DNA from: an uncultured Candidatus Poseidoniales archaeon
GTDB lineage: Archaea; Thermoplasmatota; Poseidoniia; Poseidoniales; Thalassarchaeaceae
Length of the DNA: 44,631 nt
NCBI GenBank assembly: GCA_902593945.1
Contig: CACJKA010000010.1
Coordinates: 1-44,631, forward strand
Direction of reading: 5' to 3'
Shown: piece by piece, positions 1 to 44,631 of the stretch
Numbering within the stretch: position 1 is the first letter of the stretch
How the letters are laid out: each line of letters opens with the position of its first letter
Notes under the pieces: generated by a model
Seen by the model: only the letters and a program-made list of their open reading frames with translations
Databases searched by the model: none
Told to the model about the DNA's origin: nothing
Program-made: the position numbers and the translations under genes

Positions 1-3000
1 TGCTGATTCGCTACCAAGACCTGTGACGGCGTTACCTGCTCTATCTGTCGAGGTGACCCAGAAAGCAATCTGGTCTCCCTGTTCGATAGACATTCCATTA
101 AGAGGAGTGAAATCAATATAGCCTTGGTAAACATCCTTAGTTTCTCCATCATCAATCATTGTTAGCTGGCCGGTATTCTCAGAACCAGCTACCGCAGTTC
201 CAGACCTAAGAATAACCCAAGCAACATCTAACGGACCTTCAATCATACCAATCTCATCAACCATTGTCACCGTTACGAACACATCATTAATCAAATCAGA
301 TTCTAGAAGAACTAATGAAGAATCAGGATATGATGATTGATCAAATAATACAGTTGGAGCTTTACTATCAACCGTTACAGATGCATCTGAATTAACATCA
401 GAAGAACCTGCTCCAGGTACATTCAGAACTTCAGTTGAAACTGGCATAGTTGGATTTAGAGGGACTCTTGAAGGCAGAATCATTGAACTGTCAAAACTAG
501 CGTCTTCATTAACAGAAGTAACAATAGAAATTTCCTGAGTACCATAAATTACTGTGAACTCTACTTCAAGATCATCTGGGATGTCTGCCGCTAAGGCGCC
601 TGAACCAGAATGGTAAACAAATCCACTCATCCTGAATTCATCACCCTGCCCCAAGTAAACTGAAACTCCTTCAGATTCTGCTTGTGGAGGCGTGAGATCT
701 TCAATATTGTCAGGAATTGCTACATACTTATTGTCAAGATACCAGGACAACTCCCCAATGTTATTCTGATATGCAACTGTGGTGAAATCGTCAACTATTG
801 AAACACTAGGTTTACATGAGTTCTGATTATCTTCCCATGGGAAATCCCAAGAAACTTCGAATATCATTGAAAGTTGGATGATATCTGAAGAAACTTGCAT
901 TGTCTGAACAGAAAGTGGAGTTACAAAGCTACCATCACCTGACCAAATAGTTCCTCTTGATGGGTCATAACTCATCTTACCTAGTTCAGTTAAACCGTCG
1001 CCACAAAGCATTATTGAGACATTATCTAATGTATTCAGCCCATTAGCTTCTTCAATTTGCATAGTAAATGTATGTTGATTACCTGGCAACAAGTAACCTA
1101 ATTCACGGTCTAAAGAGTAACCAGCAGACTTGATACTGGTAGGTTCATCAGTTGCTACGACAACTGTTGCCCATGAATTAGATGCTCCTGGGCCACCTCC
1201 TGTACCTCCTTCTTGATAACTTAAACCAGCCCAATCGGTACCTTCAAGATACATATGAACCGGAGAATTAAAGGTCTGTTGAGACACATCAATTCCTACG
1301 AAATTAACTTGTTGCTGACCTGTCATTCCGGGAGTTAACGGCTGTACCATTGACAAATACTCTTCTTCATCAGCGATTCCATCTTCGTTGACGTCGTCTA
1401 CTGAGCCACGCCAATAATTAAGGGTCAGAATTTCGCCTCTAGCCTCAGATTCTTCAACTGTTACGAAAAGAGATAGTGGCGTAGAAGGATCCCAAACTTT
1501 ACCATGAGCTGCTTTCAAACCAGAAGGAGTGTTAACTTCAAGTGGGCCTGCTACAGGAGGTTCATGATCTACTCGAACATTGACCGAGGGAGGAGTGCCA
1601 GTTACATCCTCTGCACCCAATGAATAACCAGTGGGCCCAACTGTGTTCATCATAGGAGATAGATAAACATTAGAAATACCTGTTGGAGATGAAATTAAAC
1701 CGGTATACTTACCTCCTTCTTCAGAAGTTAGTAAATAACTTAAGCCAGAGATATTCAACCCCACTGTATAATCAATTGCCTGTGGCCTAACTGCAGTAGA
1801 ATCTTGGAACTTTACTGTTCCTGTGATATTTAGCTCGCTGCCATCAATCATTGTGAAAGGATAGAAGGTAGAATATTGATTAGATAAAAGTCTCCCAAAT
1901 TGGTCTCTAACTTCAAAGGAATCAATCATCAGATCATTTTCTACCGCATTCTTTCCAGATTCTCCACTATGAGAAACTGATGGCCATACCGTTTCACCTG
2001 ATTCATCAAATGCTTGGGATATCCAACGTATAGAATTAACATCATCCCACATCCAACTTACATCAAACATCCAGTGTACAGTAACATCATCGTATCCATC
2101 ATTATGAGTTGTTATGTCTATGAATGTTGAAGGATTCATTGGAGCAACCGATGAACCTGAGACTTGAGTAAATGATACTGCATCAGATCCTTGCCCCCAC
2201 AAACCATCAGCACTGTTTGTAACCTCGAACATCAGAATTTCACCATCAGATGCAATACCTCTCAGAGAAATTTTATCCAAGTTAGAATTATCATTCAGGT
2301 GGTGATGTTTAGTAATTATCTCTACTGTCTCGCCATTTGGATAGAGAGTATTAGGTACCACGAAGTCTCTATTTGTCACAATATAATCAAACTTTAAATC
2401 GCCGTCAATAGCAACTGAACCTTTGTCAGCAGTAATATTGACTGGTATTGATACTTGAGTTGGTGGGGGGTCATCCTGAGTCATTGAATTATGATAAGCA
2501 GATATCGAAGGACCTAATCCCGAAACATTTTCAAAAATTAAGTATCCTATTCCAATAGTAGAAATCGAAACGGTTTGTGCATAATTTGATTCAAGAGTAA
2601 TTGAAACATCCCTCCATTGTCTACCTGTATCTGTGTCAGTATATGATGTAGGCAACGAATTAATGCCAGCAATTTGACTGTAGTCTAGCACACAATAGAA
2701 TATCTCAGACAAAGAAGAGCTAGTTTGACTTGATGAGCCAACTGTTAAACTAATTGGAGATTCGAATACTTCATCGGAATCAGGAGAAACAGAAATAATT
2801 CCATTGTTAACTGCTGCCAAAGATGGTAATCTTACCATTATCGAAGATGGCGTTCCGGATTCCAAGCTAATTGTTGAACTGGTCGTAAATGATTCAATTC
2901 CATCTGAAACAAATGATTGCCATCCATAATGCCCATAATCTGTACCAATTGGGAATGACCAATCAGTTGAACCATCATTAAGCACATCAATGGCGGGGTT

Positions 3001-6000
3001 TTCTGCTGGCTCAGCGAAATTAGATGAAACAACCATTCTGTCAATCCAGCCGTTAGTAGGCAAGGATATAGAAAGTGAGAAACCGGTTTGAGGAGTTGCG
3101 AAAGGAATCGAACCTTGAGATGTTTGACCCAATGTCGCACCTGTGAAAGAATATGCAGTAACCATTAAACCGCTAGAGAAATTTCCTGAAAGTGTTACAC
3201 TCTTTATCGGCCTTGATGAATGAATATAATCAGAAGTAATTGTTCCTGCAATACTTGTAGCATTTAGTAACTCATCGACCACCTCGACACTCGGACTAAA
3301 AGCCCATCCATTGTAATCAGCACTAGAAGCAGCAAGGTATCTCTTTCCACCAATACTTATCTTAGTTAATTTGGGTGAAACTTCTTCATCACTAGTGTCC
3401 ATTAATACTTTAATTCTTACAGAATCATATTCTTCGGAATCAACACCTGCTAGTGAGAATGGGAAACTAACATTATTGTACCCAGGTATGATATTTTCAT
3501 CCATATCAATCAAACTTCCTCTAATTGAAGTATTCTCTGGAACTGTTGCCTCAATATCGACCCACCCATAGTTGAAAATATCGATACTACTCATGTCTAT
3601 TGCATTACTTAACCAGTATCCACCAGAACCATAATTGGCAGTTAGAATACCAAAATTATCGATATAAGCACCTTGATATGTTACAGAAGAATCAGTTGAC
3701 AAACGGAAACGGAACCTTAACTCGTCACCTGCATAATTGGAAAGTGGAGCCTGTCTATTTTCAAATTCATCTTGGTTACAATCGCCACCCATCCAAGCAT
3801 CATGGCCATACATTTGGTTCCCAGAATATCCAGGTGAGCCATCATACCATCCAGGTATCTGAGGATCGAAGTAATTCCATGCTCCTCCATTTACTTTAAT
3901 TTGAAGACCTACAGCGTCCCAACTATTTTCCGTACAAATCCATTTGTCGAATGTAACATATGCTAAACCATCATTAGGGATCTGATAAGTCGGTGATGTC
4001 AACAATGAGTTCTGATTATTACCATAATTCCCATTTAGATTTGTGCCGTAAACATAAGGGAATGAAGGTTCATCTTCAGGACCTGCGGATGTACCTAATT
4101 GACCATAGTTCCAGGCAGACTGTTTAGACCACCCTGGAGCATTACTTGTAGTAGGATTAGAAGCTGTGGAGTCTTCAAAACCAAATATTTCTTCCAACAC
4201 ACCTCCAGTTAGAGTATAGTAACTCCAATCATCATACCCCACAATAGTTCCAAAGGTAACAGGGTAATGATTCATTGAAAACTGGTTGTCTAAATCATCT
4301 CTGAATAATACAATTCCCGAGTCATCTACAACACGAATGTCTTCCAAAGTAAATCCTTCTTGTGTGTCACCAGGATAGTTTCCTCCATAATTTGTCCAAG
4401 CATCTGTGTCGACAACAAATCTAATGTAAACATTGGCTTGATTTTGATAAGCAGTAGGGATACTGTATTCAACAGTCCTAATTGTGTTACTCTGATCACC
4501 ATATATTCCATCATATGAGGGATAACCAGGAATTGCTCCACTACGATCTTCACAAGCGCTTGCCGTAGAGGTTGTCCCCGTGGAAGAAAGATCATACCAA
4601 GTTACATTGTTTAATGAAAGTTCAATACAAGCGTTATCAGAAGTAGAACCCTGCAAGTCCCATTCCATATCTATTTCAATTGATGAAGTAGAATTAGTAC
4701 CCGATAGATCAATTGTTCTTTGAAGAGCACCATATGAATTTGCTACGTAGTTACAAGACGTAGATGTTGTAGACATACAGCCATGATGCCAAACTCCAAA
4801 ATCAACCCCATCATTATTGAAATCAATGTTATCCAAAAACCATCCCGGCCTCTCATAAGAAGCGTTAGGAGAAGTCCAAATATGGAATCTAAATTGGATT
4901 TTCGAAGCATTATCGATATCTGAAATCGATGATATGCTTATGTTTTCACTGAGCCACCCACTATGAGTAGGAGATGCAAAAACTGGGACTGCCCCACTGG
5001 GTGCACCGTTAGGTGTCGGGGCATCAAGTGACATAGTACTTGGATAACCCCCATCAGGAGCAATATAGGTCCAATCATTCCAACTTCCAGTATTTATCCT
5101 ATATTCAATCCAGGTTCCATCTCCGCCACCAGAGGAGGTACTATCCAAATGATACCAATGGTCAAAAGTCATGTAAAGTCCATTGTAAGTATCTGAATCT
5201 GGTAAATTAACTTGAGGTAATAAGAAAGAACTGCTAGTGCCACGAGGGACTGCTGATCCGGGCATTGTTCCTACTGCAACAATACCTTCGGTTGCTGAAG
5301 AAGGAATTGTCCCATATGACATAGTTTGCTCGCTACCAACATTAGTTCCGTTATGGCTGAATGTTGTTGCACCCCACAATTCTTGAATATTACAAAAATA
5401 ATTAGTATCAGAAATTTCTGAGGGGTCTAGATTGGAGTCTTCATCGGTATCCATTCCTGCATTAACTACAAAGCCACCCAACATACATTGGGAAGTTGAC
5501 CCTACACCAACTGAAGTCACAGTTATCTCGTAATCGAAAAATCCTCCTAATCCTGCACTGATTACTGCAGAAGTACCGCTTGAGCTAGGTACAATTGTAG
5601 GCGAACTAGTATATCCGCTACCTCCACTGGTAACAAATGCCTCGTAAATTGCCCCAGAGGATTCAAGAACAGCAGATAATTGAGCACCACTGCCATTAGT
5701 ACTTGAGACCAAAACGTACATTGTTTGTTGGGAAGTATAACCAGAGCCGCCATTACTTACTGTAATCGTAGTAATTGATCCGTTACTGGCTACACTAGCC
5801 ACTGATGCAGATGCACCTGTTCCCGTACATCCGCCAGGACAAACGAAAGATAGAGCATCTCCGACTTCATATCCAGTACCTCCATTAGAAATTGAGATAC
5901 TACTGACTGCGCTACTAATCGTATAAGTTCCGGAGAATCCACTACCTGCACCACCTGTTGCAGATAGTGTTCCTGCAGTATATCCACTGCCTCCATTGGT

Positions 6001-6576
6001 AATGCTCAGAGTTGTAACACTGTCTTCTAGTGCATTGCCACTGCAATACATCAATGTCCCAGTTATTTCATCAGTAGACAAAGACCCATCAAAATTATTG
6101 TCATATCCATGGTCTACCCAGGATCCTGTAAGGTTGTTGCATTCTGTCACAGATGTTGAAGAATCTAATGAGTAAACATGTTCCCAGCCAGGAGAATATG
6201 TGTAGGCATCATTCATTGATACATCGATATCGCCTACATCGAATGTACTAATGTTTGATCGAGTGCCGTCGTCGAGTAAAGTGATTTGTTCTATGTCTTC
6301 AATGAAATTAGTGTTGAAAAATCTCCCACTATCTAAATCTGTACCTTCCCATACAATCCCTGGCTGCATAGATGTCGCCATTTCAGTATTAGTTATATGA
6401 AGCCAGCCATCCTGAACAGTAGCATTGCCTGGTACTCGAAAACCAGTCAAAGTAATGCCCTCGTCTGGAGGATTTACTGAGCTTGGACCAGTCCAAGAAG
6501 TTGTAGCAGCGGATGTTAGCGGGGCGATTATCATCAATAGCACTAGTGCAAGTGCAGTCCTACGGCGGTCAGACAT
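1..6576 (-). CDS. Giant exported surface protein, N-terminal 2192 residues (C-terminus off the left edge)
   Basis: The frame is open from ATG at 6576 to base 1 without a stop, so the protein exceeds 2192 residues and is cut by the window. The N-terminus is a signal peptide: charged MSDRRR, a hydrophobic stretch, then an LTSA-type cleavage site near residue 23. Residues about 190-330 carry four glycine-rich NGGSGYT-type repeats, flanked by two Cys-containing, acidic motifs resembling DUF7151 (GMDTDEDSNLDPSEI, then a Cys). Further on are several jelly-roll-like segments of the choice-of-anchor-J/MAM type, recognisable by repeated FDHW/FDKW and FLDNIDF/YIDNFGI motifs, followed by Ig-like beta-sandwich sequence rich in Ser, Thr, Asp and Asn. 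Lys and Arg are rare, as in acidic extracellular proteins. An adhesin or surface-layer role is inferred; no catalytic motif was recognised. A TATA-like box lies about 23 nt upstream of the ATG and there is no SD. Confidence 0.85.
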   Translation of the reverse strand, partial: MSDRRRTALALVLLMIIAPLTSAATTSWTGPSSVNPPDEGITLTGFRVPGNATVQDGWLHITNTEMATSMQPGIVWEGTDLDSGRFFNTNFIEDIEQITLLDDGTRSNISTFDVGDIDVSMNDAYTYSPGWEHVYSLDSSTSVTECNNLTGSWVDHGYDNNFDGSLSTDEITGTLMYCSGNALEDSVTTLSITNGGSGYTAGTLSATGGAGSGFSGTYTISSAVSSISISNGGTGYEVGDALSFVCPGGCTGTGASASVASVASNGSITTITVSNGGSGYTSQQTMYVLVSSTNGSGAQLSAVLESSGAIYEAFVTSGGSGYTSSPTIVPSSSGTSAVISAGLGGFFDYEITVTSVGVGSTSQCMLGGFVVNAGMDTDEDSNLDPSEISDTNYFCNIQELWGATTFSHNGTNVGSEQTMSYGTIPSSATEGIVAVGTMPGSAVPRGTSSSFLLPQVNLPDSDTYNGLYMTFDHWYHLDSTSSGGGDGTWIEYRINTGSWNDWTYIAPDGGYPSTMSLDAPTPNGAPSGAVPVFASPTHSGWLSENISISSISDIDNASKIQFRFHIWTSPNASYERPGWFLDNIDFNNDGVDFGVWHHGCMSTTSTSCNYVANSYGALQRTIDLSGTNSTSSIEIDMEWDLQGSTSDNACIELSLNNVTWYDLSSTGTTSTASACEDRSGAIPGYPSYDGIYGDQSNTIRTVEYSIPTAYQNQANVYIRFVVDTDAWTNYGGNYPGDTQEGFTLEDIRVVDDSGIVLFRDDLDNQFSMNHYPVTFGTIVGYDDWSYYTLTGGVLEEIFGFEDSTASNPTTSNAPGWSKQSAWNYGQLGTSAGPEDEPSFPYVYGTNLNGNYGNNQNSLLTSPTYQIPNDGLAYVTFDKWICTENSWDAVGLQIKVNGGAWNYFDPQIPGWYDGSPGYSGNQMYGHDAWMGGDCNQDEFENRQAPLSNYAGDELRFRFRLSTDSSVTYQGAYIDNFGILTANYGSGGYWLSNAIDMSSIDIFNYGWVDIEATVPENTSIRGSLIDMDENIIPGYNNVSFPFSLAGVDSEEYDSVRIKVLMDTSDEEVSPKLTKISIGGKRYLAASSADYNGWAFSPSVEVVDELLNATSIAGTITSDYIHSSRPIKSVTLSGNFSSGLMVTAYSFTGATLGQTSQGSIPFATPQTGFSLSISLPTNGWIDRMVVSSNFAEPAENPAIDVLNDGSTDWSFPIGTDYGHYGWQSFVSDGIESFTTSSTISLESGTPSSIMVRLPSLAAVNNGIISVSPDSDEVFESPISLTVGSSSQTSSSLSEIFYCVLDYSQIAGINSLPTSYTDTDTGRQWRDVSITLESNYAQTVSISTIGIGYLIFENVSGLGPSISAYHNSMTQDDPPPTQVSIPVNITADKGSVAIDGDLKFDYIVTNRDFVVPNTLYPNGETVEIITKHHHLNDNSNLDKISLRGIASDGEILMFEVTNSADGLWGQGSDAVSFTQVSGSSVAPMNPSTFIDITTHNDGYDDVTVHWMFDVSWMWDDVNSIRWISQAFDESGETVWPSVSHSGESGKNAVENDLMIDSFEVRDQFGRLLSNQYSTFYPFTMIDGSELNITGTVKFQDSTAVRPQAIDYTVGLNISGLSYLLTSEEGGKYTGLISSPTGISNVYLSPMMNTVGPTGYSLGAEDVTGTPPSVNVRVDHEPPVAGPLEVNTPSGLKAAHGKVWDPSTPLSLFVTVEESEARGEILTLNYWRGSVDDVNEDGIADEEEYLSMVQPLTPGMTGQQQVNFVGIDVSQQTFNSPVHMYLEGTDWAGLSYQEGGTGGGPGASNSWATVVVATDEPTSIKSAGYSLDRELGYLLPGNQHTFTMQIEEANGLNTLDNVSIMLCGDGLTELGKMSYDPSRGTIWSGDGSFVTPLSVQTMQVSSDIIQLSMIFEVSWDFPWEDNQNSCKPSVSIVDDFTTVAYQNNIGELSWYLDNKYVAIPDNIEDLTPPQAESEGVSVYLGQGDEFRMSGFVYHSGSGALAADIPDDLEVEFTVIYGTQEISIVTSVNEDASFDSSMILPSRVPLNPTMPVSTEVLNVPGAGSSDVNSDASVTVDSKAPTVLFDQSSYPDSSLVLLESDLINDVFVTVTMVDEIGMIEGPLDVAWVILRSGTAVAGSENTGQLTMIDDGETKDVYQGYIDFTPLNGMSIEQGDQIAFWVTSTDRAGNAVTGLGSESA
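5600..6010 (-). repeat. Four degenerate NGGSGYT coding repeats inside the giant surface protein
   Basis: The minus-strand translation shows ITNGGSGYTAG, ISNGGTGYEVG, VSNGGSGYTSQ and VTSGGSGYTSS at irregular spacing of about 35-45 residues. Each is followed by a short beta-strand-like segment. Similar glycine-tyrosine repeats occur in phage tail-fibre and large marine surface proteins. They probably form a small beta-structured stalk or binding module. Confidence 0.7.
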
Positions 6577-6594
6577 GTCTGTCTCGTTTGTTTG

Positions 6595-6602
6595 TTATAT
6601 TA
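6595..6602 (-). promoter_or_regulatory. Candidate TATA box of the giant surface protein gene
   Basis: The minus strand reads TAATATAA, centred about 23 nt upstream of the ATG at 6576. Archaeal TATA boxes centre near -26, so transcription would begin at or next to the start codon, giving a leaderless mRNA. That fits the lack of an SD motif. Confidence 0.4.
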
Positions 6603-6661
6603 TGAAGTTATTTCCGTAAGATTGTAGAAGGCGATAAAAAATAGTATTTTCAATTCCAAAA

Positions 6662-6737
6662 ATGGAGCCACTGGGGAGAATTGAACTCCCGACCTTCCCA
6701 TTACCAATGGGATGCTATACCCCTAAGCCACAGTGGC
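6662..6737 (-). tRNA. tRNA-Thr (anticodon GGT)
   Basis: The acceptor stem GCCACTG pairs fully with CAGTGGC, followed by U73 and an encoded CCA. The anticodon stem TCCCA/TGGGA encloses loop TTGGTAA, giving anticodon GGT. The T arm is GGGAG/TTCAATT/CTCCC. U73 is usual for archaeal tRNA-Thr. No intron. Confidence 0.95.
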
Positions 6738-6845
6738 GGCGTTTAATCCAAAAACAATCGCGATTTAATCACTACGGAGAGAGGTTCAAAATCACACATA
6801 GAAAGCAACAGACTCAAAATGTCAATAAGTGTCGGAGACAATGAA

Positions 6846-6931
6846 GCCGAGGTCGCATAGCCTGGTATTGCGCATGACTGGAAATCATGTGGGATTTTCC
6901 CTCGGGAGTTCAAATCTCCCTCTCGGCGCCA
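6846..6931 (+). tRNA. tRNA-Ser (anticodon GGA)
   Basis: Acceptor GCCGAGG pairs with TCTCGGC through one terminal G-U, followed by G73 and an encoded CCA. The anticodon stem CATGA/TCATG encloses CTGGAAA, giving anticodon GGA. A long variable arm follows, as expected for serine tRNAs (class II). T arm GGGAG/TTCAAAT/CTCCC. It is divergent from the tRNA-Thr gene. Confidence 0.95.
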
Positions 6932-7058
6932 CTTGTTCTGCTTAATGTTTATTTTAACTCTTAGAATAACCGTATAGATTATGATTTTTTGAATCGAATT
7001 AAGGGAGTTACTTAATGCAGTATTTCATGTCGCACACATCATAGGAGGCCTCCGTTCA

Positions 7059-8189
7059 ATGACTGATGGAATAGAAATTGAAAGTCAAGAGACGGTTAGG
7101 CTTAGTGAAATCACCTTGAATTACAAGTTTTCTGAATATAATGAAAGATTAGAAATATTGGATAAAATTATGCAAGAATCTAAATTTCACCTTAAAATGA
7201 TTTTAAAGGGCTGGGGTGTATTCGAATTTTCAATTTTCGGCGTAGGAGTACTGGCAATAATACTGGGATCATGGGATTTAGGAATCGGCGAACTGAAAAG
7301 TGGCGGAGATTATAATAGAGTTGGAAGCGAAGGAATGTTATTTCTGAAAGATCTCTCTCTAATGTTATCGCTTCTATCTATGATTGCATGGGCAGTTTTT
7401 GTAATTCAATTGTTTATTCGTTTCCCCATAATGAGAGAAAATCTTGTCTGGATGATGGTAGGGATGATTGCAGTACAAATTGGATATATTATCACCTATT
7501 CTAATTATCCAAACTTTCCTGAAAATTTCAATATAGGCATGTTTGCGCCGATTATCCTTGTAAATCTAATTTTTTCATTTCTTGTAATTTTTGTCGTACA
7601 TAGAGCAGTTGTCGAAACAAGAGATGTACATGTAGTTGAAAGACATTCACACCCCGATCCTAGAGTTGTTGAAACCGCTTGGAAAGATCATAGTTTGAGA
7701 TTATGGAGTTTGGGGTTGGGTATATGGATGGTATTGGTAAATATTTTCTCTTGGTCTTCATCAAAATCTGTCGCATTAAGGCCAACATCTGCTGAAGAAT
7801 CTGTTTTTAATTATCCTTGGCTATATCTTTTCTGCAGTATAATTTCAATTTTCTTACTAATACACATTATTTGGTATCCTCAATTCATGCTAGGTGCCGC
7901 AGAAGATAGAATTCAATCAGTAAGAGCGAGAGAAGTTTCTGGAGAACTCAATTACAAATCGGCAAAAGACATACAAGGAATTTGCCCAATATGTAAAGAA
8001 GAAACAGCCGCTATTCAGAAAGCAAATGGAAAAATAACTATACCATGTGAATACAACTGTGGAGGCGTCGGAGCACCGGGTTCAATATGTGCAGAGTGTG
8101 AAATGACATTACCTACAAGAATTAATTGTACTAACTGTAATTCTAATACTACTATTTCTAGTCATTTTAGTCGGCAAGATGCATGGTAA
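7059..8189 (+). CDS. Multi-pass membrane protein with C-terminal zinc-ribbon region (unknown function)
   Basis: 376 residues, with a clear SD (AGGAGG at 7043-7048) before the ATG. After an N-terminal helical region come about six hydrophobic segments, roughly residues 50-75, 100-125, 130-150, 160-185, 215-235 and 250-275. The last 60 residues form a cytosolic-looking double zinc ribbon: CPIC, then CEYNC, CAEC and CTNC. The family was not recognised. The architecture, a membrane domain plus rubredoxin-like zinc ribbons, recurs in the unrelated small protein at 23766-24188. The subtilase gene follows 32 bp downstream on the same strand, so the two could be cotranscribed. Confidence 0.8.
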   Translation: MTDGIEIESQETVRLSEITLNYKFSEYNERLEILDKIMQESKFHLKMILKGWGVFEFSIFGVGVLAIILGSWDLGIGELKSGGDYNRVGSEGMLFLKDLSLMLSLLSMIAWAVFVIQLFIRFPIMRENLVWMMVGMIAVQIGYIITYSNYPNFPENFNIGMFAPIILVNLIFSFLVIFVVHRAVVETRDVHVVERHSHPDPRVVETAWKDHSLRLWSLGLGIWMVLVNIFSWSSSKSVALRPTSAEESVFNYPWLYLFCSIISIFLLIHIIWYPQFMLGAAEDRIQSVRAREVSGELNYKSAKDIQGICPICKEETAAIQKANGKITIPCEYNCGGVGAPGSICAECEMTLPTRINCTNCNSNTTISSHFSRQDAW

Positions 8190-8221
8190 TGGTTTTCAAT
8201 ATCTTATAGCTGGTTTTTAAT

Positions 8222-9520
8222 ATGGATTCTAAAGAAGTAAAAGAGGGTGAATCGGTTAGTATTAACGGAAATGAAATAAATATCGTGGATGCTAGAAAAA
8301 CACGAGATAAAGATGTATTCAGATTACTTGTTGGCTTCTCGATTACTTTAGTATCAGGGTTTGTATTATCTGTAATACTTCTATGGCTATTTCTTACAAT
8401 GAATGGAGAAGCATTTGGTTTCAATCCACCTCAGTCATTAGTCACTTGGGAAGACGAATATAGGGACATTACTGGAATAAATGAAATTGAAGGATTGGAT
8501 GGAACAGGGATATCATTATGCATAGTAGATTCAGGAATCGATACTTCACACCCCGATTTGAAAAATATCAATCTCATGGGCTGGGCTGATGTCATTAATT
8601 CTAGTCCAGACCCATATGATGATGACGGACATGGAACGGCGATGGCAGGGATAATTGTTGCCGATGGTGGATTAAATGGAATAGCGAAGAATGTGGATTT
8701 ATATATTGCAAAAGCAATTGATTCGGACGGTTCAGGAACAGATGATGGGATTGCAGAAGCAGTAGATTGGTGTGTTTCACAAGAAAGCGATATTATTTCT
8801 TTAAGTTTAGGTGGTGGACAAGGTATTGGTGGTGATTTATTCACAACAGACTCACTTGAAATTGCAGTTGAAAATGCAATTGATGAGGGAGTATACGTTG
8901 TTGCAGCAGCAGGAAATGATGGGGAAAATGACGATGGAGATGTTTCATCACCTGGTTCGGTTGAGAATGTTATTTGTGTTGGAGGAGTAACTAGACTTGG
9001 CAACTTATGGTCTGGAAGTTCGGAGGGAGATAATAATGGCAGATTATGGCCTAATCCAATTTTACCAAGGAATGATCCTGACAAAAAGCCGGAAATAATC
9101 GCACCGGGACTTGAAGTACCTGTATTAATAACAAAATCAGACTCTTGGTGGGGTTGGTCAAGTGGTACCTCTGCCTCAACAGCATGGGTCTCAGGAGGAT
9201 TAGCATTATTTCTCCAAGAGTACCCCGAATTTCAAAGAAATACCGACAGCGATTCAACTAAGATTGAAGAAATTAAAATTCTATTAAGTGAGAACTCTCA
9301 AATGAAAAATGGACAAAGTCAACATGATGACCATTTTGGATATGGAATATTTAGGATTGATTCATTGATTGATGCTATGGATTCTAATTCATCTAATATA
9401 GAAAGTAAAATTGAGACGAGAAAAATGCCTATTCAAAAAAATATATTCGATATTTTTCAAATCGAACGGCGAATAACTGCAAGTGTCCCGCCAGATAATT
9501 CGATGAATGCCATTGAATGA
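8222..9520 (+). CDS. Membrane-anchored subtilisin-like serine protease (S8 family)
   Basis: 432 residues. A single N-terminal hydrophobic helix (about residues 35-60) after a charged, Lys/Asp-rich start suggests a type II membrane protein with the protease domain outside. The full S8 machinery is visible: Asp103 in IVDSGIDTSHPD, His137 in DDDGHGTAMAG, oxyanion Asn232 in AAAGNDGE and Ser317 in SSGTSAST. There is no recognisable I9 propeptide between the helix and the catalytic domain, so activation by propeptide removal is not evident. There is no C-terminal anchor. The last 64 bp overlap convergently with the 3' end of the methyltransferase-like gene. A role in processing surface proteins or degrading external protein is inferred from topology. 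Confidence 0.92.
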   Translation: MDSKEVKEGESVSINGNEINIVDARKTRDKDVFRLLVGFSITLVSGFVLSVILLWLFLTMNGEAFGFNPPQSLVTWEDEYRDITGINEIEGLDGTGISLCIVDSGIDTSHPDLKNINLMGWADVINSSPDPYDDDGHGTAMAGIIVADGGLNGIAKNVDLYIAKAIDSDGSGTDDGIAEAVDWCVSQESDIISLSLGGGQGIGGDLFTTDSLEIAVENAIDEGVYVVAAAGNDGENDDGDVSSPGSVENVICVGGVTRLGNLWSGSSEGDNNGRLWPNPILPRNDPDKKPEIIAPGLEVPVLITKSDSWWGWSSGTSASTAWVSGGLALFLQEYPEFQRNTDSDSTKIEEIKILLSENSQMKNGQSQHDDHFGYGIFRIDSLIDAMDSNSSNIESKIETRKMPIQKNIFDIFQIERRITASVPPDNSMNAIE

Positions 9521-10281
9521 TTCTCATTACATTCCCGTATTAATTTCATCCATTGATTAAAGGATTCTACTTTCTTTTGAGCGTCATTAGGTTCTTGTCC
9601 TTCCTCAGGTACACCAACGTCTCCTGTAGGGACTTCTGGCTCCTTAACAAGTATGAAACCGCCTTTAGAAATCACATCCAATGCTGCATTTGTAGCTGAT
9701 GCTCTCTGATTTTCGGGTAAATCGATAATTATCAGATCTATTGGTTGAGGAAGGGGTGATGGTTGAGCACTGGATGGCAATGCCGCTGCTGCAATTGACC
9801 AAGATGAGGTTTCAGCAGTTATTTCTTTCCACGACCTTGTCAACACCTGTGTCCATTGTTCAGAAGAATGTCGGCGAATAAGACGATCAATTATAACTCC
9901 AAATTTACCTGCAGGTTCAATAATTCTAAATGTATCAGGCCGGGACCTGGTTTCAATAGGAGGATTTGCTGGGTCGCCAGTCCATAAGTCAAGTAACCAA
10001 GCAGTTAGGTGACCAATCCCTCCACCCACAAGAACTGCATTTCTAACAGGAATTTTAGACGTAATATCTCTAATCTTAACTCTAAATGAACGAGAAAGAG
10101 GTATTAAATTCATATGTAACATTTGTTGACCGATATTGGCTGCTATCTGAGGTTCTTCATCACCAAAATCAGATTCTAGGGATAATAATTTTTCAAACAT
10201 TTCTCGCTCAGACATCTGAGGTAATCCAATGCCGCCCCCTCCACTCATGTCAATGGCTATATTAACTTCAATTTCAACCAT
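9457..10281 (-). CDS. SAM-dependent methyltransferase-like protein (spermidine-synthase-like fold suspected)
   Basis: 274 residues from the ATG at 10281; the frame could extend to a TTG at 10302, but the ATG is preferred. The central region looks like a class I methyltransferase/Rossmann fold. AVLVGGGIGHLTAWLL resembles the glycine-rich SAM loop, an acidic strand end (FRIIEPAGKFG) follows, then a hydrophobic strand ending in Asp-Leu-Pro (LIIIDLP) and a GGFILVKE strand. The N-terminal part is helical and acidic. No substrate motif was recognised, so methyltransferase versus a nucleotide-binding relative is unresolved. It overlaps the subtilase 3' end by 64 bp and diverges from the HVO_0476-type gene with 45 bp between start codons. 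Confidence 0.65.
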   Translation of the reverse strand: MVEIEVNIAIDMSGGGGIGLPQMSEREMFEKLLSLESDFGDEEPQIAANIGQQMLHMNLIPLSRSFRVKIRDITSKIPVRNAVLVGGGIGHLTAWLLDLWTGDPANPPIETRSRPDTFRIIEPAGKFGVIIDRLIRRHSSEQWTQVLTRSWKEITAETSSWSIAAAALPSSAQPSPLPQPIDLIIIDLPENQRASATNAALDVISKGGFILVKEPEVPTGDVGVPEEGQEPNDAQKKVESFNQWMKLIRECNENHSMAFIELSGGTLAVIRRSI

Positions 10282-10326
10282 CCCATGCAAGGATGGCTTC
10301 AATAAAGGGTGTCATGTCGAAGGTAC

Positions 10327-10935
10327 ATGGAAGATACTGACATCGATGAAGAAGTATTTGATGCCGCCGTATGTCCTGAATGTACAAAAATGACTGAACA
10401 TGAGATTCTTAGAAGAAATGTGAAAGGTAATGGAGAAGATTTGTTAATTAGATGTGTAATTTGTAGTAATGTACATAATCTACAGTTAAGACCTCCTAAA
10501 TCAGTATTAATTAAGACGACATTGTCCGATAGAATGGATAGTGAATTGTCATTAGTTGAAGCTGATGAAGATGAAGAAATAAATAAAAACGATTATTTTC
10601 AACATGAGGAACAAACCTATAAAATTACAAGATTAGAAGATTCTACATCTAGAGAGTGTAGAAGTCTGAATGCTGGAGAAATATCTGCAATGTGGGCGGT
10701 CAGAGTTGATCGGACAATAGTCCCCGTTACAATGACTGAAGGTGAGATTAGTGTACCAAGCAGCATCGAATGTGAGCCAGATAGAATATTTTCCTGTGGT
10801 GCCATTATGCAAATGAATGGGAGAAGATGGAGAATCAGAGCTCTCCATACAGGTAAAGGAAGAACTCTAAATGGGAAAAGAATCGCCAGCGAAATTAGAA
10901 GAATCTACTTACATGTCCCAGAAGACAATAATTGA
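10327..10935 (+). CDS. HVO_0476-type zinc finger protein
   Basis: 202 residues from the ATG at 10327; an in-frame GTG lies at 10309. The N-terminus has one zinc knuckle pair: CPEC, then EHEIL, then CVICSNVH. An acidic linker (residues about 70-90) and a beta-rich C-terminal domain with GRRWRIRALH and HTGKGRTLNGKR follow. This arrangement matches the euryarchaeal HVO_0476 family, whose biochemical role is not established; a nucleic-acid or translation-associated role is often assumed. It ends 16 bp from the stop of the convergent proline dehydrogenase gene. Confidence 0.75.
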   Translation: MEDTDIDEEVFDAAVCPECTKMTEHEILRRNVKGNGEDLLIRCVICSNVHNLQLRPPKSVLIKTTLSDRMDSELSLVEADEDEEINKNDYFQHEEQTYKITRLEDSTSRECRSLNAGEISAMWAVRVDRTIVPVTMTEGEISVPSSIECEPDRIFSCGAIMQMNGRRWRIRALHTGKGRTLNGKRIASEIRRIYLHVPEDNN

Positions 10936-10951
10936 GAATAGGTATCTAGAT

Positions 10952-11980
10952 TTATTTTCTGTTAGTCCAAGGCATAATAATTGTTTTAGTAACGTGCCAG
11001 GCAATATCGGGATTTTCTCTAATCCTCCTAACTCCATACTCATACCATTTCGTGCCATACGGGACATAAACTCTAGTCAAGTGCCCCGCGGATGCTAATT
11101 TTCTCCTAAGATTGCCTCGGACGCCTAGAAGAAATTGGAATTCATATCCGGGTCCCTTTCCGACTCTAGTCCCGAAGGAATTATCTCTAGAGTCATTATC
11201 TACTGACATATTCATATTATGTAATTTTTCTATACTGTGTTCAATTATTGGGACATCATGTGAGGCAATGGCTGTGTAACAACCCATTTCTAACATTAAA
11301 TCTATGCATTCATTAGTTGAATCTACTATTTCTTGATATTTCGTATAAGAAATTTCTTCTGATTCTAAATAAATTCCTTTACAAATTCTAAAGTCGCTAA
11401 TAGGGCCTAATTTTTTAGAAATCTCGGCAATATCATCTTTAGTTCTGAATAGCCTACCTTGTAATACAGTTCCTATATTCTGGAATCCTTTTTCTTGCAT
11501 TTCCAAAACGACATCAATAGTTTCCTGAGTAACTCTATGATCTTCCATATCTAATCGGACAAAAATATCATTTGAGGCAGCCTTTTTCAGAATCTCTTCA
11601 ATATTTGATAAGGCTACATTTTTGTCAATTAATAATCCAAAGGCAGTAGGCTTCAAGGATATATTTGCATTAATCTGGTTGGAAACTATAGAATCCAAAA
11701 CTCTAGAATATTCATCAACAAAGTACCTAGCTTCTTCGAGATCATTAATCTCCTCTCCCAATACGTCAATAGTAAAACAGGTATTCTCTTTTGACATTTT
11801 CTTCATTAAATCTATTGCTGATTCAAGATTTGATCCTGCAACATAACGGCCCGCTATACGCTTAACTAAAAATTTTGGAGCAATTGGCATCAAACTAACA
11901 ATGATCTTCCCAATCGCTCCCATACACTGTCGAAGAGAATTAAAGATTTGATTATTCTCTTTGAGAGATTTGCTTGCCAC
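10952..11980 (-). CDS. Proline dehydrogenase
   Basis: A monofunctional proline dehydrogenase (FAD-dependent oxidation of proline to pyrroline-5-carboxylate), 342 residues from a GTG at 11980. An ATG at 11923 would give 323 residues. It shows the TIM-barrel strands of the family: NISLKPTAFG, IFVRLDMEDH, IGTVLQGRL, FRICKGIYLE and YTAIASHD. It ends with the substrate-binding signature YVPYGTKWYEYGVRRIRENP. Length fits the single-domain bacterial/archaeal enzyme without the PutA aldehyde dehydrogenase half. If the GTG start is right, it overlaps the 3' end of dtdA by 29 bp, implying translational coupling. No P5C dehydrogenase is nearby. Confidence 0.9.
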   Translation of the reverse strand: MASKSLKENNQIFNSLRQCMGAIGKIIVSLMPIAPKFLVKRIAGRYVAGSNLESAIDLMKKMSKENTCFTIDVLGEEINDLEEARYFVDEYSRVLDSIVSNQINANISLKPTAFGLLIDKNVALSNIEEILKKAASNDIFVRLDMEDHRVTQETIDVVLEMQEKGFQNIGTVLQGRLFRTKDDIAEISKKLGPISDFRICKGIYLESEEISYTKYQEIVDSTNECIDLMLEMGCYTAIASHDVPIIEHSIEKLHNMNMSVDNDSRDNSFGTRVGKGPGYEFQFLLGVRGNLRRKLASAGHLTRVYVPYGTKWYEYGVRRIRENPDIAWHVTKTIIMPWTNRK

Positions 11981-12890
11981 GTCTAACTTCTATGCCTAAT
12001 TCATCCAATCTTTGAATAATTGCAGAACGTTCCCATCCCTTGAATGATTTCCTATCCAAATGGGCAAAAATTCTATTATTAGGGAAAGAAATTTTTGTTG
12101 ATTCGACCACATTTTTAATACATTCTGACCATGGTCCCGAAGGAATTTGGGATTCAGATTTTTGATCGAAGATTAAAGAATAATTTGCTATAACATGGCC
12201 CAAATTAATTTCTGAATCAATAATTACTGCCCTATGTCTAGGAGCATAGTGGCCACCACCAAACCCAATCATAACTTCCGAATTTGGATTGAAATATCTT
12301 AATTCATCACCAAACATTCCCAAGACATCTGAAATTACTTCAGCCCAACAGTCGGCTACATCATCTCTACTCCACTCATTATCAGTTGAACCAATTTCAA
12401 TATACAATGTAGGCGTTTTTAATATGGGTCCATGATGAGTTGTTTCTAGGGTTAAATCGAAATCAGAATCTAATTTTCCCTCTCTAGCTAACTTATTCAT
12501 TCTCCTGAATAATGATGCAAAATATTTACTTGGAGGGACTAAAATTCCATTTTTCCCTCCAGATTTACCCTCCTCACCATATGGTAAAATACCAGGGATA
12601 CCAATCGCGTGCAAAGTCATTGCAGGAGTATTAGAACTAGAAACATGTTTAGATAAGATAAACACATCATTAACAGGAAGATTAGTATTTTTCTTAAAAA
12701 TGAAATCTATGCCATCTGCTCTAATATGAATTTGGTCTATTAATAATAGGTATACTCTATCACATTCATGGATATAATAATCACCTAAAGATGAAGAAAA
12801 AGACTCACTCCAGCCATCTAAACGCATCATAGCATTGTATAACGTCATTGATGCCGTATCAGATTTAGAAGCCACTACAAGTACTCCCAT
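11952..12890 (-). CDS. dtdA: D-aminoacyl-tRNA deacylase (archaeal/plant DTD2 type)
   Basis: The product hydrolyses D-amino acids from mischarged tRNA. It has 312 residues. The start is ATG 12890, because GGGAGG lies 4 nt upstream; the longer frame from a GTG at 12944 lacks such a site and adds a non-conserved leader. Family hallmarks are the N-terminal VLVVASKSDTAS strand, HAIGIPG, the LETTHHGP motif, PTLYIEIGSTDNEW and IGFGGGHYAPRH. The conserved histidines in the last motifs are typical of this zinc-dependent family. It is upstream of, and overlaps, proline dehydrogenase. Confidence 0.92.
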   Translation of the reverse strand: MGVLVVASKSDTASMTLYNAMMRLDGWSESFSSSLGDYYIHECDRVYLLLIDQIHIRADGIDFIFKKNTNLPVNDVFILSKHVSSSNTPAMTLHAIGIPGILPYGEEGKSGGKNGILVPPSKYFASLFRRMNKLAREGKLDSDFDLTLETTHHGPILKTPTLYIEIGSTDNEWSRDDVADCWAEVISDVLGMFGDELRYFNPNSEVMIGFGGGHYAPRHRAVIIDSEINLGHVIANYSLIFDQKSESQIPSGPWSECIKNVVESTKISFPNNRIFAHLDRKSFKGWERSAIIQRLDELGIEVRRGKQISQRE

Positions 12891-12965
12891 AAGCCTCCCA
12901 AAGAGAGTCCAATTTTCAATCCTCTGAACCACACCTTGAAACACTAGCCTTTAGAGGAGTTTAAC

Positions 12966-13868
12966 ATGAGCGATTCAGAAATAGGTTTTGCCCCTATTAA
13001 AATAGACTCTGGAGAGGAGATACATGTGATATCTGGTGTATCTGGGCAATTACTGAAAGTTGATGAAAACCTGAATCCTATTGCAGAGATTAGTCAACCA
13101 TTTCCAGCTATGATTACATCAAGTACAATAGTAGGAGATAAATGGATTGGAATCTGGGTTGAGAGAGAACTTAGACAAGCAAGAATGGCAGCATTTGATT
13201 TGAATGAAGAATGGTTAGATGGTGGAAAAAAGGCAAGTTTAAGGAATAATAAAGTAAATTTTCCTCTACATCCTTCATCTAGCACTTGGTCACAAATACT
13301 AGACTCAGAACCAACAGCATTATCAGAGATCGATAATTCAATTTGTTTTTCAACAATAAATAGAGGAATTTACAGAATTGATAGCGAATCTAATGAGATT
13401 TGGAGGGCAGAGATTCCTAAATGGGAAGATATTGAAAAAATAGATTCATCAGATGAAATAATTGGATTTGTTAATACTGAAGATGGCATTGTATTAATCT
13501 CGAAGGCAGGAGGATTTGCCATTATGGATAAAGAATCAAATATAATTCAAAAAGGAGTATTGAAAATGCCAGAAGTCATAACCGGATTTCTATATGAAAA
13601 AGACAAGGGATGGTTCATTAAATTGAATGGGAAATATTTTGCAACTTTATCCTCGTTGAATGAGACTCCAAAAATTTACAAAGTTTTAGGCCCAGTTTAT
13701 GATGTTAAATATATCAAAGGAGACTGGATATGGACTGGCTGGAGACATGATGGAAAATTAAACAAAGATGGAAAGTTAACATTAAAATCAAGAGAAAATA
13801 TAGGCATAGGAATTATTGGAGACAATGTCCTTACAAATGATGGAGAATGGGAAAAAATTAGAATCTAA
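12966..13868 (+). CDS. Uncharacterised beta-rich, propeller-like protein
   Basis: 300 residues, with a GAGGAG-type SD just before the ATG. No signal peptide, membrane segment or catalytic motif was seen, so it is probably cytosolic. The sequence consists of short alternating strands with repeated Trp-Gly or Trp-Ile turns (GDKWIGIW, GDWIWTGW) and repeats reminiscent of blades in PQQ/WD-like propellers. I do not recognise the family. The stop codon is directly adjacent (0 bp) to the stop of the convergent rpS27ae gene, so the two transcripts must overlap at their 3' ends. Confidence 0.75.
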   Translation: MSDSEIGFAPIKIDSGEEIHVISGVSGQLLKVDENLNPIAEISQPFPAMITSSTIVGDKWIGIWVERELRQARMAAFDLNEEWLDGGKKASLRNNKVNFPLHPSSSTWSQILDSEPTALSEIDNSICFSTINRGIYRIDSESNEIWRAEIPKWEDIEKIDSSDEIIGFVNTEDGIVLISKAGGFAIMDKESNIIQKGVLKMPEVITGFLYEKDKGWFIKLNGKYFATLSSLNETPKIYKVLGPVYDVKYIKGDWIWTGWRHDGKLNKDGKLTLKSRENIGIGIIGDNVLTNDGEWEKIRI

Positions 13869-14048
13869 TTATTCTTCTTCTTCATTTGAATTGTACCCAC
13901 ATTTGCCACAGGATTTACGATCTTTGTGGATTGCCAAGAATACACCGGGTCCACATCCTGGTTCGGGGCAGAATTCGGCTCGTTCTAATTTACCATCTTC
14001 TATCTTATATTTTGACCACTTAGATTGTGGGTTAGGTCCTTCTGCCAT
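13869..14048 (-). CDS. rps27ae: Small ribosomal subunit protein S27ae (eS31)
   Basis: 59 residues. Shared by archaea and eukaryotes; in eukaryotes it is fused to ubiquitin, here it stands alone. The zinc ribbon is clear: [10 protein letters not shown], then SCGKCGY, with the basic linker AIHKDRKS between. The [14 protein letters not shown]-terminal part is typical. Last gene of the rpo7-spt4-rpS24e-rpS27ae operon; its ATG overlaps the rpS24e stop by one base (TAATG). Confidence 0.95.
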
Positions 14049-14353
14049 TATTCATCTCCTCCTGTTTCTTTTTGAACACGAGTCTTCTCATGCCTATCGA
14101 CAATGAATTTTGGTTCTAATGAGGCAGATTCTTCTGAATCATAAACCAATGCAATTCCAGTAGTTAATGCCATACCATATCGAGTATTGACATTCTTAAC
14201 AAAAACCAATTCTTTTTTTGAGCCTGGTTCTGCTTTTGCCGCAGCTGTTATCATTTCTGAAAGTGTAGGTGTAGGGAGTTTTGCGTGATTCCATTCAAAG
14301 GTCAATTCGACTCTTCCAAGTAGTGGGTTTTCTTTTCTTTCAATTATTTGCAT
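14048..14353 (-). CDS. rps24e: Small ribosomal subunit protein S24e
   Basis: 101 residues. Archaeal/eukaryotic S24e, recognised from the start [14 protein letters not shown], the basic-acidic middle ([18 protein letters not shown]) and the conserved [16 protein letters not shown] segment. Length is typical for archaea. It lies between spt4 (13 bp gap) and rpS27ae (1-bp overlap). A GGAGG-like purine run precedes the ATG. Confidence 0.95.
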
Positions 14354-14366
14354 ATTTATTTCCTCC

Positions 14367-14585
14367 TTATCTTATATTTACCTTCAAAGCATAAGTTCCA
14401 GGACTAGTTACATTCAGTCTTGCTGCTACTTCAGATCTTTCGGGATTAAGAATTATCACATAGCCCTGCCAATCAGTAGTCACTGGTGCATTTGGGCAAT
14501 GCTTACATTGTACTATATCTTTTTTATTTTCAGGTTCGGGCAGTATACGATAACATTCGCCACAAGCAAATGGTTGCTTAGCCAT
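14367..14585 (-). CDS. spt4: Transcription elongation factor Spt4 (RpoE'')
   Basis: 72 residues from ATG 14585; the longer frame (86 residues) would run into rpo7 and is rejected. The zinc ribbon CGECYRILP followed by CKHCPN, the TTDWQGYVIILNP strand and the EVAARLN helix are typical of Spt4, which pairs with Spt5/NusG in the elongation complex. The start codon follows the rpo7 stop by one base. Confidence 0.95.
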   Translation of the reverse strand: MAKQPFACGECYRILPEPENKKDIVQCKHCPNAPVTTDWQGYVIILNPERSEVAARLNVTSPGTYALKVNIR

Positions 14586-14586
14586 T

Positions 14587-15135
14587 TTAATCCTGCTCCT
14601 GAATCCAAGATATTTCTCCAAGTCCATCCATCTTACAATTTAATCCAATCTTACTTGCTCTAGGGTCATTCTGGTTGATTGCCTTAGAAACTACACGAGA
14701 ACGTATGTAAGAACCCTGTTCTAGATGCTTTCCGCTTGAGGAACCTTCAATTCTCCCCGCTCCCAAGTTCACATTAATGGGTTCATCAAGAATCTGTGAT
14801 TTGTGCAATAAAGCTTCCATAGGGCCTATTCTAACGAATGCTCCATATTCTGAAATCTCAGAGGCGTAGCCGTCTACAACTTCATTATTTTCCATATTGA
14901 ATAGTAATGCCTTAAACCTAACACGTTGATAAATAGCACCATCTCCATGAATAATTTTTCCACGCCCTAACGGTTCATGATCGAATGTTAAAACTGTATA
15001 GTTCTCATCAGGATCAAAGCGACCTTCGAATGCATCATTTGCTAATTCATCTATGTGGTCAACTAGGTTACGTCCTGCACGAATATATTCTGCAGGTATT
15101 CTTATTGTATCTTCGCGGGTGACTATGCTGTACAT
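14587..15135 (-). CDS. rpo7: DNA-directed RNA polymerase subunit Rpo7 (RpoE')
   Basis: 182 residues. The RNAP stalk subunit that pairs with Rpo4. The N-terminal tip domain runs MYSIVTREDTIRIPAEY through GRFDPDENYTVL. It is followed by an S1/OB RNA-binding domain (VVDGYASEISEYGAFVRIG, ALLHKSQI, and a C-terminal KIGLNCKM strand). The start is ATG 15135 because GGAGG at 15144-15148 gives 8-nt spacing; that GGAGG itself overlaps an in-frame upstream ATG at 15150. First gene of the operon; no rpo4 is adjacent. A GC-rich foldable leader precedes it. Confidence 0.95.
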   Translation of the reverse strand: MYSIVTREDTIRIPAEYIRAGRNLVDHIDELANDAFEGRFDPDENYTVLTFDHEPLGRGKIIHGDGAIYQRVRFKALLFNMENNEVVDGYASEISEYGAFVRIGPMEALLHKSQILDEPINVNLGAGRIEGSSSGKHLEQGSYIRSRVVSKAINQNDPRASKIGLNCKMDGLGEISWIQEQD

Positions 15136-15152
15136 TCCTTTTTCCTCCATTA

Positions 15153-15235
15153 AACGGACTGCTCCGAGGTTTGTCGGAGGAAGGCAGAAGACCCCCCGTC
15201 CCTCATCGGCAAAGCCTCCAGAGGAGAAGTCCGTT
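15153..15235 (-). promoter_or_regulatory. GC-rich, foldable leader upstream of rpo7 (possible structured 5' UTR or small RNA)
   Basis: An 8-bp perfect inverted repeat (AACGGACT at 15153-15160, AGTCCGTT at 15228-15235) closes a GC-rich 83-nt segment in an otherwise AT-rich region. Inside are CTCCGA/TCGGAG (15162-15167 with 15174-15179, 6-nt loop) and CTCC/GGAG (15216-15219 with 15223-15226). A TATA-like box lies 26 nt upstream of 15235 on the minus strand, so the rpo7 transcript would begin almost exactly at the closing stem. It is not a tRNA (no T arm). Function is unknown. Confidence 0.5.
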
Positions 15236-15258
15236 GAGTCGCCGACTTACCTCCCCTG

Positions 15259-15264
15259 TATAAG
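15259..15264 (-). promoter_or_regulatory. Candidate TATA box of the rpo7 operon
   Basis: The minus strand reads CTTATAC, centred near 15261. The predicted start of transcription, about 26 nt downstream, is 15235, the outer base of the leader stem. Confidence 0.45.
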
Positions 15265-15391
15265 CGCAACGGATGATTAATGACTTCGGAAAATGACATT
15301 TACCTCACAGACCGTAGGTCTGGATGATAGTTTAGTGCGAATGTTCAAGTGGGTATTGAACCCCATTTAGACCCTGATGCGAGGGTTCACT

Positions 15392-18300
15392 ATGTCAAGT
15401 CAATTGAACAAAGTTACTATTTGTTTGATTATGACATCTCTTTTAGTACTAATGCCTCATTCGGGGTTCTTAACAAATTATGAAAATCATAGTGGTGAAA
15501 TTGACCATATAGTCGTTGATTCATATTCATCAAATTCTGACTCTGTTTGGGTAGACGGAGAACAACCATGGCCTCAACCGGGTAGAACATCTGGAAGAGA
15601 ATCTACCCCTCCCAATCATGGACCTGATGGAGGAGCAGGATTAGATTCTCCTGACAATGCTACAGAATTACAGTCAATAGTGGACCCAGTAATCAACTGG
15701 CAATACAGTAACTACGTTTATTCGACTGATTCATTCGCTACTCCAATTGCCGATCTATCTGAATCAATCGTATCTGACGAGGATTCTAATGAGAGGTGCG
15801 GTGGAGATTCATTATTCACCATCATCATACAGACTGAGGATGTTGGAGGTAGTCTCCATAGCTTCCTTAGAATCATAGAAGGAGAGGATGCAGATCTTGC
15901 ATGGGAAGTTGATTTGGGAGAAACTGATGAAATTAAAGCATCCCCAGTGGTTGTTGATTTAGACTATGATGGAAAACAAGAAATCATTGTTTCCTTCGAT
16001 TTAAGTGGTACATTCTATGTCAAAGGATATTCGCCTGAATTAATTTGTACAGTTACTGGTTGGTCTGCTGGAGGCAGTCATGTCACTGAATTATTGTGGA
16101 CTTACTCGGATTCAACATTAATGATTGGGAGTACTGATGGACCTTATGTAAGTAGTGCATATGGCGGGCACAAGCCGACTGCCCAACCATTACTTGCAGA
16201 CTTAGATCTAGATGGCACTGCAGAATTAGTCCTCTCATTGATTGAAAAAAACTCAGATGACCCAGTTATCTTGGCATTGGATATAACTGGGTCATCTGCA
16301 ACTTCAATATGGGAAAAAACATTAGATAAAGGGACACATCCGTCTGACCCAGCATTTTTACAAACTGATGAAAATACTGCTTTCGTGATATTAACATCTG
16401 TTCAGAGTTCTACAAGCGCCATGTGGTTATGGAAATTAGATGCGTCTGATGGCGATTCGAATTGGGATGGAAAGTCACTGGAAAATTTGAATGGATTTGA
16501 TTCGAATGTACCGCATATAAGGCTGCCTGGCCCAGTTATTGCAAACTTAGATTCTGATGATGCTATGGAAGTAGTCATTACAATACCATCTGACTTTGAT
16601 GGCAGTAGTGCAGCATATGGAGCAGAATATTATGGTATTGAGATTAGTGATGGTACAAAGATATGGGACTTTGAGTCATCTAATGGGTATGCAGATTCAG
16701 CGCCAATAGTTATCGATACAGATGAAGATGGTGACCACGACAGGGTTTGCTGGATTACATGGACTACTAACAGTTGGAATACAAATAGAGATGGTTTTGC
16801 TGGATGCCATGATGATACTGATGGAACAAATCCTCAAGAAGCATGGAGTAAAGAAATTCTAGAGCCACAAGGAGCGCCAAATGATGGTATCGCAGTTTCC
16901 TCACCTCTATGGATGAATATTGATGGCTCTGATGAACCAGAATTAATTGTACCATATGGGAGAGAATTGAGAGCCTATGATGGAGATTTAGGAACTATGG
17001 CTGGAGTTAACTCTGATTGGAGTGAACCAATTACGATTAACCATAGACTTTGGTCATCACCATCATTAGCAGATATTGATGGAGATGCAACTTTAGATTT
17101 AATTCTAGGTGATACAGTTATTTCAAATCAAATAGCCGACATAAGACCTCAATTAGATGGTAGAAGCATAGAGTTCAGCCCTGTTGCACCAGATCCTGGA
17201 GAAACAGTCACTATTACTGTATCTTTTGAAAATGCAGGCACCGCAGAGACTGATGAAGATTCAGATGTAATACTATATGCAGATAACCAGATAATAGCTC
17301 AAGAAAGGTTCGGCAATATGCAGCCTGTTGATCCTACTGGTTCGGGTTCTTTATCGACATTTAACGTAGAATGGTCAGGAAATCTTGGCGAACATGAATT
17401 CAAACTGGCCTTAGACCCTTACAGAAATATTACGCAATCTAGATACGATAACGATGTTTATATGACCACATTAAATATTGTTAACCCGTATAATGCTAGT
17501 TTCGAAATTCCAACCGAACCAACCATTGTAACACCAGGTGAAAGTTCTTTGTTTACACCTAATATTCGTTCAACTGGAAGACTGGCAGGGGTGTGGAGCC
17601 TATCCATAGATGCTACGAGCTTACCAGATGGGTGGACTTGGAGTGATGAAACTTCTGGAGGTATTGAATCTATAGAAATTGATGTAGGACAGGTTTGGTC
17701 ACCAAACCTGAGAATACATGCTCCAAGTGATGCATTGGGATCTGACTCAGGTTATTTGACACTAACATTGACATTAGATGATGATAATAATGTTTCAATC
17801 TCCGCACTTGCTGCAGTAGAGGCAAATAGGACTAGAGGGCTTTCTATTAGGGGCCCTGATGGAACTGCAAATACACATGGTTATGGTTTGACTGGGGAAT
17901 ATGCAGAAGCATGGATGCTGATTCATAACCTTGGGAACGCATTAGAAAATCAGATAATTATGTCTTGGGATACAACGACATGGGGGAATGACCTCAAATT
18001 GTATGATCTAGATGGAAATCAAATTCCGGCTCTTTCACTGGAACCTGATGAGATGATTTATGTCACTGCTAGACTAGATGTACCTAGTAATGCAAATTTG
18101 GGAGATACTGTTAGTACGCCACTTGAAATGTGCGTTAGTGAAGATATATGTCAAACAATTCAGATATCTTTTACAGCAACTGGCGTGACAACTGATGTAC
18201 ATCAGAGAACTGTCCCTGGTAGGACATTATCTTGGGATATATCAGCAGATATGCCGGTAGGAGAGAATCAACTTGAATGGTCAATGACGGACGCAGGACT

Positions 18301-21028
18301 AATTATTCCCGGATGGTCTTGGAGTACAACTGGCGATTTAGAAATAATTGAAGATTCACTTATTCTAACTAGATCTGGTTCATCGAGAGTATATGGGACA
18401 ATAATTTTGAATTTACCTAACGATGCAGCCCCCTCATACCACACATTCATTGAACAAAGTACTCAATCTACAGACCATATTTTGCAGTTTTCACTTGAAG
18501 TTTTACAAATTTATAGAGCAGAATTGACTATTACATCTCCTATAGAACAGCCATACGAAGTTGAAGTTGAGGAAGAAGTTTTAGTAATGATTAAGTTAGA
18601 AAATCCAGGAAATGGATTCGATACTTTTAGATTGAGTTCAGAATTGGTTACGAACCTCAATAATGATGAAGAATTTGAGGTGACTGTTTCATTTACGAGC
18701 AGTACTGTTTCATTAGGGCCTGGGAGTCTACAAACAATACCTGTGATTGTAACATTACCAGATAATACTCCGGCTAATACGGAAATTGAAATTATGATTA
18801 TCATGAAATCTCAAGGTAATCTCAGCGTCCAAGACTCGGAAATTGTATCACTTTCAGCTAAACAAGATCATAGGTGGGAGATAAATGGAGAATACCTCGG
18901 AAATAGTATCAGAAATAGCACGATAATAACTGCTCCAGGAGAAACTGGACAAGTAACCTTGGAAGCGATTAATATTGGAAATCTAGAAGATGATATCTCT
19001 CTTGAAACATCTATCAGTATAACATATTCAGGTTCCGACAACTCCCAAGGTTGGAATGCTTCTGGAACGTCTATTGAAGGTATTCAGGTAAATCAAACAG
19101 GAAATCCGTCAGTATCTTGGTCAGTGCCAAATGATGCTTGGAATGGTACAATAATGCAAATTAGAGTGGAAGCAAATGCTAGAGGAGATGTCGTAGATAC
19201 AATAACTTTTAATGTGGAAGTGCCCCATATTAAAGAATGGAGAGCAATATCTAGTCAAGTCGATTTAGAAATTAATCCAGAGGGATCATCAATTGATATA
19301 GAGATATTGCAATTAGGCAACTCACCGTCAAATGCCTATTCTACTGTATATGTAAATGGCTCAAATGACTGGATAGTAGAGACTCCTGAAGAGTTACCGG
19401 TTCTATTACCCGGTGAAAGCGCCTTTATGACATTGAATATCACACCGCCAGAAAACGCCCAACATGGAAAAACTGTTGAACTACATATTAGACTAAGGGA
19501 AGGAAATTCATTATCTGAGACTATAGTTCCATTAAGGGTTGCAGTGATTCATCAATTTGACTTAGATGGACAGGGACCATGGGTTGTTTCAGAACATGGA
19601 GGTTTTCCTCATGCAACACTATTGAATGAAGGAAATGCCCCAACTACTATTACAATTAATGTCAGAAGTTTACCATCTGGTTGGGAGGTTATAGGTGAAA
19701 CAACTACAGTTCTAGCAGTTGGAGAACTGAAAGGACTACCGATTGAATTGATTCCAGACTCAAATTGGGGAGGAGAAACCTACACAATTAAGATAGAGGC
19801 AATTGATGAATTAGGAAATGTCGATGAAATATTACTTGATACTGTGAAACAAGACTATTCTTGGGGCATTTCACCCATTATTACAATGATTAGTGGCGAT
19901 AATACTCTATTGAAAATTCATGGCACAAACTCCGAATCATCTGTAATTGATGGAAGCCAAGGATTGCTAAATTGGGAAAATGGTGGCGGATGGTTATGGT
20001 TAGCATCGCAGTCTGTCCAAGATGGAGAAATAACTATCGATTCGGATGAGGGATTGGTTTATTCCTCATATATCTCTGAGGAAGTAAGTAGAAGTGGTAA
20101 TTGTCACTTGTCAGGAATACAAGGAGATATTACAGCATATTGTAGCATTAACAATGGAACTAGAATTTTTGACTATACATTCTTACTAATTGACGATAAA
20201 GGAAAGTTACTAGACTCCTACTCGGGCACTCTGGAAGAAAACTATTCACTAGAACAATTAAATCTCACAGCCATAAACTGGGATCCAGAACCTGGAAAAA
20301 GAAATCTAATCCTGAGAGCTCTAGACTCTAGAGGAGTAGAATTTATCAGTACTGAGAAAGTATTTGATATTAGAAGAAATGATTGGAATATTGGGTTATC
20401 GGGAATTGAACTGGTAGGAGTTGGAAGTAATCAGCAAGTTCAGATTACAACGATCAGAGAAAATCAGAACCTTCTAAGTAATGCAGATTGTTTACTAGAA
20501 GTAAGTTCAGATGGATATTCTAAGGAACATGTGATGGAACCTTCAGCAGTCTATTTCTTGCCTAAAATTGATAGGCCAGATCTACCAGACGGAAGCGAAT
20601 TAGTAGTACGATTTAGTTGTGCATTCCCATGGGATATTGAATCAGACTCAACAGATAATGAACAGAGGATAATCTTGACAGATGGATCAGATAACGATGA
20701 TGGGATTGAAGATTTAGAGACAGGAATAGCAGCAGCAGCTTTAGTGATTGGGCTTTCTGTTGCTTTGGCATGGTTAGTAAAGAATCATAGAGAAAGAAAA
20801 GAAATGATAGAGATAACCGAGAAGGCGATAAAACAGAATTTATCGAATAAAAAGAACGCGAAGAAAGACATGTTGGAAGAAATAAAGGATAAAGTTGAAG
20901 ACGTTGTCGAAATTGTTGAGAATGTTGTCGAAGATACTGTAGGATTTGACGCAAAGGAAGAAGAAATCGAACCAGAAGAAGAATTAGATGAATTCGAACT
21001 CAGGCTAAGAAGACTGGGTAAATTATAA
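15392..21028 (+). CDS. Giant membrane-anchored surface protein with FG-GAP-like and CARDB/Ig-like repeats
   Basis: 1878 residues from ATG 15392, chosen because GAGGG lies 6 nt upstream; an in-frame ATG at 15377 adds five residues. A signal peptide (about residues 1-30) is followed by a low-complexity linker. Then come FG-GAP-like calcium-binding repeats with D-x-D-x-D-G loops (VVDLDYDGKQEIIV, LLADLDLDGTAELVL, VIDTDEDGDHDRV, LADIDGDATLDLILG), residues about 190-590. From about residue 590 there are repeated CARDB/NPCBM-like beta-sandwiches (PGETVTITVSFENAG and relatives). A membrane helix at about 1778-1797 (AAAALVIGLSVALAWLV) is followed by an 80-residue highly charged cytosolic tail of coiled-coil character. 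This is type I topology. A surface adhesin or sensor is inferred. A 7-T run after the stop could end transcription. Confidence 0.88.
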   Translation: MSSQLNKVTICLIMTSLLVLMPHSGFLTNYENHSGEIDHIVVDSYSSNSDSVWVDGEQPWPQPGRTSGRESTPPNHGPDGGAGLDSPDNATELQSIVDPVINWQYSNYVYSTDSFATPIADLSESIVSDEDSNERCGGDSLFTIIIQTEDVGGSLHSFLRIIEGEDADLAWEVDLGETDEIKASPVVVDLDYDGKQEIIVSFDLSGTFYVKGYSPELICTVTGWSAGGSHVTELLWTYSDSTLMIGSTDGPYVSSAYGGHKPTAQPLLADLDLDGTAELVLSLIEKNSDDPVILALDITGSSATSIWEKTLDKGTHPSDPAFLQTDENTAFVILTSVQSSTSAMWLWKLDASDGDSNWDGKSLENLNGFDSNVPHIRLPGPVIANLDSDDAMEVVITIPSDFDGSSAAYGAEYYGIEISDGTKIWDFESSNGYADSAPIVIDTDEDGDHDRVCWITWTTNSWNTNRDGFAGCHDDTDGTNPQEAWSKEILEPQGAPNDGIAVSSPLWMNIDGSDEPELIVPYGRELRAYDGDLGTMAGVNSDWSEPITINHRLWSSPSLADIDGDATLDLILGDTVISNQIADIRPQLDGRSIEFSPVAPDPGETVTITVSFENAGTAETDEDSDVILYADNQIIAQERFGNMQPVDPTGSGSLSTFNVEWSGNLGEHEFKLALDPYRNITQSRYDNDVYMTTLNIVNPYNASFEIPTEPTIVTPGESSLFTPNIRSTGRLAGVWSLSIDATSLPDGWTWSDETSGGIESIEIDVGQVWSPNLRIHAPSDALGSDSGYLTLTLTLDDDNNVSISALAAVEANRTRGLSIRGPDGTANTHGYGLTGEYAEAWMLIHNLGNALENQIIMSWDTTTWGNDLKLYDLDGNQIPALSLEPDEMIYVTARLDVPSNANLGDTVSTPLEMCVSEDICQTIQISFTATGVTTDVHQRTVPGRTLSWDISADMPVGENQLEWSMTDAGLIIPGWSWSTTGDLEIIEDSLILTRSGSSRVYGTIILNLPNDAAPSYHTFIEQSTQSTDHILQFSLEVLQIYRAELTITSPIEQPYEVEVEEEVLVMIKLENPGNGFDTFRLSSELVTNLNNDEEFEVTVSFTSSTVSLGPGSLQTIPVIVTLPDNTPANTEIEIMIIMKSQGNLSVQDSEIVSLSAKQDHRWEINGEYLGNSIRNSTIITAPGETGQVTLEAINIGNLEDDISLETSISITYSGSDNSQGWNASGTSIEGIQVNQTGNPSVSWSVPNDAWNGTIMQIRVEANARGDVVDTITFNVEVPHIKEWRAISSQVDLEINPEGSSIDIEILQLGNSPSNAYSTVYVNGSNDWIVETPEELPVLLPGESAFMTLNITPPENAQHGKTVELHIRLREGNSLSETIVPLRVAVIHQFDLDGQGPWVVSEHGGFPHATLLNEGNAPTTITINVRSLPSGWEVIGETTTVLAVGELKGLPIELIPDSNWGGETYTIKIEAIDELGNVDEILLDTVKQDYSWGISPIITMISGDNTLLKIHGTNSESSVIDGSQGLLNWENGGGWLWLASQSVQDGEITIDSDEGLVYSSYISEEVSRSGNCHLSGIQGDITAYCSINNGTRIFDYTFLLIDDKGKLLDSYSGTLEENYSLEQLNLTAINWDPEPGKRNLILRALDSRGVEFISTEKVFDIRRNDWNIGLSGIELVGVGSNQQVQITTIRENQNLLSNADCLLEVSSDGYSKEHVMEPSAVYFLPKIDRPDLPDGSELVVRFSCAFPWDIESDSTDNEQRIILTDGSDNDDGIEDLETGIAAAALVIGLSVALAWLVKNHRERKEMIEITEKAIKQNLSNKKNAKKDMLEEIKDKVEDVVEIVENVVEDTVGFDAKEEEIEPEEELDEFELRLRRLGKL

Positions 21029-21048
21029 CACACAATTGGAGTTTTTTT

Positions 21049-21675
21049 ATGGGCGAATATATACCACCATCTGCATTTTATACATTTGATCCGATTAGAT
21101 ATGACCCGATTTTACTTATTGAGCCGATTCTATCATCAATAGGTGGAGATCATACAGAGATTAAGAAAATAGTAGAACATTCTAATGAAATAAAAAATCT
21201 AGTTGAAGGAAAAGAATCTCCTTATGATCATTCAACTATGTTATTTCTAACTACCATAGACTGGAAAGAAGGAGGAGGAACCCCCGAACCACTAGATAAT
21301 GGGATTGCAAGAGATAGAATTGGCAGATTTCCTAGTGATAGTGGAAACGCAATAGAGTATATTCTTGAGTTTACTAGGGAGAAGGAGGAAGAATTATTAT
21401 TTCATGAATTATTGATAAAACTGACTAATGGTTTATCTCCTGAAAATCTCGGAGAAGAAGGATTCAACTTAGGATTTGCTGGCATGGAACTTTTAGGGTG
21501 GTTAAATCATGAAGAGGTTAGAATACTTTTACAAAATATGCAAAGTGGAAAATGGATTATAAAATCAAACGAAACTATAGACGGAGGAGTCAGAGATTCT
21601 CTACGTCACTTACAAACATTATTGAAAGCGGCAAATAGAAGGGGCTGTGGCATTTTAATGCGTAGGCATAATTAA
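21049..21675 (+). CDS. Uncharacterised soluble protein
   Basis: 208 residues, starting 20 bp after the giant surface protein with a TGGAG-type SD, so possibly cotranscribed with it. No signal peptide or membrane segment. The N-terminal half mentions YTFDPIRYDPILLIEPIL and an acidic helix; the C-terminal half is helical (REKEEELLFHELLIKL, EEVRILLQNM) and ends in basic NRRGCGILMRRHN. I do not recognise a family. Its stop is 1 bp from the convergent purC stop. Confidence 0.7.
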   Translation: MGEYIPPSAFYTFDPIRYDPILLIEPILSSIGGDHTEIKKIVEHSNEIKNLVEGKESPYDHSTMLFLTTIDWKEGGGTPEPLDNGIARDRIGRFPSDSGNAIEYILEFTREKEEELLFHELLIKLTNGLSPENLGEEGFNLGFAGMELLGWLNHEEVRILLQNMQSGKWIIKSNETIDGGVRDSLRHLQTLLKAANRRGCGILMRRHN

Positions 21676-21676
21676 T

Positions 21677-22606
21677 CTAGAATTGATTACCGGTTAATCT
21701 TGAATACATATCTGAGTATAATTCTGCTGTCTTGTCAATTATATCTTGAGGCAATGCAGGTATAGGAGGCTCTTCTGTACCTTCTTCTCTAGCTTTATAC
21801 AATTCATTATGATGTCCAGTAGACAAATAATGACCTCTTACAAATTCTTTGGAAAGTTGAACTATCTCTCCTTCCAGATATTTCGCAGCATCCCACCAAC
21901 GATCTTCGTCTAAAGTTCCGAAGGAGTCAACCAATACAGGAACACGATTCTTGCCCAATGCAAATTCTTTCTTCCCATCTACATGTATCAATCCTCTTTT
22001 ACTTGCTTCAGATTCAATAATTTTATCCACTTCAACGACAATTGAAAGTATTGAATCAAATTCTTGCTCTGACAGATTTGATATTTCTAAAGCTTCTTTC
22101 CTATCTAAAAGTCTATCAAATTTCTCAAACTTAGTAGATACTTCTAGATATGGCTCAGGCAATTTAATTCCTTGATGCAAAACTGTACCTGACTCAAAGC
22201 CAAATTCTTCGGCTGTAGCGTCTCCTCTCTCATATCTTCTCCATCCAGAGCCTGCAAGATAATGTCTACAAATCACCTCAAGAGGAACGAATACATTTTC
22301 CCTTTCTCTTGAAATTGCTCCGGGTTCTCTAATTACATCGAAACGACGAGCCCTTACTCGGTCAGGAGCATTCATCTCAATCACATGAGTATCACAAATA
22401 CCTGCCTTCTCAACTAATTCAAACCAATAACAAGAAGTTCTATTCAGAGATTCACCTTTCCTAGGAATTAGACTTGGTATTATTTGATCGAATACACTAA
22501 TTTGATCAGTATATCTAAATTCAATTATATCGGGGTCCTCTGTACTCCATACTTGCTTTACTTTACCATGATACAACATCTCGACCATGACTCTGTTCGA
22601 TGACAT
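21677..22606 (-). CDS. purC: Phosphoribosylaminoimidazole-succinocarboxamide synthase
   Basis: The enzyme joins CAIR and aspartate using ATP in de novo purine synthesis. 309 residues from ATG 22606; M7 (ATG 22588, MVEMLYHGKVKQVW) is an equally plausible start. The SAICAR synthetase signatures are present: YHGKVKQVW (phosphate loop), FDQIIPSLIPRKGESLNR, FVPLEVICRHYLAGSGWRRY, LIHVDGKKEFALG and LVDSFGTLDEDRWWD. The length fits the eukaryote-like/archaeal longer form with a C-terminal helical extension. It lies upstream of folD's 3' end on the same strand (44 bp gap), placing two purine/one-carbon genes together. Confidence 0.95.
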   Translation of the reverse strand: MSSNRVMVEMLYHGKVKQVWSTEDPDIIEFRYTDQISVFDQIIPSLIPRKGESLNRTSCYWFELVEKAGICDTHVIEMNAPDRVRARRFDVIREPGAISRERENVFVPLEVICRHYLAGSGWRRYERGDATAEEFGFESGTVLHQGIKLPEPYLEVSTKFEKFDRLLDRKEALEISNLSEQEFDSILSIVVEVDKIIESEASKRGLIHVDGKKEFALGKNRVPVLVDSFGTLDEDRWWDAAKYLEGEIVQLSKEFVRGHYLSTGHHNELYKAREEGTEEPPIPALPQDIIDKTAELYSDMYSRLTGNQF

Positions 22607-22650
22607 TAACCCAATGAATATTACTAATGAATAATCAGTAAAAATTTAGC

Positions 22651-23526
22651 TCACATAGACTGCGATTCGGTAGCCATAATTGTGTTAGACATAAGCATTG
22701 CAATCGTCATTGGCCCCACACCTCCAGGGACTGGTGTAATGTATCCTGCAACCTTTGAAACATCTGAATCTACATCGCCAACTAATCGATAACCGCTCTT
22801 TCTCGAAGAATCTTCTACACGATTAATACCTACATCAATTACTATGGCACCTGACTTAATCCATTCGGATTTTACGAACTCAGGTTTGCCTATCGCAGCA
22901 ACAACTAGATCTGCCTTTCGACAAATCTCGGAAAGATTCTTTGTTCTCGAATGAGCAATAGTTACGGTTGCATCGATACCTCTCTGAGCGAGAAGAATTG
23001 ACATTGGCATACCTACAATCCTAGAACGCCCGATGACAAGTGCATTTTTTCCAGATAATTCAATATCAGACGATTCTAATATTTTCATTATTCCAGCAGG
23101 TGTACATGGAAGGAGACCTGAAGAATCTCCTTGAACTAATCTGCCGAGATTCATTTTATGAAAACCATCTACATCTTTCTCTGGCAAAATTGCATCAGTA
23201 ACCATTGATTCATTTATTCCTTTAGGAAGAGGACTCTGAACCAAGATTCCATGTACTGAATTATCAGAATTTAACATATTAACCGTAGCTAAAATTTCTT
23301 CCTCAGAAATATTTCCATCTAAATCAATTCTAGTACTCTTGATTCCACACCTTTCACAGGCCATTTCTTTGTTTCTTACATAGACATGACTCGCAGGATC
23401 ATCACCAACAATCACTACTGCGAGATGAGGGGCTATCTCTTTACTCTGTAGATTAGTTATTCGATGGAAGAGTTCTTCTTCAATCACACGACCTATCTTT
23501 TTCCCATCTAAAACTGTCGCGGACAT
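22651..23526 (-). CDS. folD: Bifunctional methylenetetrahydrofolate dehydrogenase/cyclohydrolase
   Basis: Interconverts methylene-, methenyl- and formyl-tetrahydrofolate with NADP(H), supplying formyl groups for purines. 291 residues from ATG 23526; a GTG at 23556 would only add a non-conserved leader. Key motifs: the catalytic Y-x3-K in SHVYVRNKEMACERCGI, ILVQSPLP, EKDVDGFH, LPCTPAGIM, the NADP-loop VIGRSRIVGMPMSILL and TPVPGGVGPMTIAML. Length is normal for FolD. It is next to purC on the same strand, consistent with shared purine metabolism. Confidence 0.96.
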   Translation of the reverse strand: MSATVLDGKKIGRVIEEELFHRITNLQSKEIAPHLAVVIVGDDPASHVYVRNKEMACERCGIKSTRIDLDGNISEEEILATVNMLNSDNSVHGILVQSPLPKGINESMVTDAILPEKDVDGFHKMNLGRLVQGDSSGLLPCTPAGIMKILESSDIELSGKNALVIGRSRIVGMPMSILLAQRGIDATVTIAHSRTKNLSEICRKADLVVAAIGKPEFVKSEWIKSGAIVIDVGINRVEDSSRKSGYRLVGDVDSDVSKVAGYITPVPGGVGPMTIAMLMSNTIMATESQSM

Positions 23527-23594
23527 AATTGATTCGAAGGGACTTATGCACTTCACATTGACGGAAGAGAATCTACCAAATTATGAAGATTTAT

Positions 23595-23671
<77 letters not shown>

Positions 23672-23765
23672 TTGAATCGCCGAGGACGTTTAACATTTGA
23701 ACCCTACACCTTGTAAAGATGAAATTGTCCGGTGAATTGATGGGTAAAACCATCTACGCCAATAC

Positions 23766-24188
23766 ATGGAAGGAAGTGGAGGTGATTATCTTAAGCAGAG
23801 TCATGTGAAAATAAATATTATTATTTCCGGTTGGGTATGCATAATACTTGGGAGTTTACTGTTATTTTCTTCTGGAGAATCTTCACTTGTTCTTTCTTTT
23901 GCGGCTCCAGTATCTGTATTGGGACTGATACTACTAATTCTTGGATTGATGTATAAAGATGAAGGGAGCATAAACCCTGAAGAGATTTTATCATGGGAGC
24001 CAGATAAAACTGAAATGCCGGAATCAGGAAGAGTGATGTACAGAGTCGATACTACACTGATTAAACCTATTAGAACATCAATATTATGTGGGAAATGTGG
24101 CAATATTTATTGGAACGATGGAATTAAACCTAAGAGTTTTGATTGTCCAGATTGTCTAATCACACTTTGGCATGAAGAAGAAGAATGA
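23766..24188 (+). CDS. Small two-helix membrane protein with C-terminal zinc ribbon
   Basis: 140 residues. Two hydrophobic helices (about residues 16-35 and 40-61) are joined by a short loop. A cytosolic acidic linker follows, then a zinc ribbon with CGKC and CPDC spaced by about 20 residues. The family was not recognised. It lies just upstream of pheS on the same strand (59 bp gap), but the intergenic SD and space suggest that pheS may have its own promoter. Confidence 0.75.
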   Translation: MEGSGGDYLKQSHVKINIIISGWVCIILGSLLLFSSGESSLVLSFAAPVSVLGLILLILGLMYKDEGSINPEEILSWEPDKTEMPESGRVMYRVDTTLIKPIRTSILCGKCGNIYWNDGIKPKSFDCPDCLITLWHEEEE

Positions 24189-24247
24189 TTATTTCATTAA
24201 GCAACCATCAAGAGTAAACGCTCTTTCGATGTTTTAGGAGGGAGCCT

Positions 24248-25741
24248 ATGACACTCGGCAATAATGAGAAAAAAATGCTTCGTTGTATGCGTTCTAAACA
24301 AAAGCATGTTTGGACTCTTGAGGAGTTATTAGAAATCACACATTGGAAGGATCAAGTTCACGTTGCAGGTGCAGGTAAATCTCTAGATGAAAATGGATTT
24401 GTAGAAACAATTGAGAAACACATGAAATTTGTCACATTAGGTTCTGAAGGACTTAAGGCTAGTGAAAATGGTTTACTCGAGAAAAGAATTTGGGATTGGA
24501 TTATTTCACAAACAGAGGAAAAAAGAACAATGAACGAATTATTCAATGCAGGTTTTGAAAGACATGAAGCGGGTCCTGGAATAGGCCTATTGAAATCAAT
24601 AGGTATATCTATTGAAAAAGGAATTTTTACTTTTGATAATGAGGAAGATATTACGGAGATAATTTCTGAACGTGCTAACTTTATTGGGGAAATATCTGAA
24701 GAAAAAAAGGATTTTAATAATTTAGAGAAGGAATTAGTTGAACATTTCTCTGGAAGAAAGAATTTGATTAATATCGAAGAATACATCGTAAGAGAATGGA
24801 AACTTACCGTAAAAGGAATAGAGGTTCCAGATAAAGAATTGGAGGAAGTTGAACTTGTTGGAGAAATTACACCAGAATTTTTACAAAAAGAAGGATGGGA
24901 AAATGCATCTTACAAGGAATTTGATGTTAATGCAGACACCCCTATACCAGTTGGAGGAAGGCCTCATCCGATGCAATCACTAATTGAAAGAATAAGATCG
25001 GTTTTCCTAGAGATGGGTTTTTCGGAAATAGAAGGTAACTATGTCCAATCAGCAGGTTGGAATATGGATGCTCTGTTTATCCCTCAATCGCACCCAGCAA
25101 GAACTATGCAAGACACATTTTATCTAGATGAGCCAGAGAAAATAGATATTCCAGATGAAATGTTAGATCTATGGGCATCAGTTCATGAAAACGGGCATGA
25201 TACTGGTAGTTTGGGTTGGGGTTCAGAATTTGATAAAGAAGAAGCAAAGAAAGGACTGCTGAGGACTCATACAACTGTAAACACTGTGAAATATATCGCA
25301 GAAAACCCAGTAAACCCTTCACGCGTATTTGGGATTGGAAGAGTCTTTAGACAAGAAACAATAGATAGAACACACCTGCCCGAGTTTCATCAAATAGAGG
25401 GAATAATTCACGAACCAAATGCAAGCCTACCTATGTTAATCTCAACATTGAAGACTTTCTATTCAAAAATGGGTTACCCTGATGTTAGAGTTAGACCAGC
25501 ATATTTCCCATACACAGAACCGAGTGTGGAAGTAGAGGTTTACTGGAGAGGAAAGTGGTTGGAACTCGGAGGAGCTGGTATCTTCCGCCCGGAAGTAACA
25601 GAGCCACTGGGTAGTGAATGGCCAGTATGCGCATGGGGAATGGGGCTAGAGAGACTAGCTATGCTAGTTCTGGAGTTAGACGATATCCGTGAACTTTACC
25701 AACCAGACTTGGAACGCTTGAGTCGGATGCCAATCCTCTAA
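24248..25741 (+). CDS. pheS: Phenylalanyl-tRNA synthetase alpha subunit
   Basis: Class II aminoacyl-tRNA synthetase, 497 residues, the usual length of archaeal PheS. A strong SD (AGGAGGGAG) precedes ATG 24248. An N-terminal tandem winged-helix region (MRSKQKHVWTLEELLEITHW onward) is followed by the catalytic core. This has motif 1 (HPMQSLIERIRSVFLEMGF), motif 2 (RVFGIGRVFRQETIDRTHLPEFHQIEG) and motif 3 (GMGLERLAML). WLELGGAGIFRPEV contains the Phe-site loop. No pheT is adjacent within the window, so alpha and beta subunits are encoded apart. The last 83 bp overlap the convergent YHYH-protein gene. Confidence 0.96.
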   Translation: MTLGNNEKKMLRCMRSKQKHVWTLEELLEITHWKDQVHVAGAGKSLDENGFVETIEKHMKFVTLGSEGLKASENGLLEKRIWDWIISQTEEKRTMNELFNAGFERHEAGPGIGLLKSIGISIEKGIFTFDNEEDITEIISERANFIGEISEEKKDFNNLEKELVEHFSGRKNLINIEEYIVREWKLTVKGIEVPDKELEEVELVGEITPEFLQKEGWENASYKEFDVNADTPIPVGGRPHPMQSLIERIRSVFLEMGFSEIEGNYVQSAGWNMDALFIPQSHPARTMQDTFYLDEPEKIDIPDEMLDLWASVHENGHDTGSLGWGSEFDKEEAKKGLLRTHTTVNTVKYIAENPVNPSRVFGIGRVFRQETIDRTHLPEFHQIEGIIHEPNASLPMLISTLKTFYSKMGYPDVRVRPAYFPYTEPSVEVEVYWRGKWLELGGAGIFRPEVTEPLGSEWPVCAWGMGLERLAMLVLELDDIRELYQPDLERLSRMPIL

Positions 25742-27785
25742 GAGAATATCTACTGACTGTAGCAAGCATCAACAATGAAATCAAAATCAGTCCACTATTA
25801 GGAGGATTCTTTAGCCAAGGTATGGCAATTAATCCACCTTCAGATGACTGTCCTCCCGGTGGCCCTCCGCCACCACATCCATCAGGAGGAGGGCCTATTC
25901 CAGGACCCCAAGTATCTCCATGCCCGGCACAAGGATCGTCATCATCATCGCCACTTTCATCAGATGAGGGAAGTTCTCCTGCGTAACAATTTATGAAGTA
26001 GGGGAAACCAATTCCTCCTTCTCCATTAACCATAGTAGTATGGTAATGATACATACCCTCTGGCCAATCAGGAGTTGCGCTAAATATTCCATTACAAGCA
26101 TCTAATGTCCCGAGACCTTGAACATAGTCATAGTCATCTATTCCTCCGGACCCATCAGCTCCTTCTTTGAGTCTATATGAGGAGGTCATTTCAACTACCT
26201 CTCCATCATCATTCCAGCCAGTATATCCGTATATTGAATATCCATCTAATGCAAATCCTACTATCTTTGAATGTGTACTCAAGGTTCTTTGAGATTCTAA
26301 ATTGTAGTCATACATTGTTTCTCCTTCTTCAGCATGCCAATGTATGCAATTAGAATCTGCATGATAATGGTAAATTCCTCCAGGCCCTGAGTGACCATGG
26401 CAAACACCAAGATCGACTGGTTGTTCACCTTCTTCTTGCTCATAAGCGCCTTCTTCTAGAGCCACTGCATCTCCTCCAGGGCCATCTTCGGGACCATAAA
26501 TTGCCACGCCGGTTACAGAAAAGGCAATTGTGCCCCTAATTGGTGCCATAACACAGCCATCAGAAGAAACTGAGGGATTACATTCGGGATCATCAGTTGG
26601 AGTTAATGGTATTGTGTAGGTATCAGATTGTGCACTCGCACAACAGCCTAAAGTTGATTCAAAGTCATGATTAGGTAGGCCGTTTGTACTAATTGTAATA
26701 TTGCCATCTTCAATTATAAAACTCAAGTCACACATATGGTTTTCTTGCTCATCGGTAGTATAATCATCAACAACAGGTACTTGTTCCTCATCACAAAGTA
26801 AGACTCTCGACCACCACCCAGAACTACCAGTTTCTGGATCTGAATCATCATACTCACAACTACCATCATCTTGTGTAGCGTTACTATCATAATTCATAGC
26901 TTGAGGATCCATACAACCCATTACTGGTTCTTCATCATATTCACAACTGCCATCATCTTCAGTAGCAGCAGAATTGTAATTATTTGCTTCTGAGTCTGTA
27001 CAACCACTTACCGGCGCCTGGTCATATTCGCAACTGCCATCATCATTTGTAGCATTAATATTGTAATTATTTGCTTCTGAGTCTGTACAACCCATTATAG
27101 GTTCACTAACTGTAATAACAATTGTCTCTAAATCTGAGGAATCTTCCCATGTCCCACATTCTCCTATAATAGAGATAGAGATATTAGACTCAATCTCAGA
27201 AGGCCCCCAAGAAAAATCACCATCTTCGGAAAATGGCAGATTTAGACTAAACTGACTAGCATCGCCATCTGACCAACCTAAATCGCAAGTACCAATATTA
27301 GGGTGAATTAATGTCCCATTTATTGAAACTATATCTCCGCGAATAATACTAATTTCATTATCATCTACGATAATAATTGTAGGATCTTCATATGGATAAT
27401 GGACTAAAAATGTAGATGAGAGCCTTGATTCTTGCCCCAAAGAATCAGTTATAATTATCTTCAAAGAATGGGAGCCGACTCCCACATCTGAAATATCGAT
27501 ACTAATTATTCCAGTATTATTCGGTGCAAGAAGCAACGATGAACCATCTAATGTGGCCTCAATGTCTAATGAAGACATGTCTTCATCACTAATAGATATG
27601 TGAAGAAATTCTACACTACCAATCAAGATACTATCTGGGACATCGGATTCAATTATGGGAGCAAGATTAATTCCCTCAGATTCAAAATCATAAAAAAGTC
27701 CACCAACTAATACACTACCGATCATTAATCCAGCCAAGAAAAGAGACCTGGCGGCGCCATCGTTGTCATCTTTTGAATTACGCAT
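25659..27785 (-). CDS. Exported YHYH-domain protein with CTD-type calcium-binding-like repeats
   Basis: 708 residues from ATG 27785; a longer frame begins at a TTG. An N-terminal hydrophobic helix (about residues 13-31) acts as signal or anchor. Residues about 230-320 carry three GCTDSEANNYN-x-DDGSCEYD repeats, a motif common in large marine exported proteins. The C-terminal half is a YHYH domain: GGIYHYHADSNCIHWHAE, then GFALDGYSIYGYTGW, then GMYHYHTT, with Cys residues for disulfides. Repeated His-Tyr-His pairs suggest metal binding, but the domain's function is not established. A C-terminal helix near 660-685 may anchor it. Last gene of the SCO/LVIVD cluster; its end overlaps pheS by 83 bp. 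Confidence 0.85.
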   Translation of the reverse strand: MRNSKDDNDGAARSLFLAGLMIGSVLVGGLFYDFESEGINLAPIIESDVPDSILIGSVEFLHISISDEDMSSLDIEATLDGSSLLLAPNNTGIISIDISDVGVGSHSLKIIITDSLGQESRLSSTFLVHYPYEDPTIIIVDDNEISIIRGDIVSINGTLIHPNIGTCDLGWSDGDASQFSLNLPFSEDGDFSWGPSEIESNISISIIGECGTWEDSSDLETIVITVSEPIMGCTDSEANNYNINATNDDGSCEYDQAPVSGCTDSEANNYNSAATEDDGSCEYDEEPVMGCMDPQAMNYDSNATQDDGSCEYDDSDPETGSSGWWSRVLLCDEEQVPVVDDYTTDEQENHMCDLSFIIEDGNITISTNGLPNHDFESTLGCCASAQSDTYTIPLTPTDDPECNPSVSSDGCVMAPIRGTIAFSVTGVAIYGPEDGPGGDAVALEEGAYEQEEGEQPVDLGVCHGHSGPGGIYHYHADSNCIHWHAEEGETMYDYNLESQRTLSTHSKIVGFALDGYSIYGYTGWNDDGEVVEMTSSYRLKEGADGSGGIDDYDYVQGLGTLDACNGIFSATPDWPEGMYHYHTTMVNGEGGIGFPYFINCYAGELPSSDESGDDDDDPCAGHGDTWGPGIGPPPDGCGGGGPPGGQSSEGGLIAIPWLKNPPNSGLILISLLMLATVSRYSLRGLASDSSVPSLVGKVHGYRLTPELA
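26849..27095 (-). repeat. Three tandem GCTD...DDGSCEYD coding repeats
   Basis: The minus-strand translation shows three copies of about 28 residues: GCTDSEANNYNINATNDDGS, GCTDSEANNYNSAATEDDGS and GCMDPQAMNYDSNATQDDGS, each followed by CEYD. Each copy has two cysteines and an acidic loop. The first two copies are almost identical, consistent with recent duplication. Confidence 0.9.
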
Positions 27786-27863
27786 AACATAATGTGTAAT
27801 GCAATTGCTATTAAACAATATCAGCAAAAAGTTTCGAAAAGGCGTAAAAGATTGTTTTCTTGA

Positions 27864-28988
27864 TTACTCGGTGGATAATGCCTTGATATCAAGTAAGAAT
27901 TCTTGTACGTCCCAATTAATGCCTGTCCATGCAACTCTTTTTCTTGTCTGTTTGTCAAGAATAAATGTCACAGTTGAGTGACCTACTCCATATTCACCTA
28001 GAGATTGGTCGTGAGGATCAACTGTTTCTGAGGAATTTGTATCACTGGTTCCAATTAGTACACAGCCAAGCCAATTACCATCAGGCCTCTCATATCCTTC
28101 ATCACACATACAATGAGCACTTGCACCTGAACCCATAATCCATCCCTTTCCATTACAGTCAACTCCAGGTGAAAGGTGTGAAAGGTTGGAATGACTGGAA
28201 ACCCATGCTAAATGTGTATTGATATCAACATCAATAGAAGAAATATTCTGAGATTCTGAGAGAGACCATGTTTCATTCAAATTATCCCAATAATGCAGCA
28301 ACCAAGAGAAGTTCAGGTTATTGTTGGTAGACCATTCTCCAATATCCCCTTCATTATCAGTTAGATTGTAAGTAATATTTGCATTACTGAATACATAATT
28401 CGCGAAATCATTACCGTCATTGTAACACCTATTATTGGATATCTCACCACGGCAAGGAGTATCTATGACTGTGGAGGTATTATCAGGATAAAGAACTGAA
28501 AATCTATTCGTAGATTCTTCAGGAGGCTGGCTAGCTTCAATATGCTCATTATCAACTACAATATTCCAACTATTCCAGACATTAACTAAAGTAGATGGTC
28601 TTTCTGCTGAAAGATGATCCCACTCATATCCATTTGCCTCTGTCCACTGAGCAAATCTATCCACAGTATCTCGAGCAGGATCGATAGTGATTGACAATAT
28701 TACAACATCATCTGAATATTCGCCAAGATTTTGATGTATCCAAGCTAGATTAGCAGAAATGGCAAGACAAACATCAGGGCATGAAGTATAAATGAAGGCA
28801 ACAACTACTACCTTGTCAGAATAATCTGAAAGTGTAACTGATTCTCCGTCCTGATTCAATAATGTGAAATCAGGGGCATCTGGTGGATTTTTATATTCTG
28901 TACCATACAAATCCAATCCATTATTTGACTGTAAGCAACCAGAAAAAAATAAACATAATGCGACTAAAAGAACTAGTGTTTTTTTCAT
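27864..28988 (-). CDS. SCO1/SenC-like lipoprotein with large Cys-rich insertion
   Basis: 374 residues. Start ATG 28988 follows a GGTGA motif; a GTG lies at 29003. The lipobox FFSGC puts the lipidated Cys at position 18. The thioredoxin-fold SCO core carries the copper/redox pair C70-x3-C74 (TSCPDVC), ILSITIDPARDT and the conserved His337 in GVGHSTVTFILD. SCO proteins usually deliver copper to the CuA site of cytochrome oxidase. Between about residues 150 and 325 there is an insertion of roughly 175 residues. It has six or more cysteines, including an EGF-like stretch (CMCDEGY...GC). The typical family length is near 200 residues. It is downstream of a second SCO gene (11 bp gap) in the same operon. 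Confidence 0.9.
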   Translation of the reverse strand: MKKTLVLLVALCLFFSGCLQSNNGLDLYGTEYKNPPDAPDFTLLNQDGESVTLSDYSDKVVVVAFIYTSCPDVCLAISANLAWIHQNLGEYSDDVVILSITIDPARDTVDRFAQWTEANGYEWDHLSAERPSTLVNVWNSWNIVVDNEHIEASQPPEESTNRFSVLYPDNTSTVIDTPCRGEISNNRCYNDGNDFANYVFSNANITYNLTDNEGDIGEWSTNNNLNFSWLLHYWDNLNETWSLSESQNISSIDVDINTHLAWVSSHSNLSHLSPGVDCNGKGWIMGSGASAHCMCDEGYERPDGNWLGCVLIGTSDTNSSETVDPHDQSLGEYGVGHSTVTFILDKQTRKRVAWTGINWDVQEFLLDIKALSTE

Positions 28989-28999
28989 GGAATCACCAT

Positions 29000-29719
29000 T
29001 CACTCATCTAATAATAACTTAATATCCTCAAGAACAAGTTCTGCATTCCAAGCCGTATCGGCCCACCAAACTCTCTGATTCATCTCCTTATCGACGATTA
29101 TGGTACCAGTTGTATGATCAACCCAATAGCTAAGTGGATGATGCATAGTTTGTACCTGACTAGATTCTTTCTGGGATTCACTACAACCTTCGTTGTCAAC
29201 AGAAACATTAGCTGGTGTATCTGCACATGTATCAAATCCATCTGCTACTCCGTCACCATCTAAGTCTGAGTCATAAGTTGCTAGGCCTACCTCAAAATTC
29301 CTCCAAACAGGTTCTATAACTTCTAATTCACCAGTTAGGTGAGGCCAATCTAATCCTCTAGCATTAGAATAATTATTCAAAACTGATGAATTATCGGTCC
29401 ATGGATCCACCGTCACAGTTAGTATCTGGACCTCTGTACGGTAAAGGTCGCCTAGTAATTGAGCAACATAAGCGAGGTTGGCACTAACTACTGGACAGAC
29501 ATCTGGGCATCTAGTGAAAAGGAATGCCACTACAACTACATCTCCTTCATAATCATAGAAATTAAATTCATTGCCTTCTTCATCTGTTAATGTGAAATCT
29601 TCTGCTGGCATTGAAGGAGAAATATCTTCTCCATAGAAAATATCTACTTCTTCGTTACCTATACAACCAGAAGTGACAAAACATAGAGCCATTAAAATTG
29701 CAAACAAATTTTTCGACAT
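29000..29719 (-). CDS. SCO1/SenC-like lipoprotein with thrombospondin-3-like insertion
   Basis: 239 residues from ATG 29719. Lipobox VTSGC, lipidated Cys19. The SCO copper/redox pair is C71-x3-C75 (TRCPDVC), with VTVDPWTD and the conserved His202 in YWVDHTTGTIIVD. An insertion at about residues 149-182 reads like a thrombospondin type 3 unit (SDLDGDGVADGFDTC, then a second Cys), so it probably binds calcium. It sits at the same position in the fold as the much larger insertion of the neighbouring SCO protein. It is second in the pair; the upstream gene ends 8 bp before it. Confidence 0.9.
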   Translation of the reverse strand: MSKNLFAILMALCFVTSGCIGNEEVDIFYGEDISPSMPAEDFTLTDEEGNEFNFYDYEGDVVVVAFLFTRCPDVCPVVSANLAYVAQLLGDLYRTEVQILTVTVDPWTDNSSVLNNYSNARGLDWPHLTGELEVIEPVWRNFEVGLATYDSDLDGDGVADGFDTCADTPANVSVDNEGCSESQKESSQVQTMHHPLSYWVDHTTGTIIVDKEMNQRVWWADTAWNAELVLEDIKLLLDE

Positions 29720-29727
29720 TGTAACCA

Positions 29728-30279
29728 CTACTCCTCTTCATCTCCAGTAGGCCGACCCTTTTTTACAGTTCGACTGATTGCTACCGCAGCAAAAAGAACT
29801 AGCCCTATCCAAAGGAAAATCATATTTGATTCTGAAGTGTTCAAATCTTCGTTACCGCTATTTCCACTGGGCAATACGAAATTGGGGGTTGTTTCATTGT
29901 GAGTATCTAGAATAATTGTGATATTAACGGTATGCCAAAGTGAACCATTAGAATATACTAATACTTGATAATTACCGGCGGACCAGTTGAGAGGGTCTAA
30001 CCATAATTGGCATTCATCCTCATTCCCTGTACTATTGTACGGTTGAGCAGTACAAGTCCAATTATGAGTCGAATTTTTTGGATTCTCCATCTCAATTGTT
30101 CTTTCTAAGTCCATGACTACATTGTTGAAAATTATACTATCATTTTGTGTTACTTGAGCATCGTCAGGTTGGATTGACCCATTTCTCATGATGAATTGGA
30201 ATGTATTAGCACCGTGTGCATCAACTACTGGATTGATGAATAAAATAATGACGAAAACTACAATTGAAACATTTTTCAT
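29728..30279 (-). CDS. Small exported membrane-anchored protein with predicted N-terminal His (paralogue of 34087-34728)
   Basis: 183 residues from ATG 30279, chosen for a GGTGA motif upstream. A signal peptide ends in VVDA, leaving a mature N-terminus HGAN. The domain that follows (FIMRNGSIQPDDAQVTQNDS, then IIFNNVV, then GNYQVLVYSNGSLWHTVNIT) is beta-rich and resembles a cupredoxin/CopC-like sandwich, but the usual cupredoxin ligand set is not clear. A C-terminal helix at about 150-170 anchors it. It is homologous in order and motifs to the protein at 34087-34728. An N-terminal His can form a copper histidine brace; that role here is an inference. It lies between the LVIVD gene (18 bp) and the SCO gene (8 bp), so it is in the operon. 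Confidence 0.75.
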   Translation of the reverse strand: MKNVSIVVFVIILFINPVVDAHGANTFQFIMRNGSIQPDDAQVTQNDSIIFNNVVMDLERTIEMENPKNSTHNWTCTAQPYNSTGNEDECQLWLDPLNWSAGNYQVLVYSNGSLWHTVNITIILDTHNETTPNFVLPSGNSGNEDLNTSESNMIFLWIGLVLFAAVAISRTVKKGRPTGDEEE

Positions 30280-30297
30280 CGAACTCACCTAATCAAT

Positions 30298-32253
30298 TCA
30301 TTCAGAATCCCATAGTGGTGGATAATCAAATCTTGAATCATAGTCTTCATCAAATTGAACAACATAAACTCCTGTGACCATATCAGAAACGAATACAAAC
30401 CCTCTAGGGTCATATTGTAATCCCCAATTAAATGGAATCATACAAGATGCCCAGCAATCCGCCATATCATACCCCATTTCTTCGGCTGGATTATCAATCC
30501 AAGGTGGACCAGCAGGAAGATAATAGCCAATGGTCTTAGTTTCGGCTAACTCTGAAATTGCTTGGAATCCTCTATCGGGCTCTGGAACTCCATTTTCCCA
30601 TACTATTTCATCCCAAATATCACCATGATCAGTTACCCAAGCACCAGCGTGATAGTGAGTGTAGTACACATGACCAGAGGGGCCAGTATCGCCATTATGT
30701 GGGCTGAAAATATATCCGCCAGGTATCCAATGTTGTGGGTGTGAACCATTTCCTTTCATTCCCTCTCCAGGAAGCTTCCATTTTGAAACTAAGAAAGGTT
30801 CAGCAGGATCAGTAGTGTCAATTGTCCACACATAACCTGTATGATTCTCATTGGAACCATATTCAGGAGCGATGTAGGTATAGTGTCTCCAGTTTACTCC
30901 ATAAACTGGGTCTTCAAATCCAGTTCCACAATTAGATGGCCACTCCTCTACGGGGTCAAACACACTAATTCCTGAGCAAATTAAGTAATCATTTGGAACT
31001 GCATAATGTATGTTGTCATTTCCTTGATTAGAATCTAGCCATTCATCAGCATCCATATTTGCATGACCACCACCTTCTGGGCCATACCATCCATCATCTG
31101 CGGACGGACAACCCATCCAACGACCAACTTCTGGGGGCCAATTAACTCCCAAAGGATCAGCAACTTGAGGAGGTGTACTAACATCTACTAATCTCAAACC
31201 TGCGCCCCAATAAGAAACTGCGAGTAATCTTTGTTGAGTAATAGGGTGTACAAAGTAAACATTGTCATGATTAAAGATTGAACCACCACATGTAGTATAA
31301 GGCTCAGGAGTGTAACCTCCCCAACGAATAATTTCGCGACTAGTATTTTCTTGTTCTTCATTCTGATTAGGAAGCCATGAATCTAAACCTCTAGGGACAT
31401 AGAATACTTGAGTTCCTTTGTAGAATGTACCACTACTACCTTCGACCATTTCTGGATAAGGATCTGCCCCGAAGAGGAATAAATGACAATCTGCTTCATC
31501 CCAAGCATTAGTTGGATCTAAAGCAGGATCCCAATCGCAATAAATCGCTAAGTCCTGATTATGGAAACCTGCAGGAGGATTATTCCATTCTGCAACCTTT
31601 ACTGGACTGGTTTTATCTCCAACATAAATCACATCCATTCGATTTGCCCCACTATTAGCATCATCATCATTTGGAATTGGATCAAGTTCACTATTTGTTA
31701 GTTCATGATTAACTAATACCCAGTTATTATCTTTGGTAACTTTGATATCAATCATTCTAGCTATTTCAGCATAGTAAGTAGAAAGCATTTTGATGTTATT
31801 AGGATCGCTAATGTCAAGAATCTCAAATTGGTTGTAACTTGAAACATAAGCGTAACATCCGCCAGTACCGTCAGCATATATTTCACAATCTTCCATGAAA
31901 TTGCCTTCAATTGTTATTTCAGAGTTATCTCCAGGTGTTGGACCTACATTCTTGTATTCATCAGAGCAAGGTCTTCCTGCAACATTATCTAAGTCGGCAG
32001 GAGGTTTTTCGTTCCCATCGCAATTAAGGTTATGATAATCAATTAGTTTAGCATTAGCGGTAGATAATCTATGAGCTAGTAGATCATTATGTGAATGATT
32101 TTCATCTTCAATTTCTATAACTGGATCTATCCATTCCATGTCAGCGTCGTCCTCAGAGGAATCATCACCAAGCATAGACATACACCCAGATAAGGGAGTA
32201 ATTAGCATTAGAAAAACCATTAGAAACATTGGAAAATTAGAAATCCGTGACAT
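30298..32253 (-). CDS. LVIVD-repeat lipoprotein, large His-rich propeller
   Basis: 651 residues. The lipobox LSGC gives lipidated Cys24. The LVIVD/beta-propeller blades show as FEILDISDPNNIKML, LRLVDVSTPPQVADP and WTIDTTDPAEPFLVSKW. His-rich segments include NHSHNDLLAHR near the N-terminus and HPQHWIPGGYIFSPHN, YYTHYHAGAWVTDHG and LPAG in the C-terminal third. There are several Cys pairs. The function of the family is not established. It is a close paralogue of the adjacent 580-residue protein (shared PGG...FSPHN.D, YHAG.WV.D, TIGY.LP.G and TG.Y.VQ.D), so the pair arose by tandem duplication. The gap between them is 69 bp. Confidence 0.85.
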   Translation of the reverse strand: MSRISNFPMFLMVFLMLITPLSGCMSMLGDDSSEDDADMEWIDPVIEIEDENHSHNDLLAHRLSTANAKLIDYHNLNCDGNEKPPADLDNVAGRPCSDEYKNVGPTPGDNSEITIEGNFMEDCEIYADGTGGCYAYVSSYNQFEILDISDPNNIKMLSTYYAEIARMIDIKVTKDNNWVLVNHELTNSELDPIPNDDDANSGANRMDVIYVGDKTSPVKVAEWNNPPAGFHNQDLAIYCDWDPALDPTNAWDEADCHLFLFGADPYPEMVEGSSGTFYKGTQVFYVPRGLDSWLPNQNEEQENTSREIIRWGGYTPEPYTTCGGSIFNHDNVYFVHPITQQRLLAVSYWGAGLRLVDVSTPPQVADPLGVNWPPEVGRWMGCPSADDGWYGPEGGGHANMDADEWLDSNQGNDNIHYAVPNDYLICSGISVFDPVEEWPSNCGTGFEDPVYGVNWRHYTYIAPEYGSNENHTGYVWTIDTTDPAEPFLVSKWKLPGEGMKGNGSHPQHWIPGGYIFSPHNGDTGPSGHVYYTHYHAGAWVTDHGDIWDEIVWENGVPEPDRGFQAISELAETKTIGYYLPAGPPWIDNPAEEMGYDMADCWASCMIPFNWGLQYDPRGFVFVSDMVTGVYVVQFDEDYDSRFDYPPLWDSE

Positions 32254-32322
32254 CGCAAAACCTCGTACTAATTATTTCACAATAACTTCTACTTGTGAAT
32301 GCTGCGGTTGTAATGTTAGAAA

Positions 32323-34065
32323 TTAACCAACGTGATATGGTTTGTCTATATCTAATTGAACGATATATAATCCTGTGGTAATACATGAAAGATATACGTA
32401 ACCATTATGGTACTCAGCGGCCCAAATAAAGGGTGTCCAGCCAAAATCATAGTACGAGCTTGAGAGAGGGGTTCCATCTTGTCCATGAGGCAGATGATAT
32501 CCAATAGTTGATACAGAGTGTACTTCAGTTCTATTCAGATTTGGATTCTTAGCTTCTAACATTAAAGTCTCAATATCAACAACCCATAACCCTGCATGAT
32601 AACTAGAGAGATATATTCTACCATCCCAATTACCACCGAGACTCTGATCAGGTAAACCTAATGCAGAATTAGTTTCAAAAATCTGCGCATCTGAGTTATG
32701 AGGACTGAAAAGTAACCATTCTTCCCCTCCAGGAATATGATGTTCTTCGGCGAAAGGAATTTCCCAACTATGGATGATTTTTGGCTTGAATGTTACCTGA
32801 CCATTCAACGTTTCATATTCAGTTGTATCAATCAAATAACCCAAACCAGTCCCCACTGTTGTCTCCAACACTTCAGTTGCAAGGAATGTCAGATGCATTT
32901 TGCCTGCTGGATAACCTAGATGAGAGGCGTCAACCATTTCATCCATTGGCTCAGCATAATGAATGTATGAGGCTCTGCCGCCATTTTCATTCCCTGTACA
33001 GCCACAATCAATTTGTCCATCCTCATCAAGATCCGCGAACTCCATCCATTGTCCAACTTCTGGAGCTCGCCAATTACATGTCAACTGAGTGCCTAATGTA
33101 GCCGCACAGCCACCGGCAATGAATGCGTATTCAATTGGTGAATTTTGAGGATGTGGTACATCGCTAACATCAAAAATTCTTAGCCCTGCTTCCCAATATG
33201 CTCCATAGATGTATGTCCTACCATACCTAGGATCTTGTTGGTCTTCACCAGGCCATGTTTGAACTGTCATATCATGTATGTAAATCCATCCGCCAAGAGT
33301 ATTCTGCCAGTTAACTTCAGCTTCACCAACCTTCAAAATACGAGGGCTATCACTTGGCCCATCGAAATTGAGATGTGCTATTGTAATTCCTCCACACGCA
33401 TCACCTTGACCAATGTCACACTGTTCGTAATCTGGATTAGCAACAAAAATATACCATTCATTATCGATCATATGGGTGTACAAGTTATGTGGCCCACTAG
33501 GGTGATCAGCATCATACCATGCATCAACATAAGTTGGATTGTATTTATCTGAAACATCAATTAGAGTAACTGTGACTTGAGCAGGATCGCCCCATTCACC
33601 AACGTTAGGATCAGCATTACCTGGGTCCACTAACTGATTCTGTACAATAACATATTCATCTCCATTATATTGTAGATATTTCACATCTAAAACTTGAGTA
33701 TTTGGATCTACATACACGCCAGTAACCGTTGTATTCTCTGGATTTGTAACATCTACAATATGCATCTCGGACCAACCTGCAATATAGGCATAAGTGCCAC
33801 CATCAGGAGATTCAGCAACCTGAACTTCAGCATTTCCAGGTGCAGTCAATTGATTAAATGAAACAGGCTGAATATTATCAGTATACATGATGTGCTGACT
33901 AGCATTCCTATGGTCATGCCCGTCATCTTGCATAAGTGGATCCATGATTGAAGAGTTACTATTTACTGATTCAGAAGCCTCGTCTGAAAGAAAAATTGCA
34001 GCGATACTAGCCGTAAACAAAAAGAAGATTAGGACTCCTGCTAAAGCAACTCTACGGTTATCCAT
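32323..34065 (-). CDS. LVIVD-repeat protein with N-terminal membrane anchor
   Basis: 580 residues from ATG 34065 (the frame extends to a TTG at 34080). MDNRRVALAGVLIFFLF begins an uncleaved-looking anchor helix instead of a lipobox. Blades: MHIVDVTNPENTTVTGV, VTLIDVSDKYNPTYVDAW, LRIFDVSDVPHPQ and LWVVDIE. His-rich patches occur at DGHDHRNASQHIMY and EEHHIPGGEEWLLFSPHNSD, then SSYHAGLWV. Tandem paralogue of the lipoprotein downstream. Its start codon is 21 bp from the divergent start at 34087, so the two promoters must overlap the opposite coding region or share the gap. Confidence 0.85.
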   Translation of the reverse strand: MDNRRVALAGVLIFFLFTASIAAIFLSDEASESVNSNSSIMDPLMQDDGHDHRNASQHIMYTDNIQPVSFNQLTAPGNAEVQVAESPDGGTYAYIAGWSEMHIVDVTNPENTTVTGVYVDPNTQVLDVKYLQYNGDEYVIVQNQLVDPGNADPNVGEWGDPAQVTVTLIDVSDKYNPTYVDAWYDADHPSGPHNLYTHMIDNEWYIFVANPDYEQCDIGQGDACGGITIAHLNFDGPSDSPRILKVGEAEVNWQNTLGGWIYIHDMTVQTWPGEDQQDPRYGRTYIYGAYWEAGLRIFDVSDVPHPQNSPIEYAFIAGGCAATLGTQLTCNWRAPEVGQWMEFADLDEDGQIDCGCTGNENGGRASYIHYAEPMDEMVDASHLGYPAGKMHLTFLATEVLETTVGTGLGYLIDTTEYETLNGQVTFKPKIIHSWEIPFAEEHHIPGGEEWLLFSPHNSDAQIFETNSALGLPDQSLGGNWDGRIYLSSYHAGLWVVDIETLMLEAKNPNLNRTEVHSVSTIGYHLPHGQDGTPLSSSYYDFGWTPFIWAAEYHNGYVYLSCITTGLYIVQLDIDKPYHVG

Positions 34066-34086
34066 ATAGGCCGGAAGCAACCAGTC

Positions 34087-34728
34087 ATGTTGAAGTCATC
34101 GGAGTGCATGGGATGGACTGTGAGATACCATCGGGCAGTTGTAGTGGGGATATTTTTTGTTCTTCTATTGCCATCAATTACTCATGCTCATGACCAAAAA
34201 GAGTATAATATTCTAATCACTGAAAATGGTTTGCAGCCCCCCTCATTAAATCCTGGGATATTGGTTGAAACTGATACTTTATTTTTCAGGAATGTAGACG
34301 ATAGAGAGAATGTGACTCATAAAATTTTAGTTGATGCAGATCAAGACGGTTTATTTCAAGGAATAGATGATTTTGAAACAAGTTGGATATCAAGTTCTTG
34401 CGAACTTAATGAAACGGGTGAAAAGGTGAACCCTGAATGTGAACAGCAGGCTCTGATTCTATTGGCCCCGTCCAATAGACTATTTCCTGGAAACATTTCA
34501 ATGATTCATCAAATGAAAGAAAATAATGAAACAATAGAAATTAATTTCTATGTCAATTTCGCACCAGATATTCACGAAGTAGATGAAAATCTACCAACGG
34601 GAAATACAGATGGGGAATTACTTGTTGAGAAAAGTAGTAAAGAACAGACTTTAGAACTCATAATATTCATTTCTGTTCTTGGTATATTTTTAGTAGGGAT
34701 TGAATTAATTAAATCAGATGATGAGTAG
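34087..34728 (+). CDS. Small exported membrane-anchored protein with predicted N-terminal His (paralogue of 29728-30279)
   Basis: 213 residues from ATG 34087; ATG 34108 is an alternative that keeps the signal peptide. The signal ends LLPSITHA, leaving a mature N-terminus HDQK, comparable with CopC-type proteins. The domain mirrors the 29728-30279 protein: ENGLQPPSLNPGI, TDTLFFRNVDDRENVTHKI, two cysteines (SSCELN, PEC), PGNISMIHQM, then a NFYVN strand. A C-terminal helix of about 18 residues (LIIFISVLGIFLVGIELI) anchors it. The His, Cys, His and Met order in VTHKI, Cys and MIHQM resembles a blue-copper ligand set, but this is only suggestive. Divergent from the LVIVD/SCO operon. Confidence 0.7.
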   Translation: MLKSSECMGWTVRYHRAVVVGIFFVLLLPSITHAHDQKEYNILITENGLQPPSLNPGILVETDTLFFRNVDDRENVTHKILVDADQDGLFQGIDDFETSWISSSCELNETGEKVNPECEQQALILLAPSNRLFPGNISMIHQMKENNETIEINFYVNFAPDIHEVDENLPTGNTDGELLVEKSSKEQTLELIIFISVLGIFLVGIELIKSDDE

Positions 34729-34778
34729 AATCTTCAACGGTTGAACTCAAGAACCCCTTGCGGTTCCGATAACTCGTA

Positions 34779-34855
34779 GGGCGCTTAGCTCAGCTTGGAA
34801 GAGCACCTGGTTTGCAACCAGGTGGCCGGGGGTTCAAATCCCCCAGCGTCCACCA
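34779..34855 (+). tRNA. tRNA-Ala (anticodon TGC)
   Basis: Acceptor GGGCGCT pairs with AGCGTCC and includes the G3-U70 wobble that marks alanine tRNAs, with A73 and an encoded CCA. The anticodon loop is TTTGCAA (TGC). T arm GGGGG/TTCAAAT/CCCCC. Its 3' end is duplicated at 35964-35994. Confidence 0.97.
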
Positions 34856-34859
34856 TTAA
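34829..34859 (+). repeat. attL-like direct repeat: tRNA-Ala 3' end
   Basis: 31 bp, from the T arm of tRNA-Ala through the CCA and four bases beyond (TTAA). Identical base for base to 35964-35994. Confidence 0.85.
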
Positions 34860-34870
34860 GATATCATTTA

Positions 34871-35878
34871 TTGTTGAACAGAGTATTAATTAAAGAATTG
34901 ATATGGAATAGACATGTGACTTCGGGCGGAGAATGGATAAAATTACTACCCGAAAGACTGGAAAGAGGCTTAAAACACTTGAGAGACGCAGTTAATATCT
35001 TCAAAAAACTACCCAAACATTCCGCCTTGAACGTGCGTAATGCGGGTGAGGCGTTACTGAAGCATATTGTGTATCGAGATTCTAAAGAAATAAAGAAAAA
35101 TCTAACTCTCAAGTCTCTTAGGGAAAAAGCTAGACAACAGAATCTGATTACTGAAGAAATAAATATGAATTTGGAAATCATTGCCAAGGTTTGTAATTAT
35201 AATATGCATGACAATGATGATGCTGACGACTCTACAGATGAAGTAATCAAATTAGCATTGACATTAATGGAAAAATGCTATATCTGGCATCTCGAAAATG
35301 AGGGGATTTTGCCAAATCATAAAGAAAATTTCAACAATTACATTAGACCTGAAGATGCTATACAAAAAGCCATGGAGATTGCCGCTGAAATCTTAAAGAA
35401 TACACGCAGGGAATTCGATGAAGATATGGCTAAAATAGATGAAGAGAGACAAAAAGTGGAGAAGATGTGGAAAAAGGCATTCGAGTATCAGTCGGCGCAT
35501 CCATTTTCACACAAGCAGCCAAGGGAATTCGGAACCACTAAGGGATTGAAGGCAGAATTGATGAGTTTTTTGGTAACTTTAGAAAATGAAGATACAAAAA
35601 ATAGAGTATTTTCAGGATTACGTAAAAGAGCACGTAAGCACTATATCAATGAACTTTGGACACCAAAGATTGGAGATTTAGTGCGTTTTAAAGATAAAAA
35701 TGAGGATTTTAAGGGCGAACTAATTAGAATAAAAAATATATCACAGTCAAACGGACGGAAACTATGGATGGGGCTAGTATCTAACAGAAAAAATAATCAT
35801 TCAGAATGGTTCTCACTATTTGATTTGATAAAAATAACTCCTGATGATTTCAAGGATTATAATCTAGATGATTTTTAA
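34871..35878 (+). CDS. HEPN/DUF4145-like accessory protein, possible defence gene
   Basis: Up to 335 residues from a TTG at 34871, only 15 bp after the tRNA; a GTG at 34916 is a plausible alternative, and no SD decides it. The N-terminal part (about residues 20-150) is helical with the pattern seen in DUF4145/HEPN domains: GEALLKHIVYRD, SLREKARQQNLI, then ICNY-like AKVCNYNMHDNDD and LALTLMEKCYIWHLE. Residues about 165-220 form a charged coiled coil (EEIL... RQKVEKMWKKAFEYQ). The C-terminal 80 residues look beta-rich (IGDLVRFKDKNEDFKGELIRI). HEPN/DUF4145-type proteins often accompany restriction and toxin systems. It is the only gene in the tRNA-flanked element. Confidence 0.55.
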   Translation: MLNRVLIKELIWNRHVTSGGEWIKLLPERLERGLKHLRDAVNIFKKLPKHSALNVRNAGEALLKHIVYRDSKEIKKNLTLKSLREKARQQNLITEEINMNLEIIAKVCNYNMHDNDDADDSTDEVIKLALTLMEKCYIWHLENEGILPNHKENFNNYIRPEDAIQKAMEIAAEILKNTRREFDEDMAKIDEERQKVEKMWKKAFEYQSAHPFSHKQPREFGTTKGLKAELMSFLVTLENEDTKNRVFSGLRKRARKHYINELWTPKIGDLVRFKDKNEDFKGELIRIKNISQSNGRKLWMGLVSNRKNNHSEWFSLFDLIKITPDDFKDYNLDDF

Positions 35879-35963
35879 TATATCAATTATCTGAATCGTT
35901 AAATGAATCATAGTAATAAATCTTGGATAAATACTAATTATGCCGAAATATAGATTTAATGTT

Positions 35964-35994
35964 GGGGTTCAAATCCCCCAGCGTCCACCATTAA
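35964..35994 (+). repeat. attR-like direct repeat: partial tRNA-Ala copy
   Basis: 31 bp identical to 34829-34859. Only the T arm, acceptor 3' strand and CCA are present, so it is not a functional tRNA. The methyltransferase stop codon lies 7 bp beyond it. Confidence 0.9.
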
Positions 35995-36001
35995 TTATAC
36001 C

Positions 36002-37162
36002 TTATTTATCACATAATCGGGAAATTAATTCTGACTTACGTCCAGATTCTTTTAACCCATGTAATACACATAATTCTTTGAGATCAGAGACCAAAAATTT
36101 GTTCAATACATCTTCATCAGGAATTGGAGAATTCGACATGTAGATTCTGATATTTAGGAGTAATTGCTTGGCTATTGCTTTAGCCATTAAGCAAGGGACA
36201 GCATTTCCTACCTGAGTATATTTATCTCTTTTACTTCCAGCGAATTTATATTTTTTAGGAAAGGTTTGAATCAAGGCACATTCATCTTCTGTTAACATTC
36301 TGACTTCAGTTTCCGAATAATAAACTAAAGCATCAGCACCATCTTTCCAATATCTTGCAGAAAGAGTATAGCATGGCTTATCAGGTTTAATCAACTGCCA
36401 ACCAAAACCTTTTCCATTCTTCTTGTTTCTTTCCTTTCTTCTCCTAAATCCATCAATCATTTTTTGTGTATGGAAATAATTGGCTGGAACTTCTTCTTTA
36501 GGCATTAATACAGTACCTGCCCCTAACCACTCTTTTACCGGTTCAATTCCAACATCTAATTTAGATTGACCTTTGGAATTTACATTTTCCCCATGAGTTT
36601 TTTTAGGATAAACTATTGGAAAGTTTTTATCATCTTTTGAGCCAATAAAAATCACTCTACGTCTTTTTTGTGGGACACCATAGTCAGCTGCAATTAGTTT
36701 CTCCCACCGCACATTATATCCTATTTTCTTAAATTCCTCTTTAATTATCTCAATAACTGCAAGCCCCTTTTCATTTTTCATAGTTAAGATACCAGGGACA
36801 TTTTCCATCACAAAGTAGTCTGGTTTAACTCCGTCAACCATTCTTATAAAATCCATGAATAATGAATTTCTAGGATCTTTGTTATCTCTCCTTCCAGCAC
36901 CGCTAAAACCTTGACAAGGAGGACCTCCACAGATTACAGAGACTTTTCTATCTCCTATTATGTCCTTCACTTGGTCAACAGAAACCTTTCTTATATCTCC
37001 GCAAATTGTTTCGGCTGTTTTATGATTATTAGCAAACGTCTCTGCATAAGTATCAATATGTTCGACGCCAAGAATTACTTCAAAACCCGCCATTTCGAAG
37101 CCTGTACTCATACCTCCAGCACCACAGAATAAATCTATGACTAAGGGTTTAGATGAGGCCAT
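36002..37162 (-). CDS. DNA (cytosine-5) methyltransferase with C-terminal SAP domain
   Basis: 386 residues. All main C5-methyltransferase motifs are present: I (DLFCGAGGMSTGFEMAGF), IV with catalytic Cys83 (GGPPCQGFSGAG), VI (ENVPG, residues 120-124), VIII (QKRRRVIFIGS) and X (YTQVGNAVP). The target-recognition region lies between VIII and the LSARYW segment. The last 35 residues (about 352-386: LVSDLKELCVLHGLKESGRK and on) read as a SAP DNA-binding domain, an unusual addition. It pairs with the nuclease gene 85 bp upstream as a type II restriction-modification system. By eye the gene is AT-rich, suggesting transfer. Confidence 0.92.
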   Translation of the reverse strand: MASSKPLVIDLFCGAGGMSTGFEMAGFEVILGVEHIDTYAETFANNHKTAETICGDIRKVSVDQVKDIIGDRKVSVICGGPPCQGFSGAGRRDNKDPRNSLFMDFIRMVDGVKPDYFVMENVPGILTMKNEKGLAVIEIIKEEFKKIGYNVRWEKLIAADYGVPQKRRRVIFIGSKDDKNFPIVYPKKTHGENVNSKGQSKLDVGIEPVKEWLGAGTVLMPKEEVPANYFHTQKMIDGFRRRKERNKKNGKGFGWQLIKPDKPCYTLSARYWKDGADALVYYSETEVRMLTEDECALIQTFPKKYKFAGSKRDKYTQVGNAVPCLMAKAIAKQLLLNIRIYMSNSPIPDEDVLNKFLVSDLKELCVLHGLKESGRKSELISRLCDK

Positions 37163-37247
37163 GTGCTATCTCTGAAATCCGTAGTTCTAAGTATTATCCA
37201 TCTCAAATTACTACAAAACAGAAGGAGAATTAGAGTTAATATAATGA

Positions 37248-38069
37248 TTAATCACCGGATAATTTCTCCCAGAATTTATTTGAAGCTCTCCAATTAGAAT
37301 ATGGACGATTGTTGGGTTTGTGAGGATCGTAGTACATACCACTGTCAAGGTATATTTCGCCAGTTTTTACATATTCAATCCATTCTATGAAAGTCAAAGG
37401 GGGGCCAATTATCATCTCAGTAAATACTTTTTTAGATTGAACAAATTTCACCCAACCATTTTGGCCAAATTTTCGATTAACACGTGGTTCTAGTGTGCTT
37501 CGATACCATTTAGCAAGTATAACATCATCATGTTGTAGACTACTGGGGATGATTTCTGATTTATTTTCTCTGCTATCTTTGGAATAATTATAGTAAATGG
37601 TTACATCTAAATTTGATTCTACAGTCATCTTCTGCCCATAATCATTGTATTGATGGACATTAGGAAATACTCTTCCAGACCAAGAATACCTATCTGGTCT
37701 ATCGGCTCTAGATTTTGTACCAAATATTTGTAAAAAAACATCGCGATTAGTGACATCGGGGTTATCAGTCTGCCAAAGATAATAATCAGCCGACCAATCT
37801 CCAAATGTTGTTTTTGATCTACCGGTTTTTAGTTCAAAACCTTGCCAATCTGCTGAATCATCTCGATTAGCACTAACGCCAAATTGTGATTCAAGCCAAT
37901 GTCCAATGCTCCCATCATGTTTTAATTCAGGAAGAATCTTTCCTTTAATACGTTCATTGAATATTTTTTCTAATTTTTCGAAAGATTGGCTATCGGTTTC
38001 TGAGTCCAAAACATCTCTTCTAATCATCTTAGAAATGAAATCATAAAAACTACGGAACGTTGCTAACAT
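37248..38069 (-). CDS. MvaI/BcnI-like type II restriction endonuclease
   Basis: 273 residues. The motif GHWLESQFGVSANRDDSADW followed by GFELKTG matches MvaI/BcnI-type monomeric nucleases, with a likely active site of Asp74, Glu79-x-Lys81 (and Glu60 upstream). Family members cut CCWGG or CCSGG. The specificity here cannot be read from sequence; a C5-methyltransferase partner would suit a CCNGG-like site. It is encoded upstream of the methyltransferase on the same strand, so the nuclease would be transcribed first. Confidence 0.8.
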   Translation of the reverse strand: MLATFRSFYDFISKMIRRDVLDSETDSQSFEKLEKIFNERIKGKILPELKHDGSIGHWLESQFGVSANRDDSADWQGFELKTGRSKTTFGDWSADYYLWQTDNPDVTNRDVFLQIFGTKSRADRPDRYSWSGRVFPNVHQYNDYGQKMTVESNLDVTIYYNYSKDSRENKSEIIPSSLQHDDVILAKWYRSTLEPRVNRKFGQNGWVKFVQSKKVFTEMIIGPPLTFIEWIEYVKTGEIYLDSGMYYDPHKPNNRPYSNWRASNKFWEKLSGD

Positions 38070-38125
38070 AATAATCTACATACGACATTACTATTGATAT
38101 AAGTTATTGGGTTGATTCGGAATAT

Positions 38126-38803
38126 CTATTCCTCATCTTTCCACCAATCTTCTTTAGATGACATTTTACTAATAATTTCATCAAATGAAGAGATTACATC
38201 TCTGGCTTCTAACATAGTATCCACTATAGCTATATCTAAATTCCTAGAACGAGAAACTAATTGTAATATAACAGTATAACTAATTACAATTTTCTGAAAT
38301 TTTGGCCCTATCCAATAACCATCTGTACTTCTTTCCACCATATCAACATCTCCTCTCCTGACATATTTCGGATCTTCCTGGTGGGTATTCTCTCGAATGA
38401 AGAAATTATACTTAGAATACTTCTGATTTTGAATAATCTTAGATTTCTTATTTGTACCAACTTGTAATTGAATATATTTCCCTTCAACCGGATTAATCTC
38501 TTTTCTAATGATTTTATTTGTTAAAAATGGAATCTGGAGATTGTAATAAATAATCAGTTCTGGCATACCATTAACCCAAAATCCCAAGAAAACAACTAAA
38601 ATTAGTTCAATCGGAGTAGAATATTCGTAAATTGAAGTCCCAGAAAATAGAAGATAGATTGGGTATGCAATAATTAATCCAAAAATCAAAAATGTAAGTT
38701 GAAGAAATCGATATTCCCTTTCTTCTTTAAATAAAACATTTTTCTGGGAATCGAATGTCCACTCCGAACTAGGATGAATTTTCTGACCGGATATTAAATC
38801 CAT
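38126..38803 (-). CDS. Uncharacterised two-helix membrane protein
   Basis: 225 residues. Two hydrophobic helices (about residues 32-53 and 66-85, FLIFGLIIAYPIYLLF and ILVVFLGFWVNGM) follow a short cytosolic start, then a 135-residue mixed domain with basic and acidic stretches and a helical C-terminus (REVISSFDEIISKM-like). No family recognised. It lies upstream of the nuclease on the same strand (56 bp gap), so it may travel with the island or separate it from the S15 gene. Confidence 0.7.
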   Translation of the reverse strand: MDLISGQKIHPSSEWTFDSQKNVLFKEEREYRFLQLTFLIFGLIIAYPIYLLFSGTSIYEYSTPIELILVVFLGFWVNGMPELIIYYNLQIPFLTNKIIRKEINPVEGKYIQLQVGTNKKSKIIQNQKYSKYNFFIRENTHQEDPKYVRRGDVDMVERSTDGYWIGPKFQKIVISYTVILQLVSRSRNLDIAIVDTMLEARDVISSFDEIISKMSSKEDWWKDEE

Positions 38804-38837
38804 AAATATTCGAGATGCAGTTGGTAAATAAATTGAC

Positions 38838-40745
38838 CTAAGCAGTTTGATTCAACCAATCAAGGCAAGCCTGATGCGTACATGTTGGTGGATTGAAAAG
38901 AAGTTTATCTTCAGGATTAATTATATCAATTAATAGATTAGAATTTGAACCTTCAGATACTTCAACGATGGAACTAGTGGAAGCCGGTAGGTAATCTTCT
39001 CCAGTACTAGCAAGCGATAGGCGAATAATATGCCCGGCTTCTATTTGTACATCCATAGCAAAGAACTCCATCTTAGCATTAATTGTATCAAAGATTGGTA
39101 ACCATGTTTGTTCCTGATCTCCACCCTCATGATATCTTAGATCCATAATTGCGTGTCCAATGTGGATACAATATCCTTCTTCGGAACAGTCCTCTAATAA
39201 TGCATAAATTTGACCGCCAACAGTTGCTGTTGAAACATCTATATGCAATCTGGGCAATCCTGAAATCCAAATATCTTCAGTAAATGCCTCACTCTCATAA
39301 ATAGGTCCAAAATTTCCATTTGGAAGTATTGTAGTTGTACCTCCAGCTACATTCATCATACCTCCTCCAAGATCGAATGAAATTGTCTCCATGTCTTGGG
39401 GAGGGTACCTATCTTCAATTCTCCATTGGCCCTGATTAGATTGTATTTCTACAAATAATCCTGGTTTATCGCCAACTCCTTTAAGATACCAGTCAAACCA
39501 TTCTAGTAAGTCTTGCATCCAATCAAATCTAACCATTTGCGGATATGCCTCTCTACCTCTTCCTTCTCCTGAACGATCAAAGTGGTAATCCGGCCTATCA
39601 GGATAATCATGATCCCATTGGCCGAATAGCCCTTTGGATTCGATACCTGCATCAATTAACTGATTAATTACTGGGATAGCCATATGCGGGTCAACATTCC
39701 AATCATGCATACCTTGGATAAGATAAACTGAACCTTCGTAATTTTGTAATACCCTGTCTAAGAAATATCTCTCTTCCCAATATGTTCCTGCTAACTCTCC
39801 ACCCCACATGTATGCAGCCACTCCAGTACCTGGGCCAATGATATAATCTGGACACATATTTCCAATGTCCTCTTGATCACCGTCAATACCATATGACCCA
39901 TAAACACCGTTATGCATTATTGCGGCTCTAGCTTCGCTGCTACCGTTTTTCCACATTAATTCCATGACTCCAATGAGACCAGAAATTGGAACTATTGTCT
40001 TTAGATATTCATTTCCAAATGTGGCGGCCTGCCATGGAGTAGAGCCATCATATGATTTACCAATCATCGATACTCCACCATTGCTCCATTCTTGAGTCCC
40101 TAGCCAAGTCACAGCCGCATCAACACCTAGTTGCTCGGCATTACCCATCAAGTCCATACAATGATTCGAACGTCCAGTTCCCATTACAGAGACTTGAGCA
40201 AAAGCATACCCATGAGGTAATATCTGATCAATTATCATCTGACCTAGCCATGTACCTGGAACTTCTATTGAAGGGGTTTCTACACTGACTTCATCGAAAT
40301 AAGGGCCGAATTCTGCAATTACTGGTACTGTGACTCCTTCAGGCACATCTGGAAGCCAAACTGCAAGACTAACAACACCATTAGGAGCAGAGCCTCCTTC
40401 ACTGAGTGGAAGTTCAAAATTTACGAAATAGTGAGTTGACCCCCACTCATTTTCTGTTTCGAGTAGTTCATAATCGCCATATTCCATCACAAATCCATTA
40501 GCCTGATCTGTGGTGTATGGCCACTCTGATCTTTCCCACACAGGAACTCTATCATAAATTCCTAAATCTTTTTTAATTTCGTCTACAACATCATCAATTA
40601 TCCAACCCTGTAAAGACACTAATAACATGATTATTACCATTGATACTGCAATTCCTAGCAACTTAATATTAGAACGACTTAAATTACTGAATTTATCAGA
40701 TAGAGGAGTTGATTTATGATCCTCGACAGGTATTCCCTCTATCAT
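38838..40745 (-). CDS. S15-family Xaa-Pro dipeptidyl-peptidase-like or CocE-like hydrolase, membrane anchored
   Basis: 635 residues. A single N-terminal helix (about 30-50) suggests extracytoplasmic location. Alpha/beta-hydrolase of the S15/CocE type: nucleophile Ser231 in GKSYDGSTPW, acid Asp348 in GMHDWNVD, His379 in QWDHDYP. The C-terminal beta-sandwich resembles the PepX C-terminal domain (SGLPRLHIDVSTATVGGQIY, then GHIIRLSLAST). The family includes dipeptidyl peptidases and acyl esterases; substrate cannot be decided. A likely role is breakdown of external peptides or esters, together with the subtilase. Confidence 0.88.
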   Translation of the reverse strand: MIEGIPVEDHKSTPLSDKFSNLSRSNIKLLGIAVSMVIIMLLVSLQGWIIDDVVDEIKKDLGIYDRVPVWERSEWPYTTDQANGFVMEYGDYELLETENEWGSTHYFVNFELPLSEGGSAPNGVVSLAVWLPDVPEGVTVPVIAEFGPYFDEVSVETPSIEVPGTWLGQMIIDQILPHGYAFAQVSVMGTGRSNHCMDLMGNAEQLGVDAAVTWLGTQEWSNGGVSMIGKSYDGSTPWQAATFGNEYLKTIVPISGLIGVMELMWKNGSSEARAAIMHNGVYGSYGIDGDQEDIGNMCPDYIIGPGTGVAAYMWGGELAGTYWEERYFLDRVLQNYEGSVYLIQGMHDWNVDPHMAIPVINQLIDAGIESKGLFGQWDHDYPDRPDYHFDRSGEGRGREAYPQMVRFDWMQDLLEWFDWYLKGVGDKPGLFVEIQSNQGQWRIEDRYPPQDMETISFDLGGGMMNVAGGTTTILPNGNFGPIYESEAFTEDIWISGLPRLHIDVSTATVGGQIYALLEDCSEEGYCIHIGHAIMDLRYHEGGDQEQTWLPIFDTINAKMEFFAMDVQIEAGHIIRLSLASTGEDYLPASTSSIVEVSEGSNSNLLIDIINPEDKLLFNPPTCTHQACLDWLNQTA

Positions 40746-40916
40746 AGTAAACTTTCGTATAGAACTGTATTATTCAGACTTATGCATTGTTGATAGTTGA
40801 AATATTTTATTTTTTAAAAAAAATGATTAATTAGAGCCGAGGAAATACAAATGTATTTATGCAGAAAAGTCAAAAGTAAACAGACATTAATGAATGGATT
40901 ATGATAACGTAAGTTA
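40746..40916. other. Intergenic stretch between divergent S15 and photolyase-side genes
   Basis: AT-rich, with a run of T followed by A near 40807-40822. Promoters for both directions should lie here. No tRNA, repeat or longer reading frame was seen. The stretch between 41007 and 41046 holds only an SD (AGGAG at 41034-41038) for the photolyase. Confidence 0.5.
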
Positions 40917-41006
40917 ATGAACTCAGGACATATACTTGCAATACTGATTGGTTTTTACGCTTCTTTCGCTGTAACAGTGATGAGTGTGGCGCCATTATTA
41001 GGATGA
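40917..41006 (+). CDS. Candidate 29-residue single-helix membrane microprotein
   Basis: ATG at 40917, TGA at 41004-41006. The translation begins MNSGHILAILIGFYAS and is one hydrophobic helix. No SD was seen. It ends 40 bp before the photolyase GTG, so it could be its leader gene. Only homologues conserved in other genomes would establish it as a gene. Confidence 0.3.
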   Translation: MNSGHILAILIGFYASFAVTVMSVAPLLG

Positions 41007-41046
41007 TTCACACTTACTAACGATCCTAGTACAGGAGAGAGAAATA

Positions 41047-42618
41047 GTGAATACAGCGATAATTTGGTTTAGAAAAATAATCAGAATACACGATAACCCC
41101 ATGTTAATATGGGCAGAATCTTCTCAAGAAATAGATTCTATAATCCCAATTTACATTATTGATGAAAATTGGAGTCTCAATCATGAAAATAATATAGGTG
41201 TAAATCGATTAAATTTTCTTTATGATTCTCTATTAGATTTAGACAAAAATCTTAAAGAAAGATACGGGACAAAATTGCTAATTTGTTCTGGAGATTCTAG
41301 TGAAGTAATAGAATCAATCATAGAAGGAACAGAGCAGGGAATAAGTTCACTATTGACAGATTACTGCTCAGAACCTAAAAGTAGAGACGATGTAGGTTAT
41401 ATAATTGAAAATCTAATCACTAGAGAAGTCAATACAAAAGTATTTCCAGCAGTAAGTACCATATTAGATATTGAAAAAATCACTCAAATGAAACACTTCA
41501 AAGCACCTAAGTCGACTAAAAATATGGAAAAAATATTCGAAGAGAACCTTATAATTAGCCCATCTGGTCACTTATTGGATGGAGATCTTCCAGAACCTAA
41601 GAATATTCATTCTGAACCATTGATTGTAGAGTCAATTATTCGGAGTGAACAATTCTCAAAATTTTATATTTCGGTCGAAGAACTTCGGAAAAAGAATTAT
41701 CAATTAAGATTAGAAAAAGGATTTGAGAAATCGTATTTTCTCGGAGGAGAAACAGAAGCGTTAAGAAGACTTAAGGAAAAAATAACTGAAAGGCCTGATT
41801 TTGTTAATAATTTCAGGAAGCCATCCACTTATTCTACGAACAATATAGAAAACCCAATGGAACCGACAACCACAGGATTATCACCATACATTAGCAATGG
41901 ATGTCTATCTGTCAGACTAGTATGGAACGAATGTGCGAAGTTAAGAGATGTAAATCAATATACAAAACCTCCAGAATCACTACATGGCCAACTGATGTTT
42001 AGAGAGATGTTTTACTTATTATCTCGAATTGTCGAAAATTGGGAAGATGATTTAGATAACTCAAACTGTAAACCAATAAAATGGGATGATTATGATGGGG
42101 AAAAAATCAGAGCATGGGAAACGGGAGTCACGGGGTTCCCTTACATAGATGCGATGATGAGGCAGCTCGATGCAACTGGTTGGATGCATCACCTAGGCAG
42201 GCATGCTGTATCTTGCTTCTTAACTAGGGGCCAGTTATGGCAAAATTGGAAACATGGTCGAGATATATTTGAGAGGAAATTAGTTGATGCTGACTGGGCA
42301 GTAAATAATGGAAATTGGCTCTGGTTAGCAGGAGTAGCTCCATTTTCAATGCCCTACTACAGAGTGTACAACCCATGTCCTGATTCGAAGTCAAGTTTGA
42401 ATGTAGAGACTAAGGAGGCCAGTTTTGTCAGGCATTGGATACCAGAACTATCATTATATCCGTCAAAATACATCTTCGAACCGCATTTGGCTCCTTTGGA
42501 AATACAAAAATTGTCAAATTGTATAATTGGAGAGGATTATCCTTTCCCAATTATTAATAGAAAGGTTTCTCGGAAAGAAAATATATCTAAATTCAAAGAA
42601 AACCTTCGAAAATTGTAA
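41047..42618 (+). CDS. Photolyase/cryptochrome with (6-4)-photolyase/animal-cryptochrome signature
   Basis: 523 residues from a GTG supported by AGGAG 8 nt upstream. Flavin- and light-dependent DNA repair or signalling enzyme. The N-terminal alpha/beta domain (TAIIWFRKIIRIHDNP) is followed by the FAD-binding helical domain: TTTGLSPYISNGCLS, then ESLHGQLMFREMFY, then WETGVTGFPYIDAMMRQL. The active-site helix is GWMHHLGRHAVSCFLTRG with His382 and His386, equivalent to the two catalytic histidines of (6-4) photolyases. CPD photolyases have MHNR-x-RM here instead. DADWAVNNGNWLWLAG also matches the (6-4)/CRY group. A role in repair of UV (6-4) photoproducts in surface water is likely. Confidence 0.93.
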   Translation: MNTAIIWFRKIIRIHDNPMLIWAESSQEIDSIIPIYIIDENWSLNHENNIGVNRLNFLYDSLLDLDKNLKERYGTKLLICSGDSSEVIESIIEGTEQGISSLLTDYCSEPKSRDDVGYIIENLITREVNTKVFPAVSTILDIEKITQMKHFKAPKSTKNMEKIFEENLIISPSGHLLDGDLPEPKNIHSEPLIVESIIRSEQFSKFYISVEELRKKNYQLRLEKGFEKSYFLGGETEALRRLKEKITERPDFVNNFRKPSTYSTNNIENPMEPTTTGLSPYISNGCLSVRLVWNECAKLRDVNQYTKPPESLHGQLMFREMFYLLSRIVENWEDDLDNSNCKPIKWDDYDGEKIRAWETGVTGFPYIDAMMRQLDATGWMHHLGRHAVSCFLTRGQLWQNWKHGRDIFERKLVDADWAVNNGNWLWLAGVAPFSMPYYRVYNPCPDSKSSLNVETKEASFVRHWIPELSLYPSKYIFEPHLAPLEIQKLSNCIIGEDYPFPIINRKVSRKENISKFKENLRKL

Positions 42619-42671
42619 AATGAATTATCAGTCATAATTACTAACAAAAAATATTTCATTACAAAAAACGA

Positions 42672-42758
42672 TTAACTTAGATTCTCATTTGTTGAGACTA
42701 AGAGTTCTAATTGATCTCCCAATCTTTGCCACAAATCATCTACTTGCTCACTAGTCAT
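42672..42758 (-). CDS. Candidate 28-residue leaderless microprotein
   Basis: ATG at 42758, TAA at 42672-42674. The protein begins MTSEQVDDLWQRLGDQLELL and is amphipathic and acidic. A TATA-like box (42781-42787) is centred 26 nt upstream of the ATG, exactly where an archaeal promoter would place a leaderless start. No homologue was recognised. The rest of the 274-bp gap between the photolyase and mscS shows nothing. Confidence 0.4.
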   Translation of the reverse strand: MTSEQVDDLWQRLGDQLELLVSTNENLS

Positions 42759-42780
42759 ATTTGTACAACTGTACATTTAC

Positions 42781-42787
42781 ATATATA
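42781..42787 (-). promoter_or_regulatory. TATA-like box for the 42672-42758 microORF
   Basis: The minus strand reads TATATAT, centre 42784, 26 nt from the ATG at 42758. A spacing typical of archaeal TATA to transcription start. Confidence 0.45.
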
Positions 42788-42892
42788 CCATTGTTTTTTC
42801 CAAGCATTTCACTAATTCAGTATCATCATAGAAATATTTACCTATTTGAAACAAAAAATAAACAGTAATGTTTGTTATAAGGCAATAGATCC

Positions 42893-43960
42893 CTATTCCT
42901 GCTTTACTGTTAGATGTGGGAAAGGTATTCCAATTCCTTTAGATTCGAAACGATCTAATATCTCAATCAAAATCCAATCTTTAGCCTTTCTTTCTTTGTT
43001 GTAATCTTCAACCCAGCAATCCAATCTGAAAACTAAAGCAGTTTCAGTAATATCATAAAGTAACACTTCGGTTTTAGGATTCTCAGTTGTAAATTCGCAA
43101 TCACCAATCACATCCATAATTATTGACTTCACTAAATTAGGATTAGAATCTAATGAAGTTCTAATCCTAAAACGTAAATTCATTGAATCAGCATCTCCTT
43201 GTGAACCACCAAGAGCATAATTCTCTACAATTTCACCCGACAAGGTTGTATTAGGTATCACTACTAGACGCTCATTACCTGTTTTTATTTTTGTTGTCAT
43301 TAAGCCTACGTCATGAACTCTACCTTTAACTCCCATAACAATGACTTTATCGCCCTTAGAAAATGGTTTATCTAATAGCATTAATAACCCCGAAACAAGA
43401 TTTGCTGCAGTTTCTTGTAATGCAAGCCCGATAACTAAAGTAAGTATGGTTGCAGACGCTACTATTGCAGTTATATCGATATTCAGCTGATCTAAAGCAA
43501 TTAGAACTGCTGCTACCCATGCAATTAGCTTTGAAGCACTCACAGTTATTGTTTTCAACGTAGATAAATCGAGTGAGGTTTTCTCATTCATTGATTGGAA
43601 AAGAGGTGGGATAAATTCATCGATAATGGAACTAAGAAATTGTGCGAAGAGTATCAATAAAATTGCGGCTGAACCACCAGCGAATGCAACTCTCTCAAAT
43701 GATTTGTCTTCAAAAATGTAATCAAAAGTCAACCAAATCCCAAGCAAGAAAACTCCAACATTCAGTAGAGGAGTAGCTAAACTGAAAATGCGATCATCAT
43801 ACAAATTATCACTAGATGAAATTACTTTCATCACTGGTCCTCGAAGTATCAGCCTTGAGATTAAGGCCATTATAATACTTAGAGAAATTCCAATTAGGAT
43901 TTGGGTCAACTTACTGGCTTCCTCAAAATCGTTAAAATAATTTTGCAATAAGTCATACAT
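42893..43960 (-). CDS. MscS-family mechanosensitive ion channel
   Basis: 355 residues from ATG 43960. A longer frame runs upstream through tRNA-Glu and is rejected. Three or four N-terminal helices (GISLSIIMALISRLIL, NVGVFLLGIWLTF, ILLILFAQFLSSII) and a further helix precede the pore-lining TM3 (ASATILTLVIGLALQETAANLVSG). The MscS beta domain follows (DKPFSKGDKVIV, GRVHDVGLMTTKI, VIPNTTLSGEIVENY) and a C-terminal alpha/beta domain. It releases solutes on hypo-osmotic shock in the cell membrane. It stands alone between the microORF and the tRNA. Confidence 0.93.
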   Translation of the reverse strand: MYDLLQNYFNDFEEASKLTQILIGISLSIIMALISRLILRGPVMKVISSSDNLYDDRIFSLATPLLNVGVFLLGIWLTFDYIFEDKSFERVAFAGGSAAILLILFAQFLSSIIDEFIPPLFQSMNEKTSLDLSTLKTITVSASKLIAWVAAVLIALDQLNIDITAIVASATILTLVIGLALQETAANLVSGLLMLLDKPFSKGDKVIVMGVKGRVHDVGLMTTKIKTGNERLVVIPNTTLSGEIVENYALGGSQGDADSMNLRFRIRTSLDSNPNLVKSIIMDVIGDCEFTTENPKTEVLLYDITETALVFRLDCWVEDYNKERKAKDWILIEILDRFESKGIGIPFPHLTVKQE

Positions 43961-44037
43961 TGACCATACTATGGCACTACGGTTTAATGTTTTTTCGCCG
44001 GCATTAATCTTAAAAAAACGAGCAAAAAAAGAATATT

Positions 44038-44115
44038 TGGTGCTCGTGCCGGGATTTGAACCCGGGTCGCCGCCTCGAAAGGGCGGCATGATGGACCGAA
44101 CTACACCACACGAGC
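44038..44115 (-). tRNA. tRNA-Glu (anticodon TTC)
   Basis: Acceptor GCTCGTG pairs with CACGAGC, A73 and an encoded CCA follow. The anticodon stem GCCGCC/GGCGGC encloses CTTTCGA (anticodon TTC). T arm CCGGG/TTCAAAT/CCCGG. D arm GTGTAGTTCGGTCCATCAT is typical of tRNA-Glu. No intron. Confidence 0.96.
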
Positions 44116-44181
44116 GGCAAGCGGCCGAGAAGTAAACCCCACATAATCGCAACGGTTGCAACTACTAGAGAAATAGGTAAA

Positions 44182-44631
44182 TTAATACTCATCTTCTTCA
44201 ACGGAAAGTGAATTTTTTGTAATATCTTTCCCTGATGATGTTTGAGAAAAAATTGAAGTGATTAGATACAAAGAAAAAATAACAAGAATTACTATTGAAG
44301 GATTGAATTTTTCTTCGGCCCATCTACTAGAATCTCCAGGGTAAAAATCAGAATTATCTCCTACTCCATCGCCGTCGGTATCTGATGTTTCATTAGAATC
44401 ATATGGGAATACATCAGAATTATCCCCCATTCCGTCGCCATCTGAATCAAGAAACTCATCCGGATCATTAGGGAAAATATCTGAATTATCCCCTACACCA
44501 TCCTTATCGAAATCTAAGTGTTCTGAAGAATCAAATGGAAATATATCGGAATTATCTCCCACTCCATCACCATCAGAATCCTGATGTTCATTTATGTCAA
44601 AAGGAAATAGATCTGAATTATCTCCCACTCC
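44182..44631 (-). CDS. C-terminal end of a thrombospondin-type-3 repeat surface protein (runs off the right edge)
   Basis: About 149 residues seen, reading frame open to the window end. Five 22-residue repeats of the DSDGDGVGDNSD-IFPFDSSEH type, each with a D-x-D-x-D-G calcium loop, followed by a membrane helix (about 18 residues, VILVIFSLYLITSIF) and a short acidic tail ending VEEDEY. This arrangement is usual for cell-surface proteins of marine archaea. The N-terminus and full domain structure lie outside. Confidence 0.88.
   Translation of the reverse strand, partial: GVGDNSDLFPFDINEHQDSDGDGVGDNSDIFPFDSSEHLDFDKDGVGDNSDIFPNDPDEFLDSDGDGMGDNSDVFPYDSNETSDTDGDGVGDNSDFYPGDSSRWAEEKFNPSIVILVIFSLYLITSIFSQTSSGKDITKNSLSVEEDEY
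44320..44631 (-). repeat. 22-residue thrombospondin type 3 coding repeats
   Basis: Tandem copies with a period of 66 nt, core DGDGVGDNSD, varying at two or three positions per copy. They continue past the right edge. Confidence 0.85.

Follow-up and report, generated by a model that had tools for sequence, protein, structure and literature searches.

Gene content and layout of the cluster

The Poseidoniales, which are uncultured, belong to the most abundant archaea in the surface ocean. The window analyzed here is a 44,631-nucleotide stretch of DNA, contig C10 of a 1.2-Mb genome (65% complete) from the family Thalassarchaeaceae. A first-pass annotation had described seven adjacent genes for exported proteins at 25659-34728, and an ORF check of the window found all seven at the same positions and on the same strands. 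They are listed here with the residues of interest:

25659..27827, minus strand: YHYH-domain protein, PF14240 (Pfam E 1.5e-29)
27864..29003, minus strand: SCOa, SCO1/SenC lipoprotein (Pfam E 4e-22)
29000..29728, minus strand: SCOb, SCO1/SenC lipoprotein (Pfam E 1.5e-24)
29728..30288, minus strand: smA, small exported N-terminal-His protein (A|H in 61/61 non-redundant orthologues by alignment)
30214..30216, minus strand: codon for smA His25, the predicted N-terminal residue after signal cleavage
30298..32253, minus strand: LVa, LVIVD beta-propeller lipoprotein (Pfam; AF2)
32071..32097, minus strand: LVa N-terminal HSHNDLLAH motif (H53, H55, H61)
32323..34080, minus strand: LVb, LVIVD beta-propeller with an N-terminal TM anchor (Pfam; hhalign to LVa)
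33892..33918, minus strand: LVb N-terminal HDHRNASQH motif (H55, H57, H63)
34087..34728, plus strand: smB, small exported homologue of smA (orthologue alignment; hhalign; AF2)
34189..34191, plus strand: codon for smB His35, the predicted N-terminal residue after signal cleavage

The ORFs are closely packed, with overlaps of 4 bp between SCOa and SCOb and of 1 bp between SCOb and smA, and a 9-bp gap between smA and LVa. The annotated picture of tight spacing on one strand, with a divergent seventh gene 21 bp away, holds provided that LVb uses an internal ATG at 34065, its likely start, and not the listed TTG; the 21 bp then separate this codon from the smB ATG at 34087. The YHYH ORF also opens with TTG, and the ATG at 27785 is its likely start.

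Pfam agrees with the family names that had been assigned to YHYH, to both SCO1-SenC proteins and to both LVIVD proteins. The YHYH domain scores 103.8 bits (cut-off 25), and the two LVIVD matches (E 3.6e-5 and 6.2e-7) reach 23.4 and 29.1 bits, above the curated cut-off of 20.2. No published description of the cluster was found for LVIVD, YHYH or SCO in Poseidoniales within the part of the literature that was covered.

The YHYH protein is exported and combines Cys-rich D-D-G-S-C repeats, conserved His clusters and a C-terminal hydrophobic segment. It is the least constant member, missing from many otherwise complete clusters, and is an accessory one. The YHYH domain of jumbo phages (PF14240) has been predicted to be a Zn-dependent hydrolase (PMC7824862); the cluster protein shares the domain and the conserved His clusters, but is a cellular surface protein. 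In two LVIVD-negative Poseidoniaceae genomes (G242, G257), a SCOb-class gene comes after that for a 973-aa YHYH protein, which indicates that YHYH proteins are also SCO neighbors in their own right. At L191:5928-9488 and L192:8157-11703, the 973-aa protein joins TSP3 repeats, an FSH1 serine-hydrolase domain and a YHYH domain and has its own SCO; L191 is otherwise syntenic with positions 8222-21677 of the window.

The LVIVD propellers and their small partners

To our knowledge, the LVIVD family (PF08309) has no established function. LVa orthologues are 69–97% identical across genera, and 39 of 41 match LVIVD at E 0.01. Profile alignment of LVa with LVb by hhalign (99.9%, E 1.2e-33) marks the two as ancient paralogues. 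LVa has a lipobox (LSGC), 12 invariant Cys residues and an invariant N-terminal HxHx5H motif. This motif and six propeller His residues (H231, H329, H416, H457, H519 and H535 in LVa numbering) are common to LVa, LVb and nearly all distant LVIVD homologues in Thermoplasmatota, and the LVIVD proteins also conserve a Glu (E464/E403; E464 in LVa). The LVIVD proteins of the cluster thus resemble other family members in scoring above the cut-off and in sharing HxHx5H and most propeller His residues with the distant Thermoplasmatota proteins; they differ in their link to a SCO class and to an N-terminal-His partner. One distant Thermoplasmatota LVIVD protein (L159:5584-9615) adjoins a heavy-metal P-type ATPase with YHS and HMBD domains.

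PDB profile searches with LVa and LVb gave nothing usable. In an AF2 model of LVa, which is of low confidence (pLDDT 62, pTM 0.72), all six propeller His residues lie no more than 2 residues from a predicted strand start. Strand starts are the usual site of channel-facing residues in propellers, and from the model we infer that these His residues face the propeller hub. The top fold match of this low-confidence model is the Sphingobium TCM1 phosphotriesterase 5hrm (E 3.2e-8, TM 0.39–0.47), a metal-dependent propeller with a central metal centre. The likeness is one of propeller fold, at 12% identity and with no sequence match. Since the His sets are conserved, a metal role is plausible, and for the LVIVD proteins the metal would most likely be copper.

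The small proteins are likewise related to each other. Of 125 non-redundant orthologues, 124 have an A, G or S before the His at the expected signal-cleavage site, with A|H there in all 61 for smA and in 63 of 64 for smB, so that the mature proteins are predicted to start with His (H25 in smA, H35 in smB). Besides this residue, smA has an invariant C-C pair, an invariant D-x-H (H106) and a C-terminal TM helix. In smB, the D-x-H163 (mature H129, conserved in at least 90%) and H78 (mature H44) are kept, together with one C-C pair and a C-terminal TM helix. The two proteins align by hhalign (98.9%, E 3.6e-17) with His1 and D-x-H in register, and by this measure are ancient paralogues.

Neither small protein matches a Pfam or NCBIfam family, and PDB profile searches with both gave nothing usable. 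The AF2 model of smB (pLDDT 90) is a beta-sandwich with a C-terminal helix. A fold search with it returned no close known fold; the best TM is about 0.5, and the matches, all at TM <0.55, include phage baseplate sandwiches, the EfeO cupredoxin domain, laccases and auracyanin. All that can be stated from such weak matches is that the modeled smB is a beta-sandwich, perhaps a cupredoxin-like one. Histidine-brace copper proteins include LPMO and CopC-like proteins (PMC10952591). The likeness of smA and smB to these lies in a predicted mature N-terminal His, a second conserved His and a beta-sandwich; the differences are the lack of any family match and the best TM of about 0.5 for the smB fold.

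Conservation of the cluster and its two SCO classes

The order smB (−), LVb (+), LVa (+), smA (+), SCOb (+), SCOa (+), YHYH (+), pheS (−) recurs across genera in nearly all Thalassarchaeaceae loci examined, and this conservation is far beyond chance. Among 80 loci from named GTDB species, a SCO gene lies within 5.5 kb of LVb in all 63 that could be judged and near LVa in 71 of 76; 58 of 76 have smA downstream of LVa in the same orientation, and about two thirds have a YHYH gene. At the level of the order, LVa matches occur in 209 of 319 genomes, although weak matches there may be LVb. LVa is also detected in the sister order of the class; no LVa matches were found in plasmid records.

In Poseidoniaceae, the parts are split into two units. 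In one, a small N-terminal-His gene is divergent from LVa, often with no adjoining SCO (L134, L136, L137, L140, L144, L151). In the other, a small N-terminal-His gene is divergent from LVb, which is followed by a SCO gene (L143, L146-L148, L150, L169, L170); a SCO is near LVb in five of the five LV-positive high-quality genomes of this family. In the sister order, LVb and SCO share a locus with one small gene (L155, L157). Thus, contrary to a scattered distribution, genes for LVIVD, small N-terminal-His and SCO proteins stay together across two families and a sister order.

Co-occurrence was scored in 30 genomes chosen by presence or absence of an LVIVD match and by completeness, with presence determined by profile search in incomplete MAGs and ORFs called mechanically. 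LVb is found in 18 of the 30, and the small-protein family in exactly the same 18, a perfect coincidence with a chance probability of about 1e-8 on the assumption of independent genomes. This assumption does not hold, but two genera (g15 and g20) each mix LVIVD-positive and LVIVD-negative genomes. COX2 and a long cox-type SCO are still present in LVIVD-negative genomes.

Several loci depart from the common pattern. At L064, a genome that is 93% complete (G030) has YHYH, SCOa, SCOb and smA with no LVIVD gene at the locus or elsewhere, reflecting either loss or an assembly fault. In some Poseidoniaceae (L134, L136, L140), LVa lacks both a SCO and a small protein and adjoins M28/M20-type and M50-type peptidases. 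Beyond LVb, SCO and the small gene, the sister-order locus encodes a redoxin-like protein and three exported proteins that match no Pfam family (L155:385-5351, L157:708-5608). In addition, a MAG titled Pedosphaera sp. ARS72 holds a typical Poseidoniales cluster (L129) and is either mislabelled or a mixed bin.

SCOa and SCOb are the only SCO genes of the genome. Both products match SCO structures in the PDB (Thermus Sco 2k6v, human SCO1 and others) and resemble SCO1/SenC proteins (PF02630) in their CxxxC motif and distal His. SCOa has a long C-terminal extension, with C75 and C79 invariant and H342 conserved at 97%. SCOb has an intact CxxxC (C74, C78) and VDHT motif, and its H205, conserved at 100%, aligns to the VDHT His of 2k6v. 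The SCOb class is distinct from the cox-linked SCO of these archaea. In an ML tree, the SCOa proteins of the cluster are monophyletic (UFBoot 100) and join the cox-linked SCO of genus g9 (UFBoot 92); SCOa, all cox-linked SCOs and a sister-order (f3) SCO form a larger group (UFBoot 95). The SCOb-class proteins group with LVIVD-linked and YHYH-linked SCOs (UFBoot 93 and 95). In this tree, the LVb-linked SCO of the sister order is placed on the cox side, so the SCO classes map imperfectly onto their neighbors.

The gene pairs of the first-pass annotation therefore fare differently: the LVIVD and small proteins are indeed paired paralogues, whereas the two SCOs belong to distinct classes. A three-gene duplication that included SCO was rejected, as the tree shows the SCOs to be old, distinct classes.

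A cytochrome oxidase was sought elsewhere in the genome, as had been recommended, and COX1-2-3 genes with an intact CuA motif (CxxxCxxxHxxM) were found on contig C5, with no SCO beside them. A SCO is located about 4.5 kb from COX2 in genus g9 and in Poseidoniaceae, and in none of the lineages examined are LVIVD units close to cox. Most simply, SCOa is the oxidase-type SCO relocated into the cluster, and SCOb represents the LVIVD/YHYH-linked class, the module's own SCO. Because SCOa falls in the oxidase-linked clade and the distant oxidase has no SCO, SCOa probably serves the oxidase; SCOb, LVIVD and the small proteins are probably a separate module. The absence of an oxidase from the window had been read as making a role outside oxidase assembly possible; this is supported for SCOb, LVIVD and the small proteins but probably does not apply to SCOa.

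Other short SCO genes also occur without LVIVD neighbors. L193:5434-9287, from a genome without LVIVD (G175), has two in tandem with a ferritin-like gene nearby, and two further examples are found at L189 and L195; these suggest other SCO clients.

Possible functions of the cluster

The suggestion of an extracytoplasmic copper or redox module agrees in outline with the co-conservation, the His sets and the copper ligands of SCOb, again with the exception of the oxidase-linked SCOa. The reading we favor, tentatively and just short of calling it probable, is that the cluster encodes a SCO-supplied pair of cell-surface, multi-His copper propeller enzymes with histidine-brace-like partners, an oxidase chaperone (SCOa) and an accessory YHYH protein. 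The data themselves establish the gene families, their conservation, co-occurrence and paralogy, the SCO classes and the conserved residues, whereas the copper, the catalysis and the partner roles are what we infer for the cluster. LVa and LVb would be membrane-anchored propellers in which metal is bound by the hub His residues and an N-terminal HxHx5H arm, acting as oxidoreductases on an extracellular substrate. SCOb would load or reduce their copper site. As membrane-anchored beta-sandwiches, smA and smB would hold copper in a histidine-brace-like manner through the mature N-terminal His, and each would work beside its own propeller, either donating copper or acting as a redox partner. SCOa would serve as CuA chaperone to the cytochrome oxidase, whose genes lie elsewhere, and its move into the locus in most Thalassarchaeaceae is proposed to have occurred because both systems share an extracytoplasmic copper supply. 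YHYH would bind metal at the surface as an accessory protein, one that has a SCO of its own in other lineages. In favor of this reading are the conserved gene order, the SCO near LVb, the grouping of the SCO classes, the copper ligands of SCOb, the conserved His residues of the propellers, the high identity of LVa, the metal-dependent propeller as its top fold match, the predicted N-terminal His of the small proteins and the methanethiol oxidase precedent described below, as well as the finding that the small family and LVb share 18 of 30 genomes while COX2 and cox-type SCO persist without them.

A bolder version, possible but rather doubtful, is that LVa and LVb are the first members of a new class of multi-His copper beta-propeller oxidoreductases at the cell surface, each with a dedicated histidine-brace membrane protein and its own SCO class, and possibly acting on small sulfur or organic compounds. 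The nearest precedent is the copper-dependent methanethiol oxidase MtoX/SBP56, a propeller whose gene adjoins SCO1/SenC in an operon that also includes MauG (PMC5739008). The cluster, too, has an extracytoplasmic, His-conserving propeller beside a SCO1/SenC gene. However, methanethiol oxidase has an adjacent His89-His90 pair and the LVa/LVb propeller no adjacent invariant HH, none of the seven genes encodes a MauG-type protein, and the N-terminal-His membrane partner is peculiar to the cluster. Identity of LVIVD with SBP56 was rejected, since PF05694 matches neither LVa nor LVb, nothing in the window and none of 194 Thermoplasmatota genomes. By analogy, the cluster most likely works like methanethiol oxidase without belonging to that family. 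Pfam and NCBIfam matches to the propeller or CuA domain of NosZ (nitrous oxide reductase) are likewise absent from the cluster.

Several observations weigh against a copper oxidoreductase. The hub arrangement depends on the low-confidence LVa model, whose best fold match is a hydrolase and not an oxidase; LVa in Poseidoniaceae often has no adjoining SCO; and the position of the LVb-linked SCO of the sister order on the cox side blurs the link to a SCO class. Moreover, SCO proteins may also act as thiol-disulfide reductases, the SCO relative ResA being a thiol-disulfide oxidoreductase, and the propellers carry many invariant Cys residues. One alternative is a pair of metal-dependent hydrolases, with LVa and LVb resembling the TCM1 phosphotriesterase in a binuclear Mn/Zn-type site and the SCOs serving as thiol-disulfide helpers in the folding of disulfide-rich proteins. 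Such a scheme, which would suit the 5hrm match (E 3.2e-8), the 12 invariant Cys of LVa, the conserved Glu (E464/E403) and weak matches of the SCOs to ResA models, is unlikely: TM-scores are <0.5 on a low-confidence model, SCOb retains a copper-ligand His that a pure thiol reductase would not need, and the small partners bear a histidine-brace-like pair.

The remaining alternatives turn on the oxidase and on gene order. The propellers and small proteins may instead catch scarce marine copper and pass it via SCOb and SCOa to the oxidase, with no catalysis. The oxidase needs CuA and has the intact motif, its only SCO sits in the cluster in most Thalassarchaeaceae, and every product is anchored at the surface and has many conserved His residues. 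Copper acquisition or buffering is nevertheless somewhat unlikely, given that relatives lacking LVIVD and small proteins still have COX2 and a cox-linked SCO, that in Poseidoniaceae the LVIVD units lie at a distance from cox and go with another SCO class, and that 69–97% identity over about 650 residues is more enzyme-like than sponge-like. The same relatives count against an oxidase-biogenesis operon, in which the LVIVD, small and YHYH proteins would be assembly or structural factors of the oxidase. In its favor, oxidase assembly is the classic role of SCO proteins, SCOa is an oxidase-type SCO and no SCO lies at the oxidase locus of this genome; still, LVIVD units are distant from cox in all lineages examined, and the oxidase-type SCO is about 4.5 kb from COX2 in several lineages, making this option improbable. 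Oxidase assembly as the sole role was rejected, as COX genes persist without the LVIVD and small proteins. Finally, these could be unrelated surface-protein genes held together by slow change of gene order near pheS, which with other flanking genes is also syntenic within Thalassarchaeaceae. This is very improbable indeed: the pheS neighborhood is gone in Poseidoniaceae, yet the small-LVIVD and LVb-SCO pairs are kept, and presence and absence are perfectly correlated across genera that gain or lose these genes.

If the favored reading of a conserved and highly constrained surface metal module is true, the module would account for a substantial part of the uncharted chemistry of Poseidoniales and of their copper demand. 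The cluster also suggests a testable role for LVIVD proteins, a family with no assigned function, delineates an uncharacterised family of N-terminal-His membrane proteins and would illustrate SCO proteins serving clients beyond cytochrome oxidase.

Adjoining the cluster in the window, at 36002-38069 on the minus strand, is a restriction-modification system that consists of a C5 cytosine methylase with a SAP domain and an LlaMI-type restriction endonuclease.

Follow-up and report, generated by a model that had tools for sequence, protein, structure and literature searches.

A Candidate (6-4) Photolyase of the Eukaryotic Type in Poseidoniia, a Class of Archaea from Sunlit Seawater

The window analysed here (44,631 nucleotides over its whole length) is one contig of the assembly of a Candidatus Poseidoniales archaeon of Marine Group II (35 contigs, 1.2 Mb, 65% complete), the family of which, denoted f1, we take to be MGIIb. 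It carries a gene of the (6-4)-photolyase/animal-cryptochrome type, the features of which are collated in Table 1. A Shine-Dalgarno-like GGAGAG is located about 8 bases upstream of the GTG start, and the encoded protein stops about six residues past the FAD-binding domain, without a C-terminal tail of the kind found in animal cryptochromes (CRYs). The gene is solitary; its two neighbours, which lie on the opposite strand, encode an S15 X-Pro dipeptidyl-peptidase and an MscS-type channel. A restriction-modification pair, consisting of a C5-cytosine methylase with a SAP domain and an LlaMI/MvaI-type restriction endonuclease, lies near the photolyase gene (36002-38069, minus strand), and a large YHYH-domain protein is encoded at 25659-27827 (minus strand), with LVIVD-repeat proteins nearby.

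Table 1. Features of the photolyase-type gene and its product (positions in the window; residues numbered in the window protein).
Feature	Position	Strand	Evidence
(6-4)-photolyase/animal-cryptochrome-type gene, 523 aa	41047..42618	+	GTG to TAA, uninterrupted ORF
DNA_photolyase PF00875, N-terminal antenna-binding domain, residues 4-166	41056..41544	+	Pfam E 1.4e-19
K258 (Drosophila K246), lesion pocket	41818..41820	+	Lys in all 38 archaeal sequences; Glu, Gln or Pro in CPD enzymes
Clade-specific 5-residue insertion, residues 264-268, shortly C-terminal to K258	41836..41850	+	alignment
FAD_binding_7 PF03441, C-terminal FAD-binding domain, residues 314-517	41986..42597	+	Pfam E 1.1e-61
F318 in place of pocket Trp (Drosophila W302; E. 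coli W277 by alignment)	41998..42000	+	F in 37/37 readable archaeal sequences
W346, distal Trp of triad	42082..42084	+	alignment
HHLGRHAVSCFLTRG helix, residues 381-395, with H382 and H386 (Drosophila H365/H369)	42187..42231	+	alignment
WQNW: W398, fourth Trp of tetrad; W401, medial Trp	42238..42249	+	alignment
NNGNWLW: N420, facing flavin N5; W424, proximal Trp; W426, lesion-pocket Trp	42304..42324	+	alignment
Y441 (Drosophila Y423), lesion pocket	42367..42369	+	alignment; F in CPD enzymes
Clade-specific 4-residue insertion, residues 451-454	42397..42408	+	alignment

The fragmentary state of the host assembly could be read as favouring contamination of a metagenome bin by eukaryotic plankton. 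This explanation is refuted by the recurrence of the gene in 54 of the 340 Poseidoniia genomes and on contigs of three isolates (AG-457-A01, AG-422-I18, AH-287-M04), the names of which look like those of single-cell genomes. Several other genomes carry the S15 peptidase neighbour with 92-97% identity, the GC3 of the gene (0.28) is inside the range of the window genes (0.25-0.36), and the Shine-Dalgarno-like motif and uninterrupted reading frame described above point the same way.

Class membership was assessed by similarity, phylogeny and structure. When the protein was compared with solved structures by phmmer, most members of the (6-4)/animal-CRY group scored 281-305 bits, versus 143 bits for class III, 126 for DASH, 118 for the E. 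coli class I CPD photolyase and 113 for plant CRY, so that by these scores its membership of the group is far above chance. An AlphaFold2 model (mean pLDDT 76.6, pTM 0.84; poorly resolved at residues 421-454) was used in a structure search, in which the best 50 PDB matches were all (6-4) photolyases or animal CRYs, headed by the Drosophila (6-4) photolyase with lesion DNA. Maximum-likelihood trees (LG+C20) were calculated with reference sequences taken as chains from PDB alignments; the Drosophila (6-4) reference is 3cvx, an H369M mutant, which owes its Met at residue 369 to this mutation. The archaeal sequences formed a single clade (100/99-100). This clade was grouped with the eukaryotic (6-4)/CRY sequences at 100/99 and 100/100 in two trees, and at 96/82 once FeS-BCP PhrB and class II sequences, both with very long branches, had been added. 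The protein is thus placed outside CPD class I and the FeS-BCP photolyases, in line with the earlier note, which had proposed an archaeal photolyase with a (6-4)/animal-cryptochrome active site.

The other classes were set aside individually. No similarity to FeS-BCP enzymes was detectable by BLASTP (best E 0.16), which rules that class out; none of the four FeS-cluster cysteines was found at the aligned positions, in an alignment that is itself unreliable. The protein lacks the Asn/Met of CPD classes I and III at the catalytic positions and was not placed with the E. coli and Agrobacterium enzymes in the tree. It scores 176 bits with the DASH model (NCBIfam TIGR02765, cut-off 317) and has W426 where DASH cryptochromes have Tyr (the W409 position of Drosophila), and an animal CRY proper is disfavoured by the missing signalling tail.

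Residue invariance was scored across 38 archaeal sequences from three families. The residues K258, Q315, H382, H386, N420, W426 and Y441 (Drosophila K246, Q299, H365, H369, N403, W409 and Y423, respectively) and the tryptophans W346, W398, W401 and W424 (W330, W381, W384 and W407) are identical in all 38; the functional roles at these positions are assumed from the Drosophila structure. In the same alignment, CPD enzymes have Asn/Met at the histidine positions, Glu at Q299 and Phe at Y423, and the CPD class I/III references have Leu/Ile at the position of the fourth tryptophan. Both catalytic histidines of (6-4) photolyases, which the earlier note had read from the HHLGRHAVSCFLTRG helix, are therefore present where described and conserved throughout the clade. 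The tryptophan triad next to FAD, for which a check had been proposed, was also found, and it extends to a tetrad (W424/W401/W346/W398). The DADWAVNNGNW motif (residues 414-424), cited in the same note as a mark of the group, does have its nearest counterpart in the Arabidopsis enzyme (DSDWAINNGNW); since E. coli PhrB carries DGDLAANNGGW, the motif does not discriminate the class on its own. The histidine pair is likewise retained by mouse CRY2, for which DNA repair is not known, so the pair is a mark of the group and not of repair activity.

Several departures are fixed in the archaeal clade. The pocket position occupied by F318 is Trp in every class sampled except plant CRY; since nearly all photolyase classes share this tryptophan, it does not define the (6-4)/animal-CRY group, and the position counts as a variable one. 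Both insertions are placed close to the active site by the alignment, and the second, which follows Y441, disrupts the near-universal K-x-D-x-x-G loop of the family. Together, F318 and the remodelled loop could have shifted the substrate preference. As a natural variant of the pocket tryptophan, F318 may be of use for mechanistic work.

With the eukaryotic (6-4) photolyases (Drosophila RE11660p/2wb2, Arabidopsis 3fy4, Chlamydomonas CraCRY 5zm0), the archaeal proteins share the fold, the H365/H369 pair, K246, Q299, W409, Y423, N403, the tetrad positions and a one-residue TRG insertion after the histidine helix. They differ from them in being only 35-36% identical, in forming a separate clade, in the W302-to-Phe exchange, in the 5- and 4-residue insertions and in A-to-G and A-to-S changes within the histidine helix. 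The animal CRYs (mouse CRY2, pigeon CRY4, Drosophila CRY) belong to the same superclade and have the tetrad and, in part, the histidine helix in common with the archaeal protein, which differs in its missing tail and in retaining the K246 and Y423 residues that are altered in several CRYs. The FeS-BCP/prokaryotic (6-4) photolyases (PhrB 4dja, RsCryB 3zxs, SePhrB), defined as a separate prokaryotic 6-4 group in PMC9178010, have the same lesion specificity as that predicted for the archaeal clade.

The main prokaryotic precedent of the eukaryotic type is provided by the (6-4) photolyases of Gloeobacter (WP_011141747.1, WP_023172734.1), which have the histidine and the tryptophan tetrad and were described as the only known prokaryotic members of the (6-4)/animal-CRY group in a study that excluded incomplete genomes of metagenomic origin and judged its archaeal sequences uninformative (PMC7560933). 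They are 50-56% identical to eukaryotic enzymes and stand near those of algae; judged by these published figures, the archaeal clade lies much farther from the eukaryotic enzymes. Whether the Gloeobacter genes were transferred from or to eukaryotes is a point on which papers disagree (PMC7560933). In a 2022 survey (PMC9498864), both a 6-4 and a CPDIII photolyase are recorded for a 'Euryarchaeota archaeon', giving this genome two CPF genes, so that an archaeal member as such is not new. That 6-4 enzyme probably belongs to the present Poseidoniia clade; in the main-text passages of the survey it is a single entry, given without clade, placement, spread or residue analysis. No description of the Poseidoniia clade, its placement or its differences was found in the literature searched (main texts, mostly from non-subscription journals).

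Within the class, the gene has a wide but patchy distribution. Of the 54 genomes, which come from Marine Group II and another order, 38 belong to f1 (the family of the window), 13 to a second family (f2) and 3 to a third (f3, which belongs to an order other than the window's); 14 of the 25 genera are represented. As the genomes are not complete, all of these counts are minimum values. The copy in one genome (G008:C5:13428-14931) is broken into two separate matches, possibly through a frameshift or an assembly error. When 293 genomes of the phylum were sampled, no member at this similarity level was found outside Poseidoniia, nor was there one in 396 Bacteroidota, 251 Chloroflexota and 200 Bacillota. 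This absence refers to the groups just named, since Cyanobacteria, Pseudomonadota and Asgard archaea lie outside the bulk survey and the genome-collection scan reaches close relatives only. Among 247 Actinomycetota the sole match was NZLD01000026.1 (L042), from a public 'Micrococcales bacterium' bin, the neighbour genes of which are 92-96% identical to a Poseidoniales contig and thereby identify it as misbinned Poseidoniales DNA. Viral contigs, phages and plasmids yielded no member, although the viral scans, being pattern-based, are blunt. The initial trees suggested vertical descent from a Poseidoniia ancestor, a reading that was dropped when the f2 and f3 copies were found nested inside f1 in a larger tree. 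This nesting makes transfer between families inside the class likely, in agreement with what Rinke et al. stated on Poseidoniia photolyases generally (PMC6461757).

Taken together, these data make it probable that the gene product is a eukaryotic/animal-type (6-4) photolyase, which repairs UV-induced (6-4) photoproducts in Poseidoniia of sunlit seawater and belongs to a clade that is sister to the eukaryotic group and was moved among families by transfer within the class. The repair activity of the archaeal protein is a prediction from its residues. By the proposed mechanism, FAD would be photoreduced along W398-W346-W401-W424, from the outermost to the innermost tryptophan; the excited FADH- would give an electron to the (6-4) lesion, which would be flipped out and bound by K258, Q315, W426 and Y441; and the lesion would return to two pyrimidines with H382 as the proton donor. 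As the genome also encodes a class II-like CPD photolyase, it is the (6-4) lesions that still call for a repair enzyme. When the FO (8-HDF) antenna was considered, none of 40 genomes had a CofH match above the cut-off, and the one hit examined scored best as MqnE.

Two other functions were weighed against (6-4) repair. A cryptochrome-like blue-light receptor, with photoreducible FAD and little or no DNA repair, would suit the tetrad, since such tetrads occur mainly in the (6-4)/animal-CRY group (PMC7560933), as well as the replacement of the pocket tryptophan, which plant CRY has also lost, and the histidine pair kept by mouse CRY2; it is considered unlikely, however, as all other pocket residues examined are fixed in 38/38 sequences, including the two at which animal CRYs vary (K246 and Y423), and the tail is missing. 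Still less credible is a pocket reshaped by the phenylalanine and the two insertions for CPD repair, or for dual CPD and (6-4) repair: these changes do adjoin the pocket in the alignment, but the H/H pair where CPD enzymes have N/M, Q315 and Y441 where they have Glu and Phe, respectively, and the CPD photolyase already present in the genome all argue against it. If (6-4) repair is indeed the function, the clade suggests a possible route by which archaea that rank among the most abundant in surface-water plankton mend the second main UV lesion.

The earlier note had also held that an archaeal member bears on the origin of the mostly eukaryotic group. This is fair, although these trees set neither the root nor the direction of transfer. 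The six eukaryotic references (five in one tree) cohere apart from the archaeal clade with 98-100 bootstrap support (100/98-99 without extra outgroups, 98/98 with FeS-BCP and class II). In AU tests, uniting the archaeal clade with the animals as a whole was rejected (p 0.004), and uniting it with the green lineage (0.10), the Drosophila (6-4) photolyase (0.16) or Drosophila CRY (0.07) was not; a sister relationship to the six sampled eukaryotic (6-4)/cryptochrome references is therefore favoured, not proved. An ancient transfer of a eukaryotic (6-4) photolyase, for example from a marine alga, into archaea, followed by fast divergence in Poseidoniia, is a plausible though tentative reading, the apparent sister position then being due to a long branch and few eukaryotes. 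It agrees with the long archaeal stem (0.93-1.5 changes per column), with the three unrejected unions, with the restriction of the clade to Poseidoniia among the genomes sampled and with the attribution of eukaryote-like genes in Gloeobacter to algal transfer (PMC7560933), but is opposed by the coherence of the eukaryotic sequences, by the rejected nesting with all animals and by an archaeal identity to full-length eukaryotic (6-4) photolyases and CRY2 of 34-36%, well below the published Gloeobacter values. That the Poseidoniia clade is instead the surviving prokaryotic sister of the entire eukaryotic group, and that eukaryotes acquired the gene from, or share its donor with, marine archaea and not cyanobacteria or alphaproteobacteria, can be put forward only with considerable doubt. 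Standing outside the sampled eukaryotes, the archaeal clade would serve as a close outgroup that already has the tryptophan tetrad, and the tetrad may thus predate the eukaryotic group.

A second photolyase-like gene was observed in the same archaea (L030 1372-3123, on contig C9 of the window's own genome; also L018, L020, L067 and L072). Together with Bacteroidota genes (L053 4986-6473, L055) it forms a deep, long-branched clade of its own. It has F/A at the catalytic pair and Met at the W409 position, lacks Trp at two triad positions and scores above the cut-off of no NCBIfam class. In several Poseidoniia genomes (L013, L014, L043, L044, L047 and L058-L060), the (6-4)-type gene directly adjoins this second gene on the same strand.
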